DNA of 64,000 nt from Zanthoxylum bungeanum (lineage: Eukaryota > Streptophyta > Magnoliopsida > Sapindales > Rutaceae): assembly GCA_019454045.1 (NCBI GenBank), contig SKCR01023800.1, forward strand, positions 1 to 64,000, given 5' to 3'. Made by a program: the position numbers and the translations under genes. The notes under the pieces are model-generated. The model searched no databases. It worked only from the letters and a program-made list of their open reading frames with translations, and had not been told where the DNA came from. Shown here piece after piece: positions 1 to 64,000 of the stretch; the stretch's first letter is position 1; the number at the start of each line of letters is the position of its first letter.

Positions 1-68
1 TTATATTTCGGTCTTATTTGTTTTCAAGAGAGCTACTAAATTTGCTTAAATATTATTTTGGATGACAG

Positions 69-3000
69 ACATGATCATCATGGACCTACAGTTGCTGTTA
101 TTGAGTGCCCAAACTCTCATTCATTGAGGTTAGGTATACGTGTTCTTGATGATTTTCCATGTGTGAGCATCCCTGCCAATGCTCGTGATAGTCAATATCA
201 GGTAGAGCAATTGTGGACTAAATGTTGCTCCACATGCATATGTTGTTTATGATATTGTGGTTTAATCTGTGGTGAGATGACAAAACTGTGTTTTGGTAAA
301 AACTCAATTTTTAAATGTTTGGTTAATGATTAAAAAATTGCGATTTTTAATCGTAATTTCTTTTAAAACAAAGTTTTGCAAAAACTAAAATTTTTAGCTT
401 TTACTCACTATCAAATTATTAAAAAAACGCACCAAAATTATTTTTTTAGCATAAAACAAAATTACATATCACCGTTTTTGAACCACCGTCTGTTTACCAT
501 ACTTTTTTAATTGCAATACCAAACAGAGCCTTTATATATGCATCTGGAAAACATATATTTACTGAAATTTTATTCTCTTCACAGGTTCTTGGGTGGCAGC
601 AAAATGCTGCAAAAATTGGAATGCAACGCTGTGCTGCATCATCCCAGTGGTTCCACGAGAGAATTTCCCTTGCGAGATATGCTCATGTAATAATCTTTAT
701 ATTCCCAGTGACAATGGCTATATAAGAATGTGTTTGTTAATATTAATATTTACTAATTTATTTATTTTTTTTCAAAATTTGTTGGGCCAGGTACCATTGG
801 GAAATTTTGAACCCGACTGGCTTATGTTTACAGCAGATGTCTTCTTTTCTAGAGCATTACGGGATCAGCAACAGGTTTTTCTATGAGAATGTTTCATATT
901 ATTTAATCTAATATCTCTAGTTTAAAACTATTGGTACTAATGTGGCTTTAAAATTCTTTGGATAGTTTGATGTGCTAAGATACTGCTTTCTTTTTTTATT
1001 TGGTTGCTGGTTAAAACTACTTTTTAATTTTTTATAAAGCTGGTCTTTTCTGTTCTCCAAGTTTTTAAGGTTTTCTTCTTCTTCTTCTAATATTCTTGTA
1101 ATTCACTCCTTCATAAGAGGTTGAAATTTGATTCTCGCAGATTCTTTGGATATCTGATGATGGTGTTCCAGATTTAGGAGTTACTAGTGAAGAATATGCA
1201 TGTTTTGCTGATGAGGTAAGTTTCGAACATATGTATATATTTGTTTTGGTTATACTTTGTGGTTGGAACTTTTATTTCTCTTTTTTTAGTCCTTGTACTA
1301 GATTGCGCTGTCCCTTGAAATAAAATTTCTTTTTGCTGGTCTGTCAATCTGTTTCATTTTAATTTGAAATCTCGTGTTCTCTTGTAACTTTCTTTGGCGA
1401 GCTTACTAGTTTTTACTTTGAAATAGGTCCATCAACCCGTTCTTACATATCCTGGAGCATATAGAAAAGTTTCTGTGGAGCTGAAGGTTGAGAAATATTC
1501 TTTCCTTATTTTCCTTTCCTTTTTTTTATTTTGGCTCTTTTGGGGGAAGTGGTGGTGGTGTTATACTGGTATTGGTGGTTTGGTTAATTGAGTTGTTGAA
1601 TGGAAGCACCCTTTAATATGTTTTTTTATTTTTGTTTTGACAGATTCATCATTTGTCTGTCAATGCACTTCTCAAAAGCAACCAAGTGAATGAAATGGAA
1701 GGAGGTGGTTTGTTAGGATTTGACCAAGATACGATTCATGGATCTCACAATAACGAACTGTGTGGCTTTGATGAGACTACCTCATCTGCACCTGCATTTC
1801 GTGTTCTGAAACAACTTATCCAGAGGTGCCTAACAGATGCAGTTACTTCTGGAAATGTATTTGCTGATGCCATATTGCAACATTTATATCGTTGGCTGTG
1901 CAGGTTAGAGTTTCTTAACATGTTGCATGCGACCTTCGTTTTTCATTTGCGTGTTTAATTAGAGGTTTCCCTTTTACTTTGCAGCCCCCATTCAAAACTT
2001 CACGATCCAGTACTTCACTGCATTCTTCACAAGGTAAATGTTGTATGGATGCATGAAGTCTACTGTCTTGAAATTTTTTTGATATTTTAAAGAAATTACA
2101 CTTTCTCAGATAGGATCTTTGTTTATTTTCTTGTTTAAACTATTTTCTAATCCCTGGCCTGAAATATTTTTTTTGTTAAGGTTCTTTACTTAAACTTATC
2201 TAATAATTAATTTGCCACATGATTTCATACCTTTAAACATCACTTTCTGATTTTTCATTATTTGTCATAGGTCATGCAAAAGGTGTTTGCATTGTTGTTG
2301 GCTGAATTTCGCAAATTAGGTGCCACAATAATATTTGCAAATTTCTCAAAGGTTATTATAGACACAGGAAAATTCAATCTCTCTGCAGCTAAAGCTTATT
2401 GTGATAGCTTGCTGAAAGCTCTGCAAACTAGGTTGGTCTTATACAACAATTTGTTAGATCTTTTCATTTTTATTCTTTTCTGTAATTTTCTTTTTGGCTG
2501 TTTGTAGAGAACTGTTCGAGTGGATTGAGCTTGAGCCAGTGCACTTCTGGCATTCCTTGCTTTTTATGGATCAGGTTTGATCACTTAGTTCGTCCTTTGA
2601 CCTTTATAATGATTTATTCTCTGCCCTGTAGGGTAGTTATAATCTTCTTATTTAATTTAATTAATTTATTACTCTGATGTTTCACTTGCTGGTGTTTAGT
2701 TTGACAGACAGCTTTTGAACTTTCAAACAATTCTTTCCTCATCCTACAACCCCTCTTTAAAATGAATACAGAATAATTTTTTTTTTTTATAATACCAATG
2801 CAACAAGAATCAGTCATATCTCAATGGCAAGAGACTTAGTGAAGAGTTCATTTTCCTTGTTTTGTTTTCATATTTTGAATACTATCAATTTTTCATATGG
2901 GAGGAATTAAGAGCTGTTCATGTAAAAGTTTAGAAACCAGTGTTGCTTGAAGGAATTTTTCCTGGGGTTTTTAGCTTCTCTTAAACTTTGGGAAGACTTT

Positions 3001-6000
3001 ACTGAGCCTATATGATCGGCTGAATTTTTTGTTTTGTTTTCTTTATTAGGATGTAGTTTATTTTGTTGTTATCTATCTTTACTGGAAATTTGGGTTTCAA
3101 AATTTCACTTGCCTTGATTTACAATTTTTAGGATTAAACATTGAGCGTTGCTTTCTTCACGTCCATAGTTTGCTGAGAGCCTGAGCCTATATGATCGCTG
3201 TTTTTTTTTTTCTGTTTTTTTTTTTATTTTTTTTTTTTATTTTCTTTATTAGGATGTAGTTTATTTTGTTGTTATCTATCTTTACTGGAAATTTGGGTTT
3301 CACAATTTCACTTGCCTTGATTTACAATTTTTAGGATTAAACATTGAGCGTTGCTTTCTTCTTGTTCATAGTTTGCCCTCTAGTATATAATGCATGATGA
3401 AAATTCCTTGAAATTAAATGTTGTACATTCTTCCCATTTGTAAGTAACTGAGAAAGCATTGAAGGTGACATGGGAATAATCTTTTCTTTAATTGAGGAAA
3501 ATTTGTACTTGGAATCCTTGAGCATACAAGGAAATTGAACTAAGAGTTCATCTAACTGCATCATTACTTGAATAATTTTGTTGGAAATGGTGAAACAACA
3601 TATAGGGATTTTTATTTATTCTTTTTTACAAACATATTGGATTGCAATACAATATAATAGAGAAATAAATTTCATCAAATGCTTGAACAAGTATAGTTTT
3701 GAGATATGTTGACTTTTATTAGGAGATGCCAATTTGATCATTAGGTGATTTTGTTTTTGGAAAAAGACTCGGAAGTAAATAATTTGAAACTTCTTTTGCT
3801 CTTCATGGATTGGGCCTGTCTTATTATTATATGGAGATTTGTCCGTACAATAGCCAATAGGCCACTTAATTAACTTTTGAAATATTCTCCCACGCGGGTT
3901 GTTAAAGCTTAAATACGGTCATTGGGCTCTTACGTAAAGTATAAGCTTCCAGGTCAAGTTTTAACTTAACATGGCACCAGAGTGAAGTTGATCAAGTGCT
4001 CTGTTCACATGCACTTATGGTGTTGACTAAATTATGATAAATTATGGGTGTTTGTTTGTTCAATTAGTCAAACCTCTGGAGGTGGTACAACGTAGAAGAG
4101 GTTTGGGGTTCAAACCTTGCTCACATGGGTTCTATGAATGCAAGTTAACCTTTACCACACCTTTTTATGGGTAAAGTCATCAAAGATGATGTCCGATCTG
4201 GGATCGCGAATCATCAGAAGGAAGAATTATCATTCGTCTTGTTTGCAAATATAAGTTCTGTCAATTCAGCTACACATAGACATGTGGGAACTTAACAAGT
4301 TTTAGTTAATTAATGGTTATTTTTCTTTTCCTGTGATAGTACAACTATGGTGGAATCCCTGCTGGAGCTGATGAAAGTTTAAACGAGAACTCACAGGTGG
4401 ATATTGTATCAAGCTGGAATATTGCTGAATACTTGCCCAAGGAAATTCAAGTATGTCATCCTTTCACAGTTTTGTCTCCAACAATAGACGTGCTTGAGTT
4501 TCATACCATTGTTATATTAATGACACGAGCTTTAATCAGTCCATTATTTACAATGTTTCTATATGAATTTTGCGTGGGTATCATCTTCTTTCTTCACCCC
4601 CACCCCCCTTTTCAATAACCTTTTGGGTTTTTTGCAGGATCATTTTGTTTTAGTTGTCTCTGAGTTTATGTATATTCCTTGGAAGCATGCACAAAAGCAA
4701 GCAGCAAGTAGAGCATCTTTGCAGGAGGGCAGCTCATGCACTCCTTCAATCACTGTCGCAGCTGCAGAGACCTTTGAGTCACACATAGTCCAATATCTTA
4801 AAGGGGAGGTATAAATAAGGGTTCCAGTAGCTAAAAGTTGCACGACTTTTTGGTGCCTAAATTCTTTTGTTCTAAATTTGATTGATCTGAATTTTGAATA
4901 TGCTGTACAGATCAGCTCTTATTTCACTGGAAAACTGCTAGGAATTGTTCGTGATGCTATTCATCATATGAAGAGAATGAACAATGATCAACATAACTCA
5001 CCTGGTATTACGCAACTTGGTGCCCACATCCACAAAGTTGATGCTCCATTGGAGTTTATTAAGCACGTCTGTGCTGTTTTTGCTCTCGACCAAAATGTTC
5101 AGCATGATGTTCTGGTAATATTTGCTTACCATTTACACAGATACATGGTACAACCTCCTAGTCATTAAATAACTATTTTCACATAAGCAAAGAAATTCTA
5201 TGGATAGGTTTTTTATCCAGTAATTTGTGTGTTACTTGTTCTCTTTGTTTTCTTATTATTCCAATCATATCAGATCTTTTATATCTCTTTGTCAAACTCT
5301 TTTTCAGGGTATATTCTCCTCTGTAGAGGAGATTTAACCGGTTATCTAGCTTATAACTCTTTAAGAGTTACTCTGAAGTCTGTCATCTTTGAATCCATGA
5401 GTACTTTTATAAATTCTCATCATGTGTGAAATTTGTTCTCTATCTACATATTTACGTATACACCCAATTTATGGTAACTGACACTGCCGTGGGGCCTAAT
5501 CGGCCACTTTAACTGTACCCCATGAGGCGCTACATAACTATGTTGTTAAAGGTGCCACTTAGAGCATCTCCAAAAAACTCTTCAAATATTATTTAGTTAC
5601 TAAATTGAAGAGCCACATCATCAAAATTGTTTCCAAAAGAAACAACAATTGAGATTTTTCAAATTGGATTTTACTTCTCACTCTTCAATATTGAAGAGAG
5701 ACTTATATCTTTTCAAATATTATTATACAATATTTTATCTCTCTTTACTTTATTGTAGTGATGGTGGTTGGATTTACTAATAACTATTTATATATTAAAA
5801 TAATATAAATAAAGTAAATATCATTTAATTTGATTTAAATAATATAAATTTATTTACATAATCTCTCTTCTATTAATATAATATAAATTTTTATATACAT
5901 CATCATCATTACTTATAATTATTTATATATAAAAATCATATAACTAAAGTAGGCCCATTCAATTTGATTAAAATAATATAACATTAATTTTATTTGAAGA

Positions 6001-7552
6001 GACTTTTGGAAAATAGTTTATTTTTCCACTATTCAATTTGCTAAATAGGTAATCAAATAGGTATTTGAAGAGTGAAATTAGAAGAGGCTTTTGGACTTGC
6101 TCTTAGAATAGCTGTTTAGATGGCTATAGCAGCACTTAGGTATTTTAAGTTGTGACTTTTTTATATATTGAATAAAATTTTGCATGTTTGTCGTTTGATT
6201 AGTCAACCGGCCATTTGATTGGTCGAAGGCCGCACCTTTGGCAGCATAGCTACACAATTGTGCCATGTGGGCATGTGTGCTTCTTACAGGGTTCTCGTGT
6301 GCCATTTTGAAACTATAGTTTATGAAATTATGGACTTCCATGATTTTTGTGGAGGACCTATGTTGATTTGTTAATTAATTTGAGTAAAAGCATCTTGTTT
6401 TCTATTTGTTTCAGGTTTTTCGTTTATAACAGTCAATTGTATTTTTTTTGTGAATCAACTCTTCAACAAGTCTGCTTGAGCTTCACAACCTTATTGCTGT
6501 GTTTTACTGGGCTTACAGGTGATGAGAAAGAATCTGTTGAAATATGTTCGTGTCAGGGAGTTTGCTCCAGAGGCTGAGTTTCGTGATCCCTGCCCTTCTT
6601 TTATCTTACCAAACGTGATTTGCAGGTTTGGCAACCGTATCCATATATCTGACCGAGCAGAAAGATTTGATACTTATAATAATTCTTTATAAGAACTTTA
6701 TTATAATGTTCTTGGGATGGTAGCTATCGTTTTCTGTTTTAACAATATTTTAATCACCTGTTGGATGTAATTGAGACATTTCCCCTTCAAATTGACCCAC
6801 GCTATGGCTAGTGCCAATTGCATGAGTTTAGATTTTGAGTGGAATGTTGTTGGTTAGTAATTGTTCAGATAGAATATCTATTTATTACATCCGATGATTA
6901 GGAATATCATTTTTTTTTATAGGAAATAAAAGAAACTTGTATTAAAAAGAAGGGATACACGAAAAGGTAAACAAGAAGTCCATAAAAGATCACAAAAATG
7001 ATCTAAAGAATTGTATATCATCTTGGAATTTCTTATTAACAGAGGCACAATTTGGATCTTGAGAAATCATTACAAAGTAATGAAACTGATATTTTCTTCA
7101 CTTGTTTTCAAGGCCTTTGATCCAAATATCAGGTTTATCAATTTTTTTTTTTTTTGAAAACTTATGCTGATGCCCAGTTATGTTTTGGCAGCTACTGCAA
7201 CGACTGTCGAGACTTGGACCTGTGCCGTGACTTGGCTTTACTGGCGCAGGACTGGCGCTGTGCCATGCCACAGTGTGGCCAGCCTTATGACCGTGAGATT
7301 ATGGAGAATGCTCTTCTTCAAATTGTTCGCCAGAGAGAACGGCTCTACCATCTGCAGGATCTGGTATGTGTCAGGTGCAACCAGGTGAAAGCTGCACATT
7401 TAGCTGAACAATGTGCATGTGCTGGCTCATTTAGGTGCAAGGAAGATGTGTCTAATTTCCGCAGCAAAATGCAGATTTTCCTAAACATAGCTATACAACA
7501 GGGGTTTCAACTCCTCCAAGAATGCACCTCATGGATTATAGAAGTTCAGTAG
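69..7552 (+). CDS. POL2: DNA polymerase epsilon catalytic subunit A, C-terminal part (5' end outside window)
   Basis: C-terminal 647 residues of the leading-strand replicative polymerase of the nucleus. Exons in frame with GT-AG introns: 69-201, 585-686, 791-874, 1141-1215, 1427-1486, 1644-1903, 1985-2033, 2271-2431, 2508-2574, 4340-4450, 4638-4808, 4911-5114, 6519-6625, 7192-7552 (TAG stop). The peptides match the inactive second exo-pol half of POL2, for example GNFEPDWLMFTADVFFSRAL and EFRKLGATIIFANFSK. The last two exons hold the two cysteine modules: CysA (several CxxC, then CAMPQC) and CysB (C-x2-C-x11-C-x-C, 7365-7425). In this family they bind zinc and dock the B subunit. No stop or frameshift is seen, so the gene looks intact here. 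The catalytic half lies upstream of the window. Whether the true symbol is POL2A or POL2B cannot be told. Splice sites are inferred from frame continuity and family similarity, not from transcripts. Confidence 0.95.
3003..3375 (+). repeat. Local tandem duplication inside a POL2 intron
   Basis: The 1.77-kb intron between exons 2508-2574 and 4340-4450 contains two nearly identical blocks, 3003-3173 and 3182-3375. Both start with TGAGCCTATATGATCG, and both contain the same stretch from CTTTATTAGGATGTAG to CATAGTTTGC. The second copy is longer because of expanded T tracts at 3201-3239. The few differences outside the T tracts suggest a fairly recent duplication. No coding meaning is seen. The rest of this intron (3376-4339) is AT-rich without a gene. 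Confidence 0.85.
5562..6102. mobile_element. MITE of PIF/Harbinger type in a POL2 intron
   Basis: The 541-bp AT-rich element has imperfect terminal inverted repeats. The left end reads GAGCATCTCCAAAAAACTC; the reverse complement of the right end reads GAGCAAGTCCAAAAGCCTC. It is flanked on both sides by TTA (5559-5561 and 6103-6105), the target duplication typical of PIF/Harbinger elements. Extra GAAGAG/CTCTTC words lie close to both ends. There is no coding capacity, so it would have moved with a transposase supplied in trans. It lies in the 1.4-kb intron between exons 4911-5114 and 6519-6625, and the splice sites are untouched. Confidence 0.85.
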
Positions 7553-7858
7553 CCTTTGGTTCTTTACATTCATCTGACTACCTATTGCGAATCTCCTTTA
7601 CTGAGACCTGTGACCATAGATGATGGTAAGAATGTCAGACTGAAGACTTAGATGGGGGACCATGACAAACACACACAGAAGCGGCAGTAAGCCTCGGAGC
7701 TGGATGGTTACCAAGGGGAGTGTGGTGGCAGGTCAAGGTTACTTGCTCCGTCATGACAAGGTACTCACATTCCATTCACATTCACTGGTTGTGGCAGAAA
7801 AGAAGAGGTGACCGACTGCCTGAGGATTATGCTTATGATGCAATCGCTTATAAGCTAT

Positions 7859-7893
<35 letters not shown>

Positions 7894-8523
7894 TTGTCTA
7901 CTTCACAAAACCCTCAGTATATTGTATATGGTTCTAGTCAAATTATATCATTTGATTGTATATTGTTCCTGAAATGTACCGACGGGGTTAATGGCAAGTG
8001 TGAAAAATTGAAACAAATCACAAATGGGACTTGTATGTTAAAATCTCGAGACTTGCAGTGTTTTTTATTTTACTTCAAACAGCAGGGACTGCAGTGTAAT
8101 TGAACAAGTAAAAGTCAAAGTAAGGGCAACATAGTTTGTTCCGAGTTTAATATTAATCTGTACATACGAATATGTTCTTTGAACTTGTAAAATTTACTAG
8201 CAAAATCTTGGAAGTAAAAAATAAATAATCAATAATCAATTTTGAAATCAATAAAAGTTCATGTTTATCGGAACCTGTGTTTCTGTTTTTATTCTAAAAG
8301 AAGTATGTTCTTGATGAATAATAATACATTTTGCTTTTGTGAAAGTTGAAAACCACAAGATTAACATACCAAACAAATGGTTAATCGTAAGTGCAAGTAC
8401 AAAGAGATTGAAACATGATGCAAAGCCAGTATCCTGTATACTGAATGCTTCAGTTTATCTTCTTGTTGCAGGCTGTTGGTATTGTTTATCCAAAATAGAT
8501 GCCATAGAATGCAGCAACTATCT
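7553..8523. other. Convergent 3' flanks between POL2 and the CHCH gene
   Basis: This stretch holds the 3' UTR of POL2 and, on the other strand, that of the CHCH gene. Polyadenylation-like AATAAA words occur near 8217-8260 on the plus strand. The two transcripts may come very close or overlap. The only other landmark is the CAT microsatellite at 7861-7893. No further gene is supported. Confidence 0.6.
7861..7893 (+). repeat. (CAT)11 microsatellite
   Basis: Eleven perfect CAT triplets lie about 310 bp downstream of the POL2 stop codon. In one frame they would read as polyhistidine, but the surrounding reading frame resembles no protein and lies in the 3' flank. Confidence 0.95.
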
Positions 8524-10169
8524 TCACCAAAAGAACCATTTCTTTGTAGTTGAAGCTTTTGCCGGTTCATCCTTTATCCTGTTATCAATTCCCTGCTTTA
8601 ATGACTCCAACCTTTGCCTGCATAAAATAAAAAACGCGCAATTTTTACAATGGTACTGAGGTCGAGTTATGGATGATTAGAACCTAAGAATTAAACTGAG
8701 CTGTTTTGTAACTCATTTCTAGGGTAGGTTCTATTATCGAAAAGCACAAAGAAGAAATAGGAGCTAATTAAACAAATATGAGTTGCATGCAGCTACAGAA
8801 ATGTAAAAAATGTATAGCGAACATTACTTTGTATCAGTAAGATGACCATGTAAACTCCATCTTTGTCGAAATCCTGCGATTCCTTCAATTCCACTAGCGA
8901 GAATCAAACGCCTACAAATGGTCACAGGAAAAGATAGGAGTCATTTCTGGAGGTGAATTGTAGTTAGACCATCATTAACGTAACTTTGATGAGCCAAGGA
9001 ATGACCTCTCCAACGATGTGACTTCTGATTCAAGCTGAGTAGCTCTTTCCTTTGCTTGGTCTAAAGGCATTGATAATCCCAATTTGCACTCACTATCTTG
9101 AAGTCGTTGCCGCAGTTCCTTATCCTGCAATAAATTGAGCAAAAGATATTGAACCATCAATTTCTAATACAGAAATATGAGAAAAGAAACACAAACAAAG
9201 CAGATAAAAAAAAACACTTAAAATATCTAACCCTCTTTTCAGAACATTCTCGATACAAAGCAATCTCTTCTTGACAGAATGGCTCAATATCATTGACTTG
9301 CAAGCCTACAACATAAAAAAAGTATCACTTTCACAAAAGTATTTTTTTTTTAAAACTTAAGAAAACTGAATGTTGAAGCCCCTGAGGAGTTAACAGTACA
9401 ACTCATTCACTTTGGCTATATGACCAATAGATTCCATTAACACACATTGAAATCAGTCATAGTATCTTGCAGTCACTGAAAACTCATGGTAAATTGTTCA
9501 CGTTCTGCATAAAATTTTCAAAAACTAATTATTACAAATAGTGTATTCGGGCCAAATAGAAAAGGACATTTTCCCCCAATTTTCCTTTAATTACAAAATG
9601 AAGCAGTACAGTTTTAACCACTATAAAAAATGATTCTCTCCCAGCGCAAGTAAACATATTATTATTTGAAAGCTCTCTAAAAAACAACAAAAATGAGGGA
9701 CTTACACAAGAATAGATTCCTTAAAATCCCATCACATAAATCAACACCTTCAAGCACATGAGAAGCAATTTCTGGTGGGATGAGAGGAGACGGGGGGCCC
9801 ATCATTAGATCATCACCTACCAGTATAGTTTCCTCCATGGTTGGCTGTGAATCAACTGAAGTCCACAAAAGCAACAACAAAATCATAAATGCAGTTACAT
9901 TTTAAATGTAGATTGCAGTTGTAATGCGCACAAGGACGGACACAGGAAATATAGATTAGGCATCAACTTCCAGGCATCTGGTGCATTTTACTTTGTGACT
10001 GTTCAGTTACCATTTGGAAACTAGTTTCTTATAAAGGTAATTCATACTTTGAAACGCAATAAAAGCACCGGTAGATCATCCCATGTACTGAAGTCCAATA
10101 CAATGAACAAGAATTTTTTTTCCATTGTAAAAATAGAAGAAGGGGAAGTAGCTTCCACATACCATCCAT
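8524..10169 (-). CDS. Small twin CX9C (CHCH-type) protein, 175 residues, six exons
   Basis: Coding exons in transcription order: 10169-10163 (only ATGGATG), 9855-9706, 9305-9232, 9124-9006, 8911-8828, 8617-8524 (TGA stop). They sum to 528 bases in one open frame with GT-AG introns. Cysteines fall at residues 43, 53, 63 and 73, giving C-x9-C-x9-C-x9-C, the twin CX9C helical-hairpin signature. The segment 62-73 reads FCQEEIALYREC. In the family, such proteins are oxidised by Mia40 in the mitochondrial intermembrane space; that location is inferred here. After the CHCH region comes a charged helical stretch (about 75-160), probably coiled coil, ending in KKWFFW. A 5' UTR intron acceptor at 10218-10219 puts the first visible UTR exon at 10163-10217. 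I recognise it as a conserved plant protein of unknown function. A longer start in the 9677-9886 open frame is rejected because it would read through an intron. Confidence 0.85.
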
Positions 10170-10217
10170 GATTGCTTCTGCTTAAATTCTTTACCGTGAA
10201 TTAATGAAACGCTAAAT

Positions 10218-10583
10218 CTGCAATAAACAAAGTAGAAGAATAAGAATGAATGAACTGCAACATCGCATCAAAACAAGTTTAAAATAAGAGATACCCAGAT
10301 ATTCACTTATAGAACACTGAAGAAAAAGTAAATACGAAAAGCGTTTTGATTGAGCAAAATTAAAAATGTTTTTGGTTGAGGTATTTCATCAAACATGTTG
10401 AAGGCATCGTTAAATTTGCTCTTTTACAGGCTCAATGGAATTTTTTATTTTTTTAACCAACGTTCTTAATGTAGATAAAAGCAAATGAAAGGTATTGTAC
10501 ATGCTTGCAGAACTTTTATAGAAAATACTAGTGGTAAGACACTAAAATCATGTAGCAAGACTGCAAGAGCTATCCCTCAATAT
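10218..10583. other. Upstream flank of the CHCH gene
   Basis: AT-rich sequence between the visible 5' UTR exon of the minus-strand gene and the first hAT insertion. It should include the promoter or a further UTR exon. No TATA element or other gene can be assigned with confidence. Confidence 0.4.
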
Positions 10584-11260
10584 TACGGATGGCGACGGGG
10601 TCCCAGGAGACCTCCTCATTTGGAAAAGAGATCATTGATGAAAGGGTCGGGAATAATTTAATATCTGTTTATTATTCGGAGAATAGATGAAAATTATGTA
10701 AAATTATATCCACTCCATATTACTATTTTAAGTTTTTATTTATTTTCAAAATTTTCAATAAATATATTTAAATTACTATTTATAATTTTATATAGATGTA
10801 AATAAAAGGTATATTAATATTTATAAAAATAGATAAATTATAGATAATATAATGATTTAAATGAAATAATTGTAATGAGAGGTCCATCTTTTTAGTAAGT
10901 TACGGACCAAACAAAAAGACAGAAAACATTAATTTCAATCTTTTTAGTGAGGTCCATCCTTTATAATATAGATTTATGTAATAATTATTATCAATTTTTT
11001 TGAATATGTATGTTTTATTTTTTCTATAATGTAATAGTACTGTCAATATATTTTTAAATGTCTTCAATTATTTAAGAAAAAATTATATGTTATTCATGGT
11101 TTAAGAGTTGTCGGGGATCCCTTTTGTTATTTGGTGATCCCCATTTTCTCCCTTTAAACAATTACGAGGAGACAGTGAGGGAACGATGACATATGAAGAT
11201 TGTTAGGAATAGATATGAAGATGGCGATCTCATTCCATCGCCTCCCCATTAGCATCCCTA
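10584..11260. mobile_element. Non-autonomous hAT-type element
   Basis: The 677-bp AT-rich element lacks coding capacity. Its left end begins TACGGATGGCGACGGGG and the reverse complement of its right end begins TAGGGATGCTAATGGGG. The flanks are CTCAATAT (10576-10583) and CTGAATAT (11261-11268), an 8-bp target duplication with one mismatch. An 8-bp duplication with short TIRs starting TA is the hAT pattern. Internal G-rich words (GGGGATCC near 11115, GGTGATCCCC near 11132) are part of the element. Confidence 0.7.
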
Positions 11261-11268
11261 CTGAATAT

Positions 11269-11573
11269 ATATTCTAATTAAGTTAGTTATAGAACACACT
11301 TTTAACTCTCTATGATTATTATTATTATTATTAGTTTTATATTATATTACAATCATAAATTTGTAACGTCGAAAATACATGCATATTCTAAAGGACGGTT
11401 TAGGCAGCGGTCTAAATGTTAGACGACGCCATATTGTCTTGAGTTTTCGAAAAATGACTATATAAGCGGATGTCGTAGGGAAAAATCGGATCTATGGCAC
11501 ATAATAGCTTGGATTGACTAGTGGATACTGGAAATTGAGTGGCCGACAAATTCTGTATCAAAAAATGGGGAGC
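11269..11573. other. Spacer between two hAT insertions
   Basis: No gene or repeat is recognised. It includes a short ATT triplet run near 11316-11330. The sequence is less AT-rich from about 11390. Confidence 0.4.
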
Positions 11574-11581
11574 GTTCCGAT

Positions 11582-12214
11582 TAGAGGTGTTCTCGGGTCG
11601 GGTCGGGTCGGGTTTTCATATTTTTTATATGACCCGATCGGGTCGGGTCAGTCGGGTCTTCTGATCCGAAACTCGAAATTTCAGAAGGTGACCTGCGCAG
11701 GTCGGGTCAAAAAACGGTGGGTCGGGTCAACATAATATGCAGTAAATATAATATATATAATTTTATTGGTACAAATTTTACAATATAAGCGTGTAGCTGA
11801 GATGGAAAAGTATTAAATTAGTTTGTAACTTGTCACAAGTTCGATTCGATTCTGATCAGTAGCGTTTTATTTTTTGATTTCTTCTTTTAAAAAAAAGAAA
11901 GAAAAACAAATTCCAGAATTACTACAATTAAGAAACGAACCTGAGACCTTATACAGATTTATTAAATAATTTGCCATTTCAACTACACTCGTTTGTTGTC
12001 AAAATCGTCTCATTAAAACTATATATATCAGTTACATCGGGTCGGGTCGGGTCAGACCCAAATTTTCTGACCTAAACCCGTAACCCGACCCAAAAATTTC
12101 GGGTCGGGTCCAAATTAACCCGAAATTAAATTTAAAAAATCATAAACCCGACCGGGTCGGGTTGGCCTGGGTCGGGTCGGGTGGTGAGTCGACCCGACCC
12201 GATGAACACCCCTA
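11582..12214. mobile_element. Non-autonomous hAT-type element with GGGTC-rich ends
   Basis: The 633-bp element is flanked by a perfect 8-bp target duplication GTTCCGAT (11574-11581 and 12215-12222). The left end reads TAGAGGTGTTCTCGGGTCGG; the reverse complement of the right end reads TAGGGGTGTTCATCGGGTCG. Both ends carry many CGGGT/ACCCG pentamers in inverted orientation, which look like subterminal transposase-binding repeats. The middle (about 11740-11995) is AT-rich and non-coding. Confidence 0.85.
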
Positions 12215-12222
12215 GTTCCGAT

Positions 12223-12664
12223 CAATGGCTGCTAGAAGCGGCGCATGTAAAAGTCACGATACCCGCCGTTGGTGCCGCCGACAAAGGCTGTTGGAAACTT
12301 TAAAACCCTAACCCTAATTAAGCTCAAATTTCCAAATCCTAATCCTAATTAACGTTATTTTTTCATGAATTAACCTAAATTGACTTTAATTTAACAATTC
12401 CTAAGTATAATAAACCAATTAAACTTAAATTTTTAAACATAATCAAAAAAATTTGAATAAAAAATAACATTGTCTAACTCCGTCTAATCCATCCGTTTTA
12501 ATGCAGCCTAAAAGGTGCTTGACCTTTTTTTAAAACCATGAATATACGTTTATAAAATTTGGAAAGAGCCCTATAAAGCAATATAAGGGAAGAAATCTAT
12601 CACTTTTCAAATAGAATGAGTCCTATGGAACTTGAACTCACAGCTTCAATGTTGAGGGTGTCAC
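12223..12664. other. Spacer with a telo-box-like word
   Basis: No gene is recognised. AAACCCTAACCCTAA occurs at about 12302-12316. This is two telomere-type units, common in plant promoters and as chance remnants. The rest is AT-rich. Confidence 0.4.
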
Positions 12665-15535
12665 TAGAGGTGGCCGGCGGTTCGGTTCGGTTCCAAATGA
12701 ACCGAACGATTCCGGTTCCACTTTTTGTGGAACTGGAATCGAACCGGAATCAGAATCGAACCATTCTGTTCCGGTTCCGATTCCGGTTCCATTCGTTTTT
12801 TTTTAAATAAAAAAATTGAGATGAATAAAATAAAATAATTTAAAATTATGAATTTTAATTTATATAATAAACTTATATGACATAATAATTACATTAAATT
12901 ACAAATAAAATTTTTATCTAAAAAAAAAATTAAATTAAAGAGCTTGAACTTAAATTTTTAAAAACTTAAATTGCTTACGTATCCTCCAGGAGTGAGAAGA
13001 ATCAAAGCTCACGTAGTTCCATTACATTTGAAAGATATTTCCCCATTGTAATTTTATAATTATTTAAATATTTAAATATCAATCATCTTCCGTAGCTGTT
13101 GATCATTTAGCTCCGCTTGCACTTGCAGATGCATTATCGAACAAGTCTTCAAATTCATCAAGAGCATCTTGTTGTTGCCTAAGATAAGCTCGGGTTCAAT
13201 CATCCACACATGTTGTTGCTTCTAGAGTGCTTGGATGTAATGAAGACCGTCTGACTTCCAATATATTGCCTCCGATGCTAAAGGCTTGCTCAACCGCAAC
13301 GGTGGAAACAAGTGCTACCAATATCTCTTTAACAATAATTGATAATACAAGATATATTTTGATGTCAGTTCCACTATTCAAGAATTTGAAAATTTTTACT
13401 AACTAAACATTCAGTTGAAAACTCAAAATGTGTAGATAAATAATTATCTAATTCTGGGTTATTAGTCGTGTTATCCCTATATTTTTTATTTCGTTATAAT
13501 AAGCAATGATCACCTGCGCTAAGTCTAGATTCCATTACGGTCGTTTCGCTACTACTAGATTGTCCTACTGATTACAAGTTATATCTTATGACATATTCAT
13601 TAAATAACTCTATTAAGTCATTTTTTATTTTAACTATTATTCTTGTAATATCAACTTCATTGGTTATTCCTAAACATCCTTAGTAAGTGGGTAAAACACT
13701 ATTCAAACATTCTAATTTAAATTTAGGATAAAAAACAACAACAATAAGATAAAGTAAATGAGTGTCTCTAAAATAATTCAACTATTTTCATTTCATAACA
13801 TTAATAGCTTCTAACAAATAATATCATTAGGATCACTACTATCAACATGCTCATCGAGAGTTCCAATAATATTCAAACTTTCAAGAATAAATAAATGTGC
13901 CGTGGGATAATAAACTCCGCTAGAAATTAGTGTAGCATCATTAAACACTTTTAAAATCTCTAAATTTTTTTCACAAATTAACTTCCCATTGACTAGGAAA
14001 AAGTGTAATATGTTGAACATTTTGAGAAAAAACTACATAATGCATCTTTGTATCGCAAACCTTGACATAAAAGAAAATAAATTGAATTCCAAAGTGTTGG
14101 AACATCTGGTGAAAATTTTATCGGTTTAATACCATTAAATTTACAAAAATTGGCCCATTCGCCCCTAACTTGAGAATAAGACCAAATACAATTAAGTGCT
14201 TTTTTAATATGCTCAATGAAATGTGCTAATTTTTCCAAACCATCTTGAACGCATAAATTAAAGACATGACATGTGCAACGAACATGAAAAAATGACCACC
14301 TAAATTTGGTTCGCATATTTGTATTAAATCATTTATTGATGCAGTGTTTGCAGATGCATTATCAAATCCAGCTGTTAAAATTTTACCTAATAAACCATAT
14401 TCATCAAAAATTACTTTAATCATTCTATAAATATTTTGTGCAGTATGTTGTTCATCAAAAATTCTAAATGCAATAAGTCATTTTTACATGTTCCATGATG
14501 CATCAATCCAATGACAAGTCACACCCATGTATGAGTGTGTTCGTCAATGGTCACTCCAAATATCAGAACAAATAGATAGACGTTCTTTAATATCTCTAAA
14601 TGTTTCATTTAAAATAATTTTACCATCTTTGTATAATTTAAAAATTTGACGTTTTGTTGTATTTCTAGTCATTCTACATGCAGCAAGATTTAAAGCATTT
14701 TGAACGTAATTCGTAGAAGTAATTTTTTCACCAAAACTTAAAGAAAAATGTGCCATTCAAGTTAATTTAGTTAATTTTTCTCTATTTTTAGCATCAGAAT
14801 ATTTAAATAAATCTAAATCACTCGTACCTCTAGTAGATGATGCGTACCTGGCCATTTGAGTTTGCGTCGTATCAAGTCCAAGTTCAACCACATGATGTCT
14901 TTCCAAGTGTTTGATCATATTGCCGTATCCACCAGAAAATTTATAAGAAACCCCACAATAGTTGCATACTACTCTTGAACCTTCATCAGCAACGTCTAAA
15001 TGAAAATGAATTTTGAAAACATCCGAGAAACGTGACTTAACTTCTCTTCTCCATGAACCGATACTAGGGCCGCTCTATTGGGCTGACACATTTGACATTA
15101 TGTTCTCAGATGAGCTTGCCATTAGAGAATTGAGAATGATAAATTGTAATTTGTAATTTATAAATGAGAGAATTGAGAATTGAGGGAATTAAGATTGAGA
15201 ATTAAGAAATTGGTGTGTTCAAATAATGAAAAATCACCCACATTTATACATTAAGAATATTTTTGTGATACCTAAACCCCCCGTAAAATTAACCGTTTTA
15301 TTACCGTTATTAGGGGTAATTTGGGGGAAAATTAAAATAATGTATTTATTTATTTTTTTCAATGGCTACTAGCCGTTGGGCTGGATCACCCAGTGACCTT
15401 TGAAACCTTAGGGTTCCAACGAACCGACGGTTCCAGCGGTTCCAACCAGTTCGGTTCCAGAATCGGTTGGAACCGGACGGTTCCGATTCCAACCGGTTCG
15501 GTTCCGGTTCCGAACCAGAACCTTGGCTGGGTCTA
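12665..15535 (-). mobile_element. Decayed coding hAT transposon (BED-finger type)
   Basis: The 2.87-kb element carries a broken hAT transposase on the minus strand. The left end reads TAGAGGTGGCCGGCGGTTC and the reverse complement of the right end TAGACCCAGCCAAGGTTC. Both run into dense GGTTC/GAACC subterminal repeats (12683-12796 and 15410-15517). The flanks GGTGTCAC and GGCGTGAG share 5 of 8 bases, which fits an old 8-bp target duplication. The TIR boundaries are therefore less certain than for the two shorter neighbours. Confidence 0.75.
13196..15122 (-). pseudogene. hAT transposase remnant (BED zinc finger, core, dimerisation domain)
   Basis: Read on the minus strand from an ATG at 15122. 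A BED-type finger is visible near 14920-15000 (CNYCGVSYKFSG, then HLERHH). A region similar to the N-terminal part of the catalytic domain follows (14544-14756). Core pieces include AGFDNASANTASIN (14226-14423) and RCTCHVFNLCVQDGL with PTLWNS (13993-14316). The C-terminal dimerisation block has ALVSTVAVEQAFSIGGNILE (13196-13381). In-frame stops (for example at 14759) and frame changes break the protein into at least five pieces. In this family the protein cuts and pastes the element; this copy cannot be active. Confidence 0.8.
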
Positions 15536-16297
15536 GGCGTGAGTTCCACTAGGCTTGTTTTGTTATGATAAATAATTCGATATATATTTAAAAAATAAGC
15601 TAAATCTATTTTCAAAATCCGATGACGAAAGAGGTTTGTCATCCTACTGGTCATGGATAGTCCACAAATGTTAGCCATTTTTTTTTAAAAAATAAGGGAT
15701 TGAGAAATCTAAATATATTTTTAATTTCTTTTTTTTTTTCAAACTTGAGCTCGTGTGGCAAACTTCTTATTTATATACTTGAAAATCAATTCAACTAAAT
15801 TATTGGACAAAAAATTAAAAATAGAGAGGATAAATCGGACTCTATTTATTTTTATGTCCATCAAGACAAAACAACAAATCATCATTATTATAGTGCCCAG
15901 CTTCTTTAACCGTTCGGAGACATATTCTTTGAACAAAACATCCCCCTTTAAAATGAGGGAATTGGGCCCAAATATTGGATCCTTGTTGGGCTTGTATTGG
16001 GATAACTTGAATTAGTTGAAAATATGGCCAACTCTATTCCTAAAACACATTGGACCAATAAACTTACACTATGCTTGCCAAGCCCATAATCGAGTAAGGT
16101 TTATTGGTCTCTAAGTCGTCTCCAAGAACTTCCTATTAACGTTCAGAGAAAATTTTTCCTAAGTCATCAAGTTACAACACTAGTTGGACTTATGAAATTT
16201 TGAGTCATTATAAATTCTCCCCTTTAAAATAATTCATCTTTGAATCAAAATACTTAAAAGTATGAAACATACATTCTTCTGTGAATAGTTGGGGTAT
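15536..16297. other. TE-flanking region with a possible gypsy 3' end (minus sense)
   Basis: No intact gene. Read on the minus strand, 16203-16290 shows a short coding-like stretch (FDSKMNYFKG) followed by the purine run TTTAAAGGGGAGAA. That is the usual look of a Ty3/gypsy polymerase end plus polypurine tract. It may be the continuation of gypsy element B beyond copia A. I could not match the following sequence to the LTR at 45786, so this is tentative. Confidence 0.35.
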
Positions 16298-17493
16298 TGT
16301 TGGACAGTTATGACCCATAGCGTCACTATTTGTACAGATTATGGTGTTGTTTTACAAATTAACTATGTGACAAAGGAGATTGCACTCTTATAATTTTTGA
16401 TTAGATCACCTAGATGTATAAATGATGAGAGGTCCTTATGATTTATTCCTGGATTGAGAATGATAGGAGACCGTATCAGTCCACGAAGGATAAATCATTA
16501 AATATCCCTAATCAGAATATTATCGATAAATACGTAAAAGACTAGTATTGCACTTGTGCGCGTTGTGAGGGCATAACGACATAGTTATCATATATTTGGG
16601 TATTGGATACTCATGCAAGTGTAATAGGAGGTTGTGTTTCACCGATGGTACGGGAAACAGCTTCGCTCTGGATAGACCCCCTCGGAATTCCATTGGCATG
16701 ATTATTTAATTAAATTAGATTTAATTACGACACAACGGATAAATTGTTAATTTGGAATTAACGAACCCGTGCCCGAGATTATTTACGAGTGCATTCGCAT
16801 TTTGAATTCGAGTGCGGCACGCAAGTCAAATCAAGCGTCAAATCATTAATCGCATCAAGCGTCAAATCACTAGTCGTTTCAAACGTCAAATCACTTGTCA
16901 CTTTGAATGATGTGACTTGACAACTTGATTGATTAAGTGATGTGATAAGTTGTCACTTGAGTGATTGATGGGACTTGATTGAAGTGGTTGATGGCTTTAT
17001 TTGTTTGACTTTATTAAAGCCAAATGCTTTTGGTATATGTTTGTAAATCCATTACCAAAAATCACAACACCTTTTTATTCTCTCTTTCCTCCATCTCTCC
17101 TCTCTTTTCTCACATTTTCCTCATGCCCAAGGGGCTCCAAAACCTTCTGTTTTCTGCTGTAAAACCGTGAGCAGTGAGGGGAGAAATGTCTTGATTTTGT
17201 GGCAAAATCGGAGGTGCTAGCACACTACAAAGTCATGCAAAGGTGATAGGAAAGTCTACCCATGAGCCGGGAATCGTTCGGCGAAGCTTGGAGCTTATTC
17301 GAGGAGCTCAAAAATAGAAAATGAAGGGCTGTGAACTGCCACTGCCGTGAGCAGTGAAGATGGGCAGAAAGTTGATTTTGTTCGTCTCCGTGTCGCTCAA
17401 CTGATCGATGTAAGTATTCCGTAACTTCTCGATTGTTATTCACACATGTTTTCATGCTTATTATTGATCTTGGGACCTTAATAGAAACCAACA
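16298..17493 (+). repeat. 5' LTR of copia A
   Basis: 1196 bp, TGTTGG to CCAACA. Compared with the 3' LTR it lacks about 850 bp between CCATTGG and GGCATGATTA near 16690. The join carries a TTGG microhomology, typical of a deletion. It keeps a block at about 16578-16665 that the 3' LTR has lost. Confidence 0.9.
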
Positions 17494-18293
17494 ATGGCAT
17501 CTAGAGCAAGGTTTGAGCATGAAAAGTTTAGGGCTTAAAATTTGGGTAATTTGTATTTGAGCATGATTTGAATGAATTGGATGTTTGAGTATGCTTAATA
17601 AATATTTAATTGAATATTGATTGGATCAATTTCATGAAATTGTGTTTGGAACAAATTTCCCCAAATTCTTAGTGTTGGCCGAATGCTAATAGCCCTAAAG
17701 TCTTGGTGAATTTTTGATTTTTGATTCATTGGATGAGTTAGAATCATTCGGGATGATGATTTAATGTCCATTGTGGAATTAATTGGATTGAATTCGAATC
17801 GGACATAAAATCCCCTCCTTGGCCGAGACTTTAAAGCATGTAATTGGGTTTGATTTTTGATTAAATTGTGTTGGACATGATTTAATGTTAATGAGCATGA
17901 TTAGTTGTGTTAATTGATGTTTTAGAAATGTTAATTGGATAATTAATTGTGTTATACACTTTAGAATTAATTAAATATAAAGTTGGAATTTTTGTGTTTT
18001 TTAATTGGGCCTTAAAATTGGATTTGGGCTTGTTATGTTGGAAATGGGCCTATTGGGCTTTGTTGTACAAAGTTGGCTTTAGGTAAAATTGTTTGGATCC
18101 AATTTGGCCCAAAACCGCTTCCATAAAGCCCAAATGCGACATAATGGACCTTTAAAGTTTAATTGGGCCTAAATTGATTTCTGGGCTTATGGGGTAATTC
18201 CCGGATTGGATTTTGGTTATTCGGTTTGACCCGAGTTGACCAAAAGTCCACACCTTAAGAAATTAATTAAAAGCCCATTGGACTTTAATTGAA

Positions 18294-18501
18294 TTGACGT
18301 TGGACGTTAATTGGGCTTTGAGACCCGTAACGATTAAATTTGGAATTTAAGTCGTAAAAGTTTATAATAAAGTGTAATATTTAATTTGGAATTAAATAGA
18401 GAATTAGAATTGAATGCATATTAAATTGGATTTAATGATGTAGTTAATTTAATTCGAGAATTCGTATTTTGAGTACTTATTCGCAAAACGAGTTTGACTC
18501 G
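18294..18501 (+). repeat. Hairpin series in the leader of copia A
   Basis: Five inverted repeats, each with a 5-base centre: TTGACG-TTGGA-CGTTAA (18294), TTAAAT-TTGGA-ATTTAA (18334), ATTTAAT-TTGGA-ATTAAAT (18379), ATTAAA-TTGGA-TTTAAT (18420) and CGAG-TTTGA-CTCG (18489). Counterparts with changed arms exist in E (56495, 56535) and F (34751, 34792). Confidence 0.85.
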
Positions 18502-19061
18502 AGCAAAATCAAATCGTTGTTGAACATTGGATGATCACTAATTATCAGATTAATTAATTTGATTAGATTGATTGATAACATGCTTGTGTGAATACGTGGT
18601 TGCGATGCATGAATAATATATATCGGATGGATATTAGATGGGTGGGACAATTTTAGAAATTGTTGTAATAAATTTGATTTATTAATTGGACCTGTGTGTC
18701 CAGCCTTATCACCTCCTTATTCTTTGTATTCTATTCTCACCTATTCCCCTCAATGTAAATGAGGTTTCTTTAGAAGTGTAGTGTAACGGGTAGAAGTGAT
18801 ACATGTGCTAGTGGGAGAGAGAAAGATAGAGATTTGATCTAGGATCAATGTGTAAAGTATCCATCTGCATATCATTATTTTTTATTCATATGCGCTTTAT
18901 TATGTGTTTAGAAAGCATGTTTAAGGGTGTATGATGATGAGATCTTAACAAAGATAATAAATTGGTTGCCAATTTGCACTCGAAAAACCCTTCCCAAAAT
19001 ATTAAGCATCTTTCCTTCCATTGAGTGATTCTCACTCAAGATCCGAGACTGGCATTGGCTT

Positions 19062-19440
19062 GTTGGCCAAAGTCAAGGCCTTTGTCCATCGAGGATGTGT
19101 TTGAATCACGAAGGCTTTGTTCCATATTGGTGTCTTGTCCAAGTTGTGGTTTGTTGGCCAAAGTCAAGACCATTTCTTGTCCATAGACATTGATTATGAA
19201 GCTTTCCATGGTCAATGGGTCGCGCTTAACTGGGATCACTAAGTTTGTTGTGCCAAAGCCAAGACTTAGTTGATTCAGAGGAAAAAGGTTAGGTAATACA
19301 TTGGATGTATTGGCATATATAAGATATATGTTTCGGACTTGGATGTCCCCCTACCGAATCTAGGAATTGGATTGGATCCAATTGATTTTAGAGATCTACC
19401 TAGTTAATTATCATACAATTTGTTGGCCAAAGTCAAGATT
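19062..19440 (+). repeat. Regularly spaced GTTGGCCAAAGTCAAG words in leader
   Basis: Near-identical words start at 19062, 19153, 19247 (GTTGTGCCAAAGCCAAG) and 19422, with spacings of 91, 94 and 175. The same four-word layout is kept in E (57332-57710) and, inverted, in F (33672-34050). Each contains or nearly contains the dyad TTGGCCAA. The function is unknown. Confidence 0.8.
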
Positions 19441-19613
19441 GTGTGATATTTAACGGGATCCTAGCCCACTAGGAAACACGGTTTACCGAGTACTCGACAG
19501 AGGGTTAGAGGCTCGCCGAAAAATAGTGGGAGATAAGAATTAAATTTGCAATATTCGTTTAATTACTTGCCATACGCGCTCAAACAAGTATCATTCGTCA
19601 AATAAATTAAATG

Positions 19614-19817
19614 TTAGTTGGACTAATATTTAAAAGTTATTTTAATAAATAGTTGGACTATATTCAAACTATTCATTTATAGTTGATTTTATAATTGGAT
19701 TATAGTAATCAATATAATTGATTTTAATCTATTAAATTATAGTTGATTAAATAGTTGGACTATTGTAATCATTATAATAAATAGTACCGAAATCATTGAT
19801 TAAATAGTTGGACTATT
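19614..19817 (+). repeat. TTGGA hairpins directly upstream of gag, copia A
   Basis: Five inverted repeats, all centred on TTGGA: TTAG/CTAA (19614), ATAG/CTAT (19649), TATAA/TTATA (19690), AATAG/CTATT (19750) and AATAG/CTATT (19803). They end just before the gag remnant. E keeps one at the matching place, TATTAG-TTGGA-CTAATA near 57890. Confidence 0.8.
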
Positions 19818-19835
19818 AAAATCAAGATAAAATTG

Positions 19836-22800
19836 AAAGATTGACATTTAATACATAATCATAGAGAAAATGTATTTAATGGTTTAATTTTCAAAATTGG
19901 GAATAATAAAATTCAGGATGGTCCTAGAAAATAATAAGTTACTTTATTTGATAAAATAACATATTATGCCTCAGCCCGGAGTTAAGCAAATAGTCGAGCA
20001 TAATCTTTGGAAGATTTATGTGATGATAACTTTAGTGCTTAATCCATTAAGCTTGTCGCAGTAGACTCCTTAATTTCTTAATCAGAACTAAGGATTAGAT
20101 CCTTAAAGTACGATAATGAAATTGAAGGATCTTCATAGATCTATTTTAGATTTTAGAAGTACTAAATTGCAATAAATAACTCTTGGAGAGTTAATGACTA
20201 TTCTCAAGAAGATAAAGTCAAAGTTTGCAATTAGGCAAGTAGCGCAAGGCGCACCTTACTTCGATATTCTCTACATGGCCATGGCTTGGCCAAAGGCTAT
20301 TGGAATGTTGAAAAGAGCAAAGACAAAATCATTATAATCTTCTGGGAAGATAAAGGATATATCCTAGAATGTCTGCTTAAATTGTGGCAAAAGGAATCGC
20401 GAAGCGTGACTGCCGTTTGGACAAAGTAGACATGATGGAATTGAAGACGGGCTTGGCTCTGACTTCAAACATGTTTGTCAATATTATGTTCACTACTAGT
20501 ATTAAAATTAGATTTTAAATACTTAGTGTGATACATAGATATGCATTGATATTCACAATCTGTTATGAACAGGAGACTGACTTCAATTGAGATTAATCTG
20601 CGATTTAGAAACGGGACGAAAGTCGCTGTTTTAACCGTAGATACCTAAGTTTAGGAACTACCTTTCGAGTGTGTACCTAAATTTGGAAACTGTTATAATG
20701 TAACTAGTTTGACTAGATACATTATCTCTATATCAGTGTTTGACCCGTTGCGGGTGAACCTTTATATTCTAGAACACTAAAATGTTTTATTATATAAAGA
20801 TGATATTGAGATATACACATTAGATGTGAATAACAGTATTTATATTTTGAATATAAATAAATCTCAAACATATAACATGACAAACAAACAGCTCAAACTG
20901 ATTTGATCAGAAGAAACTATTGGGCATTGTTGTCTGGGACACAATTAAACAAGACTTGTATATCCACACTTTTGAAGAGTGGGTACTCGGACTGTTTTGA
21001 TTCCAATCAAATAAAGTCTATGAATCTAGTTTATAGGGCAAAGTGCCTAAAACACTATTTACTTGGTAAAGTGTAAATGCCATCGATCTGATAGCCTTAG
21101 TTCATAGTGAAGCAAGTGGGCCCATGTCTAACTAGGCTAGATGTAGATATGAATATTTCGTGACCTATACGGATGTGGCATCGCGTTATGGTTATGTGTC
21201 TCTTTTAGAACATAAATCAGAAACTTTTACAGTTTCGACACGAAATAGACAAACAGATCGGCTATAGTATTAAACCGACACGGTAAGACCGTAATGGAAA
21301 ATACTTAAGCAATAAATTTCTAATATACTTGAAAGAGTATAGTATTCTTTCAATGATGACTCCTTTTGGAACACGTCATTTTTGACAGTGTGTTCGAACT
21401 GACTAACCGAATTTTATTAGACATGATAAGGTTAATCATGAGTCGCTCTGAGCTACCTTTTCCTTCAACGGATAAGCATTAACAGTGCAGAACTTATTTA
21501 GAATAAGGTTCCATTAAAATCTGTTTGACAGATTTCATATCAGATATGAACGAGAAAGAAACTGGGTTTCACATTCCTGTATATTTGGGTATGCTAGGAA
21601 TATGTTTGGATGATACCAAACTAAAACCCAAATTGGATAAGTGCCAATTGTAGGTTATCCTAGAGATACCATAAGTATTGTACTTATACATCTCACCAGA
21701 GAACAATCAGATTGTTGCTCACCATGCGGTTTTCCTAAGAGGAATACCGATATGCAGTGGTAAATGGGAGGATAGTAAAACTCGATGAAAATCGGAGCAA
21801 TACTGTTCTAGGCATCGATTCCTAATGGAACATAAATAGTACATCAATGATGAAACTATTACCATTAATCTTCGAATACACAAGAACCGCGTAGATTAGA
21901 GAGATTCAGAAAACAACCTGGGGTATGGGTTTCTGATCTCACCTCATAAAGATGTCTATCTTATTGAGGAATACCAACTGACTACGTATGAGGAAGTGAT
22001 ACAAGGTATCGACTCCTATTATGGCAAAGTGCCATATGAATCCGAAATGAATTCCATGTATATCAAATGTGTTTAGAATACTAGTTGATGTACCGTAAGG
22101 TATTGTGCCTATTGGTACTTATAAGTCTTCAAGAAAGACATACATGGAAGGCAATATACCAACGTATAAAGATAGGCTTTTAACGGAAAGGTATCGTTAT
22201 CAACATTGTGTTGATTACGATTCAACCTTTTAACTGTTGCCACGGTAAATCCATTTGGATAATGCTTGCTAAAGCTGCATTTTTCATTTATGAAATATGA
22301 CATCTTAATGGAAAATCGCTTTCCCAAAAAGGAAACCTTTTGGAGGATGTTTATAATATCCTGTCGATTTTGTCGTACCAAAACTAGCAAACAAGGTTTG
22401 CAGGTTATTCGATCCATGTTTGGATTGAAGCAAGCATTGAGTTCTTGGAATTATCATTTTGATGTAATCATAATGGTGTATGATTTGATTCAAAACGAAT
22501 ATGATTCTTGTGTATATAAGGAGGTTAGTGGGAGCGTACTGACAGTGACTGTCCTATAAATAATGATAATATGTCATTTCTTGGAAATGATATTCCCATA
22601 ATACAATCGGTGAAAGGTTGGCTTTCGAGAAAATTCTTTGAGAAACTCGTACATTGAAAAATGTACATGATCTGGTGTCTCATACGCTTTGAGCATATGG
22701 ATTCACAATCGGGCCAATCCAAGTGATAGTTACTGGATTGATGTTAAGAACATCCATTATTATCCTAGAGAACTAAGGATGTTGTGTTAATCTGTGGAGA

Positions 22801-23260
22801 AGGAGAACTTGAAGTGACTGAGATCACTACTGTAAGTTTCCTAAACCCATAACACGACTATAAGTCGCAAACGGTACTATACAGTTTGAATAACGGTACA
22901 GTGAGCTGCAAATATTCCAAGCAAGATACTGTTATCGAATAAACAATAAATGCGGGTTATTACTGCAGCTGAGGCAGCAATAAAAGCCATCTGGGTCAAT
23001 TATAAATCTAATTAGATTAGATATAGTTCTGTTAGCAGCTGAGCTAGGCGTCAGTACATGCTAAAGAATTAATGGTCTCATCAACGATCCATATACATAC
23101 TTCAATATTCATCTGATTCGTTCGGATCATACATCGTGGCGATGTGATGATCGAATAAATCGCATCAGATGATAATCATGCAAATTCGCTGACGAAAGCC
23201 TTTTCTCAGCAGTTTGAGCCAACCGTACATAGTTCGGGTGTTAGACACTCGAGTGACTGG
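19836..23260 (+). pseudogene. Decayed gag-pol of copia A
   Basis: Too many frameshifts and stops for a long frame, but the copia domains align in order with E and F. A gag piece lies at 19836-20250. The zinc-knuckle region is at about 20385-20415. The integrase zinc-binding region is at about 20915-21010, with the integrase core to about 21600. RT pieces lie at 22010-22640 (the frame at 22266-22559 includes SMFGLKQALSSWN and DSCVYKEVSGS). RNase H remnants are at 22770-23250. Enzyme roles are known from the family (reverse transcription, RNA removal, integration); nothing here can be functional. Confidence 0.8.
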
Positions 23261-23280
23261 CTATAGGCTAAGTGGATTTT

Positions 23281-25217
23281 TATTGGACATTTATGACCCA
23301 TAGCGTCACTATTTGTACAGATCATGGTGTTGCTGTACAAATTAACTATGTGATAAAGGAGATTACACTCTTATCATTTGTGATTAGATCACCTAGATGT
23401 ATAAATGATGAGAGGTCCTTATGATTTGTTCCTGGATTGAGAATGATATGAGACAGTAGCAGTCCACGAAGGATAAATCATTAAATATCCCTAGTCAGAG
23501 TATTATCGAGATTGGACATCGATAAATACGTAAAAGACTAGTATTGCACTTGTGCGCGTTGTGAGGGCATAACGACATTTCGCTCTGGATAGACCCCCTC
23601 GGAATTCCATTGGTAGTATGACTATGTGTCTATGGAAGTCCGAAATCAGGGTAGATGTATTTGGTCTTAACTTGAGACTTGCACCGCTAATACTTGCGAC
23701 AATCAATATTCTTTGGTTGCGGTCATCCAGGGCTTTAACAGGTTCTGTGTATGCCAGTGCTGGGTATATTGAGAATCGTAGTGTGTTGGGTGTGATGTCA
23801 AGACGGAAGTATCACATCAGTCATAGTAGGGATGATGGTCACGTAGGATACGGGACTGGTTCTTTTAAATGTTGCAGCTATCGAGATAAAATGACAAGGT
23901 CAAGTTTATCCGATTATAGAGACTAGTCACCAGACATCCGACATGTGCTTCGTACGGGGCAGACACAATTCCAGCCCCAGGCCTAGCACGTGATCATCCG
24001 ATACTGGATCGAAATACGCAATACTTCGTATACTGCGCCTGAGACAGATCCTTTATTCCTGTAAGGATATTTTCGGAGAATTGGGAAGGCATGACGCTTT
24101 GCTAGAGGCCAACCTTGTCTTGTAAATTGGTAAAACGTAGTACGAGGTACTTACGTGCTTGGATAGTCTGACGGCCGTATTTACTGCCAACATATCCGGG
24201 GATCTCATGGGTCGCTTCCCAAAGATTCACCGATGACGTATGACTCGCACTTAATTAATCTGGGATTAATTAGAAGAGAAAGAAAATTAATATGGGATTA
24301 ATTTCGGAGATATTTTATCTATGATAAAATATCAATTAAATAGAGATAACGATTAATTTGGAATTAATTGGTAAATTAATATATTTGACATATTAAACGA
24401 AATTGGATTTCGACGCGGAATTAAAATTAGATTTTAATTTGGGAAAACGAGTTAATTTAGAATTAATTCGTTAGCGACGTGAATAGTAATTATGTTTGGC
24501 ATGATTATTTAATTAAATTAGATTTAATTACGACGCAACGGATAAATCGTTAATTTGGAATTAACGAACCCGTGCCCGAGATTATTTGCGAGCGCATTCG
24601 CATTTCGAATTCGAGTGCGACACGCAAGTCAAATCAAGCGTCAATCATTAGTCGCATCAAGCGTCAAATTACTAGTCATTTCAAGCATCAAATCACTTGT
24701 CACTTTGAGTGATGTGACTTGACAACTTGATTGATTAAGTGATGTGACAAGTTGTTACTTGAGTGATTTATGGGACTTGATTGAAGTGGTTGATGACTTT
24801 ATTTGTTTGACTTTATTAAAGCCAAATGCTTTTGGTATATGTTTGTAAATCCATTACCAAAAATCACAACACATTTTTATCTCTCTCTTTCCTCCATCTC
24901 TCCTCTCTTTTCTCACCTCTTCCTCACGCCCAAGGGGCTCCTAAACCTTCTGTTTTCTGCTGTAAAATCGTGAGCAGTGAGGGGAGAAATGTCTTGATTT
25001 TGTGGTAAAATCGGAGGTACTAGCACACTACAAAGTCATGCGAAGGTGATAGGGAAGTCTACCCACTGCCGTGAGCAATGAAGATGGGCAGAAAGTTGAT
25101 TTTGTTCATCTCCGCGTCGCTCAACCGATCGATGTAAGTATTCCGCAACTTCTCGATTGTTATTCACACATGTTTTCATGCTTATCATTGATCTTGGGAC
25201 CTTAATAGAAACCAACA
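23281..25217 (+). repeat. 3' LTR of copia A
   Basis: 1937 bp, TATTGG to CCAACA. It lacks about 90 bp present in the 5' LTR between ATAACGACAT and TTCGCTCTGG (near 23576). Near 25062 it also lacks about 80 bp flanked by short repeats. It carries the most complete hairpin ladder of the window (24252-24566). Confidence 0.9.
24252..24566 (+). repeat. Hairpin ladder in the 3' LTR of copia A (11 inverted repeats)
   Basis: Eleven consecutive inverted repeats in 315 bp, each with a 5-base centre. Centres and positions: CTGGG 24260, ATGGG 24292, CTATG 24319, TTGGA 24358, TTTGA 24384, TTGGA 24403, TTAGA 24427, TTAGA 24457, TTTGG 24495, TTAGA 24518, TTGGA 24555. Arms are 5 to 9 bases and differ from one hairpin to the next. 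Seven are perfect; four have a single G-T wobble or mismatch. A shared centre length with unrelated arms is not expected of one simple tandem repeat. Confidence 0.9.
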
Positions 25218-26640
25218 ATATTGGCCTCGCATAGCTTTTTCTGGCTGCCATGTGGATTCTTGTCCTTTGTGGTGCTGTCAAACCACTTCATTGAGGGAAT
25301 CCAATCGAGATCACAACTTCCTTATTTCTCTGTCCGTTATTGCTACTAGATGATCTAGATAAGATAAATCTTGGCGAACATCAATTGCTTAGGGCTCCAA
25401 CACATGAGCTCATCATGCAAGTATTTACGTAACATATATACATGAAACACAAGATATATCCTATCTATGTTGGGTAGAAGCGCCAGCTCATATGCTCTCC
25501 CTCTGCGAAGTATCTGAAACGGCCTAACAGACCTAGGGATAAGCTTATCCCTCTTGCCGAAATCTCATGACTCTCTTAAAAGAAGATACTTTCAAGAACA
25601 CCGAGTCTCTTACCTGAAACTCCAAATCTTTCCTCCGACGATCCGCATAACTTTTCTGGTGACTCTGAACCGTTTTCATCTTTTCTCTAATCAACTTCAC
25701 TTTCTCCACTGCATCCTGTACCAAATCAGGTCCAAGCAACTTTTGTTCCCCAATTTCAAACCATCATATTAGGGATCTGCACTCCCTACCACACAAAGCC
25801 TCGAAAGAAGCCATTTGAATGCTTGTTTGATAACTATTGTTATAAGCAAATTCTATAAATGGAAATTATTGATATCAACTTCCTCTAAAATCAATAGCAC
25901 AGGCTCGTAACATGTCTTCCAGAGTCTGTATGTTCCATTCTGACTGACCATCCCTCTGAGGGTGAAAAGCCTTGGTACAGTGCAGCTGGAAACCCCAAGC
26001 TTCTTGAAATGACTGCCAAAACTTAGAGGTGAACAGAGAGCCTTGATCAAAGATTATTGAGATAGATACACCATACAATGATACTATCTCATCCAGATAG
26101 AGTCTGGTATACGGGGATACTGAGTAATTTATCCTTACTTGAAGGAAGTGTGCAGATGTAGTCAATCTATCCACAATCACCTATATAAAATCATACCCTT
26201 TTGGGGTACGTGGAAGCCCATCCTCAAAATCCATTGTAATCTTCTCCCATTTTCATTCAAGAACATCTAAACTTTGAAGTTTCCTTATTGGCCTCTAGTG
26301 CTTTACTTTAACTTGCTGGCACGTGAGGCATTTTACAACAAACTCCACTACATCCTTCTTCATGCCATCCCACCAATAGATATTCTTAAGATCATGATAT
26401 ATTTTAGCGATCCCAGGATGTATGGTATAGGATGAGGCATTAGGTTTCTCTGACAATGAATGTCTCAACTCTTAGTCTGGGGGAACAAAAATTCTGTGTT
26501 ACTTCCTTAGGAGATTTTCACTGTCTATAAGGTACTCCTCATCTATGCCTTGCTCTAATCTGCCCTTAATCTGCTGGAGTTGAGGGTCCGATTCTTGGGC
26601 AACTCTGATCTCATCCATCGGGGTGGATCATACTTGAATC
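25218..26640 (-). pseudogene. Integrase remnant of gypsy B
   Basis: Read on the minus strand. The zinc-binding H2C2 region is at about 26310-26440 (HPGIAKIYHDLKNIYWWDGM, then CLTCQ). The catalytic core is at 25875-26180 (ISIIFDQGSLFTSKFWQSF, FHPQRDGQSEW). The C-terminal region at 25545-25739 has KSYADRRRKDLEFQ. A chromodomain-like tail (STWQPEKAMRG) at 25220-25270 is cut off by copia A. The core acidic residues D (FDQGS) and E (DGQSEW) are present, but stops at several places break the frame. The family role is insertion of the DNA copy into the genome. Confidence 0.85.
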
Positions 26641-27287
26641 TATGCCAGTAATGCTCCCTGAGTTGTTACACGAAAACTCACTCCATAGATCATACATTTC
26701 CGTATTTCTCTACCTGGATGCCACTTTTCTATCAGCAAATGAGCTAAACTTCCCAAGGATTTCCTGCTTAAGGCATCTACTACCACATTAGCCTTGCCAT
26801 GGTGATACTGAATTGAACAATCACAATCTTTTAGTAATTCAATCCATCGTCTATGTCTCAAGTTACAATCATTTTGACTTTGGATATGCTTGAGACTCTT
26901 ATGATCAGTGAAAATCTCAAACTTCTCACCAAGCAAGTAATGCCGTTATATCTTCAAGGCAAACATTATTGATGCAATTTCTAAATCATGAGTGGGATAG
27001 TTATGTTCAAAAGGCTTTAGTTTCCTGGAAGCATAAGCAATAACTTTTCCCGTCTGCATTAGCACACATCCCAATCCCACTCTACAAGCATCACAGTATA
27101 CCATAAATCCTCCTGATCTTGGTGGCAGGGCTGGAACAAGAGCAGTAGTCAATCGCTGCTTAAGCTCTTGGAAACTTTTCTCACAGACATTTAACCACTC
27201 AAACTTTACATTCTTCGGGGTCAATCGTGTTAACGAATCAGCTATCTTGGAGAAGTTTTCTACGAACCTTCTATAATATTCTGCCAA
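26640..27287 (-). pseudogene. RT thumb and RNase H remnant of gypsy B
   Basis: Two adjacent frames. 26946-27287 encodes the end of RT ([15 protein letters not shown]) and the start of RNase H ([34 protein letters not shown]). 26640-26936 encodes the second half (FEIFTDHKSLKHIQSQ, then VVVDALSRK). A stop between them (near 26940) shows the break. The position next to the insertion site of C makes it the continuation of the RT at 42.8-43.6 kb. Confidence 0.9.
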
Positions 27288-27305
27288 ACCCAGGAAGCTG
27301 CGGAT

Positions 27306-27467
27306 TGATAAGTGTGGTTTATACCCACTTATTCATGCATTCTTAGCTTACTATTTTGTTAATTTTCTTATTATTTAATGTATTTTGTACTTCTTTTATG
27401 TTTTATTTATAGGAAGCATTGACACATAGATCTTGGGACATTTGTACATGTTTTGGGACCATACGGA
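27306..27467 (+). repeat. 5' LTR of C, first part
   Basis: Starts TGATAAGTGTGG and carries the AAGTGTGG/CCCACTT dyad. It is interrupted by copia F after CCATACGGA; the same place in the 3' LTR is at about 41638. The LTR continues at 37543. Confidence 0.9.
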
Positions 27468-29389
27468 TGTTAGTGTTCCTAGAACATTATTAGGATCTAA
27501 TAAGCATGAATAACAATAGATATGATCATTATAAGGTGCGGAATAAACTTACAATGAGTGATAGAGCTTTAAAAATTTTTGAGATTCAAGATCTCCAAGA
27601 TCCAAGCTTTTGGATGATTCCAAGCTTTTGAGTAGTTTCCCTATCACCTTTGTTCACTTCCAAAGTGCTAGTTTTTGTTGATTTGAAAACAAATCAAAGA
27701 GAGAAGAATGAGTATATTTTCGGCCAAGCCAAGAGCTTCTAGGGTTTCAAGTTTTGATTTTGTTAAGTGTTTCAAAAGTTGTAGAGAAGCCTTTTGTCAT
27801 TTACCCTAAAGTGAAACCATTTCACATTTTACCCAAAACTAGGTAGATATTGGTAAATGGTATTCAAAAAGCAAAACAAGGTAGTTGTGTGGTGGGAACA
27901 CCTACCACACTTTGGCTCCAAATATTTGAATCTGAAATTCAAATATCTCTACGGACATTTACGCGGCTCGGTTCCGTTTAATCCGATTAAACGAACCTTC
28001 GTCGCTAAATAATTAAATCTAATTTAATTAAATAACGATACATCGCAAATATATTACGAACGTCGTTCACGAACTAATTCTAAATTAATTCATTAGTTCG
28101 CATTAAAGTCCGACTTTAATCTCGTAATGAAATCCAATCCATTTTAATATATCCGATATATTAATTTTAGCCCATTTGAATAAATTAAATAGAAAAATCA
28201 AATTTAACTATTAAATTTATTTTACCGATTAATTCCAAATTAATCACGTTCTTTCTTTACTGAACACATTTAATCCCGGATTAAATAAAGCCCTTATTAA
28301 TCCCAGATTAATTTTCTCTCTCTAATTAATCCCAGATTAATTCTAATTTAAGTCAACTGTCATCGGTGAATCCTTGGGAAGCGAGCCAAGAGATCTCTGG
28401 ATATGTTGGCAGTAAATCCGGTTATCTGACTATCCGATAAAGTGAGTACCTCGTACTACGTGCTTACCATTTTACAAGACATGGTTGGCTTCTAGCAAAG
28501 CACCGTGCCTACCCAATTCTCCAGAAATATTCTTACTGGAATATATAATCTCTGTCAGGCGTAGAATACCCAGTATCTCGTATTACGATCCAGTATCAGA
28601 TGTCACGTGCTAGGCCTAGGGCTGGAATAGTGTCTGCCCCGTACGAAGCACATATCGGATATCAAAAAACTAGTCTATTTGAATCGGATAATCATGACCT
28701 TGTCACATTATCCCGATGGTTGCAACACAATAGAGAACGAGTTATGAATCCTTGCGTGATCATCATCTCCATATGTCTGGAGTGATACTTCCGTCTTGAC
28801 ATCACATCCAATACACTACGATTCTCGATAAACCCAATAGAGGCGTACACAGAACCTGTTAAAGCCCTGGATGATCAAAACCAAAGTTTACCGATTGTCG
28901 CAAGTATTAGCGATGTAAGTCTCAGGTTAAGACCAAATACATCTACCATGACGCGGACTCCTATAGACACATATACATACTACCAATGGGATTCCGCGGG
29001 GTCTATCCAGAGCGAAGCTGTTTTCTGTACCATCGGTAAAACACAACCTCCTATTGCACTTGCATAAGTATCCTATACTTAAACATATGAGAACTATACC
29101 GTTATGCCCTCACAACGCACACAAGTGCAATACTAGTCTATTCCGCATTATCGATGTCCAGTCTCGATAATACTACGACTAGGGATATTTAATGATTAAA
29201 CCTTTATGGATTGATACTGTCTCATATCAGCTCAATCCAGAACTAATCATATGGACTTTTATCATTTATATATCAAAGTAAATAAATTACGAAATGATAA
29301 AAGGCAATTTCAATACTACATAGTCAATTTTGTACAAAAACACAATGTCTTTTACAAACAGTGACGCTATGGGTCATAATTGTCTAACA
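27468..29389 (-). repeat. 3' LTR of copia F
   Basis: 1922 bp. A purine tract (AAGTGGGAGAT in element sense) adjoins it at 29390-29400. It includes a hairpin ladder at 27975-28342. It keeps a segment around 29000-29035 that the 5' LTR lacks. Confidence 0.95.
27975..28342 (-). repeat. Hairpin ladder in the 3' LTR of copia F
   Basis: At least ten inverted repeats with 5-base centres (plus-strand reading): CGTTTAA-TCCGA-TTAAACG 27975, TAATTAAA-TCTAA-TTTAATTA 28010, GAACTAAT-TCTAA-ATTAATTC 28071 (one wobble), ATTAAAG-TCCGA-CTTTAAT 28102, TTAATATA-TCCGA-TATATTAA 28144, AATTTA-ACTAT-TAAATT 28201, GATTAAT-TCCAA-ATTAATC 28227, TTTAAT-CCCGG-ATTAAA 28269, ATTAAT-CCCAG-ATTAAT 28296, AATTAAT-CCCAG-ATTAATT 28324. 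The 5' LTR repeats the series at 36155-36522. In element sense the centres are TCGGA, TTAGA, TTGGA and CTGGG. Confidence 0.9.
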
Positions 29390-29403
29390 ATCTCCCACTT
29401 AGC

Positions 29404-30015
29404 CTATAGCCAGTCACTCAAGCATCTAACACCTGAACTATGTATGTGCTTTTCAAACTTTTGCTGTGAAATAACTTTCGTCAGCGGGTCTGCAATGTTG
29501 TCATCTGATGCGACCTTCTCGATCTTCACATCGCCACGATGTATGATCTCACGAATCAGATGGAAACGTCGAAGAACATGCTTGGATCGTTGATGAGACC
29601 ATGGTTCCTTAGCCTGCGCTATAGCCCCGTTATTGTCACACAATAATGGAACGGGCTCAGCTGCTAACGGAACTACTCCTAATCCAATTAGGAATTTACG
29701 GATCCAAACTGCCTCTTTTGCTGCTTCAGCTGCAGCAATATACTCCGCTTCTGTTGTTGAATGGGCAATAGTCTCTTGCTTGGAAGATTTCCAGCTTACT
29801 GCTCCGTTGTTGAAACAAAATATGTACCCGGATTGCGACTTAGAGTCGTCTTTATCGGTTTGGAAACTTGCATCGGTATACCCAGTTACCTCAAGTTCTC
29901 CATCTCCATAAATTAAGAAAGCATCCTTAGTTCGTCTAAGATACTTAAGGATGTTCTTAACTGCCATCCAGTGACCATCACCGGGATCGACCTGATAGCG
30001 ACTACACATGCTCAA
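29404..30015 (-). pseudogene. RNase H domain of copia F
   Basis: 203-codon frame with the copia RNase H sequence: VTGYTDASFQTDKDD, HSTTEAEYIAAAEAAKEAVW, CDNNGAIAQA and KHVLRRFHLIRE. The family's acidic residues (D of TDAS, E of EAEY, D of CDNN) are visible. The frame ends at a TGA after SSGVRCLSDWL, just before the purine tract and LTR, so the C-terminus is natural. It is cut from RT by a stop at 30016-30018, where a serine codon of the E copy reads TAG. The role is removal of RNA from the RNA-DNA hybrid. Confidence 0.9.
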
Positions 30016-30021
30016 AGCATA

Positions 30022-31412
30022 CTAGACATCAGGTCGTGTACATATCATGGCATACATGATCGATCCGACTGCCGAGGCGAACGATATCCGACTCATGCTG
30101 TTTCTCTCATCTTGAGTTTTAGGACACATGTCCTTAGATAGAGAGGCCATGTGACACTGGTAACAGTCCCCTCTTGGACTGATCCATGTTGAATCTTTCA
30201 ACACTTTGTCAATGTACGTGCTCTGGGAGAGTCCCAACAGCTTTCTCTATCCCTGTAGATCTTTATTCCTAGAATAAAGGCTGCTTCTCCTAGATCTTTC
30301 ATGGAGAATTTTAATGAAAGCCAAGCTTTCACCGATGTTAACATGGGAATGTCATTGCCCATAAGTAATACATCGTCAACATAAAGGACAATAAATGTCA
30401 GTGCGCTCCCACTAACCTTCTTATATACACAATGATCATCCTCGTTTTGAGTGAAATCATATTCTTTTATGATCTCATCAAAACGTTGGTTCCATGACCG
30501 CGATGCTTGCTTCAGTCCATAAATGGATCGATTTAACTTACAAACCTTATTTGCAAGTCTAGGCACGATAAAACCATCAGGCTGTTGCATATAAACATCC
30601 TCCAAAAGGTTTCTGTTAAGGAAAGCGGTTTTAACGTCCATCTGTCATATCTCGTAATCAAAATATGCAGCAATAGCAAGCATTATCCGAATGGATTTAA
30701 TCATGGCAACGGGTGAGAAAGTTTCATCGTAATCGACACCATGTCATTGACGATACCCCTTCGCTACAAGCCTAGCTTTGTACGTTTGTACGTTGCCTTC
30801 CATGTCGGTCTTCTTCTTGAAGATCCATTTGCATCCAATAGGCTTTACGCCTTCTGGTTCATCAAACAGTGTCCAAACTTGGTTGGTGTACATGGAATCT
30901 ATTTCGGACTTCATGGCCTCTTTCCATAAAGCGGAATCGATATCTTGTATCGCTTCCTCATACGTAGCCGGTTCGTCTTCCTCAATGAGATTAATATCTA
31001 CATGAGGCGAGATCAGAAACCCATACCTCTCAGGTTGGTTCCTGACTCTCTCCGACCTACGCGGTCCTTGTGTAATAGAAGATTGTAGTACAGTCTCATC
31101 CCGGATGGACTGTTCTTGTTCCGTTGAGGATTCTATGCCTGGAACAGTATCACTCCGATTTTCATCGAGTTCTACTTTCTTCCCACTTACCACTGTATTT
31201 AGGAATTCCTTCTCAAGGAAAACCGCATGTAGAGCAACAAATACTTTATTCTCTCGTGGGTGATAGAAGTAATATCCTTTGGTTTCCCTAGGATATCCTA
31301 CGAATAAGCATTTATCCGATTTGGGCTCAAGTTTGGTACCTTCCAAATGTTTGACGTATGCCCAGCATCCCCAAATCTTTAGGAATGAGAAACCCGGTTC
31401 TTTCCTGTCCAT
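30022..31412 (-). pseudogene. Reverse transcriptase of copia F
   Basis: Three frames. 30744-31412 covers the integrase tail and RT start (GCWAYVKHLEGTKLEPKSDK, WKEAMKSEIDSM, GCKWIFKKKTDMEG). 30198-30641 holds the RT palm (MDVKTAFLN, YGLKQASRSWNQRFDE, and the catalytic LYVDDVLLMG). 30022-30237 holds the end (SAVGSIMYAMICTRPDV). The YVDD motif is intact. Breaks: an R-to-stop TGA near 30743, a W-to-stop TGA near 30646 just before MDVKT, and a frame change near 30235. In the family this enzyme copies the element RNA into DNA. Confidence 0.9.
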
Positions 31413-32563
31413 ATCTCATATGGTGTCTGTTGTACAGACTTTGACGGAACCTTATTCAAAATAAGAACTGCACTGTTTAATGCATATCCCCAGAAGGAAA
31501 TAGGTAGCTCAGTGCGACTCATCATAGACCTTACCATGTCCAACAGAGTTCGGTTTCTCCGTTCGGATACACCGTTTAATTGCGGTGTTCCAGGAGGAGT
31601 CCACTGTGAAAGAATACCATATTCTTTCAAGTAATCTAGAAACTCATTGCTCAAGTATTCGCCACCACGGTCCGACCGCAATGTCTTTATACTCTTGCCG
31701 GTCTGTTTTTCAACTTCGTGTCGAAACTCTTTGAATTTCTCAAAAGTTTCCGACTTGTGTCTCATAAGATACACATAATCATAACGCGATGCATCATCCG
31801 TAAAGGTTACGAATTATTCGAATCCACCTCTAGCCTGGCTAGACATGGGCCCACAAACGTCACTATGAACGAGGGCTAACAGTTCGGTGGCGCGTACACC
31901 TTTACCGCTAAAAGGTGATTTAGGCATTTTGCCTAATAAGCAAGATTCGTGGACGTCATATGAATTTGGATCAAATCCGTCCAAGTACCCACTTTTCGAA
32001 AGTGTGGATATGCGAGTCTTGTTAATGTGTCCCAGACGACAGTGCCACATGTAAGTCTCATCTTTGTTACTTAGTTTGAGCCTTTTGTTTGTTACATTAT
32101 ATGTTTGAGATTGATTTATATTCAAAATATAAAGACCATTATTAGCATCAGCTGAACATATCTCAAAATTATCTTTATAAACAAAACACCCGTGTTTCGG
32201 ATACAAAAGTGTACCCGCATTGGTCAAACAAGATACAGAGATAATATTCCTAGTTCGGAATACAAAAGTGTACCCGCATTGGGTCAAACAAGATATAGAG
32301 ATAATATTCCTAGTCAAACTAGGTACATAATAACAGTCCGATAGTTTAAGTACATGCCCCAAAGGCAGTTCTAAAACAAAAGTGCCCACGGCCAAAACAG
32401 CAACATGTGTCCCATTTCCAACACGCAGATCAATCTCTCCTGAAGCCAGTCTCCTGCTAATCTGCAGATCCTGCGCATCAGTACATATATGAGTACCACA
32501 ACCAGAATCAAAAATCCAATTTTTAAAACTAGAAGTAGCCATGTTTATTTCAATAACAAACAT
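31379..32563 (-). pseudogene. Protease and integrase of copia F
   Basis: 31814-32563 contains the aspartic protease (FDSGCGTHICTDAQDLQISR, catalytic D-S-G), then the integrase zinc region (MWHCRLGHINKTR, then ESCLLGKM). There H-E-S-C stands where E has C-E-Y-C, so one metal ligand may be lost. 31379-31774 has the integrase core (TLRSDRGGEYLSNEF, PGTPQLNGVSERRNRTLLDM). A TAA at about 31811-31813 replaces an expected tyrosine. A 58-60 bp tandem duplication at 32198-32315 lengthens the protease-integrase linker. Confidence 0.9.
32198..32315 (-). repeat. Internal tandem duplication in pol of copia F
   Basis: Copies at 32198-32255 and 32256-32315 share ACAAAAGTGTACCCGCATTG and AGAGATAATATTCC. They differ by a few bases and an indel. 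In translation the block RNIIS-SCLT appears twice. The E copy has a single block here, so the duplication arose in F. Confidence 0.9.
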
Positions 32564-32632
32564 ACCTGAGGCCGGTGCCTTGCCCGCCTTTATCTTATTC
32601 TGAAGCGCCTTGTACTCGCGGCAGTCCCGCTT

Positions 32633-33414
32633 CTAGTGACCCCGCTTGCCGCACTGTAGGGAAACATCCTGAGATTTGTCCTTTGGCTTCCCAGAAGCCT
32701 TTGCCTTTTTGGCCTTGCCCCTTTGAATATGCTTATTCTTTTGCACACCTCCAGTTGCCTTGGGCCCAGCCCTAGGTCCATGAGATGTCGATGCAAAGTG
32801 CGCCTCGCGCTTGTTGCCATTTTGAAGCTCATTTTCAGCCTCCTTGAGAGTTAACAGTAACTCTCCAAGAGTATCACTGTTGTTCATCAAATTATAATTT
32901 ATGATAAACTGTCTCCAGAATCGGGGAGAGATTGCAGGATCATATCCACAGTAATCTCTGCCTCAAAGACTATCCCCATGTTGGCCAGCTCATCGATGTC
33001 AGCAATCATCTGAGCCACGTGGGACTCAACAGACATGCCATCTGTCATGCGTGAGCGAAAGAGCTTCTTCACTAACTCGTACCTCTGCATCCTCTTGTTA
33101 GAGCGATGCAGATCTTGCAACCTCACTAACATATTATAAGGATCCAAGTCCCTATTTTGTCTACGAAAGTGCTGAGTCATCGAAGCAAGCATAATGGACT
33201 GAGTTGTGTCACAATCATCGCTGTGAGTCTTCCAAAGCTCCAGCTCAAGTGTCTCATTCGGTCCGGGCTTAGGCCCAAGAGGTCTTTGTAAAGTATACAA
33301 CAACCTCTCTGAACCTAGGACAATCCTAAGGTTCATTTCCCAATCTGCAAAATTCGTGCCCTTGAAGACATTATCTCCCATGATAATGTCGCGGACATTT
33401 CCTTTGCCTGTCAT
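32633..33414 (-). pseudogene. Gag of copia F
   Basis: Starts at 33414 with MTGKGNVRDIIMGDNVFKG. The 32899-33414 frame carries the copia gag core (NFADWEMNLRIVLG, then LHRSNKRMQRYELVKKLF). A frame change near 32895 leads to 32633-32890 (DTLGELLLTLKEAENELQNG), ending in a lysine-rich stretch and the zinc knuckle. The knuckle (CX2CX4HX4C in the family) has Ser for its first Cys. It is cut by TAG at 32633-32635, where the family has Trp after His. The identical stop is in E at 58750. Gag builds the particle and binds the element RNA. Confidence 0.9.
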
Positions 33415-35643
33415 CTTGACTACGATAGTCTAACTATCTAGTCAACGATAATGGGTACAGTCTAACTGTTACATAGAAAAATAAAAATATTAGTCCAACT
33501 AATAAAGTAATATTGACGAAATTATTTGAAAGCGCGTAAAGCTAAGTATCTGAATGAAATTGCAAATTCAATACTAGCCTCCCACTATTTTTTGGCGAGC
33601 CTCTAACCCTCTGTCTAGTACTCGGGAAACCTAGTTCCTAGTGGGCTAGGATCCCGTTAAATAACATACAACCTTGACTTTGGCCAACAAGCTGTATGAA
33701 ACTTAACTAGGTAGATCTCGAAGATCAATTGGATCTCATCCAATTCCTAGATCCGGTAGGTGGACATCCAAGTCCGAACACATATACTTTATATATGCCA
33801 ATATGTCAAACATATTTTCCTAACCTTTTTCCTCTGAATCAACTAAGCCTTGGCTTTGGCACAACAAGCTTAATAATTCCAGTTAAGCGAGACCCGTTGG
33901 CATGGAAAGTTTCGTAATCAATGTCGATGGACAAGAAGTGATCTTGATTTTGGCCAACAAATCACAACTTGGACAAGACACCGATATGTAACAAAACCTT
34001 CATGATTCAAACACATCCGCAATTGACAATGGCCTTGACTTTGGCCAACAAACCAATGCCAACTTTGGATCTTGAATAAGAATCACTCAACGAAGGAAAA
34101 ACGCTTAATATGTTTTTGAGGGTTTTTCGCGTAAATTGGCATCCAATTTATTATCTTTGATTAGGTCTCATCATACACCCTTAAACATGCTTCTAAAACA
34201 TCATAAGGCGCAAAAGTAAATTAATAACGATATGCGGATGGATATTTAAACAGATTGTTCCTAGAACAAATCACTCCATTTCCTCTCCCCGACTAGAACT
34301 ATTCTAACTCCTACCCTTTTACAAAATACAATAAAGAAACCTCATATACATTGAGGAATAGGTGAGAAGAGAATTACAAGGAGTAAGAGATTAAAGGCTG
34401 GACACGCAGGCCCAATTTAATAAATTCTAAACTTATTACAATTTCCAAAATTGCCCTTGCCCTTCTAATATCCATCCGATATACATTATTCATACATCAC
34501 ATTTATGTATTACAATCAAAACATGTATTCACCAATCTAATCCAATTAATTAATCTTTGATTAATGACCATCCAATGTTCAAACAATGATTTGATTTGCG
34601 CGAGTCCAACTCGTTTAAGAATAAATACTTTTGAGTACGTATTCTTGAATTATATCGAACTACAACTTAAATCCAATTTATTTATATTCAATACTAATTC
34701 TAATTTAATTCCAAATTAAATATTTACACTTACATAGTTGCCTTAAAGACTTGGATTCCAAATCCAATCTTGATGGGTCTCAAAGGCCCAATAACATCTA
34801 ATGTCATTTTAATTAAAGTCCAATGGGCTTTTAATTGATTATTAAGGCATGGGCTTTGGCCATAATGGATCAAACCCAAAATGTCAAGGCCCAATAGGAA
34901 TCACCCTATTGCCATCAAATCAATTTAGGCCCAATCAAATTCTTTAAAGGGCCAAGTGATGTATTTGGACTTCATGGAATTGGTTTTGGGCCCAATTGGA
35001 TCCAATCCAAAAGTCCAAAACCAAACTTGGTCAAACCAAGCCCATTAGGCCCAAATACACACTTTTAGCCCAATTCATTTTAAAGGCATATTATCATAAT
35101 TATAATATTCCAAATATCACAATTATTTTAATTAAAGTGTATTAGCCATAATTAATTAATTAAACTCAATATTTCCAAAATATCAATTAACTTAATTAAT
35201 CATGCTTGAACTAATAATTCATGCTTAACATAAAATCAAGCCAAAACACATCATTGCATGCTTGAGACATATTGAAGCCTAAGATCATCATTTCATGCTC
35301 AACATGCACTTTGATTTTAACATGAACATTATTGACATTGATTCTAATCAAATTAAACCAACTATCATCATTTAAACATGCTTCTAAACACATTATTTCA
35401 TGTTACAAAAAACAAAAAACTGCAGTGCAAAGGGCAGTGAGGTTCGGCCAAGCTTAACATTTTTTTTATTTTTTGATTCTTTTGATTTATTTCAAATCTA
35501 ATCATGCATAACTCTAAGTTATCATGTTGTAAACATACTCAAAGCATCAATTTCAAAAAATCATGCTCAAAACATAAAAGCCCCAAATTTTTAGGTTCAA
35601 AAACCCTAGAAATTATCATGCTTAAATTAGGCTCTGATACCAT
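33415..35643 (-). other. 5' leader of copia F
   Basis: The 2.2-kb untranslated leader. It contains the four GTTGGCCAAAGTCAAG-type words (inverted here, about 33672, 33848, 33943 and 34033). It also has hairpins such as TTGGAT-TCCAA-ATCCAA (34751-34767) and TAACA-TCTAA-TGTCA (34792-34806). The primer site for tRNA-iMet is at 35630-35642. No coding frame is supported. Confidence 0.75.
35630..35642 (-). promoter_or_regulatory. Primer-binding site of copia F
   Basis: In element sense TGGTATCAGAGCC, complementary to the 3' end of initiator tRNA-Met, one base from the 5' LTR end (CTAACA). Confidence 0.95.
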
Positions 35644-37542
35644 TGTTAGTGTTCCTAGAACATTATTAGGATCTAATAAGCATGAATAACAATAGATATG
35701 CTCAAAACATAAAGGTGTGGAATAAACTTACAATGAGTGATAGAGCTTTAAAAATTTTTGAGATTCAAGATCTCCAAGATCCAAGCTTTTGGATGATTCC
35801 AAGCTTTTGAGTAGTTTCCCTATCACCTTTGTTCACTTCCAAAGTGCTAGCTTTTTGTTGATTTGAAAACAAATCAAAGAGAAAAGAAGGAGTGTATTTT
35901 CGGCCAAGCCAAGAGCTTCTAGGGTTTCAAGTTTTGATTTTGTAAGTGTTTCAAAAGTTGTAGAGAAGCCTTTTGTCATTTACCCTAAAGTGAAACCATT
36001 TCATCTTTTACCCAAAACTAGGTAGATATTGGTAAATGGTATTCAAAAAGCAAAACAAGTTAGTTGTGTGGTGGGAACACCAACCACACTTTGGCTCCAA
36101 ATATTTGAATCCGAAATTCAAATATCTCTACGGATATTTGCCGCGGCTCGGTTCCGTTTAATCCGATTAAACGAACCTTCGTCGCTAAATAATTAAATAT
36201 AATTGAATTAAATAACGATGCCTCACAAATATATTACGAACGTCGTTCACGAACTAATTCTAAATTAATTCGTTCGTTCGCATTAAAGTCCGACTTTAAT
36301 CTCGTAATGAAATCCAATCCATTTTAATATATCCGATATATTAATTTTAGCCCATTTGAATAAATTAAATAGAAAAATCAAATTTAACTATTAAATTTAT
36401 TTTACCGATTAATTCCAAATTAATCGCGTTCTTTCTCTACTGAACACATTTAATCCCAGATTAAATAAAGCCCTTATTAATCCCAGATTAATTTTCTCTC
36501 TCTAATTAATCCCAGATTAATTCTAATTTAAGTCAACTGTCATCGGTGAATCATTGGAAGCGACCCAAGAGATCTCTGGATATATTGGCAGTAAATTCGG
36601 TTATCTGACTATCCGATAAAGTGAGTATCTCGTACTACGTGCTTACCGATTTACAAGACATGGTTGGCTTCTAGCAAAGCACCGTGCCTACCCAATTCTC
36701 CAGAAATATTCTTACTGGAATATATAATCTATGTCAGGCGTAGAATACCCAGTATCTCGTATTACGATCCAGTATCAGATGTCACGTGCTAGGCCTAGGG
36801 CTGGAATAGTGTCTGCCCCGTACGAAGCACATATCGGATATCAAACAACTAGTCTCTTTGAATCGGATAATCATGACCTTGTCACATTATCCCGATGGTG
36901 CCAACACAATAGAGAACGAGTTATGAATCCCTGCGTGATCATCATCTCCATATGTCTGGAGTGATACTTCCGTCTTGACATCACATCCAATACACTACGA
37001 TTCTCGATAAACCCAATAGAGGCGTACACAGAACCTGTTAAAGCCCTGGACGACCAAAACCAAAGTTTACCGATTGTCGCAAGTATTAGCGATGTAAGTC
37101 TCAGGTTAAGACCAAATACATCTACCCTGACGCGGACTCCTATAGACACATATACATACTACCAATGGGATTCCGCGGGGACCATCGGTAAAACACAACC
37201 TCCTATCGCACTTGCATAAGTATCCTCTACTTAAACATATGATAATATGCCGTTATGCCCTCACAACGCGCACAAGTGCAATACTAGTCTATTCCGCATT
37301 ATCGATGTCTAGTCTCGATAATACTACGACTAGGGATATTTAATGATTAAACCTTTATGGATTGATACTGTCTCATATCATCTCAATCCGGAACTAATCA
37401 TATGGACTTTTATCATTTATATATCAAAGTAAATAATAATTACGAAATGATAAAAGGCAATTTCAATACTACATAGTCAATTTTGTACAAAAACATAATG
37501 TCTTTTACAAACAGTGACGCTATGGGTCATAATTGTCTAACA
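35644..37542 (-). repeat. 5' LTR of copia F
   Basis: 1899 bp, TGTTAG to CTAACA. A deletion of about 35 bp near 37180 separates it from the 3' LTR. The hairpin ladder at 36155-36522 matches that at 27975-28342. Confidence 0.95.
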
Positions 37543-38680
37543 ACGAATGCATCAGAAGTACACGGGAAGAGCAGAGACGTAAGACGTGCGACTAGTGAAA
37601 AGAATCACTGGCGTCACGGTGCCCAACTTCTTGTCACTGTGGCACCTTTAGCATTCCTGCATACAAAATCCAAAGGGATTGGCACCTTTTCCAACACCGC
37701 GGCGCCCCATAGACACCTAAAAATGCAAATTTTAGGGTTTTACATTCACAAAGACTCCAAGGCTTTATTATAAATACATAAGTTTGTCCAAGACTCAAGG
37801 GATGAGGCTAATACACAACACAAGATACAAAACACATAGTTTTAGAGAGATCCAAAGAGGAGGATTGAAGAGCGACAAGAGGAGACGAAGGCGGTGACGT
37901 CTGAAGAGGAAGGGATTCAATTCAGGTTTTATCTTCTTGTTTCTTTCTTAGAACTCTAATGATTTCCATTAGATTCATGGACTTGTTCTTATTTTTTTTT
38001 TATCTTTAGTTATGAACTAACTCCTTAATTCTGGAGAATGATGTAACTGATGCTTGAGCCTTCGTATTGTTTGTTAATTTTGTTAAAAAAGTTATATTTT
38101 AATTTATTTATATTCTTTTGAATTTAATGCTTCTTATTTGCTGGCCACAAATTAAGATGATGTATGTTTAAAATCTGTCACTCGGGAGATAGGAATTTTG
38201 AATAGGATCTAGAGAATATAACCTATGGATTTTATAAAGTTTGGGAGAATCTATAGTTCATTTGAAGTCGTTAACACTGAATCATAAGACGTAATGAGTT
38301 GTTAATTACTAGATTTTTATATGGATATCGAAATCTGTAGTTGATAATATTTTCACTGTTACTCGGGAGATGGAGTGAATACTTAGGATTCTTGACTTAT
38401 AAACAATACAACTGAACAAGTTAATTGGCATGACAAATACATATGGGATAGCTAGGTTAAAACAGACTCTAGAATCTCTATCTTATTAGTTCCTCCAACG
38501 TAATTATTTTCATATTTTACTTATTTAATTAAATCTTTATTATTTATCTTCTAAATAAAATTAGGATTATCAATCATAATACTTAGTGTGAATAAACACA
38601 ATTCCTATGGGTTTGACACTCTTAACTCACCTTATTAAACTTGACACCGTACACTTGCGGTACGATATAAAATATCACAA
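37543..38680 (+). repeat. 5' LTR of C, second part
   Basis: Continues the LTR of C after copia F and aligns with 41638-42780. It contains words of the type GGCGTCACGGTGCCC and GGCGCCCC (37610-37710), and the ACTCGGGAGAT repeat (38180 and 38350). It ends near 38680, before the primer site. Confidence 0.85.
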
Positions 38681-38683
38681 TAA

Positions 38684-38708
38684 GTTTTTGATGCCGTTGC
38701 CGGAGATT
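38684..38708 (+). promoter_or_regulatory. Primer-binding site of C (tRNA-Asp type)
   Basis: The sequence GATGCCGTTGCCGGAGATTG is close to the complement of the tRNA-Asp 3' end that primes Athila/Tat-type elements. Two differences suggest decay. Confidence 0.7.
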
Positions 38709-38872
38709 GTTTGTTTAATTTACAGTAAGACTATTACCAAGTAATCTAATCTTTAATTAAGATTTAGATTTATTATTTATATTTTATTTATTTATTTTTG
38801 TTTGTATTTATATTTTGTTTATTAATTTTTTTGGTGTTTTGGTGTTTCAGTGAATGTGAAGATCCACAAGTA

Positions 38873-40120
38873 TCAACTCGTACCTGCTTGATCCTGAAAT
38901 AGAAAGAACATTAAAGAGACTAAGGAAAGAAAGGAAAATTGAAAAGAAAGCAATGGAGGCTGAAAACAGAGACATCAATCCACACTAGGGGGTAATTAGA
39001 GATCACTTCAAGCCAATCATTGATGATACTTATTCTGGGATTGCCCATCAACCAATCAACGCCAATAATTTTAAGCTAAAACCTGCATTGATCAACATGG
39101 TACAAAGGAATCAGTTTGGGGATTTAACTGTAGAGGATCCCAACATGCACTTAAGGATGTTCCTGGAGATCGCAGATACCATAAAGATGAATGGCGTGAG
39201 TAAAGAGGCTATCATGCTACGTTTATTCTCATTCTCTTTACGGGATAAAGCGTGTGATTGGCTTTAGTCAATACAAATGGGGAGTATCATGACATGGCAG
39301 GATATGGCCACGAATTTTTTTGAGAGATTCTTTCCACCAGCTAAATCAGCTCAACTGAGGGTGTAAATTAGCATATAAAAGCAGCTAGAAACTGAGATTC
39401 TGTATGAAGCATAAGAGTGCTTTAAGGATTTACTCCGAATATGCCTAAACACGATTATACAGACTGGGCCTAGATTCAGTTATTCTATAATGGGCTGAAT
39501 AGTTCAAATAAGACCGTGGTTGATGCAGCATCTGGGGGAGGCCTATTCAAGAAATCAACTGAGGATGCTTATAATTTGTTAGAGGACATGGCCATTAACT
39601 ACTTTTAATGGCCAAGTGAACACACTACGGTGACCAAAGTGGCTGGAATATATGAAGTGGACCCTCTTATGACACTTATAACACAAATTTCCACCCTATC
39701 GACTCAAGTAGCAGCCCTCATAAATCCACGAGCACAAGCATCTATTGAATCACCAACGGCTACAAATAGACTGTTATTGGAAGGAGACCTGAACTTTGAG
39801 CAAGTCCAATATATGAACAATTGGAACTTCAACAGCTATAGAGGCAATCCTGTGCCTAACTGTTATCATCTGAACCTGTCATATACTATTCAGAGAATGC
39901 CTTGCAACCTTCACATGGTTTCGATTATCAAAGAGTTGAGCAAAATTCTTCCTTAGAAGATTTTATAAACACATTTGTTGCTAATACTTCAGCGAGGTTT
40001 GAGAAGAATATGTCAAGGCTGAATAATATTGAGACACACATGGAAAATATCTGGGCAATAATGAAGTCCTCAGAAACACAGATTGGGCAGATTATTTCCT
40101 CCATGACCAAGCAGCGGTAA
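38873..40120 (+). pseudogene. Gag remnant of element C
   Basis: Begins with a region matching the D gag start (LDPEIERTLKRLRKER in C). It continues with DLTVEDPNMHLRMFLEIADT and MLRLFSFSLRDKACDWL, the typical plant Athila/Tat gag core. Stops occur at several tryptophan or glutamine codons. The last pieces are 39630-39956 (VAGIYEVDPLMTLI) and 39902-40120 (coiled-coil-like). There is no protease or polymerase after it. Confidence 0.8.
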
Positions 40121-41479
40121 GGGGTATTTGGACAAACTGCCACAGCCGCCAAGCTATCATTTTCATGTCAAAGCAGCCAGTGGATACAAAAGAAAAAGCC
40201 AATATGACATTTGGGTGGTTGCGTCTGGCTGAAGACGTTAAACTTAGCACTAGTATGGAGGCAACCCTTGCATTTGTTTAATTAATATCTTCTTTATTTT
40301 TAAATTTTATTTTTATTATGTGCTATTTTTTATTTATTAGTTTTCATGTTATTTATGCAGGTAACACGAAACACACAAAGCCCGCGCAACCAAATTCTGA
40401 ACAGCAGAAGCCTGATCAACTCCATGTACGGTAGTGTTGTTCCTCACTCTCATTTCTCTATATTTATCTTACATTGCGGACAATGCAAATTTTAAGTTTG
40501 GGGGTGTGTGCATGTAGTGATAGTTCCAGTTTAATTTAAAAAAAAATATTTTTTTGTTTTTATTTCTTGATAGTAAAGCATAAGTCTAAATGATGAATTT
40601 GTCTACTTTAGATGAAATCTTAGAAACGATAAGTTCCCAATTGATTTTATCTAAAGCTTTGAGTAGATGATTTAGGTTAGACTCGTAAGCACTTAATAAT
40701 AGGTTTTTAGCAGTAAGAACCTAAGTAGTGGCAAAGTGACTAGTTGAAGAAGTTTTTTACCGATGAATGACTGTTTGCTTAGATATCTATCTCATTAGGC
40801 TAGTATTATGATGTATGGTATTATAAGAAAAAGAAACCACCTATAACTGATAAGGGTTAAGCTACATATGAGTGAGTGTTAGGACCACTATGAGAAGAAA
40901 TGCTACCTTAAGGTAGGTGTGTTGAAAAAAATCGTACCATACTGGGCAAAGAAAGGGAATTACAGAGTTAAATTGAGATATCTAAGTTAGTTTGAACCAT
41001 TGGATCTCAATTTTTGAGACGAAATCTTTGAGTTGGCTTACTTATGAATCGAGCCGTGAATGAACCTTTACACATGCACACTGTGAGTCTGACTTAGATG
41101 GTTTATTCAAGAACTTGGATTTTATGTCGCAATTGCGTACTTTGAAGGTTCCCTGGTTTTATTGATAAACACTATTTGAGGACAACTTTATGCGTAACTA
41201 TCTGGATTATTTTATTTACTTTCTATTTATTTTTATATTTTTGCATGATTGTATGTTTTTGAATGACGTTTGTGGGTGTCGTCGCTGTAAGCCCTCACGA
41301 GACTACAACTCGTCCACTAGGGCGGCCTAGGGGTTTAAAGTCTTGTTGTAAACACTAAATGCAATAGTGATATCTACAAAAATGGCCTAGTTAATTTTGT
41401 TACTTATTGTTTGTTTATTTATTTAGTTTTTATTTTGTCGTTTGCTCGGGACTAGCAAAATCTTAAGTTTGAGGGTATT
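40121..41479 (+). other. Non-coding 3' region of element C
   Basis: 1.36 kb without a supportable gene. Two purine tracts of the same make-up, TTAAGTTTGGGGGT (about 40493) and TTAAGTTTGAGGGT (about 41463), flank most of it. The second abuts the 3' LTR and should be the true polypurine tract. Athila-type elements usually carry an extra region between such tracts. Confidence 0.6.
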
Positions 41480-42780
41480 TGACAAGTGTGGTTTATACCC
41501 ACTTATTCCTGCATTCTTAGCTTACTATTTTGCTAGTTTATGTATCATTTCATATATTTTGTAGTCCTTTTATGTTTTATTTCTAGGAAATATTGATACA
41601 TGGATCTTGGGGCATTTACATGTTTTGGGACCATACGGACGCATAGGAAGCATACGGGAAGAGCAGAGGCGCAAGACGCGCGACCGGTGAAAAGAATCAC
41701 TGGCGCCGTGGCACCCAACTTCTTGGCACCACAATTCCTTCAGCATTCATGCATGCAAAATCCAGAGAGATTGGTGTCGCAACACTAATTTTTCGGCGCC
41801 GCGGCACCATGTAGACACCCAGAAACCCAAATTTTAGGGTTTTACATGCACAAAGACTCTAAGGCTTTATTATAAATTCATAAGTTCATCCAAGACTCAA
41901 GGGAGGAGGCTAATACACAACACAAAATACAAAACACATAATTTTAGAGAGATCCAAGGAGGAGGATTGAAGAGCGACAAGAGGAGACGAATACGGTGAC
42001 GTCCGAAGAGTAATGGATTCAATTTGGGTTTTATATTCTTGTTTCTTTATTAGAACTCTGATGATTTCCATTAGATTCATGAACTTTTTCTTATTGTTTT
42101 TATCTTTAGTCATAAACTAACTCATTAATTCTGGAAAATGATGTAACTGATGCTTGAACCTTTGTATTGTTTGTTAATTTTGTTATGAAGTTATATTTCA
42201 GTTTATTTATATTCTTTTGAATTTAATGCTTCTTGTTTGCTGGCCACAAATTAAGATGATATATGTTTAGAATCTATCACTCAGGAGAGAGGAATTTTGA
42301 ATAGGATATAGAGAATATAACCTAGGGATTTTATAGAATTCGAGAGAATCTATTGTTCCTTTGAAGTCATTAACACAGAATCACAAGACGTAATGATTAT
42401 TAATTACTAGATTTTTATAGGGATATCGAAGTCTGTAGTTGATAATATTCTCACTGTCACTCGGGAGAGAGAGTGAATACTTAGGATTCTTGACTTATAA
42501 ACAATATAACTGAACAAGGTAATTGGCATGGAAAATATATAGGGGATAGCTAGGTGAAATTGGACTCTAGAATTTCTATCGTATTAGTTTCTCCTGCATA
42601 ATTATTTTCATATTTTATTTATTTAATTAAATATTTATTATTTATCTTCTAAATAAATTTAGGATTATCAATCGTAATACCTAGTGTGAATGAACACAAT
42701 CCCTGTGGGTTCAACACTCTTAACTCATCTTAAATAAAACTTGACACCGTATATTTGAGATACGATATAAAATATTGCAA
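41480..42780 (+). repeat. 3' LTR of C
   Basis: 1.3 kb, TGACAAGTGTGG to ATATTGCAA, uninterrupted. It shows what the 5' LTR looked like before F inserted. It contains GGCGCCGTGGCACC (41702), GGTGTCGCAACAC (41772) and GGCGCCGCGGCACC (41795). Confidence 0.9.
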
Positions 42781-42789
42781 CTCAGATCT

Positions 42790-43639
42790 CTGTCACACAG
42801 ATAAGTTGGTGCCAATTTTGAATGGCTTCAATCTTCTGGGAGTCTATATCAATTTTTTTTTAAAACACAACATGTCCAAGAATACAACCCTAGACAACCA
42901 AAACTCACTTTTAGAAAACTTGGAAAATAACTTGTGTTCTGTCAACGTCTGTAGTACCTGGTGCAAATGCTCTTCATTCTTCTATTCACTACGAGAATAC
43001 ACCATAATGTCATCGATGAAAACTATCACAAATCTATCTAGAAAAAGGTCTAAGTACCCAAATCATCAAGTCCATAAAAGGCGCGGGGGCATTGGTCAAG
43101 CCAAACGATATCACCAAAAACTCATAGTGTTCATATCTTGTTCGAATAGTTTGATTCATCACATCACTCTTCCTAATCTCAAACTAATGATACCTTGACC
43201 GTAGATCGATCTTTGAGAAACATTGCACCCCATGTAGCTGATCAAAAAAGTCATCGATCCTCGGTAACAGATACTTATTCTTTATCGTTACCTTATTCAG
43301 CTGTCTATAGTCTATACACAACCGAAATGTTCCATATTTCTTTTTGGCGAAAAATACTGGAACGCCCCATAGGGATACGCTGGGGCGAATGAAACCATTA
43401 GCCAATAAATATTACAACTATTCCTTCAACTCATTGAGTTTTGCAGAGGCCATCCTATATGGAGGAATTGATATAAATTGTGTGCTCAGAACCACATCTA
43501 TGCAGAACTCAATCTCTCTACCCGACGGTAATCCTGGTAACTCATATAGAAAGACATCAGAATACTCTCTTACTAATGGAATCTGCTCAATGCTCATTTC
43601 CAAAACTCTACTATCCGTCACATAAGCTAAGTAACCCAC
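42790..43639 (-). pseudogene. Reverse transcriptase remnant of gypsy B
   Basis: Frames 43418-43639 (EYSDVFLYELPGLPSGREIE) and 43184-43405 ([38 protein letters not shown]) are the start of a Ty3 RT. The catalytic FIDDIMVYS is visible near 42996-43022, and KFSKCEFW near 42880, but with stops and frame changes. The frame breaks at element C. Confidence 0.85.
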
Positions 43640-43711
43640 GTTTCTCTTTTGGAGAAGCTTATACGCTTACATTAACGGTATCAAATTATGAGGTACTACA
43701 CTCTTATCCCC

Positions 43712-44230
43712 TTAATAAATTTTAATTAATTTGTCGGGAATATGCAAAGTAATAGTCTTCTCTAGGCAATCTAATATCGCACGATGCATAGGTAACAAAT
43801 CCATCCCCAAGATGACATCAAAACCTAAAATGATCAACACTACCAATTCAACATAATACGTGTGTCCATCTACATATACTGGACAAGCCTCCACTCCCAT
43901 TGTAACCTTTATAGATTCTTATACTGGAGTAGCTATGATGAGGGGCGAGTCTAATGGTTCTGTATCTCTACCCAAACAAGTCACAAAATATGGTGATATG
44001 AAGGAATGATTAGCGCATGAATCAAACAATACTCTAGCAAACATTGAATTAACTAATAGTGTACATGTGACAACTGCATTAGATGTCTGAGGATCCTGAG
44101 GCATGAGAGTATACACTCTACCCTGTGCTCTGCTCATGGAAGCATGTCCTCGGTCACCCACTTGTTGTACCCTTCCTCCTACTGTCTGACCCCTATCTAT
44201 CGATCTATGCTTTCCTCCTCTCATACTCAT
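43712..44230 (-). pseudogene. Protease remnant of gypsy B
   Basis: Frame 43919-44230 contains FARVLFDSCANHSFIS, the retropepsin active region. The usual D-S/T-G-A is D-S-C-A here, so a catalytic-loop glycine is lost. Frame 43712-43900 (ILGFDVILGMDLLPMHRAILDC) is the second protease half. A stop at 43916-43918 separates them. Confidence 0.85.
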
Positions 44231-45595
44231 ACTACACTATGGTTGGTGTACAAATGGAGCAAAACTGGAGGGTGGCAACTGATCTGCTGGTACTGGGCAA
44301 TCCCTCTTCAGATGACCGATCTGTTTATATCGATAACAACCTTTGACCCCAAGACTACAAGCTCTCGGATGAGATCGTCCACATGTCATACATACTGGGG
44401 CAGTACGCCCCGGTCGGGCTACCGAGTAGAAGAAACTGTACGAGAGGTGATACTCTGAGTAGACATATTATTTGGACCTCTCTAAGACTGGCCCATATCT
44501 CGATGTGCAGTGGGAGGGGTTGACATCTGCTGCTGTCTACTTGGGCCACTCTACTGTGGCCTAACTTTTCATCAGATCTTGGCCTCTTCCGAGACACTTT
44601 CTCTACATGCCTCTCCCTAATTCGCGCCTCAAATAGGAGAAAAACATCCAAAACTTGGGTATAAGTGGCAATCCCTTTAAAATGGATAGACTGAAATAAG
44701 AAATCACGAAGCCCATTGACAAATCTCTTCACTTCCATCTTTCAGTACTAACTAGATGTGAGACATACCGGGATAATCGGGTAAGCTGTCTATCATACTG
44801 AGAAACCGTCAACTGCTTCCCTTGGACTAACTGCTCGAACTATCGAGCTTTGGCATCCCTAATACTCCGTGGTAAAAATCTAGACAATAATAGTGTGTTG
44901 AATTTAGTCCAAGTCAATGGAAGAGCACTCCACCGTCGACTATCTCGAAGGGCCATAAACCAAGTGTTGACTACATCTCTCAATTGAAAACTGACTAGCT
45001 CTACTGTCTTCTCCAGTGAAAATCATAAGATGATAAGTATACGATCCAACTCCTCAATAAATCCATAGGGGTCGGGGGAGGATTTTACTCCCGAAAATAT
45101 CAGTGGATGAAGCTTCCGAAAGTCATGCAAAGAAACCCCCAGCTCTTATCGCTGGCATCACCTGAACTGTTACTAGAGGAGGTCCATATGGTAAAGAGGA
45201 TGGTTCTACTTGGACAACGGTAAAATTCGATCTAACTGGGGAACTAATGTCTGGTGAGCCGGTGTAGGTCCTACATATGGAGGTAAAATGAGAGCTATAA
45301 GTTCTACAACTCTCGGCTCTTGGCCTGGAGGCTGCTACTGATGGCTAAACAACTAAACAAGAGCTTCTACGGAATGCTGAATTTGCTGTAAACCCACAGC
45401 TACTGCATCATCAGTCTGAATCACAGTCTTTCCCTATCATCTCTTACACCCCTTCATGTACAGATTCAACTTTCCGTCCCCTATCTGGCTTGGGGGAAGG
45501 TGCTACTGATCTCTGATCTGGGTCTATACCTTGGGGGTGCCTTACCACGTCTGGGTATACCTCTGACTCCGGTTATAACTTTGGGTGGCACTATA
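44231..45595 (-). pseudogene. Gag remnant of gypsy B
   Basis: Starts near 45590 in minus sense (PPKVITGVRGIPRRGK). The 44355-44738 frame has KRFVNGLRDFLFQSIHF and AYCPSMYDMW, the gag end with a zinc-knuckle region that has lost its pattern. Several stops. No other gene is seen in this interval. Confidence 0.65.
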
Positions 45596-45785
45596 TCTAA
45601 ATAAACAAGAAAGGAAATTGATCAATTGAATTCTTAAAAATTTATAACCAATAAAAATGAGACATACTTCAGGACAAAGATATTAGAGAACAACCCCTTA
45701 TATATTAGGTATACTATATATATAAGACACTACTACTCTCCCACTGTAATTACTGACTCCCTAGGCCATGCTCAGATACCATCGT

Positions 45786-47740
45786 TGTTACATCCCCAAT
45801 CCAGGAAGGTTATCGGCAGATGATGGATTCCATTACCACCTAGCCACTAACTATAACTAAAATTACAACCATTTTTTTTATATTAATGTCTTTTCATCTT
45901 AACATTATGCATACACAAACACTTCATAAAAGTATTTTAATACATGAATCACAAGAACATATATAATCTGGATACTTTGTATAATCATATACAAGTCATG
46001 CATCAAAAGAAAAAAAAAAGAAACTACATTCTATGTGAATGTAGATTTGACATGATGGACCCATATATCTAGTCACTGCAGTGCTACTCTTGTCCCTGAT
46101 CCATGTCTCCAAAACATGGTTATGGCAGATCAGCTGGAAGAGCCTGCAAAATTGAAGAGTGGTGGGGAGGGGTGGGTGCGTCCTGAGGAACTCATTGAGT
46201 GGAGCTATAAAACCAGAAAACAACATAAGTAACACTAGGTTGAATATTCATGATAAAAAGCTATTTTCTGAAATTATAAAATTTAATTCTAGTATTTTCT
46301 TTCAAATTTTTTTGTAAAAAAATAATTTGTAAAATCAACAATCTGTAATATTTAAAAATTTGTAGCAAATCTGACGCATGTGGGCGTTACATCTCACCAT
46401 CCCCCTATATGCCTAAACTAGTGGTCATGGGGTGTTACTTCTCACAGTCCCCCAAGCTACTAAAACTAGAAACAGTGGTGCTGATCCATGCTACCCTACT
46501 GACCCCGAATCTATATCTAGGGGCATTACGTCGTCCCCATAGTCCTGAACTACGTGTGCAAATGTTCTGGATCCGTCTATTCCAAGTTACATACTGAGGT
46601 GGGTTTTTCTCTCATGCCTCCAAAACCATAAAACCATAGTTTTGAAATTATTCTCATCATCAAATGCATCTGACATCAATCTTTGTCAAAGATGATTAAA
46701 TCATAAATCTCAACTCGTATGAAATTAATAACTGAATAAACTTGTAATAAAGATCAAATAAATCCAAAGAACTATAAATCCAAATCTTGAAACTTAATAA
46801 AAAAAATTCTGAAATAAGTACTCCACTCAGCGTACTATGGCAAGTTTGGTTCGGTACACAGCTTGGGGTATCTTCAAGTGCCTTAACGTCGATCTAAAGT
46901 CAAATAAATCGTTAGTTTTCTTGCAATTGATAGAAAAGCATATGCAATGCATGATTGATGTTTTATACTTGTAGCATGGCTTAACGCGTGTCTATACACT
47001 TATGAGAAACTCTTAGCATACCCTCTAGCATCTTAGGATGAAACTGAAATGGATAAAATTAATCATGGGAAAGTTTAGTCACTCGTCGCGACACTGGCCC
47101 ATGGGTGTTGTGACACACACTTAAACAGCCGAGGTAGTGAGAATCTGATGGTTCTGTGTCACGACGTATGGTTTTAGGCATCGAGACTCCCACGCACATC
47201 GTGATATGGTTAAACATCACGACTTCCCAAAATATAACCGAGACAGTGAGCATCCACTATTTTCATCTCGCGGCGCTAGCCCATTGGCGTCACGATGTTC
47301 ACATGAGCTGAACGAGGCATATGACATTCTTTTATTACGTGTCACGATGTAAAGTGTTGAGTGTCGCGACGCTCGACCAATTCAGGGCCAACACCAAATC
47401 TCCATCTTCCATCTCAAGCTTTACAATATTACCCAAATTGTATCAACTCCAAGTATACAAATCATCATCAATAACCTCATCATAACATCCATTTCATAGA
47501 TTCCAACTTAGCTCAATGCCCAGAGATTTCATAAATTGGGGGTTTCTCACAATCATTATTTTCTAAATTCAATAACCATCTATGCATTATAAAACTCAAG
47601 TAATTAACATCTAATAATCACCAAGCCAGTAAAACATCAACATTTTAAATTTGGATTAGGTCTTTCACATATCGAATCAAATTCCTTCTTCATAATTGGA
47701 GTCTTCAAGCTTCTTTTTCTCGTCATTAGTCTTGATTTTG
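45786..47740 (-). repeat. 5' LTR of gypsy B (outer edge approximate)
   Basis: The inner edge in element sense is ...GATGTAACA, next to the TGGTATCTGAGC primer site. The region has no gene. At 46385-46540 a GGGYGTTACATCTCAC-like word appears three times. At 47080-47390 there is an imperfect repeat of about 95 bp with GTCGCGAC and GTCACGAC cores. Confidence 0.6.
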
Positions 47741-49766
47741 TGATGGTTTAGTAATGAGTGGTAAATGTATCACTATTTCCCACTCATTTGACATAATATT
47801 TTGTATGGTTTCTTGAGTTTTGTGAATATTTTGATGTGTTTTGTGTTATTTTGTAGATAAATAAAGTTTCAGGACTCTCTGGAGGTGATTTAAGGCCAAA
47901 ACAGTGAAAAATGGACAAAAAGACAAAATTTCTTTTGGGCGTCGCGACACGATCTGCATGTCGCGACCGCTAATGTGCGCCAGAGTCTGCTAACGTGCAT
48001 CATACACGTGTCATCATTCGAGAAGTTTCTTAAAATACGCCAGACACATGTCATCATCAAAGAAGTTTGCTAAAATACGATGTGCCACGTGTCATAATTG
48101 AGAAGTTTGCTAAATTACGCCTTGCTAACGTGTGAATGTCACGTGTCAACATCACAAAAACTTGCTAACATGTGTCGTGCCACGTGTCACCATCACACGC
48201 TACCGATAATCATCATCGCTATGTCAGCACAATTATTGAGTAATAATTCACCCATGCCACGTGTCACCATCTCAGCCAAAGACACCTGCCACGTGTCACC
48301 GTTTCTGTGTTATGCGCCGTAAATCACGGCGTGTCACGACGTGCAAGGGTGGCGCGTCGCGACTCGCGTGATAAAAAAATATCTATAAATTGAGGCCGAA
48401 TTTTCAGATTTGAATTCATATTTTCTTTTATGTAATTCCTTAAGAATACTAGAGGACTGTATCTTGTTTGTTTATTTATAGCTTTCAGTAATTAATTTCC
48501 GCTTTTGCACTTTCTTTTCTTTACTTTTCAGTCTTTATTTTCTGTAATTTACTTTTACGCAATAATACTTTTCTTTCTTTACTTTTCAGTTTTTACTTTT
48601 CAGTAATGAAGAGGTAACTCCCCCTTGTTGGGGTAAAAGGTAAAGCTTTTATTACTAAATATTTAGATTAATCTTCCTTAATTATAATATATAAACTAAT
48701 TAAAACCTGACTTAATGAGGATACCGTTATATTGGTCGGCTGGTAATTATTAAAATTAGTTTTAACCTGACTAAACTGGATACCGCCTGGTTCGTCGGTT
48801 GGTAATTAATTATTAATTTGCTTAATCAGGATACCGCCTATATGGCAGGTTGGTAATATCATGCAAAGTTAATATATTATATTAAGGGAAATATCTAAAA
48901 TAGTAGTGATAAAAGTGGATCCTTTTACTCCAGCATCTTCTTTTATTGAATTTTACATTTTTAATTTTCCGTATTTACTTTCAGTCATTTACTCTACAGT
49001 AATTTACTTTATGTCTTTTATTTTTATTAAACTTTTACCATCCCTAGTTATGTGTCGTAGCTAAACCCGTTATCTGGGGTTGTAATGAATTCTAATATCA
49101 CTAGTTTATAAGGGGTTATTTTATAGTTTGGGTAATATAAAGTTTATTTATTAAGTTTTAAACTTAATGCTTCTTGTTAACTGGCCATTAATAAGATTGA
49201 TCGGGTAAACTTAAAATAAACTTGACAAATGAATTTTAGGTTTCAGCCTTAGACTTAATAGCCAACGATCTTCCTTGAGGATAGATAACCCTTTAATAGA
49301 TTTCCTTACAGGATAGACATATACCTGTCGGGCTGGGGTAGCCACAATTGGAACTTAATCTTAATGAATTCAGGTAACTTGGTTGACATAGACATATGAT
49401 TAATTGGGTTACACTGAGTATTTGCATCCGACCAACAACAGAGGCTTTGGTAAATTTCGTGTTCCAGGTTAGTAGACCAATATATTACACAAACATAAAA
49501 TAACCACTTCATCTTTTATAAGATATTAGAAAGATTCACAATCATAGATAGTTTCTTAATATTAAATTTTCCTAAACCCAATTTCATGCCATTTTATTTT
49601 CTTGTTTTTAAATTTAAAATCACTATCCAATAAATCAATCCATTAGATACTCGTAAACATTTGACTTCATAAATTAATAGCTTAGGTATTAAGTCCTCGT
49701 GGGATCGATACTTTTTATACTTCTTGAAAGATATGTACGCTTGCGTTATACGAGTATGACAAAGCC
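47741..49766 (+). repeat. 5' LTR of Athila-like element D (edges approximate)
   Basis: The start TGATGGTTTAGTAATGAGTGG and a following dyad (GAGTGG...CCACTC) resemble the LTR start of C. The end lies shortly before the primer-site-like GAAGCCATTATCGGGGAC (49779). At 48005-48300 it holds six exact CACGTG boxes. An ACTTTTCAGT-type repeat lies at about 48520-48610 and a three-fold GGATACCG repeat at about 48718-48840. Confidence 0.65.
48005..48300 (+). promoter_or_regulatory. G-box array in the LTR of D
   Basis: Exact CACGTG at 48005, 48086, 48140, 48181, 48258 and 48290, plus CACATG at 48045. Nearly all are followed by TCAYCAT or TCAAC. The first three sit in a tandem unit of about 41 bp containing AGAAGTTTGCTAAA. 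G-box/ABRE words bind plant bZIP and bHLH factors; that these act as an enhancer here is inferred. Confidence 0.75.
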
Positions 49767-49879
49767 GATCAAGTTTTTGAAGCCATTATCGGGGACTTAT
49801 TTGTCTTTCACTATTAGTTTTGAGGTTAGATACATTTACTTGTATCTAATTTCTTTTTACTTATTATTTTTATTTTCTT

Positions 49880-50836
49880 GTGTTTCAGGTTCTCAGACAC
49901 TATATGAGACAAACCAGAAACTTTGAAATCCGATCGTTTGACCCAGAGATTGAAAGAACTATCAGACAGTTGAGAAGGGAAAGGCGAGAAGGCCAAGAAG
50001 TAATCATTAATATGGAGCCTAAACCTTTGGAGGTTGCACCACCAATTCCCATTCGAGACAGAACCATTCTGGTGGTTGACGACCTCATTTCCTACATTGT
50101 ACTTCCTTCATTACCAGCAAATGCGTGTGACATCAAAATATACATTCAGATGATTCAACAGTCAGATCGGTTTGAGGGGAATGCAACTAAAGATCTTAAT
50201 GCCCACATCAGCAACTTCCTGGAAGTTTGCGGCCCTTTCAATTACAACCGAGCAGCTGAAGAAGCAATGAGACTGCGTGTTTTCCTATATTCCTTGAAAG
50301 ACCGAGCTAAAGCTTGGCTACATTCACTACCAGCAGGTTCCATCAAAACTTGGAACACTCTAGCCACTAAATTTCTTGCAAAGTACTTTCCACCAGCCAG
50401 AACTGTAAAGCCGAGGAATGACATCACATCCTTTATGTAATATGACTCAGAATCCCTTTGGTACAAGGATTTGCTCAGAAAATATCCTCACCATAAGATC
50501 TCAAAATGGCTACAAGTCCAAACCTTCTACAATGGACTTTCTGGAATAATGAGAACCACAATTGATGCTGCGACTGAAGGAGCACTAATGGCAAAAGGAG
50601 AAGATCAGGCCTGAGACTTAATTGAAGAAATAGCCAACAATAATTCTTTGTGGCCAACAGAAAGGAGCATGATCCAAAGAATCGCAGGAATTTATGAAGT
50701 TGGAGCCAACACAGCACTGAATGCCAAGTTGGATATGATTTGCAAAAATTTGGAAACTTTTAACATAAAGGTTAATGGTGGATCCAAAAGTTCACCATTC
50801 GGAGGAGCACCAGAGTCAGAATCTTACAAACAATAA
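49880..50836 (+). pseudogene. Gag of element D
   Basis: Frame 49880-50440 (186 codons) has FDPEIERTIRQLRRERREGQ and the gag core RLRVFLYSLKDRAKAWLHSL, FLAKYFPPART. After a TAA at 50438-50440, similarity goes on in the same frame (LWYKDLLRKYPHHK) to a further stop near 50612. It then resumes in 50648-50836 (RIAGIYEVGANTALNAKLDM). This is the capsid-type protein of Athila elements. Only a few stops separate it from an intact frame. Confidence 0.85.
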
Positions 50837-51041
50837 GAAGAGACAGTAAACTATGTCAAAAATTTCAACAGATATGGGAACAATCTATATTCCAACACCT
50901 ATAACCCGGGTGGAGGAATCATCCCAATTTTTCATGGAGCAACAATTCAGGGCAAATGAACAATCCACCATCCGGATTCCAACGGTAAAACAAGAGCCAT
51001 GAGTATGAAAAATAACCAGAAATAGCAGAATTGCTTGCCAG

Positions 51042-52003
51042 TTGAAAAAGCAAGAAGCAAAATATGAAAATTTAGCATCTAGGGTTCAAAATCAAGAAAC
51101 CAAATATGATGCTATGATTCAAAGTCAAGCAGTTTCTATGAAAACACATGAGAGTCAAATTAGACAACTGGCCAATGTCCAGAGTTACAGATCGCCAGGT
51201 AATCTTCCCAGTAACATAGAACCAAATCCAAGGAACCGAGGAAGGAGAAATGTCAAGCCATCACCTTGAAAAGTGGTACTGAAATCAACAAAGATGTTGG
51301 AATCAAGGCATCCATTGAAGAAGTTCCAAAAGATGCAGTTCCACAGATGGAGGAAAAAGAAACAATGGAAAAAGATCAAGAAAGAATCACTTCATCTCCA
51401 CCTTTTCCACAGTGTCTTCAGAAAAAAAAAAAACTAGATAAAAAGTTTGCTCGATTCTTGGAGGTATTCAAAAAGCTGCATATCAACATCCCATTTATAG
51501 AAGTGTTGAAAGAAATGCCCATCTATGTCAAATTCATGAAAGACATTCTCTCACGAAAATGGAGATTGAGAGATTACAAGATAGTAGCATTGATAGAAGA
51601 ATACAACGCCATCATTCAGAGGAAACTTCCCCCAAAGTTGAAGGATCCTGGCTGTTTCACTGTCCCTTGCACCATTGGAGAACATTACATCGGTAAAGCT
51701 TTATGTGATTTAGGTGCAAGTATTAATTTGATGCCTTTTTCGATTTACAGGAAATTGCAGATTGGAGAAGCAATACCCACCTCAGTCTCTTTGCAAGTTG
51801 CTGATAGAACGCTCACATTTCCGAGAGGTGTAGTTGAAGATGTGCTGGTCAAATTTGACAAACTCATTCTCCCATCAGATTTTATTATCCTTGACATGGA
51901 AGAAGACAAAGATATGTCAATCATCATTGGGAGACCATTCTTGGCTACAGGTCGAACTGTTATTGATGTACAAAAAAGGAGAACTAAATATGAAAGTACA
52001 TGA
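51042..52003 (+). pseudogene. Gag tail and protease of element D
   Basis: 51042-51269 is a coiled-coil-like tail with QNQETKYDAM. Frame 51266-52003 (245 codons) holds KLDKKFARFLEVFKKLHIN, then the retropepsin region with KALCDLGASINLMPFSIYRK, and IIIGRPFLATGRTVID. D-L-G-A at the active site is the form common in Athila-type proteases. The long open frame suggests moderate age. Confidence 0.85.
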
Positions 52004-52034
52004 CTAAGAAGTTACCTTTAATGTTTTCAAAGCC

Positions 52035-53770
52035 ATGAAATTCTCGAGTGATGAAAATGAGGAAGAATGTTTCAGAATTGATGTTGTTGATAGTATCATC
52101 CGGGAAATTGATACAATTCCCACGGATAAACTTGAAGCTTGCATCACCAACGTGACTGATAGCGAGCTAAATGTTGAAATTCTGGAATGTATCAACTATC
52201 TTGACAAGCCATTTCATTTCAAATCAACACCACCAGTGGAAAGTCTAGAACTACCAAAGAATGACCGAATCAAACCTTCTATTGAAGAACCACCACAACT
52301 AGAGCTGAAGTCACTTCCAAGCCATCTCAGGTATGCTTTCTTATGAAACGCTTCTGATTTATCTATGATTATTTCTTCTTTGCTAACATTGGAGCATGAA
52401 GAAAAGTTGCTGAGAGTGTTACGAGAGCACAAAAAAGCTATTGGCTGGAGTATAACAGACATTCGAGGCATTATTCCATCATTTTTCATGCACAAGATTC
52501 TGATGAACGATGAGTACAAACCCACAGTGAATCATCAATGGAGACTCAATCCAATCATGAAGGAAGTTGTGAAGAAATAAATCATCAAATGGTTAGATGC
52601 TGGCATCATTTACCCAATCTCAGACAGCAGTTGGGTGAGTCCTATGCAGTGTATGCCGAAGAAAGGATGAATTACTATAGTCACAAATGAAAAGAACGAG
52701 TTGATTCCAACAAGAACAGTGACTGGATGAAGAGTATGTATGGACCACCATAAGTTGAACAAAGTAACAAGGAATGACCATTTTCCGCCGCCATTTATTG
52801 ATCAGATGCTAGACAAACTGGCGGGACATGAGTTTTATATCTTCTTGACGGATATTTAGGTTACAATCAGATTTCCATCGCCCTAGAAGATCAAGAGAAA
52901 ACCACATTTACATGTCCGTATGATACTTTTGCTTTCTGCAGGATGCCATTTGGATTATGTAATGCCCCTGCCACATTTCAACATTGCATGATGGCCATCT
53001 TCTCAGATATGCTGGAACGAAGTATGGAGGTTTTCATGAATGATTTCTCTGTGTTTGGAGACTCTTTCGACCACTGCTTGTAAAATATGGAACAGGTGTT
53101 ACAAAGATGCGAAGATACCAACCTGGTACTAAATTGGGAGAAATGCCACTTCATGGTGCAGGAAGGCATAGTTCTTGGACATCAGATCTCATAAAAAGGG
53201 ATCGAGGTAGACAAAGAAAAGATTCAAACAATTGAAAAACTACCTCCACCAACATCTATCAAAGGGTTTCAGAGCTTTCTTGGACATGCAGGTTTTTACA
53301 GGAGATTCATCAAAGACTTCTCAAAGATTGCTAAACCTCTATGTAATCCTCTGGAGAAGGATATGCCTTTCAACTTCACCAAAGAATGTCACAAAGCTTT
53401 TGAGATCTTGAAACATAAGCTGGTCTCTGCCCCCATCATAGTAGCACCAGACTGGACCCTTCCATTTGAGGTGATGTGTGATGCTAATGATTTTAATGTA
53501 GGTGAAGTTTTGGGACAACGTAAAGCAAAGTTTTTCCACACCATTTATTATTCCAGCAGAACTCTAAATGAAGTTCAACTCCACTACACAACCACTAAAA
53601 AAGAGTTGCTTAAAGTTGTGTTTACTTTTGACAAATTCTGCTCTTATCTGCTGGGTCCCAAAATGGTGATCTACACAGATCATTCAGCAATCAAATATTT
53701 AATCGCGAAGAAATATGCAAAACACAGATTGATTTGTTAGATACTTCTACTGCAAGAATTTAACGTGGAG
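52035..53770 (+). pseudogene. RT and RNase H of element D
   Basis: 52035-52346 and 52365-52580 are the region before RT (LREHKKAIGWSITDIRGI). RT motifs follow with stops: HKLNKVTRNDHFPPPFIDQM, then FCRMPFGLCNAPATFQHCMM. The active site reads FMNDFSVFG, so one catalytic aspartate is asparagine. Frame 53363-53740 has the RT-RNase H junction (KAFEILKHKLVSAPI, TLPFEVMCDANDFNVGEVLG, MVIYTDHSAIKYLI). Copia E interrupts just after. Confidence 0.9.
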
Positions 53771-53787
53771 ATCAGAGATAGAAAATG

Positions 53788-55663
53788 TGTTGGACAATTA
53801 TGACCCATAGCGTCACTATTTGTAAAAGACATTGTGATTTTTGTACAAATTAACTATGTGACAATGGAAATTGCATTTTATCAATTTTGAAATTAGATTA
53901 CTTAAATATATAAATGATAAAAGTCCTTATGATTAGTTCCGAATTATAAGATATGAGACAATATCAATCCACAAAGGTTTAATCATTAAATATCCCTAGT
54001 CGTAGTATTATTGAGACTGGACATCGATAATGCAGAATAGACTAGTATCGCACTTGTGCGTGTTACAGAAGTGTAACAACATAGTTCTCATATATTTAAG
54101 TATTTGATACTTATGCAAGTGTGATAAGGGGTTATGTTTAGCGATGGTACGGAAACAGCTTTGCTATGAATAGATCCCTCGGAATCCCATTGGTAGTATG
54201 ACTATGTGTCCATGGGAATCTGAATCAGGGTAGGTGTATTTGGTCTTAACATGAGACTTGCATCTCTAGTACTTGCGATAATCAATACGCTTTGGTTTTG
54301 TTCGTCCGGGGCTTTAACAGGTTTTGTGTACACGTCTTCTGGGTTTATTGAGAATCGTAGTGTATTGGATGTGATGTCAAGACGGAAGTATCACATCAGT
54401 CATATGGAGATGATGATCACACAGGGATACAGAATTGGTACTATAATGTGTTGCAACCATCGGGATAATATGACAAGGTCATGATTATCCGATTAAAGAG
54501 ACTAGTTGCTTGTGATCCAATATATACTTCATTCGGGGCAGACACTATTCCAGCCCCAAGCCTTGCATGTGACATTCGATACTGGATCGCAATACGTAAT
54601 ACTACGTATACTATACTTGACAAAGATTATATATTCCTTAAAGAATATTTCTGGAGAATTGGGTAGTCACGATGCTTTGTTAGAAGCCAACCATATCTCG
54701 TAAATTGGTAAGAACGTGATACGAGGTATGCACGTATTCGGATAGTCCGACAACCAAATTTACTGGCAACATATCCAGGGATCTCATGAGTCACTTCCCG
54801 AAGATTCACCGATGATGTATGACTCAAACATAATTAATCTAGGATTAATTATAAGAGAGAGAAAAATTAATATAGGATTAATTATGGTAAAAATTTATCT
54901 GGGATAAAATTCTATTAGAAGAGAGAAAACGATTAATTCGGAATTAATCGATAAAATAATCTATTAGATATATTAAATGAAATTAGATTTCATAACGGAA
55001 TTAAAATTGAATTTTAATTCGGGCGAATGAATTAATTTAGAATTAATTCACTAGCGACTTTAATAGTAATTTTACTAGGCATAATTATTTAATTAAATTT
55101 GATTTAATTAAGTCGCAACGGAAAATTCGTTAATTCAGAATTAACGAACCCGAGCCCAGAATGTATACTCGGATTTTGAATCAAGTGGGGCTCATAAATC
55201 ACGTCACAAGTCACATCACCTAGTCATTTTAATCAACTTTTAGTTGATGGAATTTGTGGGTTGTTGATGACTTGTTTAACACACAAGTTGTTGAGATGAT
55301 GGATATTTACCAAAGATTAGATTTTTGGTATATCATTTTGTTTTTGGAAAATCAAATAACAACACTCATCATTTTCACTCATTTCTCCCTCAACCGAAAC
55401 TCTCTCTCTTTCTCCTTAAACTCTCCATTACCGAGAACCACAAGGAAGAAATAGGGGAAATTGTTGCAATTTTCTCCATTGCTAGCACATCAAATATCAT
55501 ACAATCAAAATGAGGAGATTGGAGCAACTTCAAAAGAGCAAAAATTTTAAACTCTACACATCCATCTAACCGAGCATTGTAAGTATATTTCCGCTATCCT
55601 TATTTCCGTATTCACATTATTTCATGCTTGAAATGATCTTGGTTTGACCCTAGAAACCCACCA
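53788..55663 (+). repeat. 5' LTR of copia E
   Basis: 1876 bp, TGTTGG to CCCACCA (CCAACA in A). The hairpin ladder lies at 54831-55146. Confidence 0.9.
54831..55146 (+). repeat. Hairpin ladder in the 5' LTR of copia E
   Basis: Series matching that of A, again with 5-base centres: TAATTAAT-CTAGG-ATTAATTA (54831), TTAAT-ATAGG-ATTAA, TTTAT-CTGGG-ATAAA, CGATTAAT-TCGGA-ATTAATCG, GAAA-TTAGA-TTTC, GAATTAAAA-TTGAA-TTTTAATTC, GAATTAAT-TTAGA-ATTAATTC, TAATTAAA-TTTGA-TTTAATTA and CGTTAAT-TCAGA-ATTAACG (55128). Centre bases differ from A while length stays five. Confidence 0.9.
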
Positions 55664-55925
55664 ATGGTATCATGAGCTTATTTGAGCATGAAATTGATTT
55701 AGGGTTCTTAATCTAAAATTTGGGTATTGTTGATTTAAGCATAATTTGATCAAATTGTTTGTTTGAGTATGCTTAGATAATGTTAATTTAGAGTTATGCA
55801 TGATCAATTTGATGAAAAATTAATTGGATTAATTTTCCCCGAAAACATATGCTTGGCCGAATCTTGAAGTGCCCTAAAGTCATGGTAAATTTTATTTTTT
55901 TGACCATTGGATATGTTTAAATGCA

Positions 55926-55927
<2 letters not shown>

Positions 55928-55960
<33 letters not shown>
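55928..55960 (+). repeat. (TA)n microsatellite
   Basis: About 16 TA dinucleotides in the leader of copia E. The aligned place in A has no such run. Confidence 0.9.
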
Positions 55961-55964
<4 letters not shown>

Positions 55965-57160
55965 TTTGTGATTTAATTGGATTAAAATCAAAATCAGATA
56001 TAAAAATCTCAAATTTCCGTGACTTGGATAGTATATTAATGACTTGATTTTGTTTCAATAATATTAGACATGTATTGAAAATAATAATGCATGATTAATT
56101 AATTAAATTGATGTTTTGAAAATGTTAATTTAAATAATTAATTAGTGCAATATACTTTAATTAATTAAATTGTGAATTTTAGAATATTGGAATTTAATTA
56201 ATTAGGCTTAATTTGGAATTGGGCTAAAATTGTTGTATTTTGGCCTATGGGCTTGGTTGGGCCAAGTTGGTTTAGGACAATTGGATTGGATCCAAATTGA
56301 GCCTAAACCATTCTATTAAGTCCAAATATAATTAATGGGCCTTTTAAAATTTAATTGGGCCTATTGGGCCAAAATTAATTTTATGGAAAATAGGGTGATT
56401 CCTTAATTGGGCCTTGGCATTTGGGTTTAACCCATATTGGCGAAAGCCAGTGCCTTATGAAATTAATTAAAAGCCCATTGGACTTTAATTAAAATTGACA
56501 TTGGATGTTAATTGGGCTTTGAGATCCATTAAGATTAGATTTAGAATCTAAGTCGTAAAGGCGCATTAAAAGTGTAATTATTTAATTTGGAATTAAATAT
56601 AGAATTAGTATTGAATACAAATTAAATCGAATTTAAAATTTTAGTTCGATATAATTCAAGAATACGAACTTGGAGTACTTATTCTTAAAACGAGTTGGAC
56701 TCGCGCAAATCAAATCGTTGTTTGAACATTGGATGATCACTTAATTCAAAGATTAATTAATTGGATTATATTGATTGAATAACATGCTTTGTGTGAATAC
56801 ATGGATGTGTTGTATGAATAATGTATATCGGATGAATATTAGATGGGTGAGGGTAATTTTGAAAATTATGTAATAAATTTAGAATTTATTAAATTGGATC
56901 TGCGTGTCCAGGCTTTATCTCTCGATTCTTTGTAATTCTTTTCTCACTAATTCCCCTCAATGTTAATGAGGTTTCTTTGATGTATTATGTAATTGGGTAG
57001 AAGTTATAATAGTGATAGTCAGAGAGAGAAAAATGAGTGATTTGTTCTAGGAATAATTTGTGAGATATCCATATGTATATCATTATTAATTTATTTATCA
57101 CGCCTTATTATGTTTTTAGAATGCATGCTTAAGGGTGTATGATGAGACCTAATCAAAGAT

Positions 57161-57300
57161 AATTAATTGGTTGCAAATTACGCGAAAAACCCTCAACAAA
57201 TATTAAGCGTTTTCCTTCCATTGAGTGATTAATTAATTGGTTGCCAATTACGCGAAAAACCCTCAACAAATATTAAGCGTTTTCCTTCCATTGAGTGATT
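57161..57300 (+). repeat. 70-bp tandem duplication in the leader of copia E
   Basis: Copies 57161-57230 and 57231-57300 differ at one base (TTGCAAATTA against TTGCCAATTA). A and F have one copy, so it arose in E and is young. Confidence 0.95.
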
Positions 57301-57973
57301 CATTCTCAAGATCCAAGATTGGCATTGGTTTGTTGGCCAAAGTCAATACCTTTGTCCATCGCGGATGTGTTTGAATCATGAAGACTTTGTTCCATATCAT
57401 ATGTCTTGGCCAAGTTGTGATTTGTTGGCCAAAGTCAAGATCACTTCTTGTCCATCGTATCGATTACGAAGCTTTCCAAAGTCAATGAGTCCCGCTTAAC
57501 TGGAATAATTAAGCTTGTTGTGCCAAAGCCAAGGCTTAGTTGATTCAGAGGAAAAGGTTAGGAAAATATATTAGATATATTGGCATATATATTGTATATA
57601 TGTTTTGGACTTGGAGGTCCACCTATCAGATCTAGGAATTGGATGAGATCCAATTGATTTTAGAGATCTACCTAGTTAAATATCATACAGCTTGTTGGCC
57701 AAAGTCAAGATTGTGTGTTATTTAACGGGATCCTAGCCCACTAGGAAACTAGGTTTCCCGAGTACTCAATAGAGGGTTAGAGGCTCGTCGAAAAATAGTG
57801 GGAGGCCAATATTGAATTTACAATTTTGTTCAAATACTTGACATTACGCGCTTTCAAATTATTTTGTTAATTATACATATTTATTAGTTGGACTAATATT
57901 TTATTATTTTTCTTGTAACAGTTAGACTATACATACACATCATTAATTGAATAGTTTGACTATTGTAATTAAG

Positions 57974-58752
57974 ATGGCTGGAAAATTGAATGTTAGGGAC
58001 ATCGTCATGGGCGAAAATGTATTCAATGGTTTGAACTTTCCAGACTGGGATATGAACCTCAGGATAGTCATGGGGGCCGGGAAATTACTCTACACCATAG
58101 AGAGACCTCTTGGGCCTAAGCCCGGAAATGAGCAACTGCTTGAGCTTGAGCTTTGGAAGAATTATATCGATGACAACTCAACTGCTCAATCCGTCATACT
58201 CGCTGCGATGACCCCTCAATTTCGATGTCAAAACAAGGAATGGATCCCCATAGTATGATGTTGAAATTGAAGGACCTTCACCGATCTAACCTTAGGTCGC
58301 AAAAGTATGAGTTACAGAAGAAGCTCTTTCGCGCTCACATGTCAGAGGGTACATCTGTTGAGCACCATGTGTCACAGATGATTACTGACATCGAACAGCT
58401 AGGACAGCTAGGCATAGTCTTCGAGGCTGAGACTTCTATAGATTTGATCTTATAGTCTCTTCTTGACAGTTGAAGAGGGTTTATCATGAACTATAACATG
58501 TTGAACCAAGAAGATACTCTTGGAGAGTTGATGGCTATGCTTAAAGAAGTAGAGAAAGAGCTAATGAAGGGCAAAAAGCGCGAAGCGCACTTCACTTTAA
58601 CATCTCAGTCTTCGAGGGCTTGGCCCAAGGCGACTGGAGGTGTAAAGAAGAAAAAGAAGAAGAAGGGCAAGGCCAAATCGTCAAAGCCTTCTGGGAAGGC
58701 AAAGGACAAATTCCAAGATGTATGCCTGCAGTGTGTCAAACGGGGTCACTAG
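57974..58752 (+). pseudogene. Gag of copia E
   Basis: Starts MAGKLNVRDIVMGENVFNG at 57974. The core PDWDMNLRIVMGAGKLLY is in the first frame, which shifts near 58235 to 58225-58455 (DLHRSNLRSQKYELQKKLF). After two stops near 58453-58473, 58486-58752 gives DTLGELMAMLKEVEKEL, a lysine-rich run and the knuckle CLQCVKRGH. This is cut by TAG at 58750-58752, the same codon as in F. Confidence 0.9.
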
Positions 58753-58782
58753 AAGCGTGACTGCCGTGAGTATAAGGCGCAC

Positions 58783-61700
58783 ATGAAAGAAATCAAAGTG
58801 GGCAAGGCACCAGCTTCATGTATATTTGTTATAGAAATAAACATGTCTAATTTTAATTTTAAAAATTGGATTTTGATTCTGGTTGTGGTACTCATATATG
58901 TACTGATGTGCAGGATCTACAGATTAGCAGGAGATTGGCCTCAGGGTGGATTGATCTACGCGTTGGAAATGGGACACGAGTCATCATTTTGGCCGTTGGG
59001 ACTTATGTTTTGGAACTGCCCTCAGGGCATGTACTTAGACTTTCAGACTGTTATTTTGTACCTAGTTTGATTAGGAATATTATATCTGTATCTTTATTAG
59101 CCCATGTGGGTATACTTTTGTATTAGAAACACTGGGTGTAAAAATGATATGGAGATTTGCAGTGCTGATGTAAATAATGGTCTTTATATTTTGAATATAA
59201 ATCAATCTCAAACGTATAATGTAACAAACAAAAGGCTTAAACTAAGTAACAAAGATGAAACTTATATGTGGCATTGTCGTCTGGGACACATTAATAAGAC
59301 TCGCATATCCACACTTTCGAAGAGTGGGTACTTGGACGGATTTTATCCAAAAACATATTACGTCTGTGAATATTGTTTATTAGGCAGAATGCCTAAAACA
59401 CCTTTTAATGGAAAAGGTACACGTGCCACCGAACTGTTAGCCCTAGTTCATAGTGACGTTTGTGGGCCCATGTCTAGCCAGGCTAGAGGTGGATATGAAT
59501 ACTTCGTAACCTTTACATATGATGCATCCTGTTATGGTTATATGTATCTTATGAGATACAAGTAGGAAACCTTTTAGAAATTCAAAGAGTTTCGACAAGA
59601 AGTAGAAAAACATACCGGTAAAAGTATTAAGACATTACGGTCGGATCGTGGTGGCGAATACTTAAGCAATGCGTTTCTTAATTACTTGAAAGAATATGGT
59701 ATTCTTTCACAGTGGACTCCTTCCGGAACACCTCAATTAAACGGTGTGTCCGAACGGAGAAATCGAACTTTGTTGGACATGGTAAGGTCGATGATGAGTC
59801 GCACTGAGCTACCTATTTCCTTATGGGGATATGCATTGAACAGTGCAATACTTATTTTGAATAAGGTTCCGTCAAAGTCTGTTCAACAGATTTCATATGA
59901 AATATGGACAGGAAAGAAATCGATTTTCTCATTCCTAAAGATTTGGGGATGCTGGGCATACGTTAAACATTTGGAAGGTACCAAACTTGAACCCAAATCG
60001 GATAAATGCCTATTTATAGGTTATCCTAGAGAAACTAAAGGCTATTATTTCCACAACCCACAAGAGAACAAAGTATTTGTTGCTCTACATGCTATTTACC
60101 TCGAAAGGGAATTCCTGAATGTAGTGGTAAGTGAGAGGAAAGTAGAACTCAATTAAAATCAGAGTGATACTGTTCCTGGCACAGAATCCTTAACGGAATA
60201 TGAACAGTTTTTCAGGGACGAGACTGTACCATAATCTTTGAATACACAAGAACCGCGTAGGTTCGAGAGAGTAAAAAAATAACCTGAGAGGTATGGGATT
60301 CTGATCTCACCTCATGTGGATATTAATCTTATTGAGGAAGACAAACTGACTACGTATGAGGAAGCGTACTAGATATTGACTTCTCTTTATGGAAAAAGGC
60401 CATGAAGTCCGAAATGGATTCCATGTACACCAACCAAGTTTGGACACTGGTTGATGCACCAGAAGGCGTAAAGCTTATTGGTTGCAAATGGATCTTCATG
60501 AAGAAGACCGACATGGATGGCAACATACAAACGTACAAAGCTAGGCTTGTAGAGAAGGGGTATCGTCAACGACATGGTGTCGATTACGATAAAACTTTTT
60601 CACCTGTTGCCATGATTAAATCCATTCAGATAATGCTTACTATTACTGCATATTTCGATTACGAGATATGGTAGATGGACGTCAAAACTGTTTTCCTTAA
60701 CGGAAATCTTTTGGAGGATGTTTATATGCAACAGCCTAACGGTATTGTCATACCAAGACTTGCAAACAAGGTTTATAAGTTAAATCGATCTATTTATGGG
60801 TTAAAGCAAGCATCGAGTTCTTGGAACCAATATTTTGATGAGATCAAAAAAGAATATGATTTCATTCAAAACGAGGATGATCCTTGTGTATATAAGAAGA
60901 TTAGTGGGAGCGCACTGACATTCATTGTCCTTTACGTTGATGATTTATTGCTTATTGGCAATGACATTCCCATGCTACAATCGGTGAAAGCTTGGATTTC
61001 ATTAAAATTCTCCATGAAGAATCTGGGAGAAGCAGCCGTTATTATAGGAATAAAGATCTACCGAGATAGATCTAGAAAGCTGTTTGGACTCTCCCAGAGC
61101 ACATATGTTGACAAAGTGTTGAAGAGATTCAACATGGAACAGTCTAAGAGGGGACTGTTGCCAGTATCACATGGCGTCACTCTTTCTGAGGACATGTGTC
61201 CTAAAACTTAAGATAAAAGAGACAATATGAGTCAGATCCCGTTCAATTCGACAGTCGAATCGATCATGTATGCCATGATATGTACGCGACCTGATGTCTC
61301 GTATGCTTTGAGCATGTGTAGTCGCTATCAGGCTGATCTAGGTGAAGGTCACTGGATGGCGGTTAAGAATATCCTTAAGTATCTTAGACGAACTAAGGAT
61401 GCTTTCTTAATCTATGGAGATGGAGAACTTGAGGTAACTGGGTATACCGATGCAAGTTTCCAAACCGATAAAGACGACTGTAAGTCACAATCTGGGTACA
61501 TATTTTGTTTGAACAACGAAGTAGTAAGCTGGAAATCTTCTTTGCAAGAGACTGTTACCGATTTAACAACAGAAGTGAAGTATATTGCTGCAGCTGAAGC
61601 AGGAAAAGAGACAGTTTGGATCCGTAAATTCCTAATTGGATTAGGAGTAGTTCTGTTAGCAGCTGAGTCCGTTCCATTGTATTGTGACAATAACGGGGCT

Positions 61701-61870
61701 ATAGCGCAATCTAAGGAAGAACGGTCTCATCAACGATCCAAGCATGTTCTTCGATGTTTCCATCTGATTCGTGAGATCATACATCGTGGCGATGTGAAGA
61801 TCGAGAAGGTCGCATCAGAGGACAACATTATAGATCGGTTGACGATAGCTATCCCTCAGTAAAAGTTTGA
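58783..61870 (+). pseudogene. Pol of copia E (protease, integrase, RT, RNase H)
   Basis: Protease at 58866 onward (FDSGCGTHICTDVQDLQISR). Integrase zinc region and core at 59104-59565 and 59686-60156 (MWHCRLGHINKTR, CEYCLLGRM, GTPQLNGVSERRNRTLLDM). RT at 60402-61211 with LYVDDLLLIG intact. RNase H at 61227-61862 (VTGYTDASFQTDKDD, CDNNGAIAQ). Breaks include a frame change near 59110, TAG codons near 59563 and 59575, and a Q-to-stop TAG at 60672 just before MDVKT. Further breaks fall near 60155-60370 and at 61859. Length and order are those of a complete copia pol. Confidence 0.9.
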
Positions 61871-61933
61871 GCGACATGAACATAGTTCAGATGTTAGATG
61901 CTTGAGTGACTGGCTATAGGCCAAGTGGGAGAT

Positions 61934-62771
61934 TGTTGGACAATTATGACCCATAGCGTCACTATTTGTAAAAGACATTGTGATTTTTGTACAAATTAAA
62001 TATGTGACAATGGAAATTGCATTTTATCAATTTTGAAATTAGATTACTTAAATATATAAATGATAAAAATCCTTATGATTAGTTCCGGATTATAAGATAT
62101 GAGACAATAAAAATCCATAAAAGTTTAATCATTAAATATCCCTAGTCGTAGTATTTTTGAGACTGGACATCGATAATGCATAATAGACTAGTATCGCATT
62201 TGTGCGTGTTACGGAAGCGTAACAATATAGTTCTCATATATTTAAGTATTTGATACTTATGCAAGTGTGATAAAAGGTTGTGTTTAGCGATGGTACGGAA
62301 ACAGCTTCGCTCTGGATAGACCCTTTGGAATCCCATTGGTAGTATGACTATGTGTCCATGGGAATCCGAATCAGGGTAGGTGTATTTGATTTTAACCTGA
62401 GACTTGCTAGTACTTGCGACAATCAATACACTTTGATTTTGGTCGTCCGGGACTTTAACAGGTTCTGTGTACGCCTCTTCTGGGTTTATTGAGAATCATA
62501 GTGTATTGGGTGTGATGTCAAGACGGAAGTATCACTTCAGTTATATGGAGATGATGATCACACAAGGATACAGAACTGGTACTCTAATGTGTTGCAACCA
62601 TCGGGATAATATGACAAGGTCATGATTATCCAATTAAAGAGACTAGTTACTTGTGACCCGATAGATGCTTCGTACGGGGCAGACACTATTCCAGCCCCAT
62701 GCCTTGCATGTGACATCCGATATTGGATCGCAATACGCAATACTACGCACACTACGCCTGAAAAAGATTAC
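61934..62771 (+). repeat. 3' LTR of copia E, truncated
   Basis: Matches the first part of the 5' LTR (53788-54630) closely, then stops after AAAAAGATTA. The part with the hairpin ladder is missing. The right-hand sequence is unrelated, so either an insertion or a deletion breakpoint lies here. Confidence 0.85.
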
Positions 62772-64000
62772 TCAACACTTATTATATAAAGGAGCATGTG
62801 GTTGAGAAGGGTAGGTACCACTTGTTTCTTCGACAGAAAAGAGAACATTTGGGTCGACTGGGGCTGGTAGAGTTCCTGAATACTGGGAGATAACGAGTGA
62901 GTGTAGATCACATTGTTTCCTCGAATACTGACTTAATACATCTCTAATGTTCTCATGTTGCTTCGCAGGTTCCAACTACAACCGTAGCCTCGACGTGACA
63001 CCAGGGGTCGTAGCAAACACAAATTATATTCTAAGTCTTACTCCGAAAGAGAGGAATTGGAGGGTGGTGTTGACTGAGAAGAGGTTGAGACTGACACCAT
63101 TGTGGAAGGAAGTCCATTTTGGACCCGAAGGTATCCCCTTGCCCCTGACCAAAAATATTCTGACAGTCGTACTCATTATCTGGCGAATCGGGTCGTTCAA
63201 GAAGGGAGTTTGTTCTTGCGGATTCTAACCCCAGAGGAAATTTTATGCGCAGTTGAAAGGATGAGCCAGTTCACCCATCGGTTGACGAGATGCTGGAGTG
63301 TATGAAGAGGAAGAAAGCTAGAGAGATTGAGACTGGCCCTGTCCCCTGAGTCTCAGCCTTCGAGAAAAGAAACTCAGGCTATCATGGCTTCTGAAACGGC
63401 TTTCAAGGCGTCGAGTGGGTCTGGTCAACCTTCAAAGAAGAGGAAGCAACTGTCTGACATCGACGAAGACTTGGAAATCATTGTAATCAAAATCCCAAGA
63501 AGTACAACCGTCATGTCGGATCCCTCCAGTTTGTCACAGTTCACCGAGGGACTTCTCCTAGAAGAAGATGAAAGTCGGATGCTAACTTTGGGTCCGTTGG
63601 AGTCCGCGAAGAGGGCTGTAGTAAGAAACTACGAGGTAAGGATTCTACTCGTATTCAAATACTTTATAATGGAATTGTCCATTAACTTAGCTTATTGGAA
63701 TGTGCCAGACTCTGGAATACGCTATCTTTCAACAGAGATACGCCGAAGCAAGCTTGAGAAAAGCCAGGGATCTAGAGAAGTCGAACGCGGCCCTCAGAAA
63801 AGATTTGGCTGGAGCTAATACCGATTCCGAGGAGTCTAGGAGAAGGATGCTTGAAGCCGAAAGTGAAGCCACGGCTTCGAAAGCTAAGTTGGAAGCCACA
63901 ACCTCCGAGTTAGTGGTGGCGAAGGGTAGTATCATGGAGCTGGAAAATTAGAAAATTGAACTGCAAGACCGTCTGGAGGGAGTGGCGATGGAGGCCATAA
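62772..64000 (+). pseudogene. Spliced coiled-coil gene, probably TE-derived, broken (partial)
   Basis: Not recognised with certainty. A splice acceptor at about 62965-62968 opens a frame with NWRVVLTEKRLRLTPLWKEV. Frame changes near 63100, 63290 and 63345 are needed to follow it. Exon up to 63635 includes KKRKQLSDIDEDLEIIV and a serine-rich part. An intron 63636-63708 (GTAAGG...CCAG) joins RAVVRNYE to TLEYAIFQQRYAEASLRKAR. The second exon is a charged, heptad-like coiled coil (KSNAALRKDLAG, SEATASKAKLEATTSELVV), with a TAG stop at about 63949 and similar sequence after it. The layout recalls plant proteins annotated as putative gypsy-type transposon (Transposase_28), but I cannot confirm that. 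It continues beyond the window. Confidence 0.45.

What the first reader, a model, noticed from the sequence alone, without database searches (positions are those of the whole stretch)
24252..24566. Ladder of eleven hairpins with fixed 5-base centres in a copia LTR
Seen directly: eleven consecutive inverted repeats in 315 bp, arms 5-9 bases, every centre exactly five bases (TTGGA x3, TTAGA x3, TTTGA, TTTGG, CTGGG, ATGGG, CTATG). Arms are unrelated to each other, so this is not one duplicated unit; only the geometry and centre consensus (roughly YTDGR) repeat. The same series is in the LTRs of E (54831-55146) and F (27975-28342, 36155-36522). AT-rich DNA gives chance palindromes, but not a constant centre length and consensus. 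Inference: a multivalent RNA pentaloop module (for Gag binding, packaging, nuclear retention or small-RNA production), or dyad DNA sites. I do not know of a described equivalent.
Basis: partly seen in the sequence, partly recalled or inferred. Interest (0 to 1): 0.92.

Follow-up and report, generated by a model that had tools for sequence, protein, structure and literature searches.

The report
Retrotransposon RNA studded with matching hairpins
A plant jumping gene carries dozens of small RNA hairpins that share one three-letter loop pattern, kept by evolution through much of its RNA including protein-coding parts, which suggests a repeated docking site for a protein, perhaps its own shell protein.

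Summary
The ladder is real and beyond chance. It is only the densest part of something larger. Three related Ty1/copia elements in the window (D, E, F) carry 130 perfect hairpins (stem 5 or more) with loop Y-[G/A/U]-G on the sense strand, in leader, gag and pol as well as LTR. Shuffles give almost none; the mirror loop is nearly absent. With protein and codon usage fixed, coding hairpins number 14 and 13 against about 1. Internal stems covary, and third codon positions inside them change four to five times less between E and F. Three further inner stretches show it; three other copia sequences show little or none. So this is a selected, strand-specific RNA feature of one copia lineage. Most likely it supplies many binding sites for one RNA-binding protein, Gag being my best candidate (dispersed packaging signals). 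Binding is untested. I found no described equivalent; only three literature searches were answered.

The parts
24251..24273 (+). ladder hairpin 1, loop TGG, stem 10 (GU allowed)
24284..24304 (+). ladder hairpin 2, stem 8, true 5-base loop ATGGG
24309..24333 (+). ladder hairpin 3, stem 11, loop TAT (TGG in E, CGG/TGG in F)
24350..24370 (+). ladder hairpin 4, stem 9, loop TGG
24376..24396 (+). ladder hairpin 5, imperfect in D; perfect 9-bp stem with loop CGG in F
24398..24412 (+). ladder hairpin 6, stem 6, loop TGG; outer pair C-G in D, T-A in E
24418..24440 (+). ladder hairpin 7, stem 10, loop TAG; an A-T pair here is G-C in F
24446..24472 (+). ladder hairpin 8, stem 12 with GU, loop TAG
24485..24509 (+). 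ladder hairpin 9, stem 11 with GU, loop TTG; least conserved of the nine rungs counted (77.3% of cells paired)
24510..24530 (+). ladder hairpin 10, stem 9, loop TAG
24547..24567 (+). ladder hairpin 11, stem 9, loop TGG; two pairs swapped in F
16290..25219 (+). element D (copia), 52 Y-D-G hairpins with stem>=5; LTRs about 16290-17495 (internally deleted) and 23280-25219
27468..37543 (-). element F (copia), LTRs 27468-29390 and 35644-37543; 43 Y-D-G hairpins counted with one LTR
53788..62770 (+). element E (copia), 35 Y-D-G hairpins counted to 61933; 3' LTR similarity ends at 62770, before its ladder
27975..28342 (-). ladder of F 3' LTR
36155..36522 (-). ladder of F 5' LTR
54831..55146 (+). ladder of E 5' LTR
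59687..59709 (+). coding hairpin (stem 10, loop TGG) in the integrase region of E; same in F 31607-31629; D has it with loop TAG
58686..58700 (+). coding hairpin in gag upstream of the zinc-knuckle sequence: E GCCTTC-TGG-GAAGGC, F GGCTTC-TGG-GAAGCC; the peptide reads KPSGKA in E and KASGKP in F
23232..23254 (+). coding hairpin at the end of pol of D, loop TAG; F 29438 (minus) keeps pairing through G-C to A-T and G-U changes

Best explanation
Shown: the sense strand of this copia lineage carries 35-52 short hairpins per window element (stem>=5) with triloop Y-[G/A/U]-G (TGG, TAG, TTG, some CGG and CAG), mostly closed by a pyrimidine-purine pair, in leader, gag and pol and packed into a ladder in the LTR; stems, and in the internal region loop bases 1 and 3, are kept as an RNA structure would be. 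Inferred: so many copies of one loop on differing stems are repeated binding sites for one RNA-binding protein. The most likely partner is the element's own Gag, whose zinc-knuckle part would read the loop G, so that many weak sites together pick the genomic RNA for packing into virus-like particles. The ladder would be the densest site: upstream of the presumed promoter in the 5' LTR, but inside the 3' untranslated part of the RNA in the 3' LTR (my reading; start site unknown).
For: Excess: TNG triloops, stem>=6, internal regions: D 29 (with its 5' LTR), F 21, E 18; shuffle means 0.18, 0.13, 0.20, max 2 of 60; two non-element stretches of 16.0 and 15.0 kb have 0 and 1. Strand: TNG 94 of 2111 triplets, CNA 2 of 1463, all loops other than YNG 32 of 25092. 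Closing pair Y-R in 109 of 130. Synonymous shuffles of coding frames, stem>=5: F 14 against 0.99 (max 4 of 500), E 13 against 0.98 (max 5). Third codon positions in stems: F vs E 3 of 63 changed, outside 256 of 1148 (Fisher P 0.0004). Double compensatory pairs, internal, stem>=6: D-F 15 against 3.6 expected, D-E 9 against 3.3, E-F 5 against 1.3. At stem>=5, over six directions, motif hairpins have 64 such cells of 1005, other triloop hairpins 12 of 528 (my sums). Internal loop changes at positions 1,2,3 with stem kept: E-D 2,10,0 of 19; F-D 1,10,1 of 24; E-F 1,5,0 of 20; F-E 1,5,2 of 26. 49 sites shared by at least two of D, E, F, 29 by all three (a few adjacent centres count twice). Further copies, stem>=5, sense/antisense: L063 42/1, L064 40/1, L068 50/2. 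In 240-nt RNA context 88 of 130 have mean pair probability above 0.5 (other triloop stems 37 of 73). Analogues: human parechovirus has about 60 specific coat-protein contacts by short RNA motifs (PMC5431903, abstract); Ty3 packaging needs both UTRs and POL, signals not precisely defined (PMC11381356, passages).
Against: No binding, packaging or expression data. The first ~1 kb of the LTR and the part after the ladder hold almost none, which packaging does not explain. In the 60 ladder copies loop position 3 changes at 5.3% and 5.7%, position 1 at 1.3% and 5.7%, spacers at 4.2% and 4.1%, so there loop G is not slower than spacers; TCG loops also occur (13 and 26). Among D, E and F the LTR loops change at position 1 (mostly T/C) about as often as at 2 in some directions (e.g. 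E-F3 3,3,0 of 7), and from D internal loops are less constant (D-E 6,12,6 of 21). LTR double compensations do not exceed expectation for D-E (1 against 1.1; reverse 2 against 1.8). G-U against A-C changes: 54:12 in D copies but 20:18 in E copies, and non-motif hairpins show G-U excess too. AAG and GAG loops are mildly raised (18 per 1000 each, stem>=5). Triloops of any sequence exceed shuffles in non-element 1-16000 (19, mean 7.7, max 16), and other loops do so in F coding (12 against 5.04). In 40 kb of sampled genome, 42 motif hairpins (stem>=6, both strands) lie in 11.3 kb similar to D/E/F, but 19 in the other 28.7 kb, five clustered in L066 2811-4462, unexplained. Pfam sees ordinary copia Gag in F and E, and in both the zinc-knuckle stretch is interrupted by a stop at the same place; L068 has an uninterrupted one.
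Confidence: 0.4

Rival explanations
1. The hairpins are sites for a host RNA-binding protein (or serve another step such as export, retention, stability or translation) rather than Gag.
For: All structural and selective evidence fits any single sense-strand RNA reader. In E and F the Gag zinc-knuckle stretch is interrupted, though that may only mean old copies.
Against: Presence in coding sequence, with linked residue changes in gag (KASGKP/KPSGKA), suggests a benefit to the element. Another copia in the same genome (L066, 0 sense, 2 antisense at stem>=5 in 4.1 kb) lacks them, so the host protein would serve one lineage only.
Confidence: 0.3
2. The hairpins act through small RNAs: substrates for, or shields against, dicing and RNA-directed DNA methylation, as proposed for maize Sirevirus palindromes.
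For: Maize Sirevirus LTR palindromes are small-RNA mapping hotspots (PMC5311732, PMC10760457, passages seen).
Against: Stems are short, and a fixed loop with variable stems is not what dicing needs. Internal loop positions 1 and 3 are constrained. No small-RNA data here.
Confidence: 0.12
3. A mutational process makes the hairpins, for example template switching during reverse transcription that perfects imperfect palindromes.
For: Would give matching arms and apparent compensatory pairs without selection.
Against: Does not explain one loop on one strand, internal loop constraint, 29 sites shared by D, E and F, slow third codon positions in stems, or near absence from the rest of the LTR, which is copied by the same enzyme. 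After insertion F5 and F3 show 0 compensatory changes in stems, but only 3 changed cells in all.
Confidence: 0.05
4. DNA dyad sites for a dimeric transcription factor in the LTR promoter, like Sirevirus repeated motifs.
For: The ladder lies upstream of a TATA-like and pyrimidine-rich region near the LTR end (sequence; the reading is mine).
Against: Centre is strand-asymmetric, arms differ between rungs, most hairpins are outside the LTR ladder.
Confidence: 0.04

Closest known systems
Palindromic repeated motifs in Sirevirus LTRs (PMC2829016; outline with abstract, results section and section 19 read)
   Same: Many palindromes clustered in the LTR of a plant Ty1/copia element; proposed regulatory role. 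The AT/TG junction at the 3' LTR is the same.
   Different: Sirevirus boxes are similar copies of one box per element (66-100% identity), all but one with a CGG-CCG core, in LTRs and near env. Here arms differ, the loop is the constant part, hairpins run through gag-pol, and the Sirevirus polypurine tract, primer-site junction and linker are absent.
Dispersed RNA packaging signals of single-stranded RNA viruses, e.g. human parechovirus (PMC5431903, abstract seen; other viral cases are recalled)
   Same: Dozens of short RNA motifs with a shared recognition feature along the RNA.
   Different: Here an LTR retrotransposon, near-perfect stems and a very uniform loop; no protein partner has been shown.
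Ty3 genomic RNA cis-signals (PMC11381356, passages seen)
   Same: Retroelement RNA whose packaging needs both UTRs and POL.
   Different: The word triloop does not occur in that paper's main text; whether it has a repeated loop motif I did not check further.
Zinc-knuckle nucleocapsid proteins that bind an exposed loop G (retroviral NC; recalled, not looked up)
   Same: A loop G read by a CCHC knuckle would suit a U-D-G loop.
   Different: Not tested for this Gag.

Membership tests
Ty1/copia LTR retrotransposon | gag and pol domains with integrase before reverse transcriptase | tested here: met
   F: Retrotran_gag_2, then Pol_BBD and gag_pre-integrs, then SH3_retrovirus and RVT_2; rve fragment in E below its cut-off
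Ty1/copia LTR retrotransposon | flanking LTRs with iMet primer site and polypurine tract | tested here: met
   LTR pairs; F TGGTATCAGAGC after the 5' LTR (exact string absent in D and E) and AGTGGGAG-AT-TG before the 3' LTR
Sirevirus | multiple AGGGGGAG polypurine tracts | tested here: not met
   0 AGGGGGAG and 0 AGGGGGAA in D, E, F
Sirevirus | 5' junction ATTGG + TATCAGAGC | tested here: not met
   ATTGGTATCAGAGC (the commoner form) absent in D, E, F
Sirevirus | long linker between pol and 3' LTR | tested here: not met
   F pol frame ends at 29404, LTR ends at 29390
Sirevirus | repeated palindrome with CGG-CCG core | tested here: not met
   CGGNNNCCG 0 in D, E, F (only this one spacing tested); rungs are AT-rich with differing arms
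Dispersed packaging signals | many copies of a common recognition motif along the genomic RNA | tested here: met
   130 hairpins in three elements; that they lie in the RNA is inferred, no transcript data
Dispersed packaging signals | motif conserved between relatives under RNA-level selection | tested here: met
   with the exceptions told in the Against line
Dispersed packaging signals | specific binding by the capsid or Gag protein | not testable with these tools
   needs binding assay
Known Rfam RNA family | match above gathering score | tested here: not met
   0 matches in 15500-64000
DNA dyad transcription-factor sites | no strand preference at the centre | tested here: not met
   TNG 94/2111, CNA 2/1463

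The most novel reading that the evidence does not exclude
An LTR retrotransposon has evolved a genome-wide packaging code: Gag reads a Y-D-G triloop, 35-52 such hairpins are written over leader, gag, pol and LTR of each window element, and the code is strong enough to steer codon choice and even linked amino-acid changes in gag.
Probability: 0.38. Interest if true: 0.93.

Novelty: categorically new. Interest (0 to 1): 0.87.

Why it matters
How plant retrotransposon RNA is chosen for packaging is, as far as I know (recalled), largely unresolved. Here the sequence itself offers a candidate recognition code, uniform enough to be tested with short synthetic RNAs and one purified Gag domain. It would also be a clear case of RNA structure steering codon and amino-acid choice in a transposable element, in a family with thousands of first-look candidates in a 3.96-Gb genome (4485 and 6004 for two ladder queries, only 40 scored each), and it gives a simple motif for screening other elements.

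Tried and rejected
Rejected: chance in AT-rich DNA; a simple tandem array (Tandem Repeats Finder finds none in the ladder); Sirevirus membership; deamination of a CNG loop, because it should give CNA as often as TNG; a general property of copia: L001 1 sense hairpin against 0.49; L066 copia 0 sense, 2 antisense in 4.1 kb; L002 5 sense, 2 antisense against 0.82 (max 4 of 100 shuffles), though its coding part alone has 2 sense and 2 antisense against 0.54 (20 of 200 synonymous shuffles reach it), so L002 may have a slight excess. L065, fetched as the inside of a presumed E-type element, has no similarity to D, E or F inner regions and no primer site in its first 180 bases, so it counts only as ordinary sequence: 1 hairpin, 0.55 expected.

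Dropped before counting: hairpins with an alignment gap in the stem or loop (stem>=6 internal: D-E 8, D-F 8, E-D 4, E-F 3, F-D 3, F-E 2; the same rule). One search also dropped hairpins with two or more pairs lost. In one search some frames overlap, so a hairpin there can count twice, in data and shuffles alike; D frames were not tested. One search mixed strands of the fetched copies and is replaced.

Led nowhere: relatives in viral contigs (none); naming the copia lineage and the plant; G-U against A-C as a strand test. Genome searches for F-type ladders and, by protein, for other copia lineages did not complete (and later). Literature: only searches were answered; others failed and 118 met the cap. 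That I know of no described equivalent rests on three listings and on recall.

Full report
What is there. The stretch 24252-24566 lies in the middle of a ~1.9-kb LTR of a copia element (D, 16290-25219, plus strand). Two relatives are in the window: F (27468-37543, minus strand, LTRs 97.4% alike) and E (53788-62770, plus strand). Eleven hairpins follow one another if G-U pairs are allowed, ten with Watson-Crick pairs only. For stem>=6 and loop 3 or 5 the count is 9; shuffles give 0.54 on average and 4 at most in 300.

The pattern is wider than the finding. A scan of the whole window for perfect hairpins with stem>=7 gave 99 with loop 3, 38 with loop 4, 17 with loop 5, 8 with loop 6; those with loop T-N-G are concentrated in D, E and F, internal regions included. 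With stem>=6, T-N-G hairpins number 29 in D (internal region with its 5' LTR), 21 in F and 18 in E; 60 dinucleotide shuffles of each average 0.13-0.20 and never exceed 2; two non-element stretches of 16.0 and 15.0 kb have 0 and 1. Of the LTR pieces outside the ladder, those of D and F have none and each of three E pieces has one (stem>=6, Watson-Crick). Triloops of any sequence are also above shuffles in non-element 1-16000 (19 against a mean of 7.7, max 16), so triloops as such are somewhat common here; the T-N-G loop is what sets the elements apart.

The loop. In the three elements 16% of all TGG triplets sit on a stem of at least 4 bp (88 of 543), 8.8% on one of at least 6 (48 of 543). TAG (24 of 451), CGG (8 of 169), TTG (22 of 832) and CAG (6 of 227) are also high at stem>=6; all loops other than Y-N-G together give 32 of 25092 (all LTRs counted). 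The mirror loop C-N-A gives 2 of 1463, so the signal belongs to the sense strand. Of 130 hairpins with stem>=5 and loop Y-[G/A/T]-G (D 52, F 43 with one LTR, E 35 with one LTR) 109 have a pyrimidine-purine pair closing the loop.

Selection on RNA. (a) Coding sequence: exchanging synonymous codons within reading frames leaves about one hairpin where 14 (F) and 13 (E) exist (seven frames of F, nine of E, some overlapping; D not tested because its frames are short and broken). Other loops: F 12 against 5.04, E 9 against 6.21. (b) Third codon positions inside stems differ between F and E at 3 of 63 sites against 256 of 1148 outside; E against F 2 of 53 and 236 of 1148; F against D 10 of 58 and 323 of 1032; E against D 6 of 49 and 314 of 983 (Fisher P 0.0004, 0.001, 0.03, 0.002; the four comparisons share data). 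(c) Both-sided compensatory changes in internal hairpins: D-F 15 against 3.6 expected from substitution rates, D-E 9 against 3.3, E-F 5 against 1.3; reverse directions F-D 12/3.4, E-D 9/2.7, F-E 4/1.4; in the LTR D-E 1/1.1, E-D 2/1.8, D-F3 3/1.5, F3-D 6/2.0, E-F3 3/1.5, F3-E 4/1.3. (d) On the ladder alignment the D-derived structure keeps 90.9% of 374 cells paired and has 10 pairs with change on both sides; slid versions give 25-54% and 0-5. (e) Loop: with the stem kept, internal changes at positions 1, 2, 3 are 2,10,0 (E to D, 19 hairpins), 1,5,0 (E to F, 20), 1,10,1 (F to D, 24), 1,5,2 (F to E, 26), but 6,12,6 (D to E, 21) and 6,11,2 (D to F, 19); in the LTR position 1 changes too, mostly T/C: totals over six directions 15, 21, 4 (my sums). 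(f) In 30 D-type and 30 E-type ladder copies (the window's own copy is one of each 30) stems change half as often as spacers (2.1% against 4.2%; 1.9% against 4.1%; Fisher P about 3e-11 each, copies not independent), loop base 2 most often (9.7%, 14.1%); but loop base 3 changes at 5.3% and 5.7% and base 1 at 1.3% and 5.7%, so in these copies the loop ends are, but for base 1 in D, not slower than spacers. These 60 are the loci given out for the 40 best-scored of 4485 and 6004 candidates, the closest relatives, not a random sample.

Examples. Gag: E GCCTTC-TGG-GAAGGC, F GGCTTC-TGG-GAAGCC, D ATCTTC-TGG-GAAGAT; the peptide reads KPSGKA in E and KASGKP in F, so two residues change places as the base pair flips. 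Leader: D TTAAATT-TGG-AATTTAA, E TTAGATT-TAG-AATCTAA, F TTGGATT-TGG-AATCCAA.

Other copies and controls. Two more D-type copies have 42 and 40 such hairpins (stem>=5) in 5.4 kb of internal sequence, 1 antisense each, about 0.7 expected. Four 10-kb stretches were taken from two contigs that also appear in the hit lists, without regard to where the hits lie. One (L068) holds a related copy; the stretch has 50 sense and 2 antisense hairpins. A different copia in L066 has 0 sense and 2 antisense in 4.1 kb. Over the four stretches 42 motif hairpins (stem>=6, both strands) fall in 11.3 kb similar to D, E or F and 19 in the other 28.7 kb; the second number is higher than in the window's non-element parts, and a cluster of five at L066 2811-4462 may belong to a more distant relative, which I did not resolve. 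Two copia contigs found in bacterial assemblies (L001, L002; 55 and 58% identical in the best integrase segment) show little or none.

Mechanism. Shown: a sense-strand hairpin with fixed loop, repeated and, by the tests above, selected. The zinc-knuckle stretch is interrupted by a stop at the same place in E and F, F also lacks the first cysteine, and it is uninterrupted in the related copy L068. That single knuckles like a loop G is recalled knowledge. The transcription start is not known; from the sequence I would place the promoter near the LTR end (TATA-like and pyrimidine-rich stretch), which would put the ladder in U3: outside the RNA at its 5' end, inside it at its 3' end. That is a reading, not a result.

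Known relatives. Sirevirus LTR palindromes are the nearest described thing in plant copia elements that I found (PMC2829016); four Sirevirus features were tested and none is met. Works-like comparison: dispersed packaging signals in RNA viruses (PMC5431903, abstract). I rate it categorically new because no known kind passed a full membership test; if Gag binding is shown it would become a new variant of dispersed packaging signals. Only three literature searches were answered.

Noticed in passing
L001 (NZ_VCHY01000049.1) and L002 (BMWJ01000027.1): Contigs in a Labilibacter and a Streptomyces assembly carry long copia gag-pol frames (1092 and 1344 aa), very probably eukaryotic contamination.
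   Followed up: partly
about 32633 (F, minus strand) and about 58750 (E, plus strand): E and F both have a stop at the same place inside the Gag zinc-knuckle sequence, while the related copy L068 has none there; inherited defect or something regulated is open.
   Followed up: partly
27305-27467 with 37543-38675, against 41479-42775: F lies inside a repeat whose second copy at 41479-42775 lacks it, so the window seems to show a filled and an empty version of the site.
   Followed up: no
16582-16693: The 5' LTR of D has lost most of the ladder (the last two hairpins remain), while the 3' LTR keeps it.
   Followed up: partly
[quoted passage not shown] E gattgt-TGG-acaatt).
   Followed up: no
24627-24697: Three copies of a 24-base tandem repeat just after the ladder.
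   Followed up: no
LTR ends of D, E, F (about 25133, 55578, 35735 minus): A conserved TGTAAGT string close to the LTR end resembles a splice donor; in F the leader from LTR to gag is about 2.2 kb long.
   Followed up: no
23280-24240 and the same part of the LTRs of E and F: The first ~1 kb of the LTR holds a block shared exactly by D, E and F (GTGATGTCAAGACGGAAGTATCAC) yet almost no hairpins; its role is unexplained.
   Followed up: no
L066 2811-4462, minus strand: Five motif hairpins clustered outside the stretch similar to D, E or F; perhaps a more distant relative.
   Followed up: no
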